Origin: a virus
IMG/VR virus record: IMGVR_UViG_3300033571_022916
Span: 1-44,904 of that record
DNA length: 44,904 nucleotides
Strand: one strand, 5' to 3'
Shown in pieces: positions 1 to 44,904 of this stretch. Under the pieces are notes generated by a model, which saw only the letters and a list, made by a program, of their open reading frames with translations, did not search any database and was not told the DNA's origin. A program made the translations under genes and the position numbers. Each line of letters begins with the position of its first letter. The stretch's first letter is position 1.

Positions 1-88
1 GTTCGGAATATAGCATTTAGAATCCCCTGGACAGTACCTTAAAAAGTTATGATAGGTAGTACTGAACTATGCAAAAGGAACTAAGCCC

Positions 89-634
89 ATGTCTACTCTC
101 AGAGATTTACGAACCGCCGCTATCGCGACAGCCGCGAACTTATCGCGACTCATCGCTGAGGGCGCGGATGACGCGGTGCGCGAGGCTGTGGAGCGCGAAT
201 TGCAAGCGGTACAGACAGATATTAAAGACAAAGCCCTGCGGGTGTTGATGGTCGTTGAAGCGCTTGAGGCAGATGCCGAGATGTTTCGCGATGACGCGGC
301 GCAAGCGACGGCGCAAGCGCGGGCGCTGGAATCTCAGGCTAAAAAATTAAAGCAAAGCCTAGGGGAAACAATGTTAGAGGCTGGGGTAGAAAAAATCGCG
401 TCGCCGCTGGGAACAATTAAGCATCAGGTCAAGGATGAATGGAGTCTGAATCTGTTGGTCAGTGTTGACGAGTTGCCTGATGAGTTGGTCAAAAAAACTG
501 TGAATGTGGCAGCGGTTAAAAAGGCTGTGGAGAATGGGTCAGATGTGACGGGATTTGTTAGCTACACTGTCGAATCAGTTTCGAGTGTTCGGCTCTGGAA
601 GAAACGGGCGGCTGATCCTGTAGAAGGCGATTAA
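89..634 (+). CDS. Gp157-like siphovirus protein
   Basis: A 181-residue protein matching the siphovirus Gp157 family pattern. An N-terminal helical segment (about 1-60) is followed by a charged coiled coil (about 60-95, with LEADAEMFRDDA) and the typical motif in which a short GVEKIASPLGTI stretch leads into a small C-terminal domain with DELPDELVKK. Gp157 proteins are widespread in phage early regions, often near recombination or ssDNA-binding genes; their biochemical role is poorly defined. AAAGGA lies about 9 bases before the ATG. The first 250 bases are unusually rich in GCG and CGCGA compared with the neighbouring genes. The gene converges on the minus-strand small-gene series and both could share the hairpin near 712-737. 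Confidence 0.85.
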   Translation: MSTLRDLRTAAIATAANLSRLIAEGADDAVREAVERELQAVQTDIKDKALRVLMVVEALEADAEMFRDDAAQATAQARALESQAKKLKQSLGETMLEAGVEKIASPLGTIKHQVKDEWSLNLLVSVDELPDELVKKTVNVAAVKKAVENGSDVTGFVSYTVESVSSVRLWKKRAADPVEGD

Positions 635-635
635 G

Positions 636-728
636 TTGTTAGCCGCTGGATCGCGATGCCTCGCGGTTTTCGCTGCTGTGGCGGGTGTCGCGATTTGGCG
701 GGTGATGGCACAAAAAAACAGCCCCTGA
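636..728 (+). CDS. Possible 30-residue membrane peptide
   Basis: A short frame starts with TTG two bases after the Gp157 stop, with AAGG 8 bases upstream. It would encode a peptide with one hydrophobic stretch (LAVFAAVAGVAIWRVMA) ending in QKNSP, so a single membrane helix is possible. Its stop codon lies inside the terminator hairpin. The evidence is only the spacing, the ribosome-binding site and the hydrophobic pattern; an overlapping alternative frame is also open, so this may not be translated. Confidence 0.3.
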   Translation: MLAAGSRCLAVFAAVAGVAIWRVMAQKNSP

Positions 729-737
729 TTGAGGCTG
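712..737 (-). terminator. Rho-independent terminator of the small-gene series
   Basis: On the minus strand a CAGCC/GGCTG stem is followed by seven T residues. It lies just downstream of the last minus-strand small gene and opposes the Gp157 gene. Directly beside it, GCTGTATAGAT occurs twice in tandem (734-744 and 745-755). Confidence 0.65.
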
Positions 738-771
738 TATAGATGCTGTATAGATAAGGCTATGGGGTGGG

Positions 772-1074
772 TTAATAGCTTGGCAGATTATTTACTTGGT
801 GATAACCTTGCGGGATCGGAGTATCTTTGGGTAGAGAAAACTCGCAGCCCATGATCCCGTCAATATATCCCGTGTTTCGATAGGTGCGAAATTCAAAATC
901 GCTGTCCGTCAATTCTAGGGAGGGAAAGTCATTTCTAGCCTCTTGCACCAGTTTTTTCGCTGTGGCGAATGAATGGGAATAGGTGTTGAAGTGCAAGTAA
1001 ACGCGAATATTCCGATACTGCTCCTCAAGATGCATTGGGATAAAGCAGTTTTTATGCAGTTGCAAATTAGCCAT
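772..1074 (-). CDS. Hypothetical protein, 100 aa
   Basis: I do not recognise this protein. It is a soluble, histidine- and aromatic-rich protein of 100 residues (QLHKNCFIPMHLEEQ, HFNTYSHSFATAKK) with an alternating pattern suggesting a small alpha/beta fold and no membrane segment. AAAGGT lies about 6 bases before the ATG. It is the last gene of the leftmost minus-strand transcription unit, 43 bases after the 79-residue gene, and is followed by the terminator at 712-737. Confidence 0.6.
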   Translation of the reverse strand: MANLQLHKNCFIPMHLEEQYRNIRVYLHFNTYSHSFATAKKLVQEARNDFPSLELTDSDFEFRTYRNTGYIDGIMGCEFSLPKDTPIPQGYHQVNNLPSY

Positions 1075-1117
1075 ATATACCTTTCAAGTAATTCAAAGTT
1101 TATTCGATCCGAACTGA

Positions 1118-1357
1118 TTAAACGGGGTCAAGTCCGAAATACCACTCTTGATCCCCTTGCTGCACCCAAAACAGTCGCAGGGGTTCGTTGAAGACATTGC
1201 CCTGAATATCTTCGACACCTGGGGGGAGTTCGTCTACCCCTAACTCATACACATCATCTGAGATGACCTCTTGATCGTCAACAATGGTCTGACTGAAATC
1301 AATTTCCGCTTCCCATGATTCACCATTGCGGGAAATCTTGACGTACTGATAAGGCAT
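1118..1357 (-). CDS. Hypothetical acidic protein, 79 aa
   Basis: Unknown small acidic protein (many Asp/Glu; motifs SRNGESWEAEIDFSQTIVDD and DELPPGVEDIQGNV), no membrane segment. AGGA precedes the ATG by about 9 bases. It sits in the same minus-strand unit as the 212-residue gene upstream (77-base gap) and the 100-residue gene downstream. Small acidic early phage proteins often bind and inhibit host proteins, but nothing in the sequence shows a target. Confidence 0.6.
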   Translation of the reverse strand: MPYQYVKISRNGESWEAEIDFSQTIVDDQEVISDDVYELGVDELPPGVEDIQGNVFNEPLRLFWVQQGDQEWYFGLDPV

Positions 1358-1434
1358 TTGTTTGATCCTGTGAGTGAGATGTTAATAAGGTGTCAGCAAA
1401 ATATTAGGCAATGTCGGCAACATTTTCAAAGGCA

Positions 1435-2073
1435 TCACGCCGCCACTTTTGCCCTATACCTTTTCCCAGATTTATAAGGCAGATAAACCGCCGATTCGTA
1501 GCAGTCTTTTGCTTGGCAGTGCCCCCAAGCGAGTTGACAGCAGTCTAAAAGCTCTTGGTAAATTTCTTCACCGCCAAAGGCTAAGCTACCCTTGAGACTT
1601 TGCATACAGTAGGCTTTTAAATTGATCGACTGATGTCCGTTGATATAGCACTGAAACCGATATTTCTCACGGTTAGGTAAGGTTACAACCACCCACACCT
1701 TACCGCTTTTGTTTACGGCGTTTAGACAATCTTCTAACTGTTCAATGCTGTCAAATTGCGCCCCGATGATTTCACCGATCTCAGCGTCAACGACTTCACA
1801 GCCGTCTTGGTTTTCTGCAACTTCATCAACGCTTACAGGCTCGGCGGCGGCAACTTCTACCACATCGCTCTTAAGAACAATATCGCCTTGATCGTCAATA
1901 GTTACAGACGTGTTTTCTTCGCCATCAACCTTAAGACTCCAAGGGGTCAAAGCGCCGCTTAGCAAACCCTCCATAGCTTTGACCTTAGAGGTGCGCCCGA
2001 ACCAAAGCCCATTGCCACGATAGTAATACTCTTTGCCATTGCTAACTACTTTTTTGATACGGTTGTCTTGCAT
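1435..2073 (-). CDS. Hypothetical protein, 212 aa
   Basis: Unknown protein with two apparent parts. The N-terminal 75 residues contain a short beta-rich segment (KKVVSNGKEYYYRGNGLWFG) followed by an acidic linker rich in Val, Glu and Asp. The C-terminal 110 residues hold several cysteines (CLNAV, FQCYI, YCMQ, DCCQLAWGHC, KDCYES) in a compact domain. No known enzyme motif was seen. It is the first gene behind the promoter at 2102-2130, with a 29-base leader and no strong Shine-Dalgarno sequence; GCGAG is the only purine-rich candidate. Confidence 0.6.
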   Translation of the reverse strand: MQDNRIKKVVSNGKEYYYRGNGLWFGRTSKVKAMEGLLSGALTPWSLKVDGEENTSVTIDDQGDIVLKSDVVEVAAAEPVSVDEVAENQDGCEVVDAEIGEIIGAQFDSIEQLEDCLNAVNKSGKVWVVVTLPNREKYRFQCYINGHQSINLKAYCMQSLKGSLAFGGEEIYQELLDCCQLAWGHCQAKDCYESAVYLPYKSGKRYRAKVAA

Positions 2074-2101
2074 TTGCTTACTCGCTTAATTCAATATATT
2101 G

Positions 2102-2130
2102 ATATTAATGGATAGACGGTCAACTGTCAA
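2102..2130 (-). promoter_or_regulatory. Sigma70-type promoter P1 with shared operator block
   Basis: On the minus strand TTGACA and TAATAT are separated by 17 bases. The spacer contains TGACCGTCTATCCA (2109-2122), which recurs in two further promoters at 2832-2861 and 3465-3494. An AAAATATTTT stretch lies upstream of the -35 box, resembling an UP element. Confidence 0.8.
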
Positions 2131-2157
2131 GCGCTTCACCCAAAATATTTTAAAGCC

Positions 2158-2182
2158 AAAAAACGCCCCATTTTCAGGGGCG
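2158..2182 (-). terminator. Terminator between small transcription units
   Basis: On the minus strand a CGCCCC/GGGGCG stem with a 7-base loop is followed by six T residues. It ends the unit 2795-2197 and lies about 30 bases upstream of promoter P1, forming a compact terminator-promoter module. Confidence 0.8.
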
Positions 2183-2196
2183 CAAGTCAAAGGCGA

Positions 2197-2352
2197 TCAC
2201 CGCCCCTCTTTATCCTCGGATCGCTTACGTCGCATATAATCGCGTTTTGCGATCCGCTGTTTCTCGCGTTGCTCAGCGGTCATGCTTTGCGCCCATTTAC
2301 GCTTACGGGCGCGTCCTTTGTCTGATTTTTCGTATTTGGTGTTAGAGTCCAT
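2197..2352 (-). CDS. Small basic protein, 51 aa
   Basis: A 51-residue, very basic protein with ordered charge (KGRARKRKWAQSMTAEQR, then KRDYMRRKRSEDKEGR), probably helical and nucleic-acid binding. It starts 5 bases after the stop of the 145-residue gene, so the two are probably cotranscribed, and it ends 15 bases before the terminator at 2158-2182. Short Arg/Lys-rich proteins with this central EQR-KQRIAKRDYMR style are familiar among phage hypothetical proteins, but no function is established. Its real coding status is supported by position, charge pattern and tight spacing. Confidence 0.6.
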   Translation of the reverse strand: MDSNTKYEKSDKGRARKRKWAQSMTAEQREKQRIAKRDYMRRKRSEDKEGR

Positions 2353-2357
2353 GTCGA

Positions 2358-2795
2358 TTATCCGTCAGCACGTACAACTTTTAACAAATTCCCTTTTTCG
2401 CTAAGGCTTACACGGTACAAGTTTTTACCTTTTGGTCTACGGATTAAAAAACGTCCTGCAATACCGTTTTGCTTCAGGTGTTTTCCAGTGTTTGGATACT
2501 GCTGGGAGATTTCAGCCACTGTTTCATACAGCAACACATCATAAACGATCCCGTCCACTTTGATGAATTGCATTACCTTCATTGCTTTGTGATCGACCTC
2601 CTTTCTGGGTTTTGCCTCAGGCTGTGATGTCAGGCTGTAGTCCCAAGGATTAAGAATCCAGCCATCTTCAATGTTTTTACTGTAACCAATTACAGCCCTT
2701 TGTCCAACCTCTAAAACTCTTTTCCGCACCTCTTCAGGGGTAGCAAAAGATTCATTGTTTACGCAATTTACCGACTGAATTTGAAGTGTGTACAT
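2358..2795 (-). CDS. Hypothetical protein, 145 aa
   Basis: Unknown soluble protein. The C-terminal half reads like a small DNA- or RNA-binding domain: VDGIVYDVLLYETVAEISQQYP resembles a recognition-helix region and is followed by basic segments (RFLIRRPKGKNLYRVS). The N-terminal part (1-60) is beta-rich. It is transcribed from promoter P2 (36-base leader) and followed at 5 bases by the 51-residue basic protein. The basic tail and helix-turn-helix-like spacing suggest a regulator, but I cannot assign a family. Confidence 0.6.
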   Translation of the reverse strand: MYTLQIQSVNCVNNESFATPEEVRKRVLEVGQRAVIGYSKNIEDGWILNPWDYSLTSQPEAKPRKEVDHKAMKVMQFIKVDGIVYDVLLYETVAEISQQYPNTGKHLKQNGIAGRFLIRRPKGKNLYRVSLSEKGNLLKVVRADG

Positions 2796-2831
2796 TTTCT
2801 TGACCCGCTATTTGCTTAATTCGATAAATCA

Positions 2832-2861
2832 ATATTAATGGATAGACGGTCACCGCGTCAA
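2832..2861 (-). promoter_or_regulatory. Sigma70-type promoter P2 with shared operator block
   Basis: On the minus strand TTGACG and TAATAT are separated by 18 bases, with the same TGACCGTCTATCCA block as P1 and P3. Upstream of the -35 box P2 and P3 also share AAAGTAC and an AAATATTTT stretch. Confidence 0.8.
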
Positions 2862-2885
2862 GTACTTTGTACAAAATATTTTTAA

Positions 2886-2920
2886 AACAAAAAAACGCCC
2901 CTAAAAATGAGGGCGTTTTT
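2886..2920 (-). terminator. Terminator downstream of the 163-aa gene
   Basis: AAAAACGCCC (2891-2900) pairs with GGGCGTTTTT (2911-2920), a perfect 10-bp stem that works in either direction. On the minus strand it ends the unit 3430-2939 and lies 25 bases before promoter P2. Confidence 0.85.
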
Positions 2921-2938
2921 ATAGGTGAATAAATCAGA

Positions 2939-3430
2939 TTATTGTTTGCATTGCCCCTTAATAGGTCCTAAGCTAGAGCAGTTTTTGGCGATGTTTAAAC
3001 AGTAGGCTTGACTGTCGAAATCGCCATCAAAGAGGGCGTTTTCCGCCCAATCAGACAAAGACACAACGGCATTAGCCCCAGCGCTATCGCCATGATTTTC
3101 TTTGACGTACTGAAGCACGTCGGTTAAATACTGAGGTGAAAACAATCGGGTTACATCAACATTTTTTAAACGGCTTTCAACCCGCTCACCTTGAAATACG
3201 ATTGATACAGGTTCAACGTCATCAGCATAATCGCCATAGGTATCAGCAAGATCGCGGTAGCCACGATATTTCTTGACAATCGCCTGAATGAGGGGCTGTT
3301 GAACCCCGTCCATGTACACGATCTTAATGGAATTGCAGTCATGCTTTACCGTGAATTTAACGCTGGGGTAGGATGCCTTAAGATCCTTTCTCACTTGCTT
3401 TACGATTTCCTTGACTTCAACTGTTTTCAT
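2939..3430 (-). CDS. Hypothetical protein, 163 aa
   Basis: Unknown protein with an N-terminal domain (about 1-105) that reads as KTVEVKEIVKQVRKDLKAS, then KFTVKHDCNSIKIVYMDGV and YRGYRDLADTYGDYADDVEP. This resembles the large polyvalent-protein-associated domain LPD29 (KQVRKELKAAFPGVKFSVR type), found in phage and plasmid polyproteins; the resemblance is from memory of the pattern. The C-terminal third contains three cysteines. It is a single-gene unit from promoter P3, closed by the terminator at 2886-2920. Confidence 0.6.
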   Translation of the reverse strand: MKTVEVKEIVKQVRKDLKASYPSVKFTVKHDCNSIKIVYMDGVQQPLIQAIVKKYRGYRDLADTYGDYADDVEPVSIVFQGERVESRLKNVDVTRLFSPQYLTDVLQYVKENHGDSAGANAVVSLSDWAENALFDGDFDSQAYCLNIAKNCSSLGPIKGQCKQ

Positions 3431-3464
3431 TTGCTTGCTCGCTTAATTCAATTTCAATAAATCA

Positions 3465-3494
3465 ATATTAGTGGATAGACGGTCATCGCGTCAA
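3465..3494 (-). promoter_or_regulatory. Sigma70-type promoter P3 with shared operator block
   Basis: On the minus strand TTGACG and TAATAT are separated by 18 bases with the shared TGACCGTCTATCCA block; the flank upstream of the -35 box is nearly identical to P2. It abuts the 3' end of the ribbon-helix-helix gene. Confidence 0.8.
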
Positions 3495-3515
3495 GTACTT
3501 TGCCAAAAAATATTT

Positions 3516-3710
3516 TTATAGGCTATCCCCTCCTAAGTGCTCTTGCACCAACCGCTCGACAATCTCGGATCTGCTAACCCGCGATTCCGCAGCGGCGCGG
3601 TCTAATCGCGCTATCGTGTCAGGGCGTAGCGCGACGGGTACGCTACGCTTTTTGAGGGTCGCGTCCATTTTGCGCCGACCGCTGTTCTCCCGAATGCCGC
3701 CTCTTGCCAT
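3516..3710 (-). CDS. Ribbon-helix-helix transcriptional regulator
   Basis: A 64-residue protein. The N-terminus (GGIRENSGRRK) is basic and flexible. Residues 20-60 fit a ribbon-helix-helix (CopG/Arc-type) DNA-binding fold: beta strand RSVPVALRPDTIARLD, then AAESRVSRSEIVERLVQEHL. Such dimers bind short repeated operators, often spanning a promoter. It is encoded directly upstream of promoter P3, which makes it a candidate regulator of the P1-P3 operator block and of its own promoter. The gene itself is rich in CGCGA compared with its AT-rich surroundings. The function as a regulator is well supported; the target is inference. Confidence 0.75.
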   Translation of the reverse strand: MARGGIRENSGRRKMDATLKKRSVPVALRPDTIARLDRAAAESRVSRSEIVERLVQEHLGGDSL

Positions 3711-3739
3711 GTCTGCACCTTAGCTTAATATACGTGGCT

Positions 3740-3770
3740 ATTGTACAGTAATTATTTTAGGTTTTGTCAA
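3740..3770 (-). promoter_or_regulatory. Promoter of the ribbon-helix-helix gene
   Basis: On the minus strand TTGACA is followed 19 bases later by TACAAT, a slightly long spacing. The block TTGTTGACAAAACCTAAAA (minus strand, 3773-3755) is identical over 19 bases to the block at 4834-4852 in front of the 66-residue gene. Confidence 0.6.
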
Positions 3771-3794
3771 CAATAAAATATATTGGTTTGGTTA

Positions 3795-3824
3795 TTGACG
3801 AAATCAATTAAATCATGGGAATAT
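3795..3824 (+). promoter_or_regulatory. Candidate promoter of the DNA ligase gene
   Basis: TTGACG and GAATAT are separated by 18 bases in the divergent region. The -10 box resembles the TAATAT boxes of the other early promoters. Confidence 0.5.
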
Positions 3825-3859
3825 GCCTATTAAATTAGAACAGCAAAACCCACAAACCT

Positions 3860-4738
3860 ATGACTTATCCAGTAATGACCTGTAGCTCATCATTCCCTGC
3901 AAGAATTTTTTACCCCGCTATGGCGCAAACCAAGTGTGACGGGATGCGGGTCAATGTTCATATAACGGGTGGGGCGGTTGAGGGCTATTATTCCCGTACA
4001 GGGAAAAAGCTGAATTTGCCTCAGTTGGATCAGCACTTTCAAAACATCTCAGGGGATTGGGTCCTTGACGGCGAGTTATTAGTACTTAAAGATGGTGCAG
4101 TACTGCCAAGACAGATTGGTAATGGCATTTTGCGGAAAGCCTTGAAGGGCGCAATAGCGGATGATGTGCAAGCGGTTTTGTGGGATGCAATCCCCTATGA
4201 GCATTTTGTCGATGGCTACAGCCCGTTAGAGTACAGCGAACGCTGGGACACCTTGACGAATTTGATCGAAGGGTCTGAAAACGTCAAACTGGTTGACTGC
4301 CAATGGTGCAACAACGCCCGTGAAGTGTTGGATGTGTACCACCAAAGGCTAGCGTGTGGACTGGAAGGGGTGGTAGTTAAAGCCCCTAACGGTTTCTGGG
4401 AAGCCAAGAAAGTGCAACATCAGGCTAAGCTTAAAGCGGAGCTTGAGGCAGATCTAAAGGTGGTCAAGGTGGTTGGCGGTTCTGGGAAATTCGAGGGGCA
4501 GCTAGGGGCGTTGACCTGTGAATCCGCCGACGGTAAAGTGCGGGTGTCTGTGGGCGTAGGTTTTTCGAGTCAAGAGCGAATCGATTTATTTAGCCAAGAT
4601 TTGATTGGCAAAATTGTTACAGTCCGATATAACTCAGTGATGGCAAATGGAGCGGATTTCAGGGAATCACTGTTTTTGCCAGTGTTTATCGAGGTCAGAG
4701 ATGACAAGGATCATGCAGACATGTCTGAAGATTTGTAA
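3860..4738 (+). CDS. ATP-dependent DNA ligase
   Basis: A 292-residue ligase that seals nicks in duplex DNA using ATP through a lysyl-adenylate. Motif I is KCDGMR with the adenylated lysine at about residue 25. Motif III (VLDGELL) has Glu at about 72, motif IV reads LEGVVVK near 170, and motif V has the K-x-E-L-E-A-D-L-K pattern near 190. The C-terminal 95 residues fit an OB domain (GKFEGQLGALTCES to GKIVTVRYN). The length is close to the compact Chlorella-virus-type ligases and a little shorter than T7 ligase. No Shine-Dalgarno is visible before the ATG. It is a monocistronic plus-strand gene between the candidate promoter at 3795 and the terminator at 4774. Confidence 0.9.
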   Translation: MTYPVMTCSSSFPARIFYPAMAQTKCDGMRVNVHITGGAVEGYYSRTGKKLNLPQLDQHFQNISGDWVLDGELLVLKDGAVLPRQIGNGILRKALKGAIADDVQAVLWDAIPYEHFVDGYSPLEYSERWDTLTNLIEGSENVKLVDCQWCNNAREVLDVYHQRLACGLEGVVVKAPNGFWEAKKVQHQAKLKAELEADLKVVKVVGGSGKFEGQLGALTCESADGKVRVSVGVGFSSQERIDLFSQDLIGKIVTVRYNSVMANGADFRESLFLPVFIEVRDDKDHADMSEDL

Positions 4739-4773
4739 GTGATGTTGCTGTAACGCCTCAAGCCAATACCTCT

Positions 4774-4811
4774 AACACCCGTTACACTTTCAAAGGTAGC
4801 GGGTGTTTTGC
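4774..4811 (+). terminator. Terminator of the ligase gene
   Basis: AACACCCGTTAC pairs with GTAGCGGGTGTT and is followed by TTTTG. The loop and 3' arm (TTTCAAAGGTAGCGGGTGTT) resemble those of the terminator at 5111-5148. Confidence 0.85.
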
Positions 4812-4836
4812 TGTTTAAAACAATTCGATTTAATTG

Positions 4837-4866
4837 TTGACAAAACCTAAAACGCAATACTAATAT
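4837..4866 (+). promoter_or_regulatory. Promoter of the 66-aa gene
   Basis: TTGACA and TAATAT are separated by 18 bases, an excellent sigma70-type match. The -35 region lies in the 19-base block shared with the ribbon-helix-helix promoter. Confidence 0.8.
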
Positions 4867-4889
4867 AAGGCATCGAGTTAAGCAAAGCC

Positions 4890-5090
4890 ATGAACGCAGA
4901 CCAAATTGAGTATTTAAATCGGATCAACGAATTTGTGATCGCACACAGAAGCGACCTAGAGGCTATCAAGCCGCTTCAGCAGTGGACTTCACAAGAAATC
5001 ATGAAGGCATTTTTACAGTGGCAGATGGAATTGTTAAACAGAATCCAAGCTGACGACAACACGGTTAATGAGGTAATTACACTAATTTAG
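4890..5090 (+). CDS. Hypothetical protein, 66 aa
   Basis: Unknown, probably all-helical acidic protein (NADQIEYLNRINEFVIAHR, then WTSQEIMKAFLQWQMELLNR). It has its own strong promoter and is closed by a bidirectional terminator, so it is a monocistronic early gene. The leader ends in GAGTTAAGCAAAGCC, similar to the leaders of the P1-P3 genes. No function can be assigned. Confidence 0.6.
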   Translation: MNADQIEYLNRINEFVIAHRSDLEAIKPLQQWTSQEIMKAFLQWQMELLNRIQADDNTVNEVITLI

Positions 5091-5110
5091 TCCAGCAAAC
5101 AGCAAACGAT

Positions 5111-5148
5111 AAAACGCCCGTCAAACCATCAAAGGTAACGGGCGTTTT
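5111..5148. terminator. Bidirectional terminator between convergent genes
   Basis: AAAACGCCCGT (5111-5121) pairs perfectly with ACGGGCGTTTT (5138-5148). The arms provide T tracts in both directions, so it can end the 66-residue gene on the plus strand and the tape measure gene on the minus strand, whose stop codon is 6 bases away. Confidence 0.9.
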
Positions 5149-5153
5149 GCTGA

Positions 5154-8100
5154 TTACCTAAACCGATCAGCCCGTCTAGTTGCCTCAGCTTGCTCTAACG
5201 CGATTTGTTGCGACGATTTGCGAAGCGTATCGCTATTAGGGATATTGTAGCTATTGCTCACGTTAACCACCGTAGCGCGACCCTCGCGACTATCAGCGGC
5301 GGTCGCGTAATCACGCGGGGCAACCGCGATTGGCGTAGACGCGGTGAGATCGGACAGCAGCCCTAAGCCTAGGCGCGTCACGCGATCCGCTGGTACGACG
5401 TACTCACCGCGATGCACGATACCCGCGACTTCGTGCTTCGCGCCGTCGCCGGTGTAGCCACCTTCAGAAAATCCAAATAGACCAGCAAGGCTAAACCCTG
5501 ACTTAACCCCTAGATCGGCAATGCTAGACACCATAGATGGCTGTGCCTGAGGTTGGAACATAGAACCAAAATTAATAGCGGGGGCGGTCATGGGACTGAC
5601 GGGGGATTGACCAAAGAGGCTGCCTAGGTTAAAGCCAAATCCACTGATGCCCGCACCCATTAATGACGGCTGCTGACTGCCTAGCATGGACCCGAAGCCG
5701 TTGTTAGTAGACCCGCCCAATCCCAGCAATTGCTTTAGATCTGTAAAGAAACCTTGTGCCGCTATCTGTGCCCAGCTTTTCAGGATGGATTTAGCGAGAT
5801 CGGCAAAGGCATCACCAATGGATTTCGTTCCCGTGAAAATATCATCAACCAAGGTTCCAAAGGATTTATCAGCAACCTCTAAAACGGTTTCCCCTAAATC
5901 CTTAAACTCTTTCCGCAAATTGTCTAATTTAATCTCTTGAGTCTTGAGTAAGATTTCCCTCAGGGTTTGGATTTGCGCCACCGTCTTACCCTCTTGTGCC
6001 AATGCTTGCATAGCGGCGGGCGTTCCAGACAGTAAGAAGTTATAGCGCTCTAACTGAACATTGGTATCAGCGATAATCTTGGCTCTACCAGCCTCACGAC
6101 GGAACGAAGCGGCGTTAAAAATACCGCCCTGCTTCTCCAATCGAGCCGCTTGCAATTCGATCAGTTCGCCCCTCGATGAGGTCACCTCTTGAGTTGCCTT
6201 AAGTTCTCTTTGCCGCTCTTGCTGTCTCACCGCTGTTTCACGGGATTTTAATAGCTTAGCTTCATCCTCTTGTCGCTGCCTTGTTTCATTAATTCGTGAT
6301 TGGATTTCATTGATTCTAACGGGCTGTCCGTTTGCCCCAAATGCTATGGGACTGGTTGCCTGAAGCCGCTGTAAATCAGCCGTGCGGGTATCCTGTGCCG
6401 CTTTTAATTCCGCCTGCTGTGCGGTCAATTGAGTTCTTAGTGTGACGATTTTATTTGCATCGCTAGCACTGGTAGCAAGTCGTAGATCCTCTTCTGTAGC
6501 CCTGATTTTGTTCCTTAGATCCGCCTCTTTGTTATTAAAATCAGCCTCAATTTTGCGCTTGGCTTCAGTATATTCTGCCAATTCCGCTGCAATTTCGCGC
6601 CGTGCTGTGACCAGTTCCCTGTAGAGATTTGCCAATTCTGTGCGATAGGTTGCCACTTGGCTGTTCCGTTCTTTCTCGATAGCGGTCAATTCGGGATTTT
6701 GCAAGCTTGGAGCCGCTGCCTGTCTCAGGTCAAATTGCCGGATCGCCTGTTGCTGAGTAATAGTATCTCTGGTCTGTTCAAATTGAGAAATCTGTGCAAG
6801 CCGCTGGTCTCTGAGTTTTGCGATTTTGGCTAAGATTTCCTGCTGTTTCACATATTCTGCATTTGCTCTTTGGATCGAGTCAACTTGCGCCGCTCCATCC
6901 CTAATAGCCTGTTGGTTGGCATTATTAATATTTTGCCGCTGAGTATTAATACTTGTCTGTAAATCAAGAATCCGCTTAGTAGACTGTTCAATGGTTGCTT
7001 GAGCCTGACTTGCCTCAGCAGCGGCATTTAAAACATTAACAAGTTGTGGGCTGGTAGAACCCGCCTGAGAAGCGAACTCTCTCAAGACCTTAGGATCTAC
7101 CCCAGCGAGTTCGGTGGCAGTAACAGGTTTTTTGCTGTCAGCACTTCGCAACTGTTCAAGCCCTCGATTAGCAACAGTATTACTACGCAATAATTGCAAT
7201 GCAGCGGGATTGCTATTAAGCCGTCCCAACGCCGTCGCCAATTCACCCTGAGCCTGACGAAGTGCCGCCTCTCGAAGCGCTAGCTCTGCCTGCTGTGACT
7301 GCAATTGACGGGTTTGCTCAGCCGTAAATTGCGCTGGGGTGCGATTAGGAGCCTGCGCCCTAACAGCATAAGGCGTAGGCATCTGAAAGATTTTGGTTAG
7401 AGCCTCAGGGGTTTGATTTTCCTCTCTTACAATATGGAAGTAGTTTTCGTTTGAGGCTCTCTGTGGATCGTAGGTATCGTAATCAGCGGGTCCCTTTCCT
7501 GTTGCCACCCGATTCGCAATTTCTTCTACACCCTTAAATGAGATTCTGCCCCTCAAAAACTGCCTAGAGTTTTCTCTCATTTCAGGATTATTTAAATCCT
7601 TGATGAATTGCTCATAAGCCGCCTCTGCATCTTTTCGAGGGATTTTGCGCTGACTGACCAGAAAATCAATTGCGGTTTGACGGTCTCTAATTGTCTTAGG
7701 ATCGATTCCAAAATATGGGGCAAACTGCTTATCCTGAAAAGCGGTTTCTGTAATATTCTGCCCAAATGGGAACAAACCCGCCCTAGTCGCGTTAATGCGA
7801 TTGAACACGGTTTGTGCGACATCAACGCGACCTTGACGCGAAGGCGCTTCGGCAACCGCTAGCGCCGCGAGTTGCGCTAATTCGGTTGGCGGGATCGTGA
7901 GTTGTGCGACGGGCCCGACTTGGCGTAATAGCGATGCACCCGCGCCCCGCGTTTGCGCTAAACTCGCTGAGGGTTTGACGGTTGGGGCGGCTCCTATTGT
8001 GCCACCGACTCTGATAGCGTCTCTTAGATCCGCCCTGGAATCAGGATCAACTTTTTGATCGTTAACATAGAGTTCAAGGTGCAAATGAGGACCTGTTGAG

Positions 8101-11100
8101 TTGCCTGTGCTGCCAACGGTTCCCAGGGCTTGACCCGCCACTAATTGATCGCCTTTCTTGACCAACATATCCCGTAAATGGGCAAAGAAAAGCACTACAC
8201 CTTTTTCTACTTCAACTTCTACAACATTGCCATAGCCGCCCCTCTCACCTACAAAGGTAACGACTCCATTTCTGGTAATAGACAATGGAGCGCCTTCCTT
8301 GATTGCGTAATCAATTCCAGAATGGATATGGGTAGGACGTTGCACCCCAAATCCTTCACCCCTAATATTAGCCAGATTTTCATCGTACTTACCCAAGGGA
8401 ATACCACCGGAAACCATGCCACTCTTAGCCAATGGCTCATTGCCAGTTCCCAAATACCCCCCAGCGGAACCAGCGGGTGCGTTGCCAGTGCGCTCTAATT
8501 CTGCCTGACTAAGCTGCATCTCTTGCAACTGAATATTACGCTCTAAGGCATAATTAAGCTGTTGCATGGATTGAGACATCAGGTTAAATGTCTCTTTCAA
8601 TTTGGCGAATAGTCCAGGGGTTTCACGGATGGTTTTATTAGTGCGGTCTAATTCGGTTTGAAGCTGTGCAATAACTTTGATGTTTTGCTGGTAAGCAGTT
8701 CGGGCGCGGTTACCTGTTTCCGTGTTTTCGTTGATATATGGGAGTAGGTCAGCATTAGCCTTTTTGGTGGCGGCGATCAGGTTGTTATAGAGGGTAACGG
8801 TATCAGCAATGGTTTCTTCTTTGATTCGCTTCTCTTCCATTGTGGCAGCGATCTGTTTATCCAAAGCGTCAATCTGTTCTCTTTCGGCTGAGGTCAGGTT
8901 ATTCCGTTTTGCCTGCATCAACTCGATAGAGATATTCATCGCGTCGATCTCTTTGGTGAGATTCGCAACGTTAGGCTTTCTTGATTGCAATTGATTTAAA
9001 ACGACTGGTTCTCCATTTGGAGATAGCTGTTTATAAATTGCGTCGTAAGCCGTTTCTATCGTTTTAGCAATTTGGGGGTTGAATGTTGGTCTGTCAACAG
9101 GCTTGCGGACGGTTTCCTTTAATACATAAGTGCCATAATCTACAGACTCTAGAACCTCTTTGTATCCTTTCTTTGGCGCGTTCTGCTGCAAAAAGCCAAG
9201 CTCTTTAGGCAGTTCAATCCTTATAGGTTTTTCTGGCTGATTTAATTGGCTTTGCATTAACAAAAATGCCTCCGCCAATTCCCTAGCTCGGTAACTCTGG
9301 TCAATGACATCTTGCCGCTGTTTATCAGCTAAAGGATCGCGTCCTTTGGGTATTAATGGGAATGCAGTCAGTCCTAAGAATGCTGTAAACGGTGTGGCGA
9401 TCGCCTTCACAATTTCATTCTGAGGTAATTTGCTTTGCAAAAACTCATTAGCTTGCCTAGGCTGTTCTAGCAGCTTGCCAACCCAGTCTCCTTTGGATTC
9501 ATCGTAAGCACCACGCAACCCCTGAGAAGAAACTAATTTAGCCTGATTGGTTTCGTAAACCTTATTCTGTAATCGTGTCAAATCACTGACAGCGGAATCA
9601 ACGGTTTTCTTAAGGTCTTCGGCAAAGTTCGTAAAATTATTTTTATAAACACTTGACCAAACCTCAAAAGCCGCCGACCCTAATGCCACCTGAGCCGTGA
9701 CCCGCAAAACCGCTTTCCCAATATCGGTCATTGCGACACTGAACACCTTAGCCGCGATGCCGCTAATTCCGAATTGCACAGCAGCAGCGACTAGCGCGGA
9801 AACTAAGCGACTACCCGCCATTACCGCTAACGCGCCCACCGCGAAGGTCGCGCCTTTCAGAAGCCCAATGAGAACTGGAAGTAATCCAGAGAATGCGTTG
9901 ATCGCACCCGCCGCAATATTTAGACCAGCTTTTTGAGCGCTGAATAACGGCTCATTTAATTTAAGCTTCGCTTCTGTAACCGCGTTATTAAAGCGATTCA
10001 TCGCGCCTGCCGCCGTATCCGCTGCACCCGCGACCCCGCCGCTGGTTTCCGCTTTTAGCTGTGCCGCGAATTTCGTGATCGCGTCTAAGCCTAACTCTCC
10101 ATTTTGGAGCATTTTATCGAGTTGGGCAGTGCTTACCCCCTGGGAACGGGCAAAAGTTCCCATTGCCATTGGGAGAGATTCTCCTAATTGCCCTCTCAAT
10201 TCTTCTGCGGATACCTTTTGCTTACTTGCCATCTGGGTGATAGCGGTAAACGCTCTTTGCTGAGCCTGTGGGTCTAAGCCTTGTACCGCACCCGCCTGGG
10301 CTACCGCTGAAAAGATATTGTTAGCCGCACCGCCTTCTAGGGTAGTTCCCTTAAACGCTCCTAACATAGAAGCATATTGAGAAGTTGCGCTCTCTAAATC
10401 AAGCCCTAATCGGCTAACTTCAGAACGAATAAATTTAAGGTTTTCGATTCCAGAGGCGGCATCTTTGCTATTGGTGACAATGACGCGGGTGAATTGCTCA
10501 AACCGTGCGGATGTGTTGAATAATTCTCTTTGGAGGTTGCCAAGCTGTTGCGCCGCCATGATCAGCCCCATGCCTGTGGCGAACTGAACCAAGAAAGTGG
10601 CGGCTTGGGATTTAACAAATTCAAAAGCAGAGCTGAACCTGTTTTTAAACTTTTCAATATGTGGGGCGGCTTTTTCGAGGTTTTCCCGTGTCGCTTCCGC
10701 CAATCTTCCAATTAGCCCACCTCTATCACCAGCATCTGTTTTCTTGATAATCCGTTCCGCAGTATCTTCCCCTGGTGCGGATGGATAAGCAAAATCCCCT
10801 AAAAGCGCTTTTCTGCCTTTCTCGACAGCCCTCTCTAACGGCGTTTGCATGGGCTTGGCGGCATCCTTTTCCATCTCGTCCATCACATCGAAAACCCGAT
10901 CTGATGAATTTTTCGCCCTTAATAATGCTGCCTCAGCCCCTATGCTTGCTTCCCTAGAAGCGGATTGAACTATCTCAGGATTAACGGCTTTGTGAATCTC
11001 TTTGACGTTTTCCATCTCTGCATCAGAAATGGTGGATTCAATTTGAGAGGCTTTAACTTCCAGTTTTAACCGATCCACCTCTTGGTTAAGCCGTGACATT

Positions 11101-14100
11101 TCATCAGCTTGACTTTTGGCGGATGGTGGCTTAATCCCAGCTTCGCTATACAGCCCTTGCAAAGCCTGTTCTGTTTCTTCTGATTCAACCGCAAACTTAG
11201 ATTTAGTCAGCCCTTGAATTTTGCTGGGATCTACACCCATTTTTTCCAGGGCGATTGTTACCTTGGTGATAAAATTTGCCAATTCATCAGACATTCCCGA
11301 TAATGGGTCTAGAAATGCATACATTTCAGAGCCTGGAATACCCGCTTCTGTCGCTGGGATAGGCTTTAATTCTTGGGAAGGAAGTAGATTTCCTATTGCC
11401 TGCTCATTTTCAATGTTGCCAGATTGCAATGGGTCAAAATAAACCGCTTTAACAGCTTTTGCATACTCTTCTGCTAACAAATCTGTGTTTTCGGTTCCAG
11501 AAATTGCTTGCACTTGAGAGAGCATATCCTGTAAGGTTTGATGCCCTTTAAGGATCGGTTCTAACATTTGCTGAACCAATTCGCCAATCTGTTCTGAAAT
11601 GTTGTCAATAGTAGGCAATACGGCTGAGGCAGCGTTTTGTACCGCCCCTGACACGTTCGCCATCGCACCGGATAACTGCCCTTTTACGAACTCAGGATCA
11701 ATGGCGGTATGAAGAGATGTTGACCCTTCTGGATTAGCCCTGTTTCGTTCGTCCACGGATTCCAAATGGGTGGCAAATTGAATTAAAGCCGGATTTACGA
11801 TCCGCTTTTTCGCTTCAATTGCCATGTTCGTAATTTTTGTATTGCTGTTATCCGTAGCCATATCCCCAGTGGAATCAAGCATACTTACAGCTTGCTGCCC
11901 TAGGGTTACAGCAGGGTGAGCAGCATCAAAAGCCGCAGGGAATCCCCCCGCAATGCCAACCGCCGCAGGCATAACCATTTCAAAAGCTTGATCCACAGGG
12001 GCGCTAGCCGCTAATCTCGCTACTTTTGCGACAGCTTGATGAGGGGTTTCTGATTGAACAAATTCAATCGCATTCTTGACCGCTTGCTTAATCGGTTCTA
12101 ATCTTTGCCCTAGGGTTTTATCTGTATAGGTAGATTCGAGTAATTCCATTGGCGAAGGAATTACCGCGTGCATTGTGCCAAGTTCTGATAAATCATCAGG
12201 TTCATTTGCAGATTTGAGAGGCTTTGAAGATGGTGGCAATGCCTGAGTTTGAGCCGCAGGCAACGCTTTAACGCCACCTTGCGCCGCACCTTCTAATAAC
12301 TTGCCCGCACCCGCCGCTGTCCCCTTAATCGCTGCCTGTGCGGTTCCCGCGATAGCCTGACCAGCGGCGAGATTCGCTAAGCCGCCAGCCGCCGCTGTAC
12401 CCGCGCCCGTTAGGACTTGAGGTAAATGAGATTGAATCCCTTGGATAACCGGACCCGCCATAAATGAGGGCAGCATCTGTTGGATTTGGGCAGTAATGGC
12501 AGCGGTGATATGCTCTGCGCCAATCCCTGATAGACCGCCGCCTAAATGGGTTAATTGCGAAATGACGTGATCGACAATTTGCGATACCCCAGGTAAATGA
12601 TGAGCCGCCGTCATGCCTGCTACAGCGGGTAAAATTGCCTTAGCCTGTTTCCCCCCAGGCAAAACAGATAGAGCAACATCTTCAACAGCTTCTAATGCTT
12701 TGTAACCACCCTTGACCGCTGGGAGTGCCCCTGATGCCCCTTGCAACGCCGATTGCCCTAGAGATTTTACCCCATGAACTACCGCGTCACCAATTTGGGC
12801 TAATACGTTCCCAGTGGCGGCTGCGGAATCGGTCAAGATTTTGGCGGCAACCTTTTTACTTTCTGATTTAGTTTTTTCTAAGACGATGGCTAAGGCTTCT
12901 TTAGGGTCAGATACCGCCGTTTTAAGAGTGACGTTTAACTCTTTAGCGATTGACGCAATATCTTTATTAACAGCCTCTTTCAACTTGTTTAAAGTCGCAG
13001 TGATGTCTTTTGCTTCTTTTGTTTTAGAGGCGATAGGATCTTTGCTTATATCTTGGACAATCTTTTTATAAGCGTCCCTAAGTTCAATCAAGCTTTTGAT
13101 TGAACCCGTATTAGCCGCAATATTGTAAACAGCATCTATATCTTTTCTGCCAGTGGCAACAGCAGCCCGTCCCATTTCTAGGGCTTGACCACCTTTCTCT
13201 AGGGCTGGAACCTTCTTTTCAAAAGCCGCTTTAGCTTTTCCTATGTCGGACATATAGTCCGTGATGACTCCTTTGGTTTTAGGGTCAGCCGTCTGGTCCC
13301 TAATCCGCTTCATTTCATCATTAACGGTCTGAAGCCTGCCTAGTTCTCTTTTTCCGAGAGCAATGGCAGCGTCTCTATCCCCTTGCTCGATCAGCGATTG
13401 GAATTTAGCCTGTTGTTTCTGGACAAATTCCCTTGCTTTTAATACTCCACTAGCACTTACATCTTTCTGTAATTTCTGTACTGGCTTTGCAACTTCTTCA
13501 ACCGCTGCCAAATCCGCGGCTTTCGCGCCCTCAGCAGCTTTTGCGTTTTCCATCGCGGTCACAATCGCGGGTGGCGCGAGTTCCGCTTTTGCCGATTCCG
13601 CCTGCTTCGCGGGTTTCGCGCCTTGCGCTACTACAAGCTCAAATTCTGGTAATTTGGGAAGGCTTAAAGGGATTCTCGCTGGGGTGGGTTGAGGCTGTGC
13701 GGCTTCGTTATTCCGTTGAACATATTGCTCAAATTTCTGTCCAAACAAATAAGCGTCTGCTTCTTTGACTTTCATTCGAGCCGCTGCCACAAAATTATGT
13801 GGACTCGTAGAGGCTTCAATACCTTCCTTAATCGTTTGCGATTTTGAAGGGGTGATAGGCGAACTAAGCTGCTCTTCCGTAGGCATTATATATTGATGCT
13901 TAGAAGAAAGTTCGCCTTGGAGATCTCTTGCAATTGCGCCAACATCACCCGCCTCAACTTGAAGCCAGTGATTTAATTCGTGTCCAACTACGTTAGAAAT
14001 TACGCCTAATAAATCTTCTGGCTTTTGCGCCCCTGTAATTTCTTTAATAACAGACGGATGCAAAGCAATTGTATTTTCTGCTGGGGAATAAGAACCTCCT

Positions 14101-17048
14101 AAGCCTCTCGCCTGATCCGCCGTAAGTTTAGGCATGTCAGACATTTTAGGGGCGATAGGAGCCAAGCCTCTGGCGGTTCTTTCCTTGTTAGCAAGCTCAA
14201 CAACCTGTCCCACCATTTCCCTATAAACTTTAGGGTATTTAGCTTCATTTTCGGCTTGCGCTTGAAGCCTTTGGGCATCGGCTAAAGCTTTTTGTTTATC
14301 CTTATCGGCTACTGCGAATTGATCGATCGCTTGAGACTTAGTAGCTTTAGCCCTGCTGATAGAAGCGGATAATATTTGCTCTTCAGTAATTGTTTCTGGG
14401 GACAGTGTTCTAATTGACTGCTGATAGGCTCCATACTGCTTTACAAATTCTTGCGCTTTTTCGGTATCGCCGCTTGCTTGCGCTTTTCTTCCTTTTGCCT
14501 TGACATTTTCAGAAGCAACTAATAAATCACGTTTAAGCTGTGATACAGCCTCTTGCGGAGAGAGTAATTTCCCTTGGATAGATTGTCTTTGTTTTTGAAT
14601 TTGCCCTTGTAAATCCTGCACATCTTCTTGATTGTCAGGTGTTTTTTTGCGGAGCGTTGCATATCTTTCCAATGACTGCAAATCACTTGATGCTACCTGA
14701 TAAGACTCTTTAGCAGTTTCTCTTCTTTGACTTGCATCGGATAAAGCCGCAGAGGTGGCTTTAATATTTTCGGTCAATTTTTCAGGGCTTTCCGCAAACT
14801 CCATCGGTTTGGGAAGTAAAAGCTTGATTTCTTGCTTTGTTCGAGCGAACCCTTCAGATCTCGCCTTTATTTCTTCAAACTTTTGGGATTCCTCAATATC
14901 TTGTTGTTCAGCCTGAGTTTGCTTGCGCTGTTCTGCAATTGCTTTCCTTTGATAAAAAGTAAAACTAGCTTCAATCTGTTGATCTTCTGTAATTAAATCA
15001 GCGGAACTGGTTGCGATCAATTCCTGCAAAGTGGATCTTTTTTGATCTACTTGCGCTATCTTTTCGTCAAGTTTTGCAATTGCCTCAGAACGGATTTGCT
15101 TATATTTGTTTTTGTCTTCTTCGGACGCAGTGACCTCAGGTAAATCTACATTTTTAATTTCCTGTTCAAGTTTTTGTCTTTGGAATTGAAGCTTAGAAAT
15201 CTGCCGAGACATTTTCGCAGACTCTTTTCGCCTATCCCCTTGAACAACCTCCAAGGCTTGCTCTTTAGGGATGAGTCGTTTTTGCGCCGCGGGTTCAAGG
15301 GTGGGGCGACTTTGTTCCGCTTGTTTTAGAAGTTGCTCGTAGTTATATTTAGAAGCTTCCGCAACTTGTTCAGGGGTGAAAATATTTTGGGATGGCTGAA
15401 ACTGTTTTAGCTTTTCATTCTCAGCTTCTAGTCTAAGCACCTCTTCGCCAAATTTTTTGCGTTCCGCTTTTGAATACAGTCCTGTTCCGCGATCTGGATC
15501 GACTTTTGGCTTTAAGCTGGCAATTCTTAAGCGGTTTGATTCTATTTGCTCTGCAATATCTTCTTTTTGTTTTTTAGATTCTCTATCCCAACCAGCCACA
15601 GCCTTAAACTGTTTGGGAGTATCCCCAGCAGTCAACCCAATAAACTCTTTAAGAGACTGGATTTCATTTAAAGATGCCTGTTTTTCGTCGTCAGTTAGCG
15701 TTCCAGAAGCAATTTTGGCTCTTTCAGCTTTAATCCTTTCTTGAAAAGGGGCGTACTCAGCCCGTTTTTTCGCCTTTAATTGAGTGGCGATTTCAGTAGC
15801 GTCAGTTAATTGAGTCCCTTTTTCTAATCCCTCTTGGGCTGTGGTAACAGTTTTACGGTATTCAGCATAAGTTTTGACAACCTCTGCATTAGCTTCAAAT
15901 TCTTTTTGTGCGGCAACAGAAGCACCTAAGTCCTTTTTGCGTTGTACAGCCCGTTCAATTAATTGCTGCTTTTCAATGTTGTCTTTTTCTTGCTGAGCAA
16001 ATTGTTGTCGATATTCATAAACTAGCTGTTCTGTTCCGCCACGCCTTTCAGCCTCACCTTGCTGCCTCACCGCCCCCCGCCGTTGCGCCGATGCCGCTAC
16101 AGCAGATTCTTTTCCTACGAACTCTTGCAACTTATCCGAAACCTTAGCAGGATCGGGAATTGACGCACGAATTGCCGCCGTTACAGATTCTGAGATTTTA
16201 GTCCCTAAAGCTTGCCCCAACAAATCCATCGAACCAATGGAACGCCCAGCGGCAATCTCAATGGATTTAGATAGTCCAATGGATAAATCTTTTGATAACT
16301 GTTCCCCAACCCCAAAAAACGCCCCTGACAAAGCCAGTTTAATAGGCGCAATAGCGATATTGCCAATTCCTTTAAGCAGATTCTCGAATAGACCGCCTCT
16401 AATCCCTGTTGGCAGCCGATCAATACTACTTCCCAGATCCTTCGCTAATTTCTGATTCTCACTATTAATACTTTTCAGCGTAGCATTAAGCGTAGATTCT
16501 TGATGACGAATCGCACTTACTAAACTGGCATTCAATTTGTCTAACGACTTACACGGATCGCACTCCCCAGCCCCGCGCTTAGCCGCTTCTGTTCTAACAA
16601 CAATATTCTGCCCCGCGCTACCCGCGACACCCGCGTTATCCGCTGTAATCGCGACGGTGCGAGGCTTCGCGGTGGTTCGCGATAGGCGCTCTAATTTGCG
16701 TTCTAGGGCATCATAGGCGCGTCCGATTTCTTCGGCACTGGCAACACCAGAGGCTTTAATCGCTTCATAAGCCTGTACCGCTTTGCGCTTTTCCTCTGCA
16801 ATTTGGGAATCGCTCTTTAACCCTAGGGACTTGTAAGAGCGCTGAATATCTGTTAGCGATGCCACCGCCTGCTGTGCCGCTTGCATCCGCTTCGCCGCAC
16901 TCGCTTCCTGCGCGGCGGTCGCGGTTTGGGCGGCGGTTTCAGTGGACTTCATCGCCGCTTCGTAAGTTTCGGCAGCTTGGTTAATTGCTCCTATGGCTTC
17001 AGGTACACCAGAAACAGAGAATTTTACGTTAAGCTGCCGATCTGCCAT
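5154..17048 (-). CDS. Giant tape measure protein with multiple enzymatic domains
   Basis: A 3964-residue tail tape measure protein, the ruler that sets tail length and is ejected with DNA. In order: N-terminal helical region with GECDPCKS near 160; Ala/Lys/Gln-rich coiled coil (about 300-900); a zinc-metallopeptidase-like segment (about 945-1110) with HELNH near 1021 and a later EADAY; alanine-rich linkers; the conserved tape measure domain (about 2160-2370, with SAEELRGQLGESLPMAMG); hydrophobic segments (about 2385-2450); an M23 endopeptidase (about 2880-3010) with H-S-G-I-D and HLHLE zinc ligands; a SleB-like cell-wall-hydrolase segment (about 3055-3205); another coiled coil; and the classic C-terminus (GGYTGDGAKHEVAGIVHRGE near 3870). 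It follows the frameshifted chaperone by 3 bases. The length implies a very long tail. Confidence 0.93.
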   Translation of the reverse strand: MADRQLNVKFSVSGVPEAIGAINQAAETYEAAMKSTETAAQTATAAQEASAAKRMQAAQQAVASLTDIQRSYKSLGLKSDSQIAEEKRKAVQAYEAIKASGVASAEEIGRAYDALERKLERLSRTTAKPRTVAITADNAGVAGSAGQNIVVRTEAAKRGAGECDPCKSLDKLNASLVSAIRHQESTLNATLKSINSENQKLAKDLGSSIDRLPTGIRGGLFENLLKGIGNIAIAPIKLALSGAFFGVGEQLSKDLSIGLSKSIEIAAGRSIGSMDLLGQALGTKISESVTAAIRASIPDPAKVSDKLQEFVGKESAVAASAQRRGAVRQQGEAERRGGTEQLVYEYRQQFAQQEKDNIEKQQLIERAVQRKKDLGASVAAQKEFEANAEVVKTYAEYRKTVTTAQEGLEKGTQLTDATEIATQLKAKKRAEYAPFQERIKAERAKIASGTLTDDEKQASLNEIQSLKEFIGLTAGDTPKQFKAVAGWDRESKKQKEDIAEQIESNRLRIASLKPKVDPDRGTGLYSKAERKKFGEEVLRLEAENEKLKQFQPSQNIFTPEQVAEASKYNYEQLLKQAEQSRPTLEPAAQKRLIPKEQALEVVQGDRRKESAKMSRQISKLQFQRQKLEQEIKNVDLPEVTASEEDKNKYKQIRSEAIAKLDEKIAQVDQKRSTLQELIATSSADLITEDQQIEASFTFYQRKAIAEQRKQTQAEQQDIEESQKFEEIKARSEGFARTKQEIKLLLPKPMEFAESPEKLTENIKATSAALSDASQRRETAKESYQVASSDLQSLERYATLRKKTPDNQEDVQDLQGQIQKQRQSIQGKLLSPQEAVSQLKRDLLVASENVKAKGRKAQASGDTEKAQEFVKQYGAYQQSIRTLSPETITEEQILSASISRAKATKSQAIDQFAVADKDKQKALADAQRLQAQAENEAKYPKVYREMVGQVVELANKERTARGLAPIAPKMSDMPKLTADQARGLGGSYSPAENTIALHPSVIKEITGAQKPEDLLGVISNVVGHELNHWLQVEAGDVGAIARDLQGELSSKHQYIMPTEEQLSSPITPSKSQTIKEGIEASTSPHNFVAAARMKVKEADAYLFGQKFEQYVQRNNEAAQPQPTPARIPLSLPKLPEFELVVAQGAKPAKQAESAKAELAPPAIVTAMENAKAAEGAKAADLAAVEEVAKPVQKLQKDVSASGVLKAREFVQKQQAKFQSLIEQGDRDAAIALGKRELGRLQTVNDEMKRIRDQTADPKTKGVITDYMSDIGKAKAAFEKKVPALEKGGQALEMGRAAVATGRKDIDAVYNIAANTGSIKSLIELRDAYKKIVQDISKDPIASKTKEAKDITATLNKLKEAVNKDIASIAKELNVTLKTAVSDPKEALAIVLEKTKSESKKVAAKILTDSAAATGNVLAQIGDAVVHGVKSLGQSALQGASGALPAVKGGYKALEAVEDVALSVLPGGKQAKAILPAVAGMTAAHHLPGVSQIVDHVISQLTHLGGGLSGIGAEHITAAITAQIQQMLPSFMAGPVIQGIQSHLPQVLTGAGTAAAGGLANLAAGQAIAGTAQAAIKGTAAGAGKLLEGAAQGGVKALPAAQTQALPPSSKPLKSANEPDDLSELGTMHAVIPSPMELLESTYTDKTLGQRLEPIKQAVKNAIEFVQSETPHQAVAKVARLAASAPVDQAFEMVMPAAVGIAGGFPAAFDAAHPAVTLGQQAVSMLDSTGDMATDNSNTKITNMAIEAKKRIVNPALIQFATHLESVDERNRANPEGSTSLHTAIDPEFVKGQLSGAMANVSGAVQNAASAVLPTIDNISEQIGELVQQMLEPILKGHQTLQDMLSQVQAISGTENTDLLAEEYAKAVKAVYFDPLQSGNIENEQAIGNLLPSQELKPIPATEAGIPGSEMYAFLDPLSGMSDELANFITKVTIALEKMGVDPSKIQGLTKSKFAVESEETEQALQGLYSEAGIKPPSAKSQADEMSRLNQEVDRLKLEVKASQIESTISDAEMENVKEIHKAVNPEIVQSASREASIGAEAALLRAKNSSDRVFDVMDEMEKDAAKPMQTPLERAVEKGRKALLGDFAYPSAPGEDTAERIIKKTDAGDRGGLIGRLAEATRENLEKAAPHIEKFKNRFSSAFEFVKSQAATFLVQFATGMGLIMAAQQLGNLQRELFNTSARFEQFTRVIVTNSKDAASGIENLKFIRSEVSRLGLDLESATSQYASMLGAFKGTTLEGGAANNIFSAVAQAGAVQGLDPQAQQRAFTAITQMASKQKVSAEELRGQLGESLPMAMGTFARSQGVSTAQLDKMLQNGELGLDAITKFAAQLKAETSGGVAGAADTAAGAMNRFNNAVTEAKLKLNEPLFSAQKAGLNIAAGAINAFSGLLPVLIGLLKGATFAVGALAVMAGSRLVSALVAAAVQFGISGIAAKVFSVAMTDIGKAVLRVTAQVALGSAAFEVWSSVYKNNFTNFAEDLKKTVDSAVSDLTRLQNKVYETNQAKLVSSQGLRGAYDESKGDWVGKLLEQPRQANEFLQSKLPQNEIVKAIATPFTAFLGLTAFPLIPKGRDPLADKQRQDVIDQSYRARELAEAFLLMQSQLNQPEKPIRIELPKELGFLQQNAPKKGYKEVLESVDYGTYVLKETVRKPVDRPTFNPQIAKTIETAYDAIYKQLSPNGEPVVLNQLQSRKPNVANLTKEIDAMNISIELMQAKRNNLTSAEREQIDALDKQIAATMEEKRIKEETIADTVTLYNNLIAATKKANADLLPYINENTETGNRARTAYQQNIKVIAQLQTELDRTNKTIRETPGLFAKLKETFNLMSQSMQQLNYALERNIQLQEMQLSQAELERTGNAPAGSAGGYLGTGNEPLAKSGMVSGGIPLGKYDENLANIRGEGFGVQRPTHIHSGIDYAIKEGAPLSITRNGVVTFVGERGGYGNVVEVEVEKGVVLFFAHLRDMLVKKGDQLVAGQALGTVGSTGNSTGPHLHLELYVNDQKVDPDSRADLRDAIRVGGTIGAAPTVKPSASLAQTRGAGASLLRQVGPVAQLTIPPTELAQLAALAVAEAPSRQGRVDVAQTVFNRINATRAGLFPFGQNITETAFQDKQFAPYFGIDPKTIRDRQTAIDFLVSQRKIPRKDAEAAYEQFIKDLNNPEMRENSRQFLRGRISFKGVEEIANRVATGKGPADYDTYDPQRASNENYFHIVREENQTPEALTKIFQMPTPYAVRAQAPNRTPAQFTAEQTRQLQSQQAELALREAALRQAQGELATALGRLNSNPAALQLLRSNTVANRGLEQLRSADSKKPVTATELAGVDPKVLREFASQAGSTSPQLVNVLNAAAEASQAQATIEQSTKRILDLQTSINTQRQNINNANQQAIRDGAAQVDSIQRANAEYVKQQEILAKIAKLRDQRLAQISQFEQTRDTITQQQAIRQFDLRQAAAPSLQNPELTAIEKERNSQVATYRTELANLYRELVTARREIAAELAEYTEAKRKIEADFNNKEADLRNKIRATEEDLRLATSASDANKIVTLRTQLTAQQAELKAAQDTRTADLQRLQATSPIAFGANGQPVRINEIQSRINETRQRQEDEAKLLKSRETAVRQQERQRELKATQEVTSSRGELIELQAARLEKQGGIFNAASFRREAGRAKIIADTNVQLERYNFLLSGTPAAMQALAQEGKTVAQIQTLREILLKTQEIKLDNLRKEFKDLGETVLEVADKSFGTLVDDIFTGTKSIGDAFADLAKSILKSWAQIAAQGFFTDLKQLLGLGGSTNNGFGSMLGSQQPSLMGAGISGFGFNLGSLFGQSPVSPMTAPAINFGSMFQPQAQPSMVSSIADLGVKSGFSLAGLFGFSEGGYTGDGAKHEVAGIVHRGEYVVPADRVTRLGLGLLSDLTASTPIAVAPRDYATAADSREGRATVVNVSNSYNIPNSDTLRKSSQQIALEQAEATRRADRFR

Positions 17049-17051
17049 GAC

Positions 17052-18001
17052 TTACTCCATGAGTTTCTGAACTAATTCGTTGAGGGCTTCAGCGGCTTTA
17101 CCGCCATTAAAACCCGCGCTAGTAGCCAATGCAATGTCTTGCAATCTAATAGCGCGGTCGTAGTTTTCTATTTCTAGAATTGATTTATAGAACAGATCGA
17201 TCTGGTCTAGAGAATACTCCATCACTTGATCGAATCTGTGACCGCTGCTAATGAGCCGTTGGATTCTGCAACCCCAATCGTTGACGGCGAGTTGTCTTGG
17301 GGCATTAATCGGGCGAAAGTCATCCCGCAGGACTTCCCGAAAAAACGATAGTTAACCAACATGCATTCCGCTAATAAAGCAAAGAAATCTGATAGTGCCC
17401 ATTGCCCAAAATCAATATCAGAGCGCTTGATGGTTGCCTTGATAAGCCATTCTGCATTCTCTCGAAAATCGCCATCTAGACGGCTCACCGCTGCCAACCA
17501 AGTCAGATACTGCCCTTCAGACTTAGCGCGAATTGTGAGCAAGGGGCTTAACGCCACCTCGATGAATTTAGTGACCTTCTTAATTTCCTTGAGAAATGCC
17601 AACGGGGTCAAAGTATAGATTTCTTCACCGTCAAGAGAGAACTCTTTGGTTGGGGTCAACACATCTAAATCAGCCAAGTCTAGCCGCAAAATATCGTCAA
17701 GGGGTGAGAGACTTTCGGCAATAAGATCGAAATTGAATAGAGCGGCTGAGGCAATCCATTCCAGAAATTCATCGGCGGATAGATTCTCAATCCAATCAGG
17801 TTCTTTGTTGTAAGTTGCCATCTGCAACAATGGTTCCAACTGTTCCAAGCCGTCAAAGAATTTCACCGCCAAACTGACCCATACAGCATCCCCAGAAAAC
17901 TGGCTTAGGAATGTCTGCACAAACTCCACAACCTCAGGCAATTGATGCCATTCTAAAAATCTCAACTTTTCTCTAATTTCAGGATTGATTGCAGTACTCA
18001 T
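17052..18001 (-). CDS. Tail assembly chaperone, -1 frameshift product
   Basis: This is the long chaperone form (G-T type) predicted from a -1 shift at 17339-17345. It shares the first 221 residues of the gene 18001-17222, then continues in the -1 frame for 95 residues beginning REVLRDDFRPINAPRQLAV and ending NELVQKLME. The extension contains well-formed helical sequence across the point where a separate ATG (17222) could also start a 56-residue protein in the same frame. In lambda and many siphophages the equivalent fusion binds the tape measure protein during tail assembly; position directly before the tape measure gene fits. A separately started 56-residue product (17052-17222, TGATG overlap) is the alternative. 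Confidence 0.7.
17222..18001 (-). CDS. Tail assembly chaperone, zero-frame product
   Basis: A 259-residue protein between the major tail region and the tape measure gene, the position of the short tail chaperone (lambda gpG role). It is helical and acidic (REKLRFLEWHQLPEVVEFV, DEFLEWIASAALFNFD, SLDGEEIYTLTPLAFLKEIKK) with aromatic-rich segments. The zero-frame tail after the slippery site is low in structure (rich in Ser, Thr and Ala, ending in TDSIK), as expected if the -1 frame is the conserved one. AAGGAA lies about 6 bases before the ATG. I recognise the role from position and the frameshift arrangement, not from a sequence family. Confidence 0.7.
   Translation of the reverse strand: MSTAINPEIREKLRFLEWHQLPEVVEFVQTFLSQFSGDAVWVSLAVKFFDGLEQLEPLLQMATYNKEPDWIENLSADEFLEWIASAALFNFDLIAESLSPLDDILRLDLADLDVLTPTKEFSLDGEEIYTLTPLAFLKEIKKVTKFIEVALSPLLTIRAKSEGQYLTWLAAVSRLDGDFRENAEWLIKATIKRSDIDFGQWALSDFFALLAECMLVNYRFFGKSCGMTFARLMPQDNSPSTIGVAESNGSLAAVTDSIK
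17339..17345 (-). promoter_or_regulatory. Programmed -1 ribosomal frameshift site
   Basis: On the minus strand the heptamer T TTT TTC lies in the zero frame (CGT TTT TTC at codons 219-221 of the chaperone gene), a canonical X XXY YYZ slippery sequence. The -1 frame is open from here to 17052. Downstream, AAGTC/GACTT and CGGG/CCCG can form small stems. Confidence 0.75.
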
Positions 18002-18004
18002 AAA

Positions 18005-18607
18005 TTATTCCTTGGATTTATCGAACATTTCGCCTAGAGTTACATCTAACTTCGATCCAATCCGCTGGGCAGCGTCAAAGAATCGCAGTTTTTTGGGCAT
18101 TTTAACCGCCCTTAAAAACACATATACGGGAATAGGAGCCTGATCTTTTTTGGGCTGCCATGCCAGTACAGACTTGCTACCGCTCTTGAGTAGAACCAAG
18201 TACTTTTTGTTTTGGGGATACCATGACTTCCATCGTTTATCCCCTGGCTTTGGGAATCCTAATTTTTGAGCCGATGGCAGTCGAACTAACAACCGTGCGG
18301 CATTGCGGGGGGTGATGGTCAAGGCGAACTCAAACGCCACCATAAACTTTAGCCCCATGTACACATAAGCCACAGGCGGCAAATTAGGATCGTAAATGGG
18401 AGAGAGGGATTCTTTTTCAGTGGGATTCGCTTTAGGACGTACCGACACTGCATGAAAGAACCCTTTAGAATCCCTACCCCTACTCTTAAAGCTGCTCCGT
18501 AATTGCTGTTTCATTTCCGATTTCATTTCATCAGCGGCGGCGAGGACGGCGGATCGAGCCATCCCCTGTATTTGCGCTGAAAGATGCCGAAATCCGTTAT
18601 TGTCCAT
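18005..18607 (-). CDS. Putative tail completion/minor tail protein
   Basis: A 200-residue protein in the slot between major tail protein and chaperone. The N-terminal 50 residues form an amphipathic helix with MARSAVLAAADEMKSEMKQQLRSSF followed by a basic segment. This resembles the HK97 gp10-like and minor-tail families, in which a helix precedes a positively charged beta domain. The rest is basic and aromatic (KRWKSWYPQNKKYLVLLKSG). It is separated by only 3 bases from the chaperone start. The family assignment is by position and pattern only; a head-tail connector or tail-tube initiator is possible. Confidence 0.5.
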   Translation of the reverse strand: MDNNGFRHLSAQIQGMARSAVLAAADEMKSEMKQQLRSSFKSRGRDSKGFFHAVSVRPKANPTEKESLSPIYDPNLPPVAYVYMGLKFMVAFEFALTITPRNAARLLVRLPSAQKLGFPKPGDKRWKSWYPQNKKYLVLLKSGSKSVLAWQPKKDQAPIPVYVFLRAVKMPKKLRFFDAAQRIGSKLDVTLGEMFDKSKE

Positions 18608-18633
18608 AATTAGGAGCCAACTAAAAGAGCCAA

Positions 18634-19449
18634 TTACGCCCGTACCGTAGTTCTCTCGCCAAAGAAACCACCCGCAATATAGTATTGATTGGAAGTAGCC
18701 AATACCGTCGCCCGTTGCTCGTACATGATGAGACCTTCAATATCCATCTTGGAATAGTCTTCACCGATGTAGTCACGGGATTGAGGCGGGGTAAAACGCA
18801 CTGAGGGAACGTTAATCAGTACAGGCTGATAGCGCCCACCCTGAGAATAGACGCGGTTCAAGCCGTGGAATTGGAGCCAATAAGAAGCGTTAGCCTTGGA
18901 ATAGGTGAACGTGCGCGAATAGGTTCCAAAAGTATAGTTAGCCTGTAAGGTTAATCCATCAGTCAGTCCGACGGTGGTGGGGGTATCAGCAAAGGTGATC
19001 AAGCCCGTATCAAGGTTGATCGTATAGTCCCCAGGGGTAACCAAAGTGGTGGGCGAACCGCCTGGAATCACCAGCGAAGTAAACGCGGTAATGTTGATAT
19101 TGTTGAGGGAAACAGACTTCCCTAATCGGCTTGTCACAGCTTCATTAGTGACCGTTGCGCCAGTGGTAGAGAGAGAAGTACCGTAAAAGGCGAACTCTAA
19201 ATTCTCTTTATTGAACTCTTCCAAAGTAAGCATCAACTTACCAGAGGTTTGAGTTTCAAAACGGGCATCAGTCAAGGATTGACCCGTGAAAGATTCGTTG
19301 TGATCCTTTGCTTGAACGGTCATGTTTACCGTCATTTTGGGAACGTTACCCAACCAAAGACCGCCACCTGAAGGCAAGCCAGTGGTAGCATCCTTGGTAT
19401 ACAGGATTAACTTCCCTTGACCCGAATAGTAAGACTGTTGGTATGCCAT
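18634..19449 (-). CDS. Major tail (tube) protein
   Basis: A 271-residue beta-rich protein with Thr/Ser/Gly-rich strands (GKLILYTKDATTGLPSGGGL, KMTVNMTVQAKDHNESFTG, SGKLMLTLEEFNKENLEFAF). The pattern in which a KMTVNMTVQAKDHNE segment precedes LTLEEFNKENL is typical of tail tube subunits. A central insertion (about 115-175, DYTINLDTGLITFAD) resembles a short Ig-like or tube-decorating segment and recurs in style in the DUF2460 proteins of this window (STIDLTTGIITTD). It is the gene expected before tail completion and chaperone genes. No clear Shine-Dalgarno is seen before the ATG, unexpected for an abundant protein. Confidence 0.75.
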   Translation of the reverse strand: MAYQQSYYSGQGKLILYTKDATTGLPSGGGLWLGNVPKMTVNMTVQAKDHNESFTGQSLTDARFETQTSGKLMLTLEEFNKENLEFAFYGTSLSTTGATVTNEAVTSRLGKSVSLNNINITAFTSLVIPGGSPTTLVTPGDYTINLDTGLITFADTPTTVGLTDGLTLQANYTFGTYSRTFTYSKANASYWLQFHGLNRVYSQGGRYQPVLINVPSVRFTPPQSRDYIGEDYSKMDIEGLIMYEQRATVLATSNQYYIAGGFFGERTTVRA

Positions 19450-19526
19450 ACGATTGTTTGATATTTTCGTCCCCTACAAAATACCAAACGGGTTTGTTCT
19501 CTTTATTGTTTTGCTAAGCCGTTTTA

Positions 19527-19973
19527 CTAGTTCTCCCAGCGGTTGGTACGATAGGTAATCACAAATATCACAGCCACCTTGATCGCCACCTTCCCAGCGA
19601 CTTCTACCTCAAGGGGCGCAACCGCTGAAACCGAAGCGATATGAGCCGCTGCACTACGCATCCCACCAATAGCTCTTAGTAAATCAGTCTCCACCGCTGC
19701 ACCCATCGCACCAATCGCCATCTTATTTTGAGCCATCTCATCTAGCCCAAAAATATAACACTCCACAGTTAGCTGTAATCGATGCTCAAAAGCTAAATTA
19801 ATGGAAGTGATTTCCTTTTCAGTAGAAATAATTGTGCAATTCTGATCGTATTCTATATATTGGGCACGTTCCCAAAAGACATTCTGCCCAATGGCGGTCA
19901 ACCAAGGATCAGCCCCATTAATCAGGCTGATTTGTGCGATAATATCCTCAACAATCTGTTGGGTCAAACTCAT
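19527..19973 (-). CDS. Putative tail terminator protein
   Basis: A 148-residue protein, first of the minus-strand tail block. It has the order helix-strand-strand-helix seen in lambda gpU-like terminators: LTQQIVEDIIAQISLING, then strands around INLAFEHRLQLTVECYIFG, then MGAAVETDLLRAIGG and the terminal strands VEVAGKVAIKVAVIFVITYRT. Tail terminators cap the tube and dock onto the head. AGGA lies about 8 bases upstream of the ATG. The start codon is 28 bases from that of the divergent plus-strand tail tip block, so the promoters must overlap coding sequence. Confidence 0.55.
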   Translation of the reverse strand: MSLTQQIVEDIIAQISLINGADPWLTAIGQNVFWERAQYIEYDQNCTIISTEKEITSINLAFEHRLQLTVECYIFGLDEMAQNKMAIGAMGAAVETDLLRAIGGMRSAAAHIASVSAVAPLEVEVAGKVAIKVAVIFVITYRTNRWEN

Positions 19974-19978
19974 AATTC

Positions 19979-20029
19979 CGTCCTAAAATTGCGTCCTAAA
20001 AATGTATCATGTCAATCGTACCATTTACC
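19979..20029. promoter_or_regulatory. Divergent control region between tail blocks
   Basis: Only 28 bases separate the two start codons. GTCCTAAAA occurs twice as a direct repeat (19980-19988 and 19993-20001). On the minus strand TTGACA lies at about 20029-20024, inside the plus-strand gene, with only a weak -10 match about 18 bases later. A real promoter is likely here but its exact elements are uncertain. Confidence 0.35.
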
Positions 20030-21087
20030 GAAGAGCGCCTCGCGATTTCAGAAGCTCTAATTTCGCCCCATTAATTAGCGATACCACTGGGGGGAATCAA
20101 TGGGCAACCACTCGCATAGAGCAAGATAACGGCTTTGTACATCTAACCCAAAACTGGGATAATGCCCGATGGAAAGGGACTTTAGGCGGTAGGCAATTAT
20201 TCAAAGAGGACTTTCTCTATTTAAAAGATTTCTACTTATCTCGCAGAGGGCAAATCCAAGGATTCCGTTATAAAAACTGGTCAGACTTCTATCGAGAATC
20301 CCAGCTTGTTGGCACTACTACGGGCGGACCGCAACAAATCCAACTCAGGACTGACGAGAAGATTGTTACTAAGCCCGTGTCAGGCACGGTGTTTTATAAG
20401 CTTGGGGATTCCAATTGGATACCCGCCAACAATCCACCAACTTCTACAATCGACTTAACTACAGGCATTATCACCACAGACACCCTCAGCGTAGGGGCGG
20501 GGCAGCCGATCACAGCTAAGTTTGAGTTTGATATTCCGGTACGGTTTAATAGTGATTTTCGCTATCGTTACGAAGCGATGAGTTTCGACAATAACGAATT
20601 TGCAGTTACCATAGACTCCCTAGATTTAATCGAAATCACACCCTCATCAACACCCGTTTACAATATCGATTATTCCTATAGTTGCACCAATCCCCAGCGA
20701 TGGAATCTCGACAATTCGCGCTATGGGCAATGCGTACCCGCGACTAACGGGACGTTCGCAAATCGCGGGGCTTGCGAAGTCGCGTATCCGCTGAGAAAGT
20801 GTTTGGAAGAGTATGTGACCTTACCCCCAGGGGGGGCACAAGATTATTGGGGCGCTCCTTACAGAATTTTCATTGTTCCAGGGATTGGAAATTACAGCTT
20901 TGAAAATGCTGCTTCAGTGGAAGTGTTGGATTACCAATATATTGCCCCTGGGATAATTAAAGCGTATCTTTTAAGGGTAATTGAACTAGATGGAACGATT
21001 ATCGATAATTGGAAGCCATTAGTCAGCCAAGCTTATTGCACCGAAATCACAGTTAGTCTTGTAATGGCAAGGTCAACGCATATATGA
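20002..21087 (+). CDS. DUF2460 distal tail protein (copy 1) with Cys-rich extension
   Basis: A 361-residue protein whose residues 23-210 match the DUF2460 (GTA Orf12-like) distal tail family: DTTGGNQWATTRIEQDNGF, then WDNARWKGTLGGRQL and the conserved RRGQIQGFRYKNWSDF. A C-terminal extension of about 140 residues contains six cysteines (SCTNPQ, YGQCVP, GACEV, RKCLEE, YCTE) and no family I recognise. Start choice is unclear. The frame beginning at 20009 reads PFTEERLAIS and matches the start of the neighbouring paralogue better, but stops after 21 residues, suggesting a frameshift. It overlaps the next gene by ATGA. Confidence 0.75.
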   Translation: MYHVNRTIYRRAPRDFRSSNFAPLISDTTGGNQWATTRIEQDNGFVHLTQNWDNARWKGTLGGRQLFKEDFLYLKDFYLSRRGQIQGFRYKNWSDFYRESQLVGTTTGGPQQIQLRTDEKIVTKPVSGTVFYKLGDSNWIPANNPPTSTIDLTTGIITTDTLSVGAGQPITAKFEFDIPVRFNSDFRYRYEAMSFDNNEFAVTIDSLDLIEITPSSTPVYNIDYSYSCTNPQRWNLDNSRYGQCVPATNGTFANRGACEVAYPLRKCLEEYVTLPPGGAQDYWGAPYRIFIVPGIGNYSFENAASVEVLDYQYIAPGIIKAYLLRVIELDGTIIDNWKPLVSQAYCTEITVSLVMARSTHI

Positions 21088-21689
21088 TTTTCACAGAAGA
21101 AAGATTAAACATTGGCATAGTCTCTGGTACGACTAGCACGTTAACTTTTAAAATCAATTCTCTACAGCAAGGGAACGGCTCAGAACAGCGGTGGCTATGC
21201 TGTGCCAACGGCTTGCAACAATGGCAATTAGGGGACAGATCCAACCTGATCGATGAGTTAATTTACATCAATGATTTTTACAATCGGATGAAGCGATTAG
21301 GGAGTGCTTTTCGGTTTCGGGACTGGTTAGATTACAAGATTGAACAGGAAAATATTGGCATAGGAACAGGGGCAATTACCCAGTTTCAGCTAATCAAAGT
21401 TTATGGCAATTATATATATCCTTTAAGAAAAATTGTGGCAGATACAGTTAGAATTTATCTTAATGGAATTGAAACTAATTCATTTACTGTGAATTTAAAC
21501 ACTGGCATAATTACCCTAGGGACTGCTCCCGCCAATGGGGCGATCGTCACTGCTAGTTGTGAATTTGATAAGCCCGTTGAATTTGTCGAGGATACTATTA
21601 CCAATAGGCTAGAAGTATTCATGCCCAATAGCAAAGACGGCTTGTTTTTACTCAATAATTTAAGCTTGAAAGAGGTACGCATTGCTTAA
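21084..21689 (+). CDS. DUF2460 distal tail protein (copy 2)
   Basis: A 201-residue DUF2460 protein starting FTEERLNIGIVSG, with NGSEQRW, WQLGDRSNL, the FRFRDWLDY motif and the C-terminal strand pattern TVNLNTGIITLGTAP found in the family. It is a paralogue of the gene before it, with which it overlaps by 4 bases, so the tail tip carries two distal tail-like proteins instead of one. It probably forms a ring at the end of the tail tube on which the baseplate hub assembles. It overlaps the following DUF2163 gene by 8 bases. Confidence 0.85.
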   Translation: MIFTEERLNIGIVSGTTSTLTFKINSLQQGNGSEQRWLCCANGLQQWQLGDRSNLIDELIYINDFYNRMKRLGSAFRFRDWLDYKIEQENIGIGTGAITQFQLIKVYGNYIYPLRKIVADTVRIYLNGIETNSFTVNLNTGIITLGTAPANGAIVTASCEFDKPVEFVEDTITNRLEVFMPNSKDGLFLLNNLSLKEVRIA

Positions 21690-22587
21690 TATTAGCCCTA
21701 GTTTTATCGCCAATTTAACCAGTGAGGCATCTACCCTATGCCGCTGCTATTTAATCACTAGGAAAGATGGCACAGTTTTAAGTTTTACCGACCATGACAA
21801 GCCGATCATTATTGATGGAATTACTTACATTCCAGAGGTTAGTTTTAATTCGACTAATTTCAGTGCTACTAACAATTTATCAGCAGACAATTTGACCCTA
21901 AACGGGGTGTTATCCATTGACCATATCGATGAGATGGATATTGTAAACTGCAAATATGACGATGCCAGAATCAGTATTTTTATAATTGACTGGACAGATC
22001 CGCCTGATTCCCTCAGTACAGAGCCTTATAATTTTTTGCCAGTGCTAGGAAATGGCAGAATCGGGAAACTCGAAAAGAATAACATTGGTTTTACGGCTGA
22101 TGTGACCGGACGGGGTTATTACCTGAATCAGAAGATCGGCGATCTGACATCTCGGAACTGTCGCAATAATCTAGGGGATGCCAAATGTGGCGTAAACCTT
22201 GGAGCTTTTACGGATAGTTACACAGTTTTTGCGGTGCAAGGGCGGCGGATTACCGTGTCTACTACGATTCAACGACCCACCGGCTATTATGCCAATGGCA
22301 CGATCACCCTAACCTCAGGGGCAAATATTGGCACAACTTTAGCCGTCGGATTGTTTACGGAAGTTCTGTACGACAATGGAGTTTTCCCAGCGGTTTACCG
22401 CAATATTTTTGAACTTTACGAATCGCCTTTTGTGCCATTGTCGGCTGGGAATACATTCAACGCGACAGCAGGCTGCAACAAAGAATTAGACACCTGTTAC
22501 AGCAAATTCAACAACGTGGTCAATTTTGGCGGTGAGCCATTTGTACCAGGTACTGATTTCTATTTCAATGGAGTTCAAGGGCAATGA
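21682..22587 (+). CDS. DUF2163 tail tip protein
   Basis: A 301-residue protein of the DUF2163 (GTA Orf13-like) family. The N-terminus has CRCYLITRKDGTVLSFTDHD, followed by ITYIPEVSF and a cysteine segment (SRNCRNNLGDAKCGVN) that marks the boundary of the C-terminal BR0599-type domain, which ends AGCNKELDTCYSKFNNVVNFGGEPF. This GTA-like hub protein contributes to the baseplate and in relatives contacts cell-surface sugars or coordinates metal through its cysteines. The start codon is TTG with GAGG 7 bases upstream, overlapping the preceding gene by 8 bases. Confidence 0.85.
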   Translation: MLNISPSFIANLTSEASTLCRCYLITRKDGTVLSFTDHDKPIIIDGITYIPEVSFNSTNFSATNNLSADNLTLNGVLSIDHIDEMDIVNCKYDDARISIFIIDWTDPPDSLSTEPYNFLPVLGNGRIGKLEKNNIGFTADVTGRGYYLNQKIGDLTSRNCRNNLGDAKCGVNLGAFTDSYTVFAVQGRRITVSTTIQRPTGYYANGTITLTSGANIGTTLAVGLFTEVLYDNGVFPAVYRNIFELYESPFVPLSAGNTFNATAGCNKELDTCYSKFNNVVNFGGEPFVPGTDFYFNGVQGQ

Positions 22588-23024
22588 TAAACCGTACTGG
22601 AATTGTGGAAACCGCCCGAACTTGGCTAGGCACACCATATCTGCACCAGGCTTCTGTTAAAAATATTGGCTCTGATTGCCTTGGATTAATTCGAGGTGTG
22701 GGCGCTGAGTTGGGATATTTACCCGCAAATCTACCCCAAATAGATCCCCGCGTCGTAGGGTATGGCAGCCATCCCTATGGGTTGATGGTTCCATTAATGA
22801 AAGAATACTTAGACGAAGCCGATAGAAACAACCCGCAAATCGGTTCAGTGCTAATATTTCGGATTCGCGATGAGCCTCAGCATTGCGCCATAGTTTCAGA
22901 TATTAAACCCGATGGCACAATCTATATGATTCACGCCTATCAGACTCATCCGTTTGTGGTGGAATGCCTGATCGCAGACCTATGGCAAAAACGGATTACC
23001 CATATTTTTGATTACAGAGGCTAG
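22584..23024 (+). CDS. NlpC/P60 tail peptidase
   Basis: A 146-residue cysteine peptidase of the phage NlpC/P60 family (GTA Orf14-like) that cleaves peptidoglycan peptides during penetration. The catalytic cysteine is in GSDCLGL (Cys32) and the histidine in EPQHCAIV (His100). The N-terminal VETARTWLGTPYLHQA motif is the usual family signature. It overlaps the DUF2163 gene by ATGA and is followed after 3 bases by the J-like gene. This is a second wall-degrading activity of the virion besides those in the tape measure protein. Confidence 0.9.
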   Translation: MINRTGIVETARTWLGTPYLHQASVKNIGSDCLGLIRGVGAELGYLPANLPQIDPRVVGYGSHPYGLMVPLMKEYLDEADRNNPQIGSVLIFRIRDEPQHCAIVSDIKPDGTIYMIHAYQTHPFVVECLIADLWQKRITHIFDYRG

Positions 23025-23027
23025 ATT

Positions 23028-26000
23028 ATGACCAGTATTTTGCTTAACCTAGCGGTGGGGCTTGTCACCAATCAACTATTGGGATTGCTTAGCCCGAAAG
23101 AAGGTCCGAGAATTATGGACTTATCTGCACCAAAATCAGCCTATGGGCAAATGATTCCTGAAATCGTGGGGAATTGCTTGGTGGGCTGTAATATGTTTTG
23201 GGCGCAACCCAAAAGAGAGGTTAAGCGTAAATCTGGAAAGGGAACGGGCGCAAAGGGAACGCTCTACTCCTATTATGGGGATTTTGCGGTACTGGTTTGC
23301 AAGGGTCCGATTGTTGGCATCAGTCGAATTTGGCTAAATGATCGCATTGTTTATGATATGACGGCTGACCCCGCCATAGGTTATCCCAGCCAAAACAACC
23401 CGCCCACTAATCCCCCAAATGGAACAAAATTTACTGTGGGCAGCAAACCTACAGGTTTATGGAGTGGTCACGAATACGAGATTGCAGAATGGCAAAACGG
23501 ACGATGGTATTTCTACCCAGCGGGGTCAACGTCACGGGCTGCCACCAATAGATTTAGCCGTTATGTTCGCATTTACAACGGAAACTCAACTCAGAATCCC
23601 GATCCATTGATCCAATCCAAGGAAGGGGTGAGCCGCACCCCAGCGTTTAGGGGTATAGCATACATAGTTTTTGAAGGATTGCCCCTGACTGATAATCCAG
23701 GGGAATTATTTGATTTTGGTGGCAACTTCCCAAGAGTCAAGGTGGAAGTAATCAACTCAGGGTATCGACACCCTGTAGACGGCTATTTTGTCAGAGAAGA
23801 AACCCAACTCAGCGAAGCTCTAACCTATTTCTGTAAATCTGTGGGCATTCAAGAATCGGAAATAGAAACTGATTGCGTCACAGGGAATCTATGGGGCTAT
23901 GCAGTGACCAGCCAACGTAGCGCACGGGATTGCATTGCAGATTTAGCGAGTATCTATCACTTCGATTTGTTGGATTCGCTAAAACTAAAATTCCTTCCCC
24001 CTGAGCGAGAATCCGCCGTTACTATTAACACTAAAGATTTAGCCGCCCATGAAGCTAATGGAGAGCGATCCAACAATTACACCCATACCATTGCTGAAAC
24101 CATTTCATTGCCCTATGAGGTGGCATTAGTCTACTTCTCAAGAGAACGGGATTATCAAGAGAATATGGTCTATGGGCGGTATGTCACAGCCAATATTCTG
24201 AACAAAAACACCACTCAATTACCAATTGTTTTGCAAGGATGGCAAGCGCAAACTGCTGTAAATATTGCGATTCATTTGGTATGGATACGCCGTCATACAT
24301 ACCGTTTTGCATTAGCTTTTAAATATTTGCGATTGCAGTCAGGGGATAGAATCAGCATTGATTTTGGCTTTGGAATTGAAGATTTAGTTTTAACCAAAAT
24401 TGACATAGGGGCGAATTTACTCCTAAATTGCGAAGCCTATCGCTATAGTGATTTAGCGAATTATGGCAAGTATGAGGCAGTCGCCACGCCAATTATGCCA
24501 GCCCCTAGCACGATTACATTTCAAGGGGATACCGTATTTTATTTATTAGACATTCCGTTTATCAAAGATACAGAAACAGATTACGGAATGTATATTGCCG
24601 CTCGGGGGTCAGTCCCCAAATGGCGATCAGGCAGTGTCTACTATTCCACTGATGGCGGTGCAAACTATTCCCTCAGCAAGCAATTTACCTCAGCTAGCAC
24701 AATGGGAGTTGCCCTAAACACCCTTGGATCATGGTCTAGCAGTGGCATCGACACCACTAACACAATTACCGTTGAATTAGAATCAGGGGAATTGGCAGCA
24801 CCCACAGGCTTATTCTTGTTAGGGAATGAAATTCTATCCGCCAATAGCGTCACGTTAACCGACGTAAAAACCTATCAATTGGGAAACCTAGTCAGGGGAC
24901 AGCGCGGTACTGATTGGGCAATTGCAGGGCATCAGGCTAATGAGAGATTCTATTTACTCTCTACGGTGCAGCGGGTCAGTGGAACCTTAGCCGATCTAAA
25001 CCAAACCTATCTCTACAAAGGGATTACATCAGGGCAATCCCTCGAAGATGTAACCGCCACCAGCTTCACTTATACGAACAAAGATTTAGAACCTTACCCC
25101 GTAATCAATCCCATTGCGTACTTAATCGGTAGCGACATCGCGATCAAGTGGAACCGTCGCGACCGCCACGATGCCGCGCCCCCAGCGGGTTCCGCGCCTA
25201 AGCTTAGCGAGTTCGCAGAGCGCTATGAAATTGATATTCTTAATGGCGCGTCGGTAGTGCGGACGATAACTGCAACGGCTCCAGAAATTGCTTACCTTAG
25301 CAGTCAACAGATTACGGATTTTGGGGCAGTGCAAACTCAGGTGAGATGCATTATTTATCAAATGTCTGAGGTGGTAGGGAGAGGGTTTCCCAAATACTTT
25401 GGCTCAGGCACTCTAACCAGTACCGTCCCTTCATTTACGAATGTAACCCCAACCACTAGCAGCCTAGCTAATAGCGCGTTACAGCGTTCGCAAAACCTAG
25501 CAGACCTGACTAGCCCAGCCTTAGCTAGGCAAAACCTAGGGGTAGAATCTTTCGTAAATCAGTCCGTCAAAACCAGTAATTACACAGCCTCTAATTACGA
25601 CAGAATCCCTTGCAATACCAGCGGCGGATCGTTCGCTATCACATTACCCGCCACCGGAATCGTTTGGATTTTCGACTCTTTCGGGAATAACAGTATTACA
25701 GGATTTGGAGCGAATCCATTAACCGTGACCCCGCCCAGCGGCACAATCATGGGCAGCAGTTCCCTTGTGCTAAACATTGGCGGATCAGGGGTGATTTTGC
25801 AAAAGATTGGGACGGATTGGCGGGTAATTAATTATGCAAATACCGATATTATTGCGCTGATTCAAAGCACAATCCGTTCTTTCTTGGTAGCAGGGGCAAA
25901 CGTATCCATTAGTTACAACGGCGGCACAAACAAATTAGAGATTAGTGCCAGTGGCGGCGTTGGTCCTACTACATATTTACTAGATGATTTCCCCACGGGA

Positions 26001-26798
26001 TTGTTAGCAGGTTGGTCATTACGCCAAATCAGTTCCACTACCACAAGCATCATTCGAGTGCGAAGGGCTTTAGATAATCAATTGCAAAATTTTACAGGTA
26101 TCGAAATTGCAAATGGTACGTTGTCGACATGGTGTAATGGCGGGGCTGGGTATTTAGAAACATGGTACGATCAGTCAGGGAATGGGATTCATGCTTCGCA
26201 ATCAAGTTTAAGTTTGCAACCGCAAATCGTTGATATATTTGGGAATGTGATTCTGCAAAATGGGAAGCCGTCAATATTGTTTAACGGTTCCCAGTATTTA
26301 GAAAATACGTCTCAAGGGCTAACCAGCGGCTCTTACTCTGGCTATTTATCATTGTTTGCGGTTAACCGTCGTACCAGTTCTAGCGGTGGGGCTTTTTTAA
26401 CAGAACGCGATACAACTAAAGTTAAATCTTTTCAGATTTTCAATTACACCACGGATTATTATATTTCTTCTGATGGCGCAGCACCTTCAAGCAATCAAAC
26501 CACAGACTCTACCGCCTATAGCGCTACCAGCAATTTAAATATTTGGACTCAGCGGCAATTTTCATCAGGGCTAGACAGCCTTTGGATTAACGGAACCGGA
26601 CGGACGGTTTCAGCGCCAGTCGGCGGGGGAAATACCGTTACAGACGGCTCGTCTGGGCTAAGAATTGGAGTTAGAGAAGGCTCGGTCGGGGCTGGCTGGA
26701 ATGGCTACATCTCGGAAATGATTGGCTATGGAATTGATATAGATGCCGCTAGGATAGATATTGAAACCGCAATTAATAATCATTATGCGATGTACTAA
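23028..26798 (+). CDS. J-like tail tip/host specificity protein
   Basis: A 1256-residue central tail fibre protein. The N-terminus (SAPKSAYGQMIPEIVG, then VGCNMFWAQPK) matches the start of lambda-J/GTA Orf15 proteins, with hub domains over roughly 1-480. Fibronectin-like and fibre segments follow, including the joint QNLADLTSPALARQNLG near 830 that is common where fibre modules meet. The last 275 residues (from about 981) form a concanavalin-like domain related to arabinofuranosidase-B modules: GWSLRQIS, WYDQSGNG, LFNGSQYL and GYISEMIGYG. Such domains bind glycans, so this is probably the receptor-binding end. It ends the plus-strand tail tip operon before a strong terminator. Confidence 0.88.
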   Translation: MTSILLNLAVGLVTNQLLGLLSPKEGPRIMDLSAPKSAYGQMIPEIVGNCLVGCNMFWAQPKREVKRKSGKGTGAKGTLYSYYGDFAVLVCKGPIVGISRIWLNDRIVYDMTADPAIGYPSQNNPPTNPPNGTKFTVGSKPTGLWSGHEYEIAEWQNGRWYFYPAGSTSRAATNRFSRYVRIYNGNSTQNPDPLIQSKEGVSRTPAFRGIAYIVFEGLPLTDNPGELFDFGGNFPRVKVEVINSGYRHPVDGYFVREETQLSEALTYFCKSVGIQESEIETDCVTGNLWGYAVTSQRSARDCIADLASIYHFDLLDSLKLKFLPPERESAVTINTKDLAAHEANGERSNNYTHTIAETISLPYEVALVYFSRERDYQENMVYGRYVTANILNKNTTQLPIVLQGWQAQTAVNIAIHLVWIRRHTYRFALAFKYLRLQSGDRISIDFGFGIEDLVLTKIDIGANLLLNCEAYRYSDLANYGKYEAVATPIMPAPSTITFQGDTVFYLLDIPFIKDTETDYGMYIAARGSVPKWRSGSVYYSTDGGANYSLSKQFTSASTMGVALNTLGSWSSSGIDTTNTITVELESGELAAPTGLFLLGNEILSANSVTLTDVKTYQLGNLVRGQRGTDWAIAGHQANERFYLLSTVQRVSGTLADLNQTYLYKGITSGQSLEDVTATSFTYTNKDLEPYPVINPIAYLIGSDIAIKWNRRDRHDAAPPAGSAPKLSEFAERYEIDILNGASVVRTITATAPEIAYLSSQQITDFGAVQTQVRCIIYQMSEVVGRGFPKYFGSGTLTSTVPSFTNVTPTTSSLANSALQRSQNLADLTSPALARQNLGVESFVNQSVKTSNYTASNYDRIPCNTSGGSFAITLPATGIVWIFDSFGNNSITGFGANPLTVTPPSGTIMGSSSLVLNIGGSGVILQKIGTDWRVINYANTDIIALIQSTIRSFLVAGANVSISYNGGTNKLEISASGGVGPTTYLLDDFPTGLLAGWSLRQISSTTTSIIRVRRALDNQLQNFTGIEIANGTLSTWCNGGAGYLETWYDQSGNGIHASQSSLSLQPQIVDIFGNVILQNGKPSILFNGSQYLENTSQGLTSGSYSGYLSLFAVNRRTSSSGGAFLTERDTTKVKSFQIFNYTTDYYISSDGAAPSSNQTTDSTAYSATSNLNIWTQRQFSSGLDSLWINGTGRTVSAPVGGGNTVTDGSSGLRIGVREGSVGAGWNGYISEMIGYGIDIDAARIDIETAINNHYAMY

Positions 26799-26852
26799 CT
26801 TATGGTAACCTTGATCTAGACTTAAGAACTGGACATTTTTAAGGACCCGTTA

Positions 26853-26900
26853 AACCCGTCATGCAAACAGGAGTGAGCGCATGACGGGTTTTTTGTTTTT
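26853..26900 (+). terminator. Strong terminator of the tail tip operon
   Basis: AACCCGTCATGC (26853-26864) pairs perfectly with GCATGACGGGTT (26879-26890), a 12-bp stem followed by a T-rich tract. Confidence 0.92.
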
Positions 26901-26933
26901 TGCTTTTGGAATGTTTTGGGCAAAAGGGAAAAG

Positions 26934-27000
26934 CCGCCATAGAAAATCCAAAAAACTATGACGGACTCAAACAATATAAGGATTGATTTCCGTCCTTATA
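26934..27000 (+). repeat. Two hairpins in the leader of the head operon
   Basis: CCGCCATAG/CTATGACGG (26934-26942, 26956-26964, one mismatch) and the perfect TATAAGGA/TCCTTATA (26975-26982, 26993-27000, 10-base loop) lie back to back 24 bases before the first head gene. They could be an operator or an RNA structure controlling head gene expression. No clear promoter was found between them and the terminator at 26853. Confidence 0.5.
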
Positions 27001-27024
27001 CTGTTTTTGATTTCGCAAAACCCC

Positions 27025-27564
27025 ATGAGCCTAAACATTCCGCTACAACTTACGGCTGGTGACACCGCCACTTGGTCTGACAAGGTAGATGATTACGCAC
27101 CGTCAGACGGGTATGGCTTTGTGTACATATTGGCAGGGGCAACCACTCTTACAATCAACGGAACTCCTAACCCTGATGATGGGTATGACTTCAATTTGAC
27201 CACAATCCAAACCAGCGGCTTAACCGTAGCGACATATTACTGGCAAGCCGTAGCGAGTAAAACCGGAATCCGCAACACCATCGCCACAGGCAGAATAGAA
27301 ATTCTGGCAAATTTTGCAGTGATTACCGCGCCATTTACCGCGAAAACCTATGCAGAGCAAATGTTAGAAAGGGTCTCAGCGGCTTACGAAGGAGCGCTGA
27401 CAGTCGAAAGTTACAAGATTGGGGATAGAGAGAAGCAGAATCAAAATTTAAGGGATTTACATAATCAATTATTGTTTTGGCAAAACCGTGTACGCCTCGA
27501 AAAGTTAGCCAGGGGCGAAATTAAAGATCCTCGGTACGCCCCTGTGAGGTTCTCAAATCCATGA
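27025..27564 (+). CDS. gpW-like head-tail joining protein with N-terminal beta domain
   Basis: A 179-residue protein from the ATG at 27025; a TTG at 26983 would add 14 hydrophobic residues but lies inside the hairpin. Residues 1-110 form a beta-rich, Ig-like domain (LQLTAGDTATWSDKVDDYAP, YYWQAVASKTGIR). The C-terminal 65 residues (YAEQMLERVSAAYEGALTVE, LRDLHNQLLFWQNRV) resemble gpW, the lambda joining protein encoded directly before the portal gene, as here. The overlap with the portal is ATGA. The fusion of a beta domain to a gpW-like end is unusual in style; the assignment depends on position and on the helical C-terminus. Confidence 0.6.
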   Translation: MSLNIPLQLTAGDTATWSDKVDDYAPSDGYGFVYILAGATTLTINGTPNPDDGYDFNLTTIQTSGLTVATYYWQAVASKTGIRNTIATGRIEILANFAVITAPFTAKTYAEQMLERVSAAYEGALTVESYKIGDREKQNQNLRDLHNQLLFWQNRVRLEKLARGEIKDPRYAPVRFSNP

Positions 27565-29162
27565 ACAAATTGCTTTCTACTTTCACCTGGTCTAATCTCA
27601 CCAATTGGCAGCGTTCACCCGCGCTGTCGCTAATTCGCGGTCTATCGCGAAGCATCGCGCCCATTAGCGAATTTGGCAGAGGGCGACCTTCGGGGTTTGG
27701 CGGTGCGTCGCGAAATCGCTTAACCGATGACCAGATTACAGCGGATGGATTTACCGTTAATGCCCATTTGCGGAATAGCTTGCAAATTTTGAGGGCTAGG
27801 TCTGTGGACTTGGTTCGGAACGATCCTGTGGCTAAGGCAATTGTGCAATCTTTACTGAATAATATCGCGGGTTGTGGAATTAATTTGCAGTCCAAAGTAG
27901 AACAACTCCGTGGATCAGGCATGGCTAGCGCGGTCAATGACTTGATAGAAGCAAAATGGAAAGAATGGGGCAAAAACTGCGAAGTAACAGAACGGTTAAA
28001 TTTCTGGGAATTAGAGCGGCTGATTTTGCGTACTGTCATCGTGCAGGGCGAATGTCTAATTAGGATTATCAAAAAATCTAGCGGCAACAGCAAGGTTCCT
28101 TTATCCCTAGAATTTATCGCCCCTCAACAGTTAGACGAAGCGTTGATCCATAGCCAGTTTCTTACGGGTGGCAATCGCTTGTTTATGGGGATTGAGGTCG
28201 ATCCTTGGTTGAAGCCCGTCGCTTATTGGATTACCCCCGCCAATGCCACTGAACAATATGGTACGACGGCGCTGTTATCGGAACGGGTCCCAGCAAGTGA
28301 AATAATCCATATTTATTCAATGGAAGAGCCGCACCAACTCAGGGGAATCCCTTGGCTCTATGCATCGCTAACAAAGCTCTGGAACCTAACCAAGTTTGAG
28401 CAAAGCTTGTTAACCAGAGCGCGGGTAGCGGCTAATATTTCGTTTTTTGTCAGGCAGCCAGATTTACAGGAATATGGCTCCGAACAATTATTGCCAGATG
28501 GCTCCAACCCGATGGAGGAGAACATTCCAGAAGGGGTATTACGGAAATTGTTGCCTGGAGAAGATATTACCATCCCCCCAATTCCTGCGCCTGACGCTAA
28601 TTCTATTGAATTTATCCGTACTCAAATCAAACACGCCGCTGTGGGTACTGGCACGACTTACAGCAGCGCCGCTGGGGACTTTTCGGAAAATAATTATTCC
28701 CAGTCACGAATGGAACAGCTTAAGTCTTTGCCAGAAATCCGAGCGGCGCAGAAATGGTTCTGTGAGAAGTTCCACAGCGTGGTTTACGGGATTTGGATGG
28801 ATCAGGCAGTGTTAGCCAATGATTTGCCACTGCCTGATTATTGGCTCCGTTACGACCGTTACCACAAACCCGCTTGGCAGTTCCCAGGTATCCGACTTCA
28901 AGACCCTGACAAAGAAGCCGATGCGTATATCAAGTTAATTGAGAACGGATTAGTTTCCCGAACTTGGGTAGTCCAAGAAACCACAGGACAAGACTATGAA
29001 GAGGTGCTGAAAGAACTCAAAGCCGAACAGGAATTACAGAAAAAATATGGAGTGTTCCCAAATGTCATCCCTAACCAAAACCAGCCAAGCCAAGCCCAAA
29101 ACACCATCACAGAACCCGCTGCCAACCAACCCCAAGCCAGCCCCCCCAGCGGCACTGCCTAA
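27561..29162 (+). CDS. Portal protein, lambda family
   Basis: A 533-residue portal protein, the dodecameric ring at one capsid vertex through which DNA is packaged. Lambda-family features are the N-terminal ARSVDLVRNDPVAKAIVQSL, GCGINLQSKV, the LVVQ-like RTVIVQGECLIRI segment, LEFIAPQQLDE, the HIYSMEEPHQLRGIPWL motif and GTTYSSAAGDFSENNYSQSR. The last 60 residues are Gln/Pro-rich and overlap the start of the protease-capsid gene. The 5' end (27610-27730) is one of the CGCGA-rich patches. Overlaps the upstream gene by ATGA. Confidence 0.92.
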   Translation: MNKLLSTFTWSNLTNWQRSPALSLIRGLSRSIAPISEFGRGRPSGFGGASRNRLTDDQITADGFTVNAHLRNSLQILRARSVDLVRNDPVAKAIVQSLLNNIAGCGINLQSKVEQLRGSGMASAVNDLIEAKWKEWGKNCEVTERLNFWELERLILRTVIVQGECLIRIIKKSSGNSKVPLSLEFIAPQQLDEALIHSQFLTGGNRLFMGIEVDPWLKPVAYWITPANATEQYGTTALLSERVPASEIIHIYSMEEPHQLRGIPWLYASLTKLWNLTKFEQSLLTRARVAANISFFVRQPDLQEYGSEQLLPDGSNPMEENIPEGVLRKLLPGEDITIPPIPAPDANSIEFIRTQIKHAAVGTGTTYSSAAGDFSENNYSQSRMEQLKSLPEIRAAQKWFCEKFHSVVYGIWMDQAVLANDLPLPDYWLRYDRYHKPAWQFPGIRLQDPDKEADAYIKLIENGLVSRTWVVQETTGQDYEEVLKELKAEQELQKKYGVFPNVIPNQNQPSQAQNTITEPAANQPQASPPSGTA

Positions 29163-31395
29163 GTTATACCGATTTGAAGTAATCGAACCGGAATCGCCGG
29201 ATCATGAAAACGCCCCTGAAGATGTAGACGAAGATGTGTCCGACGGGTCCCCAGAAGACCGTTACATGGAATTTAGTTGCAGTTCGGAATATCCTGTAAC
29301 GCGCTATTTTGGCGAAGAGATACTAGACCATAGCCCTGAATCTATTAACCTAAGCCGATTTGAAGCTTACGCTAATGTGCTGTGGAATCATAACTCTGAT
29401 TGCCCTATCGGGGTGATCGAACGGGCGTGGGTGCAAGAGCGTAAATTGCGGGTAGGGGTGAGATTCAGTAAAAATTCTATCGCCCAAGAGAAGCTCCAAG
29501 ATATTAAAGACGGCATTTTGCGGAACGTATCCATTGGCTATGTCGTAAACGAATTGCGCTGTGAAACCATGCGTGACGATGGCATGGATACCTACCGCGC
29601 TATGAGTTGGACTCCAATGGAAGTTTCTATCGTTACCGTACCCGCTGATTACAGGGTGGGGATTGGGCGAAGCGAATCAGAAGAGAGCTACCCCGTAACC
29701 ATTAAAGGAACAAACTCATTTGGTACTTTAGAAGCCACGAATATTACTGAAGCCTCAGAAAATCTCCCCACGGATGCCACTATGCCAACAATGGAAGAAA
29801 TTATGGCAGCGGTACGGGCTGAGTTCGATCCTAAGATTGAACCTGCACCTGCTCCACAGCCTCAAGTCATTTCAGCAGAGCGTGAGACACAGATTCGCGC
29901 CCAAGAAGCGGAACGTTGTGCCAGTATTCTCGCTTTAGGGAATCGCATGGGTAACCCTGAGTTAGCCCAAAAACTGATTGAAGAAAATGTTTCTATTGCC
30001 GAAGCTAATCGCCAATTTTTAGCGTTACAGCAGCAACAAACCCCTGATGCCAAGCCTTTAGCCAATCCGCTGCCTAAGCCGATGGTTAACACCTCATTAG
30101 GTGCAAATCGCGATCACACTCAGGGGCGATTGAGGGAATTTGAGTCCCTTGTAGATGGGGCGCTGAGTGCGGTATGGGTAGACAAGCAGACTGGTCGGCA
30201 AGTAGTTCAACGGTATAACGGACAGATTGACCAGTATTTTCGGGAGAATCAAGACGCGCTGCGGGTTGAAATAGAAGCTTACGCTAGAGCGCACGGCTTA
30301 CTGTGCGGTTCTGTCGCCACTGAAACCCGCGCTAGTACCGCTAAAACCGATGTCCCATCATTGCTGTTGGATTATCTGTCGGCTTATGTCCGTGTGACCC
30401 ATACGCCGCAATTTATTTGGTGGCAATTCCCTAACTATAATCTGGAATTAGGGAAAGGTCCTGGGGACACGATCCAAGTAAGCCGTGACCGCTATATCCC
30501 AGCCCCCGCTAGTATTAACGACCGGATCTTGACCCCTGGGGTAGACCTCTCTAGCAGCCGTCAGCCTGTTTCCGTTGGTGCGGTATCCGTAACTCTCAAG
30601 GAATTAGGTTTAGGCAAAGACGGGGTGAGTGGAGCGGAACCGATTGGCATCCCTCAATTTGTAAGCGCCTATTCCATGCGTCCGTTAGAGACCATTGTGC
30701 GGTCCCGTTTAGGGCATGATTACCAGCGTTATATTGACATGGTGATTCGCAATCGTTACGCCGCTACGACCCGCGTGGTCTATAACAAGCGTGGTGCGGT
30801 GGAGTTGACCCCTGCTAATGTTGGCACTGGTGACGACGGACGGATTTCCGAAACGTTCTTAAACAACCTGTATTCGTACATGGTGGGGAATCTGCAAATC
30901 CCTGTGGACGAAATGGGTTGCCTCAATTTGGTGTTGCCTCCTACGGGAACAGCACAATTGCGGAATAGCTTAGGCGAACGGATGCGATACATCACCACTG
31001 ATGATTTGCGGCAATTGTCCAACCTGATGAGCAGTACCACAAACTTCGAGATTCCGGTGGTGTCAGGGTATTTGGGAACCTACTGCAACTTCCATATTTT
31101 CACTTCCAATGCAAGTTCCGTCGGCAATGCTGGATCGGAAGGTGTGCAAAACGAAACCCTAGGGGTGGGCAGCCGCCTCACACGGTCTAGCTATGCTTTT
31201 GGGGCAAATGCTGTCGCCCGTGCGATTGGGATGGAAGTGCAGATCCGGATGGACGAAATGCGTCGGTTCCAACGCTTGGATTCTTATATCTGGTACAGCC
31301 AAGAGGAAGTTGCAAGTCTTGACGTTGATCCGGCGGTCAATGCAGAGCAACAGCTTCGGGTGGTCAATATTCGCACAACGGATGTGGCGGTGTAA
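29062..31395 (+). CDS. Prohead protease fused to major capsid protein
   Basis: A single reading frame of 777 residues that joins two normally separate products. Residues 60-205 are a U35-type prohead protease with the catalytic pattern NVLWNH (His110), RNVSIGY (Ser157) and MEVSIV (Glu187). Residues 205-390 contain helical, Gln/Glu-rich scaffold-like sequence (RETQIRAQEAERCASIL). From about 390 the sequence is a major capsid protein resembling the N4-gp56 family (PSLLLDYLSAYVRV, RDRYIPAPASINDRI, VSVTLKELGLG, RNRYAATTRVVYN). I chose ATG 29062 because GGAG lies 9 bases upstream; an ATG at 29047 adds five residues. The first 35 residues are Pro/Lys/Gln-rich and overlap the portal gene. Confidence 0.88.
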   Translation: MSSLTKTSQAKPKTPSQNPLPTNPKPAPPAALPKLYRFEVIEPESPDHENAPEDVDEDVSDGSPEDRYMEFSCSSEYPVTRYFGEEILDHSPESINLSRFEAYANVLWNHNSDCPIGVIERAWVQERKLRVGVRFSKNSIAQEKLQDIKDGILRNVSIGYVVNELRCETMRDDGMDTYRAMSWTPMEVSIVTVPADYRVGIGRSESEESYPVTIKGTNSFGTLEATNITEASENLPTDATMPTMEEIMAAVRAEFDPKIEPAPAPQPQVISAERETQIRAQEAERCASILALGNRMGNPELAQKLIEENVSIAEANRQFLALQQQQTPDAKPLANPLPKPMVNTSLGANRDHTQGRLREFESLVDGALSAVWVDKQTGRQVVQRYNGQIDQYFRENQDALRVEIEAYARAHGLLCGSVATETRASTAKTDVPSLLLDYLSAYVRVTHTPQFIWWQFPNYNLELGKGPGDTIQVSRDRYIPAPASINDRILTPGVDLSSSRQPVSVGAVSVTLKELGLGKDGVSGAEPIGIPQFVSAYSMRPLETIVRSRLGHDYQRYIDMVIRNRYAATTRVVYNKRGAVELTPANVGTGDDGRISETFLNNLYSYMVGNLQIPVDEMGCLNLVLPPTGTAQLRNSLGERMRYITTDDLRQLSNLMSSTTNFEIPVVSGYLGTYCNFHIFTSNASSVGNAGSEGVQNETLGVGSRLTRSSYAFGANAVARAIGMEVQIRMDEMRRFQRLDSYIWYSQEEVASLDVDPAVNAEQQLRVVNIRTTDVAV

Positions 31396-31396
31396 C

Positions 31397-31600
31397 ATGG
31401 CTGATTTACCCACGGACTATTACGCCAATAACGGAATCCCGTACTGCAAAATCTGTGGGGACAGTTTCCACTCCGATGATGACGGAAAAATCTTCTGCCC
31501 CCAGAGCGTTGAAGAGTGTGAATATAACCGCACCCCTAAAGTGGAACCAGCCCCCACAGTCAAGGCAAGAGCTAAAGCAGAGCCTAAACCAGAAGCTTAA
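31397..31600 (+). CDS. Small zinc-ribbon-like protein, 67 aa
   Basis: A 67-residue protein starting one base after the capsid stop. Four cysteines in YCKICGDSFHSDDDGKIFC and ECEYN, with a nearby histidine, suggest a small zinc-binding knuckle. The C-terminal 20 residues are an Ala/Lys/Pro-rich tail (KVEPAPTVKARAKAEPK). Its position immediately after the capsid gene suggests a virion or assembly role, but no known capsid accessory family was recognised. The start is the ATG after the capsid TAA rather than any upstream one. Confidence 0.6.
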   Translation: MADLPTDYYANNGIPYCKICGDSFHSDDDGKIFCPQSVEECEYNRTPKVEPAPTVKARAKAEPKPEA

Positions 31601-31655
31601 AAGTAATTTTTAAGTTGATAACAGAATGAAACTTAGACCTCAAAGGATCAGCGAT

Positions 31656-31880
31656 ATGTCTGCACAAATTAAAGTAGTTGTCACTCAGAGTAATGTCATT
31701 GACGGCGATCAAACCTATGGCGTTGGTTCCAGTTTGCCCCAAATCGAAGCCCTTGCAAACGAATTGGCAGCAAGCTCTAATTTTGCGGCGGTCTATAACC
31801 TGTTGCTAATGGTTGCGGTCCATGGTCCAAACATTCTGATTACCCTCGAAACCTCACAGCCTCCCGATGATGCTAAGTGA
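31656..31880 (+). CDS. Hypothetical protein, 74 aa, head region
   Basis: Start chosen at ATG 31656 because AAAGGA lies about 8 bases upstream; the ATG at 31626 would add ten residues. The protein begins SAQIKVVVTQSNVIDGDQTYGVG and ends DILIT-like (GPNILITLETSQPPDDAK), a short alpha/beta protein of unknown family. It overlaps the next gene by 14 bases, so the two are probably coupled. Head-completion proteins are common at this site, but this one could not be matched. Confidence 0.55.
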   Translation: MSAQIKVVVTQSNVIDGDQTYGVGSSLPQIEALANELAASSNFAAVYNLLLMVAVHGPNILITLETSQPPDDAK

Positions 31881-32163
31881 TGACTTGACCACGTTCTTTA
31901 ATTTGGCTGATTTCGCCCAGCCCGTCACCATCAGCAACAATTCGGAATCTGCTACGGTTAACGCCATCGTTGACAATAATTATGCAGATGCCTTTGCCGA
32001 TGTGGAGGGAAGGCGAATCAAAGCCAGAATTGTGACCTCAGAAGCCCCTTGGGTGATGCAATATGCCAACGTATCTATAGGTTCAAAGTCCTATCGCGTC
32101 ACTCAAGTACACCCGCTTTTTGATGGACTGACCACTGATTTGATCCTGATGGAGACCCCCTAA
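31867..32163 (+). CDS. FII-like head-tail attachment protein
   Basis: A 98-residue protein in the position of lambda FII, the attachment protein between head and tail. It begins LSDDLTTFFNLADFAQPVTI, has a beta-rich centre (ATVNAIVDNNYADAFADVEGR, IVTSEAPWV) and ends YRVTQVHPLFDGLTTDLILM, which is the pattern of FII/gp17-like joining proteins (a strand with DGLTT and a final hydrophobic strand). Two adjacent ATG codons (31867 and 31870) are both possible starts. It overlaps the previous gene by 14 bases and the next by 1 base (TAATG). Confidence 0.65.
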   Translation: MMLSDDLTTFFNLADFAQPVTISNNSESATVNAIVDNNYADAFADVEGRRIKARIVTSEAPWVMQYANVSIGSKSYRVTQVHPLFDGLTTDLILMETP

Positions 32164-33032
32164 TGGCTGACATCTATAAGCCAATTGGCGAAAACGCCGT
32201 AGAAAAATATGCAGACACTGGCACAACTACCGCTGACGGTCGCGCGATTGTCGCGAAGGTTGTCGCGAGTAGCGGGGGCAGCGGTTCTGCTACTAGCGCT
32301 AAACAGGATGAGCAGACGGGGTATTTAACCAGTATTAGCAGTGATTCTGCCAGTATTGTGACTACCCTAGGGGATACCACTGGCAACCCTGATCCTCATA
32401 CGACAGCATGGTATCTTAAGCAGGTTCATGGGGGATTGGGGACTATTGATGGCAATGTTTCCAACATCAAAGACAATGTTGCCTCAGTACTGCCTTATAT
32501 TGGGCTTGATACAGCGGCTATTAGGGCACAAATACCTGCATCGTTAGGGGCGAAGACGGCGGCTAATTCTTTGTCGGTGGCTATCGCAAGCGATGCTATT
32601 GCATACGGGACAGGGAATGTCACAGGATCGACTCAAAGGGTTACATTAGCGAATGACGGTTTTTTTGCCACTTCTATTTCGGGTTTTAGCGATTATCGCA
32701 ATACAGCATTAACCAACACAGCGGTATCTGTCAAAAGCTCGGGCGGGTCTTTACGTGGTTGGACCTTTATTAATCAAAACACCTCAGCAGTTTACATTAA
32801 GATTTATAATGCATTAGCAGGCAGCGTAACTGTAGGGACTACAACACCAGTAATGGTTATCACAATCCCAGCCGGAACCGCTTCTGATCCTGCTGTTTTT
32901 TTCTTGGAAACACAGCAAGTAGAGCAAAGAGCGTTTACTACTGGGATAGCAATGGCGGCTGTAACGGGCATTGCAGACAACAACAACACCGCGCCAAGTA
33001 TTGCAATTTATTCTGAAGTGAGGTTTAAATAA
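32163..33032 (+). CDS. Structural protein, decoration or fibre type, 289 aa
   Basis: A Ser/Thr/Ala-rich protein with low-complexity N-terminus (SSGGSGSATSAKQDEQTGYL) and a heptad-like middle (GGLGTIDGNVSNIKDNVASV). The motif STQRVTLANDG followed by an approximately 110-residue beta-sandwich C-terminus (WTFINQNTSAVYIKIYNALAG, AVFFLETQQVEQRAF) is frequent in phage virion proteins that decorate capsids or act as short fibres. I cannot choose between these roles. CGCGA-rich DNA marks its first 130 bases. Confidence 0.6.
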   Translation: MADIYKPIGENAVEKYADTGTTTADGRAIVAKVVASSGGSGSATSAKQDEQTGYLTSISSDSASIVTTLGDTTGNPDPHTTAWYLKQVHGGLGTIDGNVSNIKDNVASVLPYIGLDTAAIRAQIPASLGAKTAANSLSVAIASDAIAYGTGNVTGSTQRVTLANDGFFATSISGFSDYRNTALTNTAVSVKSSGGSLRGWTFINQNTSAVYIKIYNALAGSVTVGTTTPVMVITIPAGTASDPAVFFLETQQVEQRAFTTGIAMAAVTGIADNNNTAPSIAIYSEVRFK

Positions 33033-34045
33033 TGTCCACAATTTTTAAGCCAACTCGAATTATTAATAATCAAACCTTTACGGATCTTTCTACTGGAAAT
33101 GTGTTATTTGCAAATAGTTCTACCGTTTCCAGTAGCAGTGCAATCACTTGGGATAGTAGTACGAATAGCTTCAGAAGCACTGGAGGCGTTGAAGCTATTG
33201 GCTCTTTTACTAACAGTTCAAACTATAAAAGACTTAGGCTTTTTACAGATGCTAATTACTCAACTGTATTAGCGGATTCCGCTGGTACTGGTGGGGCAAA
33301 TAGTTCTTTAAAATTGAAAGGTACTGGCACTGGTGGGGTTATTGTCGCCTCACCCGCAAACACAGACGCACTAATTATAACCTCAGAAGGTTCGGGGTAT
33401 GTCACCCCCCCTAGCATAGTGTTTGCGAGAAGTACGTCTAATACAAGCAATACATTTAGAGTAAGAATTAATTGTGACACAGTTGCTGGGGGTGGCTCGG
33501 ATTTTGATGGATTGTCTGTGCGTACTCCATCAGGGCACTGTATTGCGCTAGGAACGTCTGAGTATGTAAGATACGCAAATGGACAATGTTATTCTTCAAA
33601 CGACAATAATCTATCAGTCCTAGGCAATATATATACTCAGACAGCCCTTATAGTAGGACAAGATACTGACGGAGCCGCCAACGCTTTAGGCGGGGTTGTT
33701 AGAAGTGGGGCAAAACGGCTTAGCACCACAAATGTCACAGGCTCTAATTTAACAATACAGGCGGGTAATGGGACCGGAAACGCTGCAACTCCCAGTATTT
33801 TATTTCAAACTCCAACGGTTCAGGCAAGTGGAACTTCTTTTCAGCCGCAGGCGACTCGATTGGAAATTAGTTCAACCAGTATTAATGCTTCACTTCCAAT
33901 TAGGCTAAATGTTCTGACTACCTCTCAAATCAATGCTATTGCTTCACCCTCAGCAGGCATGACAGTGTATAACTCCACAAACAATGCAATTTGCTTTTAT
34001 AATGGTTCGAGTTGGCAACAAGTAACATCGTCTACAATGGTTTAA
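33032..34045 (+). CDS. Putative tail fibre/virion appendage protein
   Basis: A 337-residue beta-helix-like, Ser/Thr/Asn/Gly-rich protein. The C-terminal sequence AGMTVYNSTNNAICFYNGSSW is a typical fibre-end motif seen in trimeric phage appendages, where repeats of short strands run along the shaft. It starts by TAATG overlap with the previous gene. Codon use is AT-rich compared with the capsid genes, common for host-range proteins. It is encoded among head genes rather than tail genes, so it could equally decorate the capsid. Confidence 0.6.
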   Translation: MSTIFKPTRIINNQTFTDLSTGNVLFANSSTVSSSSAITWDSSTNSFRSTGGVEAIGSFTNSSNYKRLRLFTDANYSTVLADSAGTGGANSSLKLKGTGTGGVIVASPANTDALIITSEGSGYVTPPSIVFARSTSNTSNTFRVRINCDTVAGGGSDFDGLSVRTPSGHCIALGTSEYVRYANGQCYSSNDNNLSVLGNIYTQTALIVGQDTDGAANALGGVVRSGAKRLSTTNVTGSNLTIQAGNGTGNAATPSILFQTPTVQASGTSFQPQATRLEISSTSINASLPIRLNVLTTSQINAIASPSAGMTVYNSTNNAICFYNGSSWQQVTSSTMV

Positions 34046-34049
34046 AATC

Positions 34050-34382
34050 ATGGCATTTGAATCAAACATTCCTGTTGAAACTATCTTTGGATTAACTGCA
34101 CCTAATGCTTATGCAGTAATCTATGATATATCGAGCACGTTGAATGAATTTGTAAGAATAAATGTTAGATATTACGCTAACAAATCTAGTTTTGATGGCA
34201 AAAAAGCACCATTTGATTCTTTTGAATACAAAGCAATTGGGCAAGAATATCAAACTTTTGCCCAATTGCTTGCCGAATCAAATGGCAATATTTTTATTGC
34301 AGCCTACAATTTTTTAAGGCTGATCAAAAACGAGCAGGGGGATTTAGTTTTTCCTGTGGAAACATGGGAGTCTGTAGATTAA
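34050..34382 (+). CDS. Hypothetical protein, 110 aa
   Basis: Unknown protein, last of the plus-strand head operon. It has beta-strand patterns (NAYAVIYDISSTLNEFVRINVRYY) followed by a helical half (EYQTFAQLLAESNGNIFIAAYNFLRL). In the +1 frame immediately downstream, reading continues as NVVAEDEPDPTRCQDYG up to about 34581 without a stop, which might be a frame-shifted remnant of a longer C-terminus. No family was recognised. Confidence 0.55.
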   Translation: MAFESNIPVETIFGLTAPNAYAVIYDISSTLNEFVRINVRYYANKSSFDGKKAPFDSFEYKAIGQEYQTFAQLLAESNGNIFIAAYNFLRLIKNEQGDLVFPVETWESVD

Positions 34383-34616
34383 TGTCGTCGCTGAGGATGA
34401 ACCTGATCCTACCCGCTGCCAAGATTATGGGTTAGAGCCGTTAGTGTTAGTAATTGAGGGTTTACAGCATGTTTATATCTTACATGCTGTAAGGCATTGC
34501 AACCAGCTTAATGCACTTTGTAAGCTGTCCGTAACCATCCCATTTAGGCTTATTGTTATAACGGCATTTACCACAGCGTAGCAATTGCTTTGGTTGGTTG
34601 TTTGTATATTGTAGCT
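34383..34616. other. Intergenic stretch with possible coding relics
   Basis: No convincing gene lies here. The plus strand is open to about 34581 in the frame reading DEPDPTRCQDYGLEP. The minus strand is open for about 40 residues reading LLRCGKCRYNNKPKWDGYG, which has a CxxC pair and a later Cys like the zinc ribbon of mobile-element proteins. Both lack a credible start, so either could be a degraded remnant. The perfect hairpin at 34462-34492 lies within it. Confidence 0.4.
34462..34492. repeat. Perfect 11-bp inverted repeat
   Basis: TTACAGCATGT and ACATGCTGTAA flank a 9-base AT-rich spacer. There is no T tract after it, so it is not a standard terminator; it may be an operator or an end-of-transcript structure. 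Confidence 0.7.
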
Positions 34617-34618
34617 AA

Positions 34619-34657
34619 AACCCCGCTGACTTGTTACGGTTAGCGGGGTTGTTTTTT
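34619..34657. terminator. Bidirectional terminator between head and early operons
   Basis: AACCCCGCT pairs with AGCGGGGTT; on the plus strand GTTTTTTT follows and on the minus strand TTTT follows. It separates the converging plus-strand head operon and minus-strand replication operon. Confidence 0.85.
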
Positions 34658-34672
34658 TGATTTAAAATACGG

Positions 34673-34891
34673 TTAATTGTCTTCAGTAAATCCGATTGGT
34701 GGGCTTTTAGTCATTGGTTTGTCCATCATTTTGCTGAGTCTTTCCATGGCGGCGAACCCTTTTACTTCTTTCAAAGCTTCTTCCTTAGTAAAACCTGATT
34801 CAACCATCGCTTGTACGCATAGGCATTGTTCAGGGGAAAATTGCTTTAACTCTTTCCAAAATTCCACATCAGTCATTTGTTGGACATCCAT
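34673..34891 (-). CDS. Hypothetical protein, 72 aa
   Basis: Start chosen at ATG 34891 (reading MDVQQMTDVEFW), which leaves a 4-base gap after the previous gene, rather than at the farther upstream codon. The protein is helical and acidic (WKELKQFSPEQCLCVQAMVE, then FTKEEALKEVKGFAAMERL). No family recognised; it is the last gene of the replication-region operon and ends 15 bases before the terminator. Confidence 0.5.
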   Translation of the reverse strand: MDVQQMTDVEFWKELKQFSPEQCLCVQAMVESGFTKEEALKEVKGFAAMERLSKMMDKPMTKSPPIGFTEDN

Positions 34892-34895
34892 TTTG

Positions 34896-35150
34896 TTACT
34901 CCACAATGTTTTCAAATAAAGGCGCGTCAATTTCAACCACGTCAACCTGCTTAGTCCCAAACACAAGCTCTATCGTGTGATTGACTGCCTGACACCACAC
35001 CTTGTAAGGATAATTCCGCCTCAACCCAAATGGATAGGCTTTATTCAATTCCCTTCTAAGCTGGGAACGATTCATTGACCCATCCTGACAAGCTTGCCTA
35101 TGCTTGCTTAGCATAGGGCTAATCGCTTTATAAGCTTTTTCTTTCCACAT
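34896..35150 (-). CDS. Hypothetical phage protein, 84 aa
   Basis: Start chosen at ATG 35150 (MWKEKAYKAISPML) with GAGGTG a few bases upstream and an 8-base gap from the preceding gene. The central motif RRELNKAYPFGLRRNYPYKVW matches a small family of phage proteins in which AYPFG and YPYKVW are conserved, function unknown. It is basic at the N-terminus and acidic at the end (VDVVEIDAPLFENIVE). Part of the minus-strand early operon. Confidence 0.6.
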   Translation of the reverse strand: MWKEKAYKAISPMLSKHRQACQDGSMNRSQLRRELNKAYPFGLRRNYPYKVWCQAVNHTIELVFGTKQVDVVEIDAPLFENIVE

Positions 35151-35158
35151 TGCACACC

Positions 35159-35494
35159 TCAATCTATTCCAACATTTTTGACAAATTCGGCGGCATTCCA
35201 CACAGGGATACTGCTATCAATATCATTCAATTCAAGCTGACCAGAAAGTACTTTGAGCCGCACTCCTAAATTAGCCATTGCATCTCCCCGCTCTTTAGCA
35301 ATAGAAAGCAGGGAACCAACGCAAACGGAACTATTATCGGCACTCGGTTCATCATCAGAATAATCGACGGTTTGATGACATGCGAACCACGTATCGCCTA
35401 AGATTACATCCCCAGCGATTTGTTCGGCACGGGCTTCGCTGAGGCGAAAATCAACATTAGCCCGAAATGGGCAGTTAGAGCATGGGGCTTTCAC
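35159..35494 (-). CDS. Cysteine-motif phage protein (DUF6283-like)
   Basis: A 111-residue protein with the N-terminal PCSNCPFR motif, then a second Cys/His motif (FACHQTVDY) and a later Cys (SVCVGSL). This four-ligand arrangement, with CxxCPFR first, is typical of the small DUF6283-type phage family and probably binds zinc or an iron-sulfur cluster. Its function is unknown. It lies 2 bases after the 179-residue gene and 8 bases before the next, within the same operon. Confidence 0.6.
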   Translation of the reverse strand: MKAPCSNCPFRANVDFRLSEARAEQIAGDVILGDTWFACHQTVDYSDDEPSADNSSVCVGSLLSIAKERGDAMANLGVRLKVLSGQLELNDIDSSIPVWNAAEFVKNVGID

Positions 35495-35496
35495 AA

Positions 35497-36036
35497 CTAC
35501 ACCACCACCGCCCGAGGCTGCAAAGCCACAACCTTACCCGAAGTCTCAGCAAGCGATTCCATTGATTCCATTCCCAGCAGGGACAATTGAGATGGTCTTG
35601 ATTGCAACCATTCTCCATAAGCTTGCAGGATCAACCGTGAAACCCGTTCAATCCGCCCACCGTCATCAAAGAGTCGCAAAACAAATCCATCAATTTTAGG
35701 TAAAGTCGTTTCAAAAAAGATTTCATTGTGTTCTATGTCTGCGGAACAATTTAGCTTTGCAGCTAATGTCTTAGGGGCATCTGTCTCCATATTCCAAGCA
35801 ATCTTTAACATCTTTGGGGAAATATACGGAACCGAAACCCCTAAATAGTTTTCGCAAAATTTCGCCAAATCAGAAAACAGATTAATGACATCGGGGGGAA
35901 TAGATACATCAATATTTTTGATCGAATGGACTTCAGGAAATCCATCGATCATTGAGACAAACTCCAAAGAATACAAATTAATTACGCCGCCATGATTGGG
36001 GACAAACTCCGCCTTAGTCACATAGTTTTGGTTCAT
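35497..36036 (-). CDS. Hypothetical protein, 179 aa, with QLSLL motif
   Basis: Start chosen at ATG 36036 because AAAGG lies 5 bases upstream; a GTG at 36042 adds two residues. The protein is beta-rich over the first 100 residues (VINLYSLEFVSMIDGFPEVH, SIPPDVINLF) then helical (RIERVSRLILQAYGEWLQSR). The segment RPSQLSLLG near the end resembles the QL-S/D-L-F/L motif by which proteins dock on the DNA polymerase sliding clamp. No family recognised; an early DNA-metabolism role is inferred from the operon. Confidence 0.5.
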   Translation of the reverse strand: MNQNYVTKAEFVPNHGGVINLYSLEFVSMIDGFPEVHSIKNIDVSIPPDVINLFSDLAKFCENYLGVSVPYISPKMLKIAWNMETDAPKTLAAKLNCSADIEHNEIFFETTLPKIDGFVLRLFDDGGRIERVSRLILQAYGEWLQSRPSQLSLLGMESMESLAETSGKVVALQPRAVVV

Positions 36037-36048
36037 AGACACCTTTCG

Positions 36049-36273
36049 TTATTTTTGTTCTGTTTGTTCTGGTTCGCCCTGCGGATTGCATCGCAAAAAG
36101 TTCAGAGCCTTTTGGATGTCAATGCGATATTTGTTCCCGCCAAATTGGTTTAAATGGATAAACTCTACCCCTTCCCTCCAACAACCATGAATAAGTTTTT
36201 CTATGTAACCGCGCCCAACCTTAATCCGGTTGGCGAAGTCTTCGACAGTCTCAAACATATCAGGCTGATCCAT
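36049..36273 (-). CDS. Excisionase-like winged-helix DNA-binding protein
   Basis: A 74-residue protein with a MerR/excisionase-type helix-turn-helix: TVEDFANRIKVGRGYIEKLIHG is the helix-turn-helix, followed by the wing GGNKYRIDIQKALNFLRC. It most probably binds DNA as a small regulator or as an architectural factor. No integrase was found, so a role in excision is not implied. It sits 6 bases before the 181-residue frame and 85 bases after the 90-residue gene. Confidence 0.65.
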   Translation of the reverse strand: MDQPDMFETVEDFANRIKVGRGYIEKLIHGCWREGVEFIHLNQFGGNKYRIDIQKALNFLRCNPQGEPEQTEQK

Positions 36274-36358
36274 GCGCCACCCTTTAAAGCAATCCCTACA
36301 GCCTTAAGATAGCACAAAAAGCCATAGGGAACTACGAAAGTATTTAAATTGCTGGGAA

Positions 36359-36631
36359 TTATTTTTGAGTACGGGCAAATGATAGCCGAAGTACAACAGC
36401 CATTCCTTTGCCATTGACAGGCTCACATGCGGCATCAATCTCAAAATACATGTGTTTTTTGCCGCATTCTTGCGCTAAGGATGTCAATTCATCTGAAGTA
36501 AAGGAAAACGGAACAAAAACCTCTTCGTCAGCAATTTTTGAAAAATCCATTTCAGCTAAATCTGAATGCGAAAATACAGATTTTAAAACGCTTTGGATTT
36601 CACTAGAATTTAGGGCGCAATATTCTGGCAT
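36359..36631 (-). CDS. Hypothetical acidic protein, 90 aa
   Basis: Unknown protein directly downstream of dnaB on the same strand (30-base gap, AGAGGT before the ATG). It is acidic with a regular alternation (SEIQSVLKSVFSHSDLAEMDF, FSFTSDELTSLAQECGKKHM, YFEIDAACEPVNGKGM) consistent with a small alpha/beta protein. It might be a helicase partner because of the gene order, but there is no motif to support that. Confidence 0.5.
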   Translation of the reverse strand: MPEYCALNSSEIQSVLKSVFSHSDLAEMDFSKIADEEVFVPFSFTSDELTSLAQECGKKHMYFEIDAACEPVNGKGMAVVLRLSFARTQK

Positions 36632-36661
36632 TGAGAGTACCTCTTGGTGTTAGCGGAATTA

Positions 36662-38101
36662 TTATTTTGAAGCAGCAAGATTTTCAAACTTAGTCAGCCG
36701 TGGGTCAAATAGCAGTTGCACCGTTCCAGTCGGTCCATTGCGGTGCTTTGCCACAATCAATTCAGCCACCCCGCGATCCGCCGTATCAGGGTTATAGTAT
36801 TCATCGCGATACAAAAACAGAACCTGATCCCCGTCCTGCTCCAAAGATCCCGAATCTCTCAAGTCTGAAAGGGCGGGTCTCTTGTCGGCACGGCTTTCCA
36901 CCGAACGGTTTAGCTGAGACAGAGCTATTACTACGACCCCTAACTCCATCGCCATTACTTTCAATTTGCGGCTGATGGCTGAAATCTCAGCATTGCGATT
37001 CCCGCTACCATTTGATGGCTCGCCCTCCACAGACATTAACTGCAAATAATCAATCAGGATTACCCCCAAATTGCCGCCATACTTAGCCTTAATCTTTCCT
37101 GCACTGTGACGAATTTTCTCGACAGTGCATGATGATCGATCCTCAATGGCAATAGGCAAGGGCTGTAAGTCATTAACTACCTGAGCCATTTTGCTCCACA
37201 TCGCATCAGGCAAATTAGCTGACCGCAAATCATTGGCAGTTGCGCCATATTCCGACGATCTAGTTTTAGACCGCCCTGACATAATGCGATAGGTCAACGA
37301 CTCTTTGGACATCTCAAGGGAAAAAATTGCCACAGGGGTGTTATTAAGCTCGGCTATATTTACGGCTAGCTGTATCCCCATAGAGGTTTTGCCCATAGAC
37401 GGACGACCCGCCAAAATAATTAAATCCCCTGGATCAAGCCCCCCACCAGTCGTATCATCAAAGTCATAAAATCCTGTGGCGTATTTCTGCTTCAACACTT
37501 CGCCCCGTTGCCTAGCCTCATCAACCTTGACCATTTCAATCAGGGCATCACTAGCCAACTTGCCAAGACTCGCGCTATTCCCAGCTTGGGGGAATGCAAG
37601 GGCGGTCGTAGACAGCAGCATTTCCTGCGCTTGGTTCGCCACATCCGACAAAGACGCATCAGATTTAACTGCCAATTCCCTTAGCCGTCCTGAGACTTCG
37701 ATCAGCTTACGGCGGATAAAATACTCTTGGATTTTTTGGCAGTACGCCGACAACAAAAGCTCTGCACAAACCCCTCTGCTGTATTCGACTAAATAAACAA
37801 CTGTAGAACTGCCCCCAATAGCATCTAATTCGCCCGTGCTAGCCAGATAATCGCACACGGTCAAAAGGTCGATCGGCGTACTTTTTTTGTAAAGCGCAGA
37901 ACAAGCGGCGTAAATTTTCTGATGAGCCGCCACATAAAACGAATCAGCCGAAATCAAAGAGTTTACAAACCCAAAAACCTTATTTTCGCCCGTCATCTCG
38001 TCTAGGATTGCCCCCAGCACCCCCCGCTCTATATCAGTATTCTGGGGCGGCGCAAGCCAGTTATCCCCTTCAGGTCTAAGTACCTTAGGCGCGTTAACCA
38101 T
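36662..38101 (-). CDS. dnaB: Replicative DNA helicase (DnaB family)
   Basis: A 479-residue DnaB-type helicase that unwinds DNA ahead of the replisome as a hexamer using ATP. The N-terminal domain has the signature ERGVLGAILDE and FYVAAHQKIYAA. The RecA-like C-terminal domain has the Walker A motif GRPSMGKTS at about 232-240, ATGFYDFDDTTGGG before it, the Walker B segment GVILIDYLQL, and the arginine-finger and end motif DLRDSGSLEQDGDQVLFLYRD with IVAKHRNGPTG. It is full length for the family. It follows the replication initiator gene on the same strand with a 71-base gap that holds a TTGACT box. Confidence 0.95.
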   Translation of the reverse strand: MVNAPKVLRPEGDNWLAPPQNTDIERGVLGAILDEMTGENKVFGFVNSLISADSFYVAAHQKIYAACSALYKKSTPIDLLTVCDYLASTGELDAIGGSSTVVYLVEYSRGVCAELLLSAYCQKIQEYFIRRKLIEVSGRLRELAVKSDASLSDVANQAQEMLLSTTALAFPQAGNSASLGKLASDALIEMVKVDEARQRGEVLKQKYATGFYDFDDTTGGGLDPGDLIILAGRPSMGKTSMGIQLAVNIAELNNTPVAIFSLEMSKESLTYRIMSGRSKTRSSEYGATANDLRSANLPDAMWSKMAQVVNDLQPLPIAIEDRSSCTVEKIRHSAGKIKAKYGGNLGVILIDYLQLMSVEGEPSNGSGNRNAEISAISRKLKVMAMELGVVVIALSQLNRSVESRADKRPALSDLRDSGSLEQDGDQVLFLYRDEYYNPDTADRGVAELIVAKHRNGPTGTVQLLFDPRLTKFENLAASK

Positions 38102-38172
38102 AATTTTTCTTACCTTTCCGAAAAAGCATTAATTCAAATTTAATTCACCCTACCAGCCGACACGGGTCAAAG

Positions 38173-39477
38173 TCAAGACGCAATCGCATGATTCGCTAAA
38201 TAATCATCAATCTGCTGATTTTCCCAGTCGGCTCCGTGAATCTCCCTCATGCACCCCTCAAACTTAGCTTGATGTTTCCGCACGGCGCGACCGCGCAAAG
38301 CCGCGCCAGCCGCTGAATCCCAGCTTTGATTTAGCACATTGTCCTGATAGCTTTGCAGCCAATAGCGCAACCGCGCCTCAGGCGTATCGCCAAATTCGAG
38401 TTCTGCAAGCCGCTCCTGCTCTTGGATTTCCGCCCTTTTCGCGTCTTCTGCGACTAGCGCCGCTGGGCGTACCGCAATAGCAGCGGTGTTCGCGTCCGTC
38501 GCGGTTGGCGCGGGTGTCGCTAAGTCCGTCAAATACTGTACCAGACGGGATTTGTGGTTAGCAGCGGTATTAGGTTGCTCTAGGTTGAGTGAGCCATTAA
38601 TCACCATCAGCCCTACCGCCCTTGCGTCAAATTTGCGCTCAGACCAGAATTTTTCGCGCTGCAACAGGCTTTGACCTAGCGACACGATAAATGACAAATC
38701 CATCCGCCATTCAGCCACCTTAAAACGCAAAAATTGGGCATCTTCGAGTTTTGCAGTCCACCATGCAAAAAGCTGGTCTTTCGTGCAATTTTCGGGCGGA
38801 GCCGCCGCAAAACGTGTCTCAGCAAGGGATTCAGGGTTTTCACCAGAGAGATTTTGCTTTTTTTGTGCAAAAGGGTACTGACCCGTTGGGCTTACAGATT
38901 TTTTTGCCTGAGGATCTTGATCCAAATTTCCGACCCTCACACACACACCCTCTTTTTCTTGATTCTCCTCGTGCGTATTAGAGGGAGTGTTATTAATAAT
39001 AATATTTCTATATATAGATGTCCCTTCAACTTTTTCGCTTTGATGCGGATCGAATTGATCCGGCTGAAGGATCGAATTGATCCGCTTAGAGGATCGAATT
39101 GATCCGCTTAGAGGATCGAATTGATCCGGCTGAAGGATCGAATTGATCCGCTTAGAGGATCGAATTGATCCTTTGACTTCGCTCGATTCCTGTGTATTTG
39201 CAGAAAAATTGCTTAAAAAATCTAGAGATCGAAAATAGCGGTGACGGGTCTTTGTTGTGGTCTCAATGATGTTTTTCGCCTCAATCTCATTAATGGCTAT
39301 CCTAATCCGACGGGTATCACTCCCCAAATCTTCGGCAATCTGAGAGCATGAGAACTCCGTCCATTGATCGGGCTGATCTGTCGATGATGCCAAATGCAAA
39401 AAGACCACCATCTGCATGTGTGATAGGTGGCTTTTTAGGGCTATTAGCGTCTTACGTGTGATACAATATCCTTGCAT
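38173..39477 (-). CDS. Replication initiator with internal iteron origin
   Basis: A 434-residue protein comparable in organisation to lambda O. Residues 1-90 form a winged-helix DNA-binding domain (QMVVFLHLASSTDQPDQW, then CSQIAEDLGSDTRRIRIAINEIEAKNIIE), followed by a linker containing the iteron-encoded repeats (about 103-144), an AT-rich-encoded stretch (IYRNIIINNTP), and a C-terminal helical half (from about 235) that would recruit helicase. It starts with AAGGAGGG about 7 bases before the ATG. It sits directly before dnaB as initiator genes do. The two 22-residue protein repeats (SIRSSKRINSILQPDQFDP) come from a 66-bp DNA repeat. Sequence similarity to a named initiator family was not seen. 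Confidence 0.75.
   Translation of the reverse strand: MQGYCITRKTLIALKSHLSHMQMVVFLHLASSTDQPDQWTEFSCSQIAEDLGSDTRRIRIAINEIEAKNIIETTTKTRHRYFRSLDFLSNFSANTQESSEVKGSIRSSKRINSILQPDQFDPLSGSIRSSKRINSILQPDQFDPHQSEKVEGTSIYRNIIINNTPSNTHEENQEKEGVCVRVGNLDQDPQAKKSVSPTGQYPFAQKKQNLSGENPESLAETRFAAAPPENCTKDQLFAWWTAKLEDAQFLRFKVAEWRMDLSFIVSLGQSLLQREKFWSERKFDARAVGLMVINGSLNLEQPNTAANHKSRLVQYLTDLATPAPTATDANTAAIAVRPAALVAEDAKRAEIQEQERLAELEFGDTPEARLRYWLQSYQDNVLNQSWDSAAGAALRGRAVRKHQAKFEGCMREIHGADWENQQIDDYLANHAIAS
38985..39023. other. AT-rich stretch beside the iterons (possible unwinding element)
   Basis: A run of A/T-dominated sequence (TATTAATAATAATATTTC and TATATATAGA) lies next to the iteron array on the side downstream in the initiator gene. 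In lambda an AT-rich element likewise follows the iterons inside gene O, and is opened first during initiation. The position matches this arrangement; its function is inference. Confidence 0.6.
39047..39171. repeat. Six 22-bp iterons (probable replication origin)
   Basis: GGATCGAATTGATCC occurs six times at 39047, 39069, 39091, 39113, 39135 and 39157, always exactly 22 bases apart, with 7-base linkers of two types (GGCTGAA and GCTTAGA, in the order A-B-B-A-B). The core is an interrupted palindrome (GGATC-GAATT-GATCC). Two helical turns per unit puts every core on the same face of DNA, ideal for cooperative initiator binding. Confidence 0.85.
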
Positions 39478-39562
39478 TGTTGCCCTCCTTACGGCAGTTG
39501 CAGCACCTGTTATTTTAACGGATCGGGTTGACAGTGCCCTTTCGCTTAATTCAAATTCAACG

Positions 39563-39590
39563 CCTCAGCACTCCTATGCTGGGGTTTTTT
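39563..39590 (+). terminator. Plus-strand hairpin with T tract upstream of the initiator gene
   Basis: CCTCAGCA pairs with TGCTGGGG (one G-T pair) and six T residues follow on the plus strand. It points against the initiator gene, so it would stop antisense transcripts arriving from the initiator side; no plus-strand gene feeds it. Confidence 0.5.
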
Positions 39591-39616
39591 ATTGTCTCCA
39601 TCACCCTCATACTAGA

Positions 39617-39643
39617 ATCCCACAAGCGGCTAACTTGTGGGAT
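39617..39643 (-). repeat. 10-bp perfect hairpin
   Basis: ATCCCACAAG pairs with CTTGTGGGAT around a 7-base loop just downstream of the 80-residue gene. It lacks a T tract, so it may be a processing or stability element rather than a terminator. Confidence 0.6.
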
Positions 39644-39651
39644 CAAGAAAT

Positions 39652-39894
39652 TTAAAATGACGATGACTCAAAATCAATTGCAGTACCAGTGACCTGAGTG
39701 CAATCACCAAACCGCCAACCAGCCCAACTAGGGTCTAATTGCTGCTTCAAAAGAAGCCATTCTGCGGCTTTAGCCTTGACGGATTCAGTACGCAGTAACG
39801 GAAGCTGGATCGACCGTCTACCTTTGCCACCATCAACAAAAGTGATTTCCCAGAGAGCAAAGTTAAGCAGTTGCTGTGCCGTTGGTCTTAACAT
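39652..39894 (-). CDS. Hypothetical protein, 80 aa
   Basis: Unknown protein with an N-terminal strand-rich segment (LLNFALWEITFVDGGKGRRS) followed by QLPLLRTESVKAKAAEWLLLKQQLD and a Trp-rich end (WAGWRFGDCTQ). It starts by TGATG overlap with the previous gene, so translation is probably coupled. It is the last gene before the hairpin and the initiator promoter region. Confidence 0.5.
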   Translation of the reverse strand: MLRPTAQQLLNFALWEITFVDGGKGRRSIQLPLLRTESVKAKAAEWLLLKQQLDPSWAGWRFGDCTQVTGTAIDFESSSF

Positions 39895-40163
39895 CAGATA
39901 ATCCCTCGCAAATTCGCTTGATCTGCCAAATCCTCTGCCAGTCGCTTATGGGCGTGACTGGTCAAACTCATCACCCATTGCAGCGCACCCGCGCCAAACC
40001 GCGACTCACCGCCATGTTCGCGAAATCGCGCCGCCGCGTTTGTCCAGTAATCGCGGGTTACGCCATCAATCGAGGCATCCGCTACCATTCCGCAAATTAG
40101 CGCACACGCACCCGCGAGGTCAGCGACTGTCGCGGTACGCCGCCAATCTTGAAATTCATTCAT
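39894..40163 (-). CDS. Hypothetical protein, 89 aa
   Basis: Start chosen at ATG 40163, which overlaps the previous gene by ATGA. It is an alanine- and arginine-rich, helical protein (ATVADLAGACALICGMVADA, then RDYWTNAAARFREHGGESR, LTSHAHKRLAEDLADQ). The DNA is one of the CGCGA-rich patches (39950-40130), in contrast to its neighbours. No function assigned. Confidence 0.55.
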   Translation of the reverse strand: MNEFQDWRRTATVADLAGACALICGMVADASIDGVTRDYWTNAAARFREHGGESRFGAGALQWVMSLTSHAHKRLAEDLADQANLRGII

Positions 40164-40474
40164 AGCTGTTCCTTCGCAAAAACTTGACATAGCCCATGCG
40201 CCAACAGTTTGCACTGTAAAAGCGTAAGGCTGTTAATCCATGCTTTGGTAGTTGCTGACAGATTGGGGTCTTCAAAGGCTTCGTAAGTGTTGTACAGGTG
40301 GAACCAGCCTTGATACAACCCTTCATAGTCTGCAATCCACAGCCGTTCATATAGCTGTGCAATCAAAGTGTCAATCTGCCCTGATGACTGTTCCATCAGT
40401 TCCTCTGCAATTCCTTTTTGTTGCGGCGGCAAAGCATCAACAAAAACTTTAGACAATAAACCTTGTAATTCCAT
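40160..40474 (-). CDS. Hypothetical helical protein, 104 aa
   Basis: Unknown helical acidic protein (LPPQQKGIAEELMEQSSGQI, WIADYEGLYQGWFHLYNTYE, SATTKAWINSLTLLQCKLL) with an aromatic-rich centre and no membrane segment. AAGGGA lies about 10 bases before the ATG. It follows nblA by 80 bases that contain a CCCCC/GGGGG hairpin, and overlaps the next gene by ATGA. Neighbourhood suggests a takeover function, which is inference only. Confidence 0.5.
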   Translation of the reverse strand: MELQGLLSKVFVDALPPQQKGIAEELMEQSSGQIDTLIAQLYERLWIADYEGLYQGWFHLYNTYEAFEDPNLSATTKAWINSLTLLQCKLLAHGLCQVFAKEQL

Positions 40475-40527
40475 CTGTTATAGTTCCCTTGGAAGGATAT
40501 GTGGATTGTTCTTTTTTTTGCATTGCG

Positions 40528-40550
40528 CCCCCGTTATTGGGGGTTTTATT
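40528..40550 (+). terminator. Small GC hairpin between nblA and the 104-aa gene
   Basis: CCCCC and GGGGG flank GTTATT, followed by TTTTATT on the plus strand only. As a minus-strand element it would be an RNA hairpin at the start of the downstream gene. It resembles the plus-directed hairpin at 39563 in arrangement. Confidence 0.35.
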
Positions 40551-40554
40551 GTGT

Positions 40555-40749
40555 CTATGGCAGCTTTGCCTTGGTCAATTTGGCGATCACGGACGATTGT
40601 CCCAAATACAAATGGTGCAGTGCTATAAGCAACTCTTGGGCTTCGCAAAGGCTTAGCTGTCTAATCTGCCCCTGAAACGCATGATGTACAAGCTGTTTTT
40701 CGAGGGGTAGCTCATTAAACGGAATTGGGGATGCTGGGATAATAATCAC
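40555..40749 (-). CDS. nblA: NblA-like phycobilisome degradation protein
   Basis: A 64-residue protein matching NblA, the adaptor that targets light-harvesting phycobilisomes for ClpC/ClpP degradation. The family core is present: LPLEKQLVHHAF then GQIRQLSLCEAQELLIALHH, matching the cyanobacterial L-S-L-E-Q-Q-F, Q-x-Q and S-x-E-Q-A-Q-E-L positions. The whole protein is about the family's usual length of 55-65 residues. GTG at 40749 is the likely start: it overlaps the TGA of the previous gene (GTGA) and has AAGGAG upstream; TTG at 40752 is the alternative. Phage NblA copies are known from Microcystis and Planktothrix phages, where they would redirect amino acids and reduce photodamage during infection. 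Confidence 0.85.
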   Translation of the reverse strand: MIIIPASPIPFNELPLEKQLVHHAFQGQIRQLSLCEAQELLIALHHLYLGQSSVIAKLTKAKLP

Positions 40750-40973
40750 CAATTTTGGCTCCTTACGTCTAGATGTATATCTGCCATCGCACGGGCGATC
40801 ATGCGATTTCGTGGGCTGTGGCAGCGCTTCGTGAATTTCAGGCTGCCTGCGAACACCACGCCCATCGCGACGTTTTGGCGGTACAAGATCGCGACTTCGC
40901 TATCCTTCACGACAAACGCCCAATCGCGTTCAATCGCGGGGTAGCGCCCTGGGGCAAGATTTCTGATTGTCAT
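40746..40973 (-). CDS. Hypothetical protein, 75 aa
   Basis: Unknown basic protein directly before nblA, with which it overlaps by four bases, so the two are translationally coupled. Sequence elements are LAPGRYPAIERDWAFVVKDSE, VAILYRQNVAMGVVFAG and CHSPRNRMIARAMADIH. It also overlaps the stop of the ssDNA-binding-like gene by TAATG. The DNA is CGCGA-rich. Coupling to nblA makes a shared role plausible but there is no motif evidence. Confidence 0.5.
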   Translation of the reverse strand: MTIRNLAPGRYPAIERDWAFVVKDSEVAILYRQNVAMGVVFAGSLKFTKRCHSPRNRMIARAMADIHLDVRSQNW

Positions 40974-41599
40974 TAGAATATTACGTCCTTTTCAGTTTCA
41001 GGGGCTTCAGCCGGTTGTAATGCAAGTGAAGGGTCTCGAAATACTGGTGGGCAGTTTCGACTCCCTTTGATAATTTCTTGCAGTTTCTGAGACAAACTCA
41101 TAAAAACTGCAAGGTTAGGCGCGTCAAAGTCTAAAACCAGCGCGGGTAAAATTGGGCTAGGTTTAGGAACTTCTTTAGTCGCAATTTGTGCTGATTCAAC
41201 GTCGGCATATTTGCCCGATTTGCCATGCTTAATAGTAAGAAAAGCATAATGTCCAGCGCAATTTCCGATATGGAATTTTTTCAGTTCCTCATCGGTAAAT
41301 GGGCGGCTTCGCCATCCTTCTAAGAACTTCCTTAAAGGGCTTCCCAACTTAAGGGATGGTGTAAATCGACGAGAAGCCAGAAAAGGCTCCCACTTCCCGT
41401 CAATGGTTACTCCCATAAGCCGCCCATCATGGTCAGTCACATAGATTTCCCATTGAAACATTACTTTAGGGGTGTAATTGTTGTAGGTATTATTTTTGAT
41501 TTCACCTAGTTCAATTACTTTGACGCATCGCGCCAAGTGAATCCCTTCTGGAACCAAATCCCTTTGCGAACCCGATTCGGGTGTTAAAGTTAATCCCAT
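40973..41599 (-). CDS. Phage ssDNA-binding/recombination-associated-like protein
   Basis: A 208-residue protein in which LVPEGIHLARCVKVIELGEI, then VMFQWEIYVTD, LGSPLRKFLEGWRSRPFTDEE and GHYAFLTIKHGKSGKYADVESA match the recurrent phage family that reads PAG-H-ARC-x-I-x-LG...F-W-E...L-E-SWRGRPFT-E-E. Such proteins lie near Gp157 and replication genes and are generally thought to bind ssDNA; the precise activity is unsettled. The acidic C-terminus (ETEKDVIF) fits an SSB-type tail. It starts the run of tightly overlapped genes leading to nblA. Confidence 0.6.
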   Translation of the reverse strand: MGLTLTPESGSQRDLVPEGIHLARCVKVIELGEIKNNTYNNYTPKVMFQWEIYVTDHDGRLMGVTIDGKWEPFLASRRFTPSLKLGSPLRKFLEGWRSRPFTDEELKKFHIGNCAGHYAFLTIKHGKSGKYADVESAQIATKEVPKPSPILPALVLDFDAPNLAVFMSLSQKLQEIIKGSRNCPPVFRDPSLALQPAEAPETEKDVIF

Positions 41600-41605
41600 T
41601 TGCTT

Positions 41606-41680
41606 CTATTTGCTCCTAATAGAGGGTGAATCCAAATCCCTCAATACATCCGCTAGGACTTGCACCCAGCCGCCAGGCAT
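41606..41680 (-). CDS. Possible 24-aa peptide
   Basis: A short minus-strand frame reads MPGGWVQVLADVLRDLDSPS and ends two codons later after RSK. It lies in the gap between two small genes and its helical, acidic pattern looks coding, but there is no Shine-Dalgarno and the frame is also open upstream with no good start codon. Confidence 0.25.
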   Translation of the reverse strand: MPGGWVQVLADVLRDLDSPSIRSK

Positions 41681-41708
41681 GACGGGCTGATTGTCGGATG
41701 TGAAACTA

Positions 41709-41903
41709 TCAATCCTCGAAATAATCAAAAAAGAATCCTTTGATCAAGCCATAAAGCATTCCGGCTCCTATTTCCGCTGCAATCCAAATTAAAATGATCT
41801 TCAAATTGAATCCGCCGACAAAGACGAACGCAAAGAAATGCGTGATTGACACGATAGCCTCTTTCAAGGATTCTTTGCTCAGTTTAGCTTTAGCATTTTT
41901 CAC
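41709..41903 (-). CDS. Small membrane protein, 64 aa
   Basis: A 64-residue protein starting with GTG. After a basic N-terminus (KNAKAKLSKESLKEAI) come two hydrophobic helices (ITHFFAFVFVGGFNLKII, LIWIAAEIGAGMLYGLI) and an acidic end (FDYFED). It is a typical small inner-membrane phage protein, possibly a holin-like or membrane-anchored takeover factor. No family is recognised. It follows the 36-residue membrane protein by 24 bases. Confidence 0.5.
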   Translation of the reverse strand: MKNAKAKLSKESLKEAIVSITHFFAFVFVGGFNLKIILIWIAAEIGAGMLYGLIKGFFFDYFED

Positions 41904-41927
41904 AGTTTTTACCCGTACTTGAATGTA

Positions 41928-42038
41928 TTAATCTTGGTCATCGAACTCATCAAAAATATCCCAGCAAACTCCTTTTACGATGACGACAATGGCAACTACA
42001 AGAACTGCCAGAAAAAACATCGTTAACAATGTTTGCAT
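41928..42038 (-). CDS. Small membrane protein, 36 aa
   Basis: A 36-residue protein with a long hydrophobic helix (LLTMFFLAVLVVAIVVIV) and an acidic tail (DIFDEFDDQD). Its ATG overlaps the TGA of the previous gene (TGATG), a strong sign of real coupled translation. It is the first of two adjacent short membrane proteins with acidic ends, suggesting they work at the same membrane site. No function is known. Confidence 0.55.
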   Translation of the reverse strand: MQTLLTMFFLAVLVVAIVVIVKGVCWDIFDEFDDQD

Positions 42039-42373
42039 CAGAAACTTCCATCTCCTATATAAATAGTGTTATTGACCTCATCAACGATTTTCGGAACCAT
42101 ACCTTCTCTCGCAAATTTTGAAAAAAGATATGGGACAACATCCGCCGCTTTGTACTGACTATTTACGGTCAGTATCAGCGGGTTTTGGTCGTAAGGAAAT
42201 TGTGTTTTAACTGCAATTAACGCAGGTTGATTATAAATTTCTCCTACGATCCTAAGGTCATTTCTGACCCCAAGGGTGAAACCCACCACCCGCTCTTCAT
42301 CATCGGGGTGATACCCGACTTCGATCTGATTATTTGCTTTGACAGCCAAAACAACGTTATCAGGGTGAATCAC
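42038..42373 (-). CDS. Hypothetical protein, 111 aa
   Basis: Start chosen at GTG 42373 because AAGGAGGT lies about 8 bases upstream; an upstream GTG at 42394 would place the Shine-Dalgarno sequence inside the gene. The protein is beta-rich (VVLAVKANNQIEVGYHPDDE, VGFTLGVRNDLRIVGEIYNQ) with an FSKFAREGMVPKIVDE helix and ends YIGDGSF. Unknown function. It is the first gene behind promoter 42399-42428 and overlaps the 36-residue gene by 1 base. Confidence 0.55.
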   Translation of the reverse strand: MIHPDNVVLAVKANNQIEVGYHPDDEERVVGFTLGVRNDLRIVGEIYNQPALIAVKTQFPYDQNPLILTVNSQYKAADVVPYLFSKFAREGMVPKIVDEVNNTIYIGDGSF

Positions 42374-42398
42374 TGTGCTACCTCCTTTTGACACTTTT

Positions 42399-42428
42399 AA
42401 TCTACAGCAAACAATCCCACCTTGTCAA
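42399..42428 (-). promoter_or_regulatory. Promoter of the early/nblA operon
   Basis: On the minus strand TTGACA and TAGATT are separated by 18 bases, followed by a strong Shine-Dalgarno before the GTG at 42373. It would drive the run of genes that includes the ssDNA-binding-like gene and nblA. Confidence 0.65.
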
Positions 42429-42472
42429 TAGTTAAAGTGGGGAAAATTTGTTTTAAGTTGTTTAAGATTGTT

Positions 42473-43084
42473 TTATTCCTTTAAATCGCACGCCAAATCA
42501 CGAGCCAAATTAGGTGCCAAGAAGTTGACCGAGTTGATCGGGACATGGACAAATCCTAGAGGGGTGGGATTGCTCATTCCAAAATGCATCTCAAATTCCA
42601 GTAATCTCTCCCCAAAATAAAACAGGTGCTGAGGTTGCTTGTTGCCGCTGACAACTTTTCCCCGTTCTAAGGCATAAAAAGCCAAGCGGTACGACAGCAT
42701 GAGCACCGCTGAGGCATACCGATCCGCTAATTGCCACCAAGCCGTGGAATTATCTCCATTGCATAGAAGCAAGGTCTCTTGTCCGTTTTGGGCGCAATCA
42801 ATAATTTTCTGTACCCATTTGATCATTTGCCCCCGACTATATGGCGGGTTGCACCAATTGCGATTAGCCCAAGGCATGGATAGCCCGTTATCATCCTTGG
42901 TGTAATAGCGATCCGCCCGCACAAAGTTACTGTTGGCAAATTCGCACGATGCGACATCGAGGGGGATGAACCCGCCGTAAAACTCTCTCACCCGCGCCAT
43001 CAAAGTTCCGTCACAAGTGTACCGTTCGTCCGAACTCAGGGATTCCGACGGTTCCGAATCTGGCAATAATTTTATTTGCATCAT
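42473..43084 (-). CDS. Phage DNA N6-adenine methyltransferase
   Basis: A 203-residue methyltransferase of the small phage Dam-like family, which transfers a methyl group from S-adenosylmethionine to adenine N6. The family pattern is present: RYTCDGTLMARVREFYGGF, IPLDVASCEFANSNFV, RYYTKDDNGLSMPW and the catalytic NPPYSRGQMIKWVQK, with NPPY at about residue 79. The recognition site cannot be read from sequence. Methylation could protect phage DNA from host restriction or tune regulation. It has its own divergent control region toward the Cro-like gene. Confidence 0.85.
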   Translation of the reverse strand: MMQIKLLPDSEPSESLSSDERYTCDGTLMARVREFYGGFIPLDVASCEFANSNFVRADRYYTKDDNGLSMPWANRNWCNPPYSRGQMIKWVQKIIDCAQNGQETLLLCNGDNSTAWWQLADRYASAVLMLSYRLAFYALERGKVVSGNKQPQHLFYFGERLLEFEMHFGMSNPTPLGFVHVPINSVNFLAPNLARDLACDLKE

Positions 43085-43120
43085 TTAAACAGGCTCAAAT
43101 ATAGGCTAAGCAATATTTTC

Positions 43121-43150
43121 TTGCTTTAACTTACCAAATCATGTTAAACT
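43121..43150 (+). promoter_or_regulatory. Candidate promoter of the Cro-like gene
   Basis: TTGCTT and TAAACT are separated by 18 bases in the divergent region between the methyltransferase and the Cro-like gene. Both boxes are imperfect. Confidence 0.4.
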
Positions 43151-43186
43151 GCTCTTTGTCAATCGAAAAGGGGTGATTAGCCCAAA

Positions 43187-43411
43187 ATGCCTAACCAAGA
43201 GCCGTTTCTCCGAAGCCATCTAAGAGTTCGGATGGCGGAAAGGGGTATCAGGTCCATCAAAGCATTGGCGGATATGATCGGGGTTAAGGATACCAGCACC
43301 CTGCAAAAAATCGCAGATGATACCTGCCTACGCTACCCTGCATGGCTAATCCCTAAGCTGTGCGTTGCCCTTAACTGTGAAGTGGGCGACTTAATTTCCG
43401 TCGTCAAATAG
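43187..43411 (+). CDS. Cro/CI-type helix-turn-helix regulator
   Basis: A 74-residue protein with an XRE-like helix-turn-helix of the Cro/C1 short class: SHLRVRMAERGIRSIKALAD, then MIGVKDTSTLQKIADDTC, the recognition helix region, and ending LCVALNCEVGDLISVVK, which is the characteristic C-terminus of this family. It is likely a repressor controlling the divergent promoters around 43085-43186. A 14-base gap separates AAGGGG from the ATG, so the start is slightly uncertain. It is followed after 23 bases by the lipoprotein gene. Confidence 0.8.
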   Translation: MPNQEPFLRSHLRVRMAERGIRSIKALADMIGVKDTSTLQKIADDTCLRYPAWLIPKLCVALNCEVGDLISVVK

Positions 43412-43434
43412 TTTTCTTTACGCAAAAAAAGAAC

Positions 43435-43857
43435 ATGAAACATATCCTTATCCCTTTAGGGTTGGGGCTGCCCTTTTTACTGGGGGGCTGCACCCCGCCC
43501 GAATCTCGAAGCGTTGAAGAGCTTGAAGCCCTGAAGCTGTCAGCCCGTCGCAATGCCTCAACCCCTAACCGAATCCAGTGGGAAAATCGCTACCATGCTT
43601 GCTTTGTTGATAGCGCCCCGATGCCGAATTATGGCGACAAGGCGTTAGAAAATCTAGTGATAGAGTGCGAGGCTTCAAAGGCTGAAAATCGCCCTATGAA
43701 ACCAGCCCCATTAAAGCCGGTGGCGAAGTACGTCTACTTTTGCCATCAGCAATGGCTGCCCAAATGCTCTGATAGATCGTGTCTACCTCAATTAGCCTCG
43801 GTCTGTGCCGAAAAAGGCTATGCCTACGATTACAGCTTTGAGGTAGAGGTGAAGTGA
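43435..43857 (+). CDS. Lipoprotein, 140 aa, Cys-rich
   Basis: A 140-residue protein with a signal peptide (KHILIPLGLGLPFLLGG) ending in the lipobox LGGC, so the mature protein would carry lipid at Cys19. After a helical acidic stretch come six further cysteines in two clusters (HACFVDS, VIECEA, YFCHQQWLPKCSDRSCLPQL, SVCAEKG), probably disulfides in the periplasm. It could be outer-membrane-facing, for example a superinfection-exclusion lipoprotein or an o-spanin-like element, but no family matches. The next gene overlaps its stop. Confidence 0.65.
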   Translation: MKHILIPLGLGLPFLLGGCTPPESRSVEELEALKLSARRNASTPNRIQWENRYHACFVDSAPMPNYGDKALENLVIECEASKAENRPMKPAPLKPVAKYVYFCHQQWLPKCSDRSCLPQLASVCAEKGYAYDYSFEVEVK

Positions 43858-44141
43858 TGCAAAAGTTTTTGACGATTTGTCAACACCCAAACACCCTTGC
43901 TGTAGTAGTAATGCTGTTGCTCTGGATCAACACCCCCTCAGCATGGCGAACGCTAAAGACCGCGACCACCGCGACGGGCGCGAGAACCGCGACAGCCGCG
44001 AAGCAAGCGTTACCGCCAAGGGACGCGCTGGTTGCGCAATATGTGCAATGCACCGGTGAGCAACCAGCGGAAACGGTATCTACCAAAGCGCTGAATGACG
44101 CTGTATGGGACTGCAAGCGGCGACAAGGGCGGTCTGTATGA
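43857..44141 (+). CDS. Membrane-anchored protein, 94 aa
   Basis: Start chosen at ATG 43857, which overlaps the lipoprotein TGA (TGATG) and has GAGGTG upstream; GTG at 43854 is an alternative. It has one N-terminal membrane helix (NTLAVVVMLLLWINTPSAW) then an Ala/Thr-rich linker (LKTATTATGARTATAAKQAL) and an outer segment with two cysteines (QCTGEQP, WDCKRR). The linker is unusual, encoded by a CGCGA-rich patch. It overlaps the next gene by ATGA. It might be a secreted or anchored partner of the lipoprotein. Confidence 0.6.
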   Translation: MQKFLTICQHPNTLAVVVMLLLWINTPSAWRTLKTATTATGARTATAAKQALPPRDALVAQYVQCTGEQPAETVSTKALNDAVWDCKRRQGRSV

Positions 44142-44782
44142 GGTACGGCTCCGAAATCGTGCTAGCTCCCGAACAGCAGGCTGCCTCAGCAATTGAGGTG
44201 TTACAGCCTGAGTTTCAGACCCCTGCTATGCATCAATGGGCATTAGCTCAAATCAATCAAGGCTATTCGCTGGTACAGGTGCAAATGGCGGCTCTTGAAA
44301 GTCAGCAGGCGCACATGCAGCAGCAACTAGCAATGATGGCGCAAAACTCGCAAACTCAGAACGTCTTGCTGATCAAAATGTCAGAGGCTCTGACTGCACA
44401 TATTCAGCATTCAGAGCGACAAATTGAATTGATCCGCCATGACCAAGCGGTGCTATCCGCCCGATTAATCGAAAACGATACGGATCGAGAAAAGCGGCTT
44501 AAAAACTTAGAGAACGAACCTCGAAGCGTCACCAATGTCCATAATCACACCAGCGTCACTGTTGGGGACAACTTTCGGGGTGTGATTAACGCCGAAGCCT
44601 CAAACAATAAATATCAGGGCGGCGGCGGGAAGTTTTTGATCGGTATGGTGATTGCGCTGTTGGTGTTTTCGGTGCTATCCCAGCGTCGGATCAGCGTCAT
44701 GGGTGATGGTTCAATTTTGTTTGAAGAGCAATGCGTTCGAGTAGAACGAGTTGGCAAAGATTCAATTTGTAGGGACAAATAA
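44138..44782 (+). CDS. Coiled-coil membrane protein, 214 aa
   Basis: Start at ATG 44138 overlaps the previous stop by ATGA. The N-terminal 150 residues are Gln- and Ala-rich coiled coil (LESQQAHMQQQLAMMAQNSQ, SEALTAHIQHSERQIEL). A His/Thr segment (NVHNHTSVTVGDNF) is followed by a glycine-rich turn (NKYQGGGGKF), then a membrane helix (FLIGMVIALLVFSVLSQ) and a short C-terminal domain with two cysteines. It could span the envelope with the lipoprotein and the membrane-anchored protein. No family recognised; it overlaps the next gene by 1 base. Confidence 0.6.
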   Translation: MRYGSEIVLAPEQQAASAIEVLQPEFQTPAMHQWALAQINQGYSLVQVQMAALESQQAHMQQQLAMMAQNSQTQNVLLIKMSEALTAHIQHSERQIELIRHDQAVLSARLIENDTDREKRLKNLENEPRSVTNVHNHTSVTVGDNFRGVINAEASNNKYQGGGGKFLIGMVIALLVFSVLSQRRISVMGDGSILFEEQCVRVERVGKDSICRDK

Positions 44783-44904
44783 TGTCAGACATCCGCAACC
44801 TCTCCACCCAGCTAGGCGCAACCACGTCCCCCGTGAGTCCCGTCACTGTTGACGTATCCGCTGCCCAAGTCGGCAACGCTCCACAGCCAATGCCACCCCC
44901 GCCA
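44782..44904 (+). CDS. Proline-rich protein, 5' part only
   Basis: A gene starts with the ATG overlapping the TAA of the coiled-coil gene (TAATG) and runs beyond the window, so only 41 codons are visible. The N-terminus reads SDIRNLSTQLGATTSPVSPV, then VSAAQVGNAPQPMPPPP, a flexible proline-rich leader of unknown function. It is probably cotranscribed with the four upstream genes. Confidence 0.6.
   Translation, partial: MSDIRNLSTQLGATTSPVSPVTVDVSAAQVGNAPQPMPPPP

Follow-up and report, generated by a model that had tools for sequence, protein, structure and literature searches.

An nblA of Pseudanabaenales type among the replication genes of a tailed phage recorded in IMG/VR

Background

In NblA, the N-terminal part binds ClpC and the C-terminal part binds phycobiliproteins (PMC4103541, PMC7966870, PMC9602691), the motifs for both being described in PMC4103541. 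Phage-borne NblAs have been described from PaV-LD, Ma-LMM01 and MaMV-DC (PMC4103541, PMC9602691), whose hosts are Planktothrix and Microcystis, and phage NblAs of lineages other than the present one cause phycobilin loss on expression (PMC9602691). Phages are well known to reshape photosynthesis by means of viral NblA; an estimate quoted in PMC12892361 from Nadel et al. 2025 puts the global reduction in photosynthetic light capture at up to 5%. Set against this record (PMC9602691; PMC12892361, citing Nadel et al. 2025), a preliminary description of the DNA studied here, in which viral nblA was "known in a few cyanophages", is an understatement.

The window, i.e. the whole stretch of 44,904 nucleotides that was analysed (positions 1 to 44,904 of IMG/VR record IMGVR_UViG_3300033571_022916), encodes a 64-residue protein that belongs to the same Pfam family as the NblAs of PaV-LD, Ma-LMM01 and MaMV-DC and, like them, is phage-borne, but has 21-22% identity to them. 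Those three proteins group with the canonical NblAs and not with the clade of the window protein. Viral nblA being already known, what is new, on the comparisons given below, is a separate lineage of Pseudanabaenales type without a representative in the isolated phages searched. This lineage, which is linked to a filamentous cyanobacterial order, would widen the host range of the strategy and offers a marker for finding such phages; no principle is changed.

Gene arrangement around nblA

The coordinates of the gene had been given exactly in the preliminary description, which did not name the strand; it is the minus strand (GTG...TAG, 64 codons). Reading the same interval on the plus strand was rejected, the frame being broken by internal stops. 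The features of the region are as follows.

36662..38101, minus strand: DnaB-type replicative helicase (Pfam DnaB_C, E = 7.7e-88)
38173..39477, minus strand: replication-initiator (O-like) gene with an iteron-like array of 22-bp tandem repeats (phrog_678, E = 3e-4, and Pfam HTH_36, both weak)
39652..39894, minus strand: 80-residue gene downstream of nblA, from the ORF list
39894..40163, minus strand: small downstream gene, 106 residues if read from the GTG at 40214, with an ATG at 40163 that overlaps the preceding stop as ATGA; no family match
40160..40474, minus strand: 104-residue gene downstream of nblA, no family match
40527..40544, no strand assigned: G+C hairpin in the gap after nblA (terminator scan), followed by a T run on the plus strand
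40555..40749, minus strand: nblA, 64 codons, GTG start at 40749-40747 (Pfam NblA, independent profile, AlphaFold2 hairpin)
40746..40749, minus strand: GTGA overlap of 4 nt, the nblA start lying inside the TGA (40748-40746) of the 75-residue gene; read in the sequence
40746..40973, minus strand: 75-residue gene upstream of nblA, its ATG overlapping the stop of the 208-residue gene (TAATG)
40759..40764, minus strand: Shine-Dalgarno-like motif AAGGAG, upstream of the GTG by 9 nt and of the TTG named below by 6 nt; read in the sequence
40973..41599, minus strand: 208-residue phage gene, phrog_862-like (phrog_862, E = 5.7e-9)
42473..43084, minus strand: Dam-type DNA N6-adenine methyltransferase (Pfam Dam, E = 4.7e-20), upstream in the same gene run as nblA

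A TTG at 40752, three bases upstream of the GTG, is an alternative start that would give 65 residues. The proposed translational coupling to the 75-residue gene is in keeping with the GTGA overlap and the Shine-Dalgarno motif, as read from the letters. The three further small genes mentioned in the preliminary description were also found: after a gap of 80 nt come ORFs of 104, 106 and 80 residues that overlap one another, and then the O-like replication gene and DnaB. The G+C hairpin within the gap is not a clear terminator for nblA, since its T run lies on the plus strand. The 208-residue gene has relatives in environmental Caudoviricetes and in a Pelagibacter phage, and its product, which we take from a resemblance, may be single-strand-DNA-binding-like. 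The surrounding cluster is that of the replication genes of a tailed phage. Judged by these neighbours, to call the operon "early" seems fair, nblA forming one run with the Dam-type methyltransferase, the replication-initiator-like gene and DnaB.

The idea that the neighbouring genes are partners in host takeover is not supported. The 75-residue gene yielded nothing above noise in Pfam, PHROGs or NCBIfam and no convincing homologue in 386 cyanobacterial genomes (one weak match has internal stops), and within IMG/VR it occurred only in a duplicate assembly of the same virus. Neither the 104-residue nor the 106-residue gene matched a family in the same three collections. There is no sign of joint function among the small genes beside nblA.

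Six near-perfect 22-bp tandem repeats (GGATCGAATTGATCCGCTTAGA) occupy positions 39047-39171 inside the O-like gene. They hold 12 GATC sites in 125 bp, against at most 4 per such span elsewhere in the window. Taken with the Dam-type methyltransferase of the phage, these GATC-rich repeats are a candidate iteron origin under methylation control.

Identification of NblA

The sole family matched by the 64-residue protein in Pfam was NblA (PF04485), with 27.8 bits against a cut-off of 25 (E = 3.5e-6, model positions 1-48 of 50). Run against the 384 window ORFs of at least 30 codons, an independent profile made from 27 other NblAs, the window sequence being left out, scored the protein at 61.7 bits (E = 1.3e-18), with the next ORF at E = 1. 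Of 5000 shuffled versions of the protein, the highest-scoring one reached 10.8 bits. PHROGs returned no match, and the NCBIfam equivalog PhycobilmeDegNblA (NF045916) gave 13.8 bits, far under its cut-off of 100, so that the protein is not filed under this narrow equivalog. Over the core, no known NblA is more than about 50% identical to it.

Six positions that are invariant in our two alignments of viral and cellular NblAs (A3 and A4) are kept: L14, E17, F25, L41, L44 and K60, equivalent to L7, E10, F18, L34, L37 and K53 of Anabaena and lying in the N-terminal segment and the C-terminal helix. K53 is said, from work of Bienert et al. in 2006, to be a phycobiliprotein-binding residue. The C-terminal end is short, with four residues only after K60. 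The NblAs of solved structure from Anabaena (1OJH), Thermosynechococcus (2Q8V, 2QDO) and Synechococcus (3CS5) align with the window protein as a helix-loop-helix at 17-30% identity, and all four structures are recognised by the alignment A3 profile.

AlphaFold2, run with 18 window and locus sequences, predicted a two-helix hairpin (residues 16-30 and 34-61, mean pLDDT 80). An Anabaena-type control folded from the same sequences had helices at 9-23 and 27-55; residue n of Anabaena aligns with residue n+7 of the window protein, and with this offset of 7 residues the helices of the two models coincide, although, sharing one alignment, the models are not fully independent. Foldseek against the PDB returned no NblA for the window model, and the control, identical in sequence to 1OJH, likewise missed 1OJH. 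On the profile and alignment evidence we regard ORF 40555-40749 as encoding a true NblA. The family assignment of the preliminary description is thereby upheld, and two of the checks it had proposed came out in its favour: the search against the Pfam family exceeded the cut-off, and the predicted fold is a helical hairpin that agrees with the Anabaena control helix for helix.

Cellular and viral relatives

When an even sample of cyanobacterial genomes was searched with the window NblA, 11 out of 386 matched at E 0.01; the three top matches, of 40-43% identity, came from one order, within which 29 of 38 genomes matched. Two of those genomes have second contigs identical to plasmids of Pseudanabaena sp. 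ABRG5-3 and P. galeata CCNP1313, which identifies the order as that holding Pseudanabaena (Pseudanabaenales). In one genome, the cellular gene of this clade is found downstream of the phycobilisome core genes apcB-apcC. A pattern search of GTDB genomes gave no close relative of the window NblA. The NblA of the two named strains (57 aa, MSDLPIEKQFTHMMFCQQIQNIDLDSAKQLLTELHMLYLGQQAV...) is ~43% identical to the window protein and shares with it the L(P/S)xEK(Q/E) start, the LHxLYLGQ core and the clade; unlike it, the phage protein has ~ten extra N-terminal residues and keeps SLxEAQELL as the canonical NblAs do. In a 48-row tree the window NblA groups with the Pseudanabaenales clade (100/98), apart from those of PaV-LD and Ma-LMM01, and is basal, outside the crown of the clade, the finer branching being unsure with 62 usable columns. 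In the best explanation of these sequence data, the window nblA either derives from the NblA of Pseudanabaenales or has a common ancestor with it.

Other viral members of the clade were found in IMG/VR. An alignment-driven scan of its viral contigs with the Thermosynechococcus NblA found none, and a Pseudanabaena NblA query gave 12 loci, about nine with a recognisable NblA. The NblAs of contigs L117-L125 are virus-borne members of the same clade with 39-44% identity to the window protein; unlike it, they are close to host NblA, up to 84% identical to the Pseudanabaena query. In the contigs examined their nblA directly adjoins an adenine methyltransferase gene, standing directly before one of Dam type in L117-L121 and L125 and before one of MT-A70 type in L124. 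The methyltransferase that comes immediately after nblA in other viral contigs is homologous to the Dam-type enzyme of the window. Pairwise dN between viral copies of the clade lies well below dS (e.g. 0.049 vs 0.36 and 0.044 vs 0.37), and, by this measure, the viral relatives of the window nblA are under purifying selection.

Some loci are of a different build. A sister gene occupies the nblA position in L126 (5001-5198), directly before a D12-type methyltransferase; it has no match to the NblA model, yet its first residues are those of the Pseudanabaena NblA. L127 and L128 are close to this contig and have the sister gene too. At positions 4420-5174 of both L119 and L121, the first 17 residues of an NblA run straight into a fused HNH endonuclease that bears a NUMOD4 motif, and a complete nblA comes next; from this arrangement, a homing endonuclease seems to have entered a phage nblA.

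Among isolated phages, tblastn with the window NblA gave only noise (T4-like phages, E of 0.06 and above), and over 50,697 phage records this program revealed no isolate with a clear member of the clade. Queries with the Anabaena and G300 NblAs were equally fruitless among isolated phages, which indicates that tblastn lacks the sensitivity for so short a family; a search of named records with the Pfam profile was therefore used as the positive control, and it recovered the NblAs of PaV-LD, Ma-LMM01 and MaMV-DC. Pseudanabaena phage PA-SR01 had no match to the NblA model. Synechococcus phages Sf-CH8 (PV340853, 125067-125198) and Sf-CH5 (PV340852, 125264-125395) each carry an unannotated stretch weakly matching the Pseudanabaena NblA (41% identity, E = 0.05).

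Very tentatively, and at odds we would put well short of even, these loci might represent an undescribed phage NblA lineage from Pseudanabaenales that spread via several phage types in an accessory cassette with exchangeable adenine methyltransferases and is itself targeted by HNH homing endonucleases; some of its members (L126) would be on the way to a role other than that of an antenna-degrading adaptor.

Proposed function

We consider it very likely that the gene encodes a true NblA of a tailed cyanophage, acting early in infection as an adaptor between phycobiliproteins and ClpC that dismantles the host antenna. The same action as that of known NblA is the most probable one because the protein retains its fold as well as the positions that are invariant in the two parts. 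The gene would be expressed early from the replication-gene run, and its helix-loop-helix product would dimerise, perhaps also with the host NblA. The C-terminal helix would then hold phycobiliproteins while the N-terminal segment recruits the host ClpC-ClpP protease. Dismantling of the phycobilisome would free amino acids for phage proteins, and its loss would lower light absorption and photodamage.

An improbable alternative is that the phage protein serves as a regulator or decoy, pairing with host NblA or occupying ClpC, so that antenna loss is slowed and photosynthesis kept running. Synechocystis NblA acts as an NblA1/NblA2 heterodimer, according to a reference listed in PMC7966870, and a divergent partner could poison a pair of this type; the longer N-terminus and short C-terminal end of the window protein would also suit such a role. 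The phage NblAs of other lineages that were tested, however, promote bleaching (PMC9602691), and the terminal segments described for ClpC and for phycobiliprotein binding are both present.

Slightly less probable again is the reuse of an NblA-derived helical hairpin for another target, e.g. another ClpC substrate during infection. The high divergence of the window NblA would fit this, as would the viral copy of the same clade in L126 that lacks any NblA-model match, but the window copy, unlike the latter, still bears the family signature and scores above the cut-off. That nblA is a chance ORF or a decaying passenger is hardly credible: the ORF is small, and only near-identical copies of the window allele were found, so that selection on this allele is not measurable, but the profile score relative to shuffles, the good start signal with its overlap and the purifying selection among viral relatives all contradict it.

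The virus and its host

A second assembly (IMGVR_UViG_3300032292_001138) carries a near-identical nblA; this 60.8-kb contig contains the whole window in practically the same sequence and adds a GpA-type terminase and more methyltransferases. One of the latter, of D12 type, is 72-74% identical to those of L118, L121, G392 and G393, which indicates shared or related hosts. The portal, head and tail genes show 28-38% identity to prophage genes in two cyanobacterial genomes, and among isolates the portal is closest to that of Synechococcus phages S-LBS1 and S-CBS1. Given that nblA descends from, or shares ancestry with, that of Pseudanabaenales, the host is probably a member of this order or a neighbour of it; membership in Pseudanabaenales proper is somewhat favoured. 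Comparison of the 60 kb with 38 Pseudanabaenales genomes gave matches mainly to dnaB, dCTP-deaminase-like and methyltransferase stretches and no CRISPR spacer-like match. No photosystem reaction-centre genes (psbA-type) were found in the same virus or in four of the viral contigs.

Further observations concern the remainder of the genome. To the right of the window, a gene of the same virus (L006, 1193-2884) encodes a 563-residue N6_N4 DNA methyltransferase in which Pfam matched the methyltransferase parts only; judged by eye, it looks to be split by a mini-intein of about 145 residues with Cys...GN/S borders. A repeat of 44-64 nt is present in three copies (window 2079-2122, 2809-2883 and 3442-3516; core GTGGATAGACGGTCA or ATGGATAGACGGTCA), 633-730 nt apart and near minus-strand gene starts, and is possibly a shared regulatory site. 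In the tail module, positions 5154-17048 of the window form one ORF on the minus strand; its 3964 residues show partial similarity to the product of a prophage gene of the cyanobacterial genome G074.
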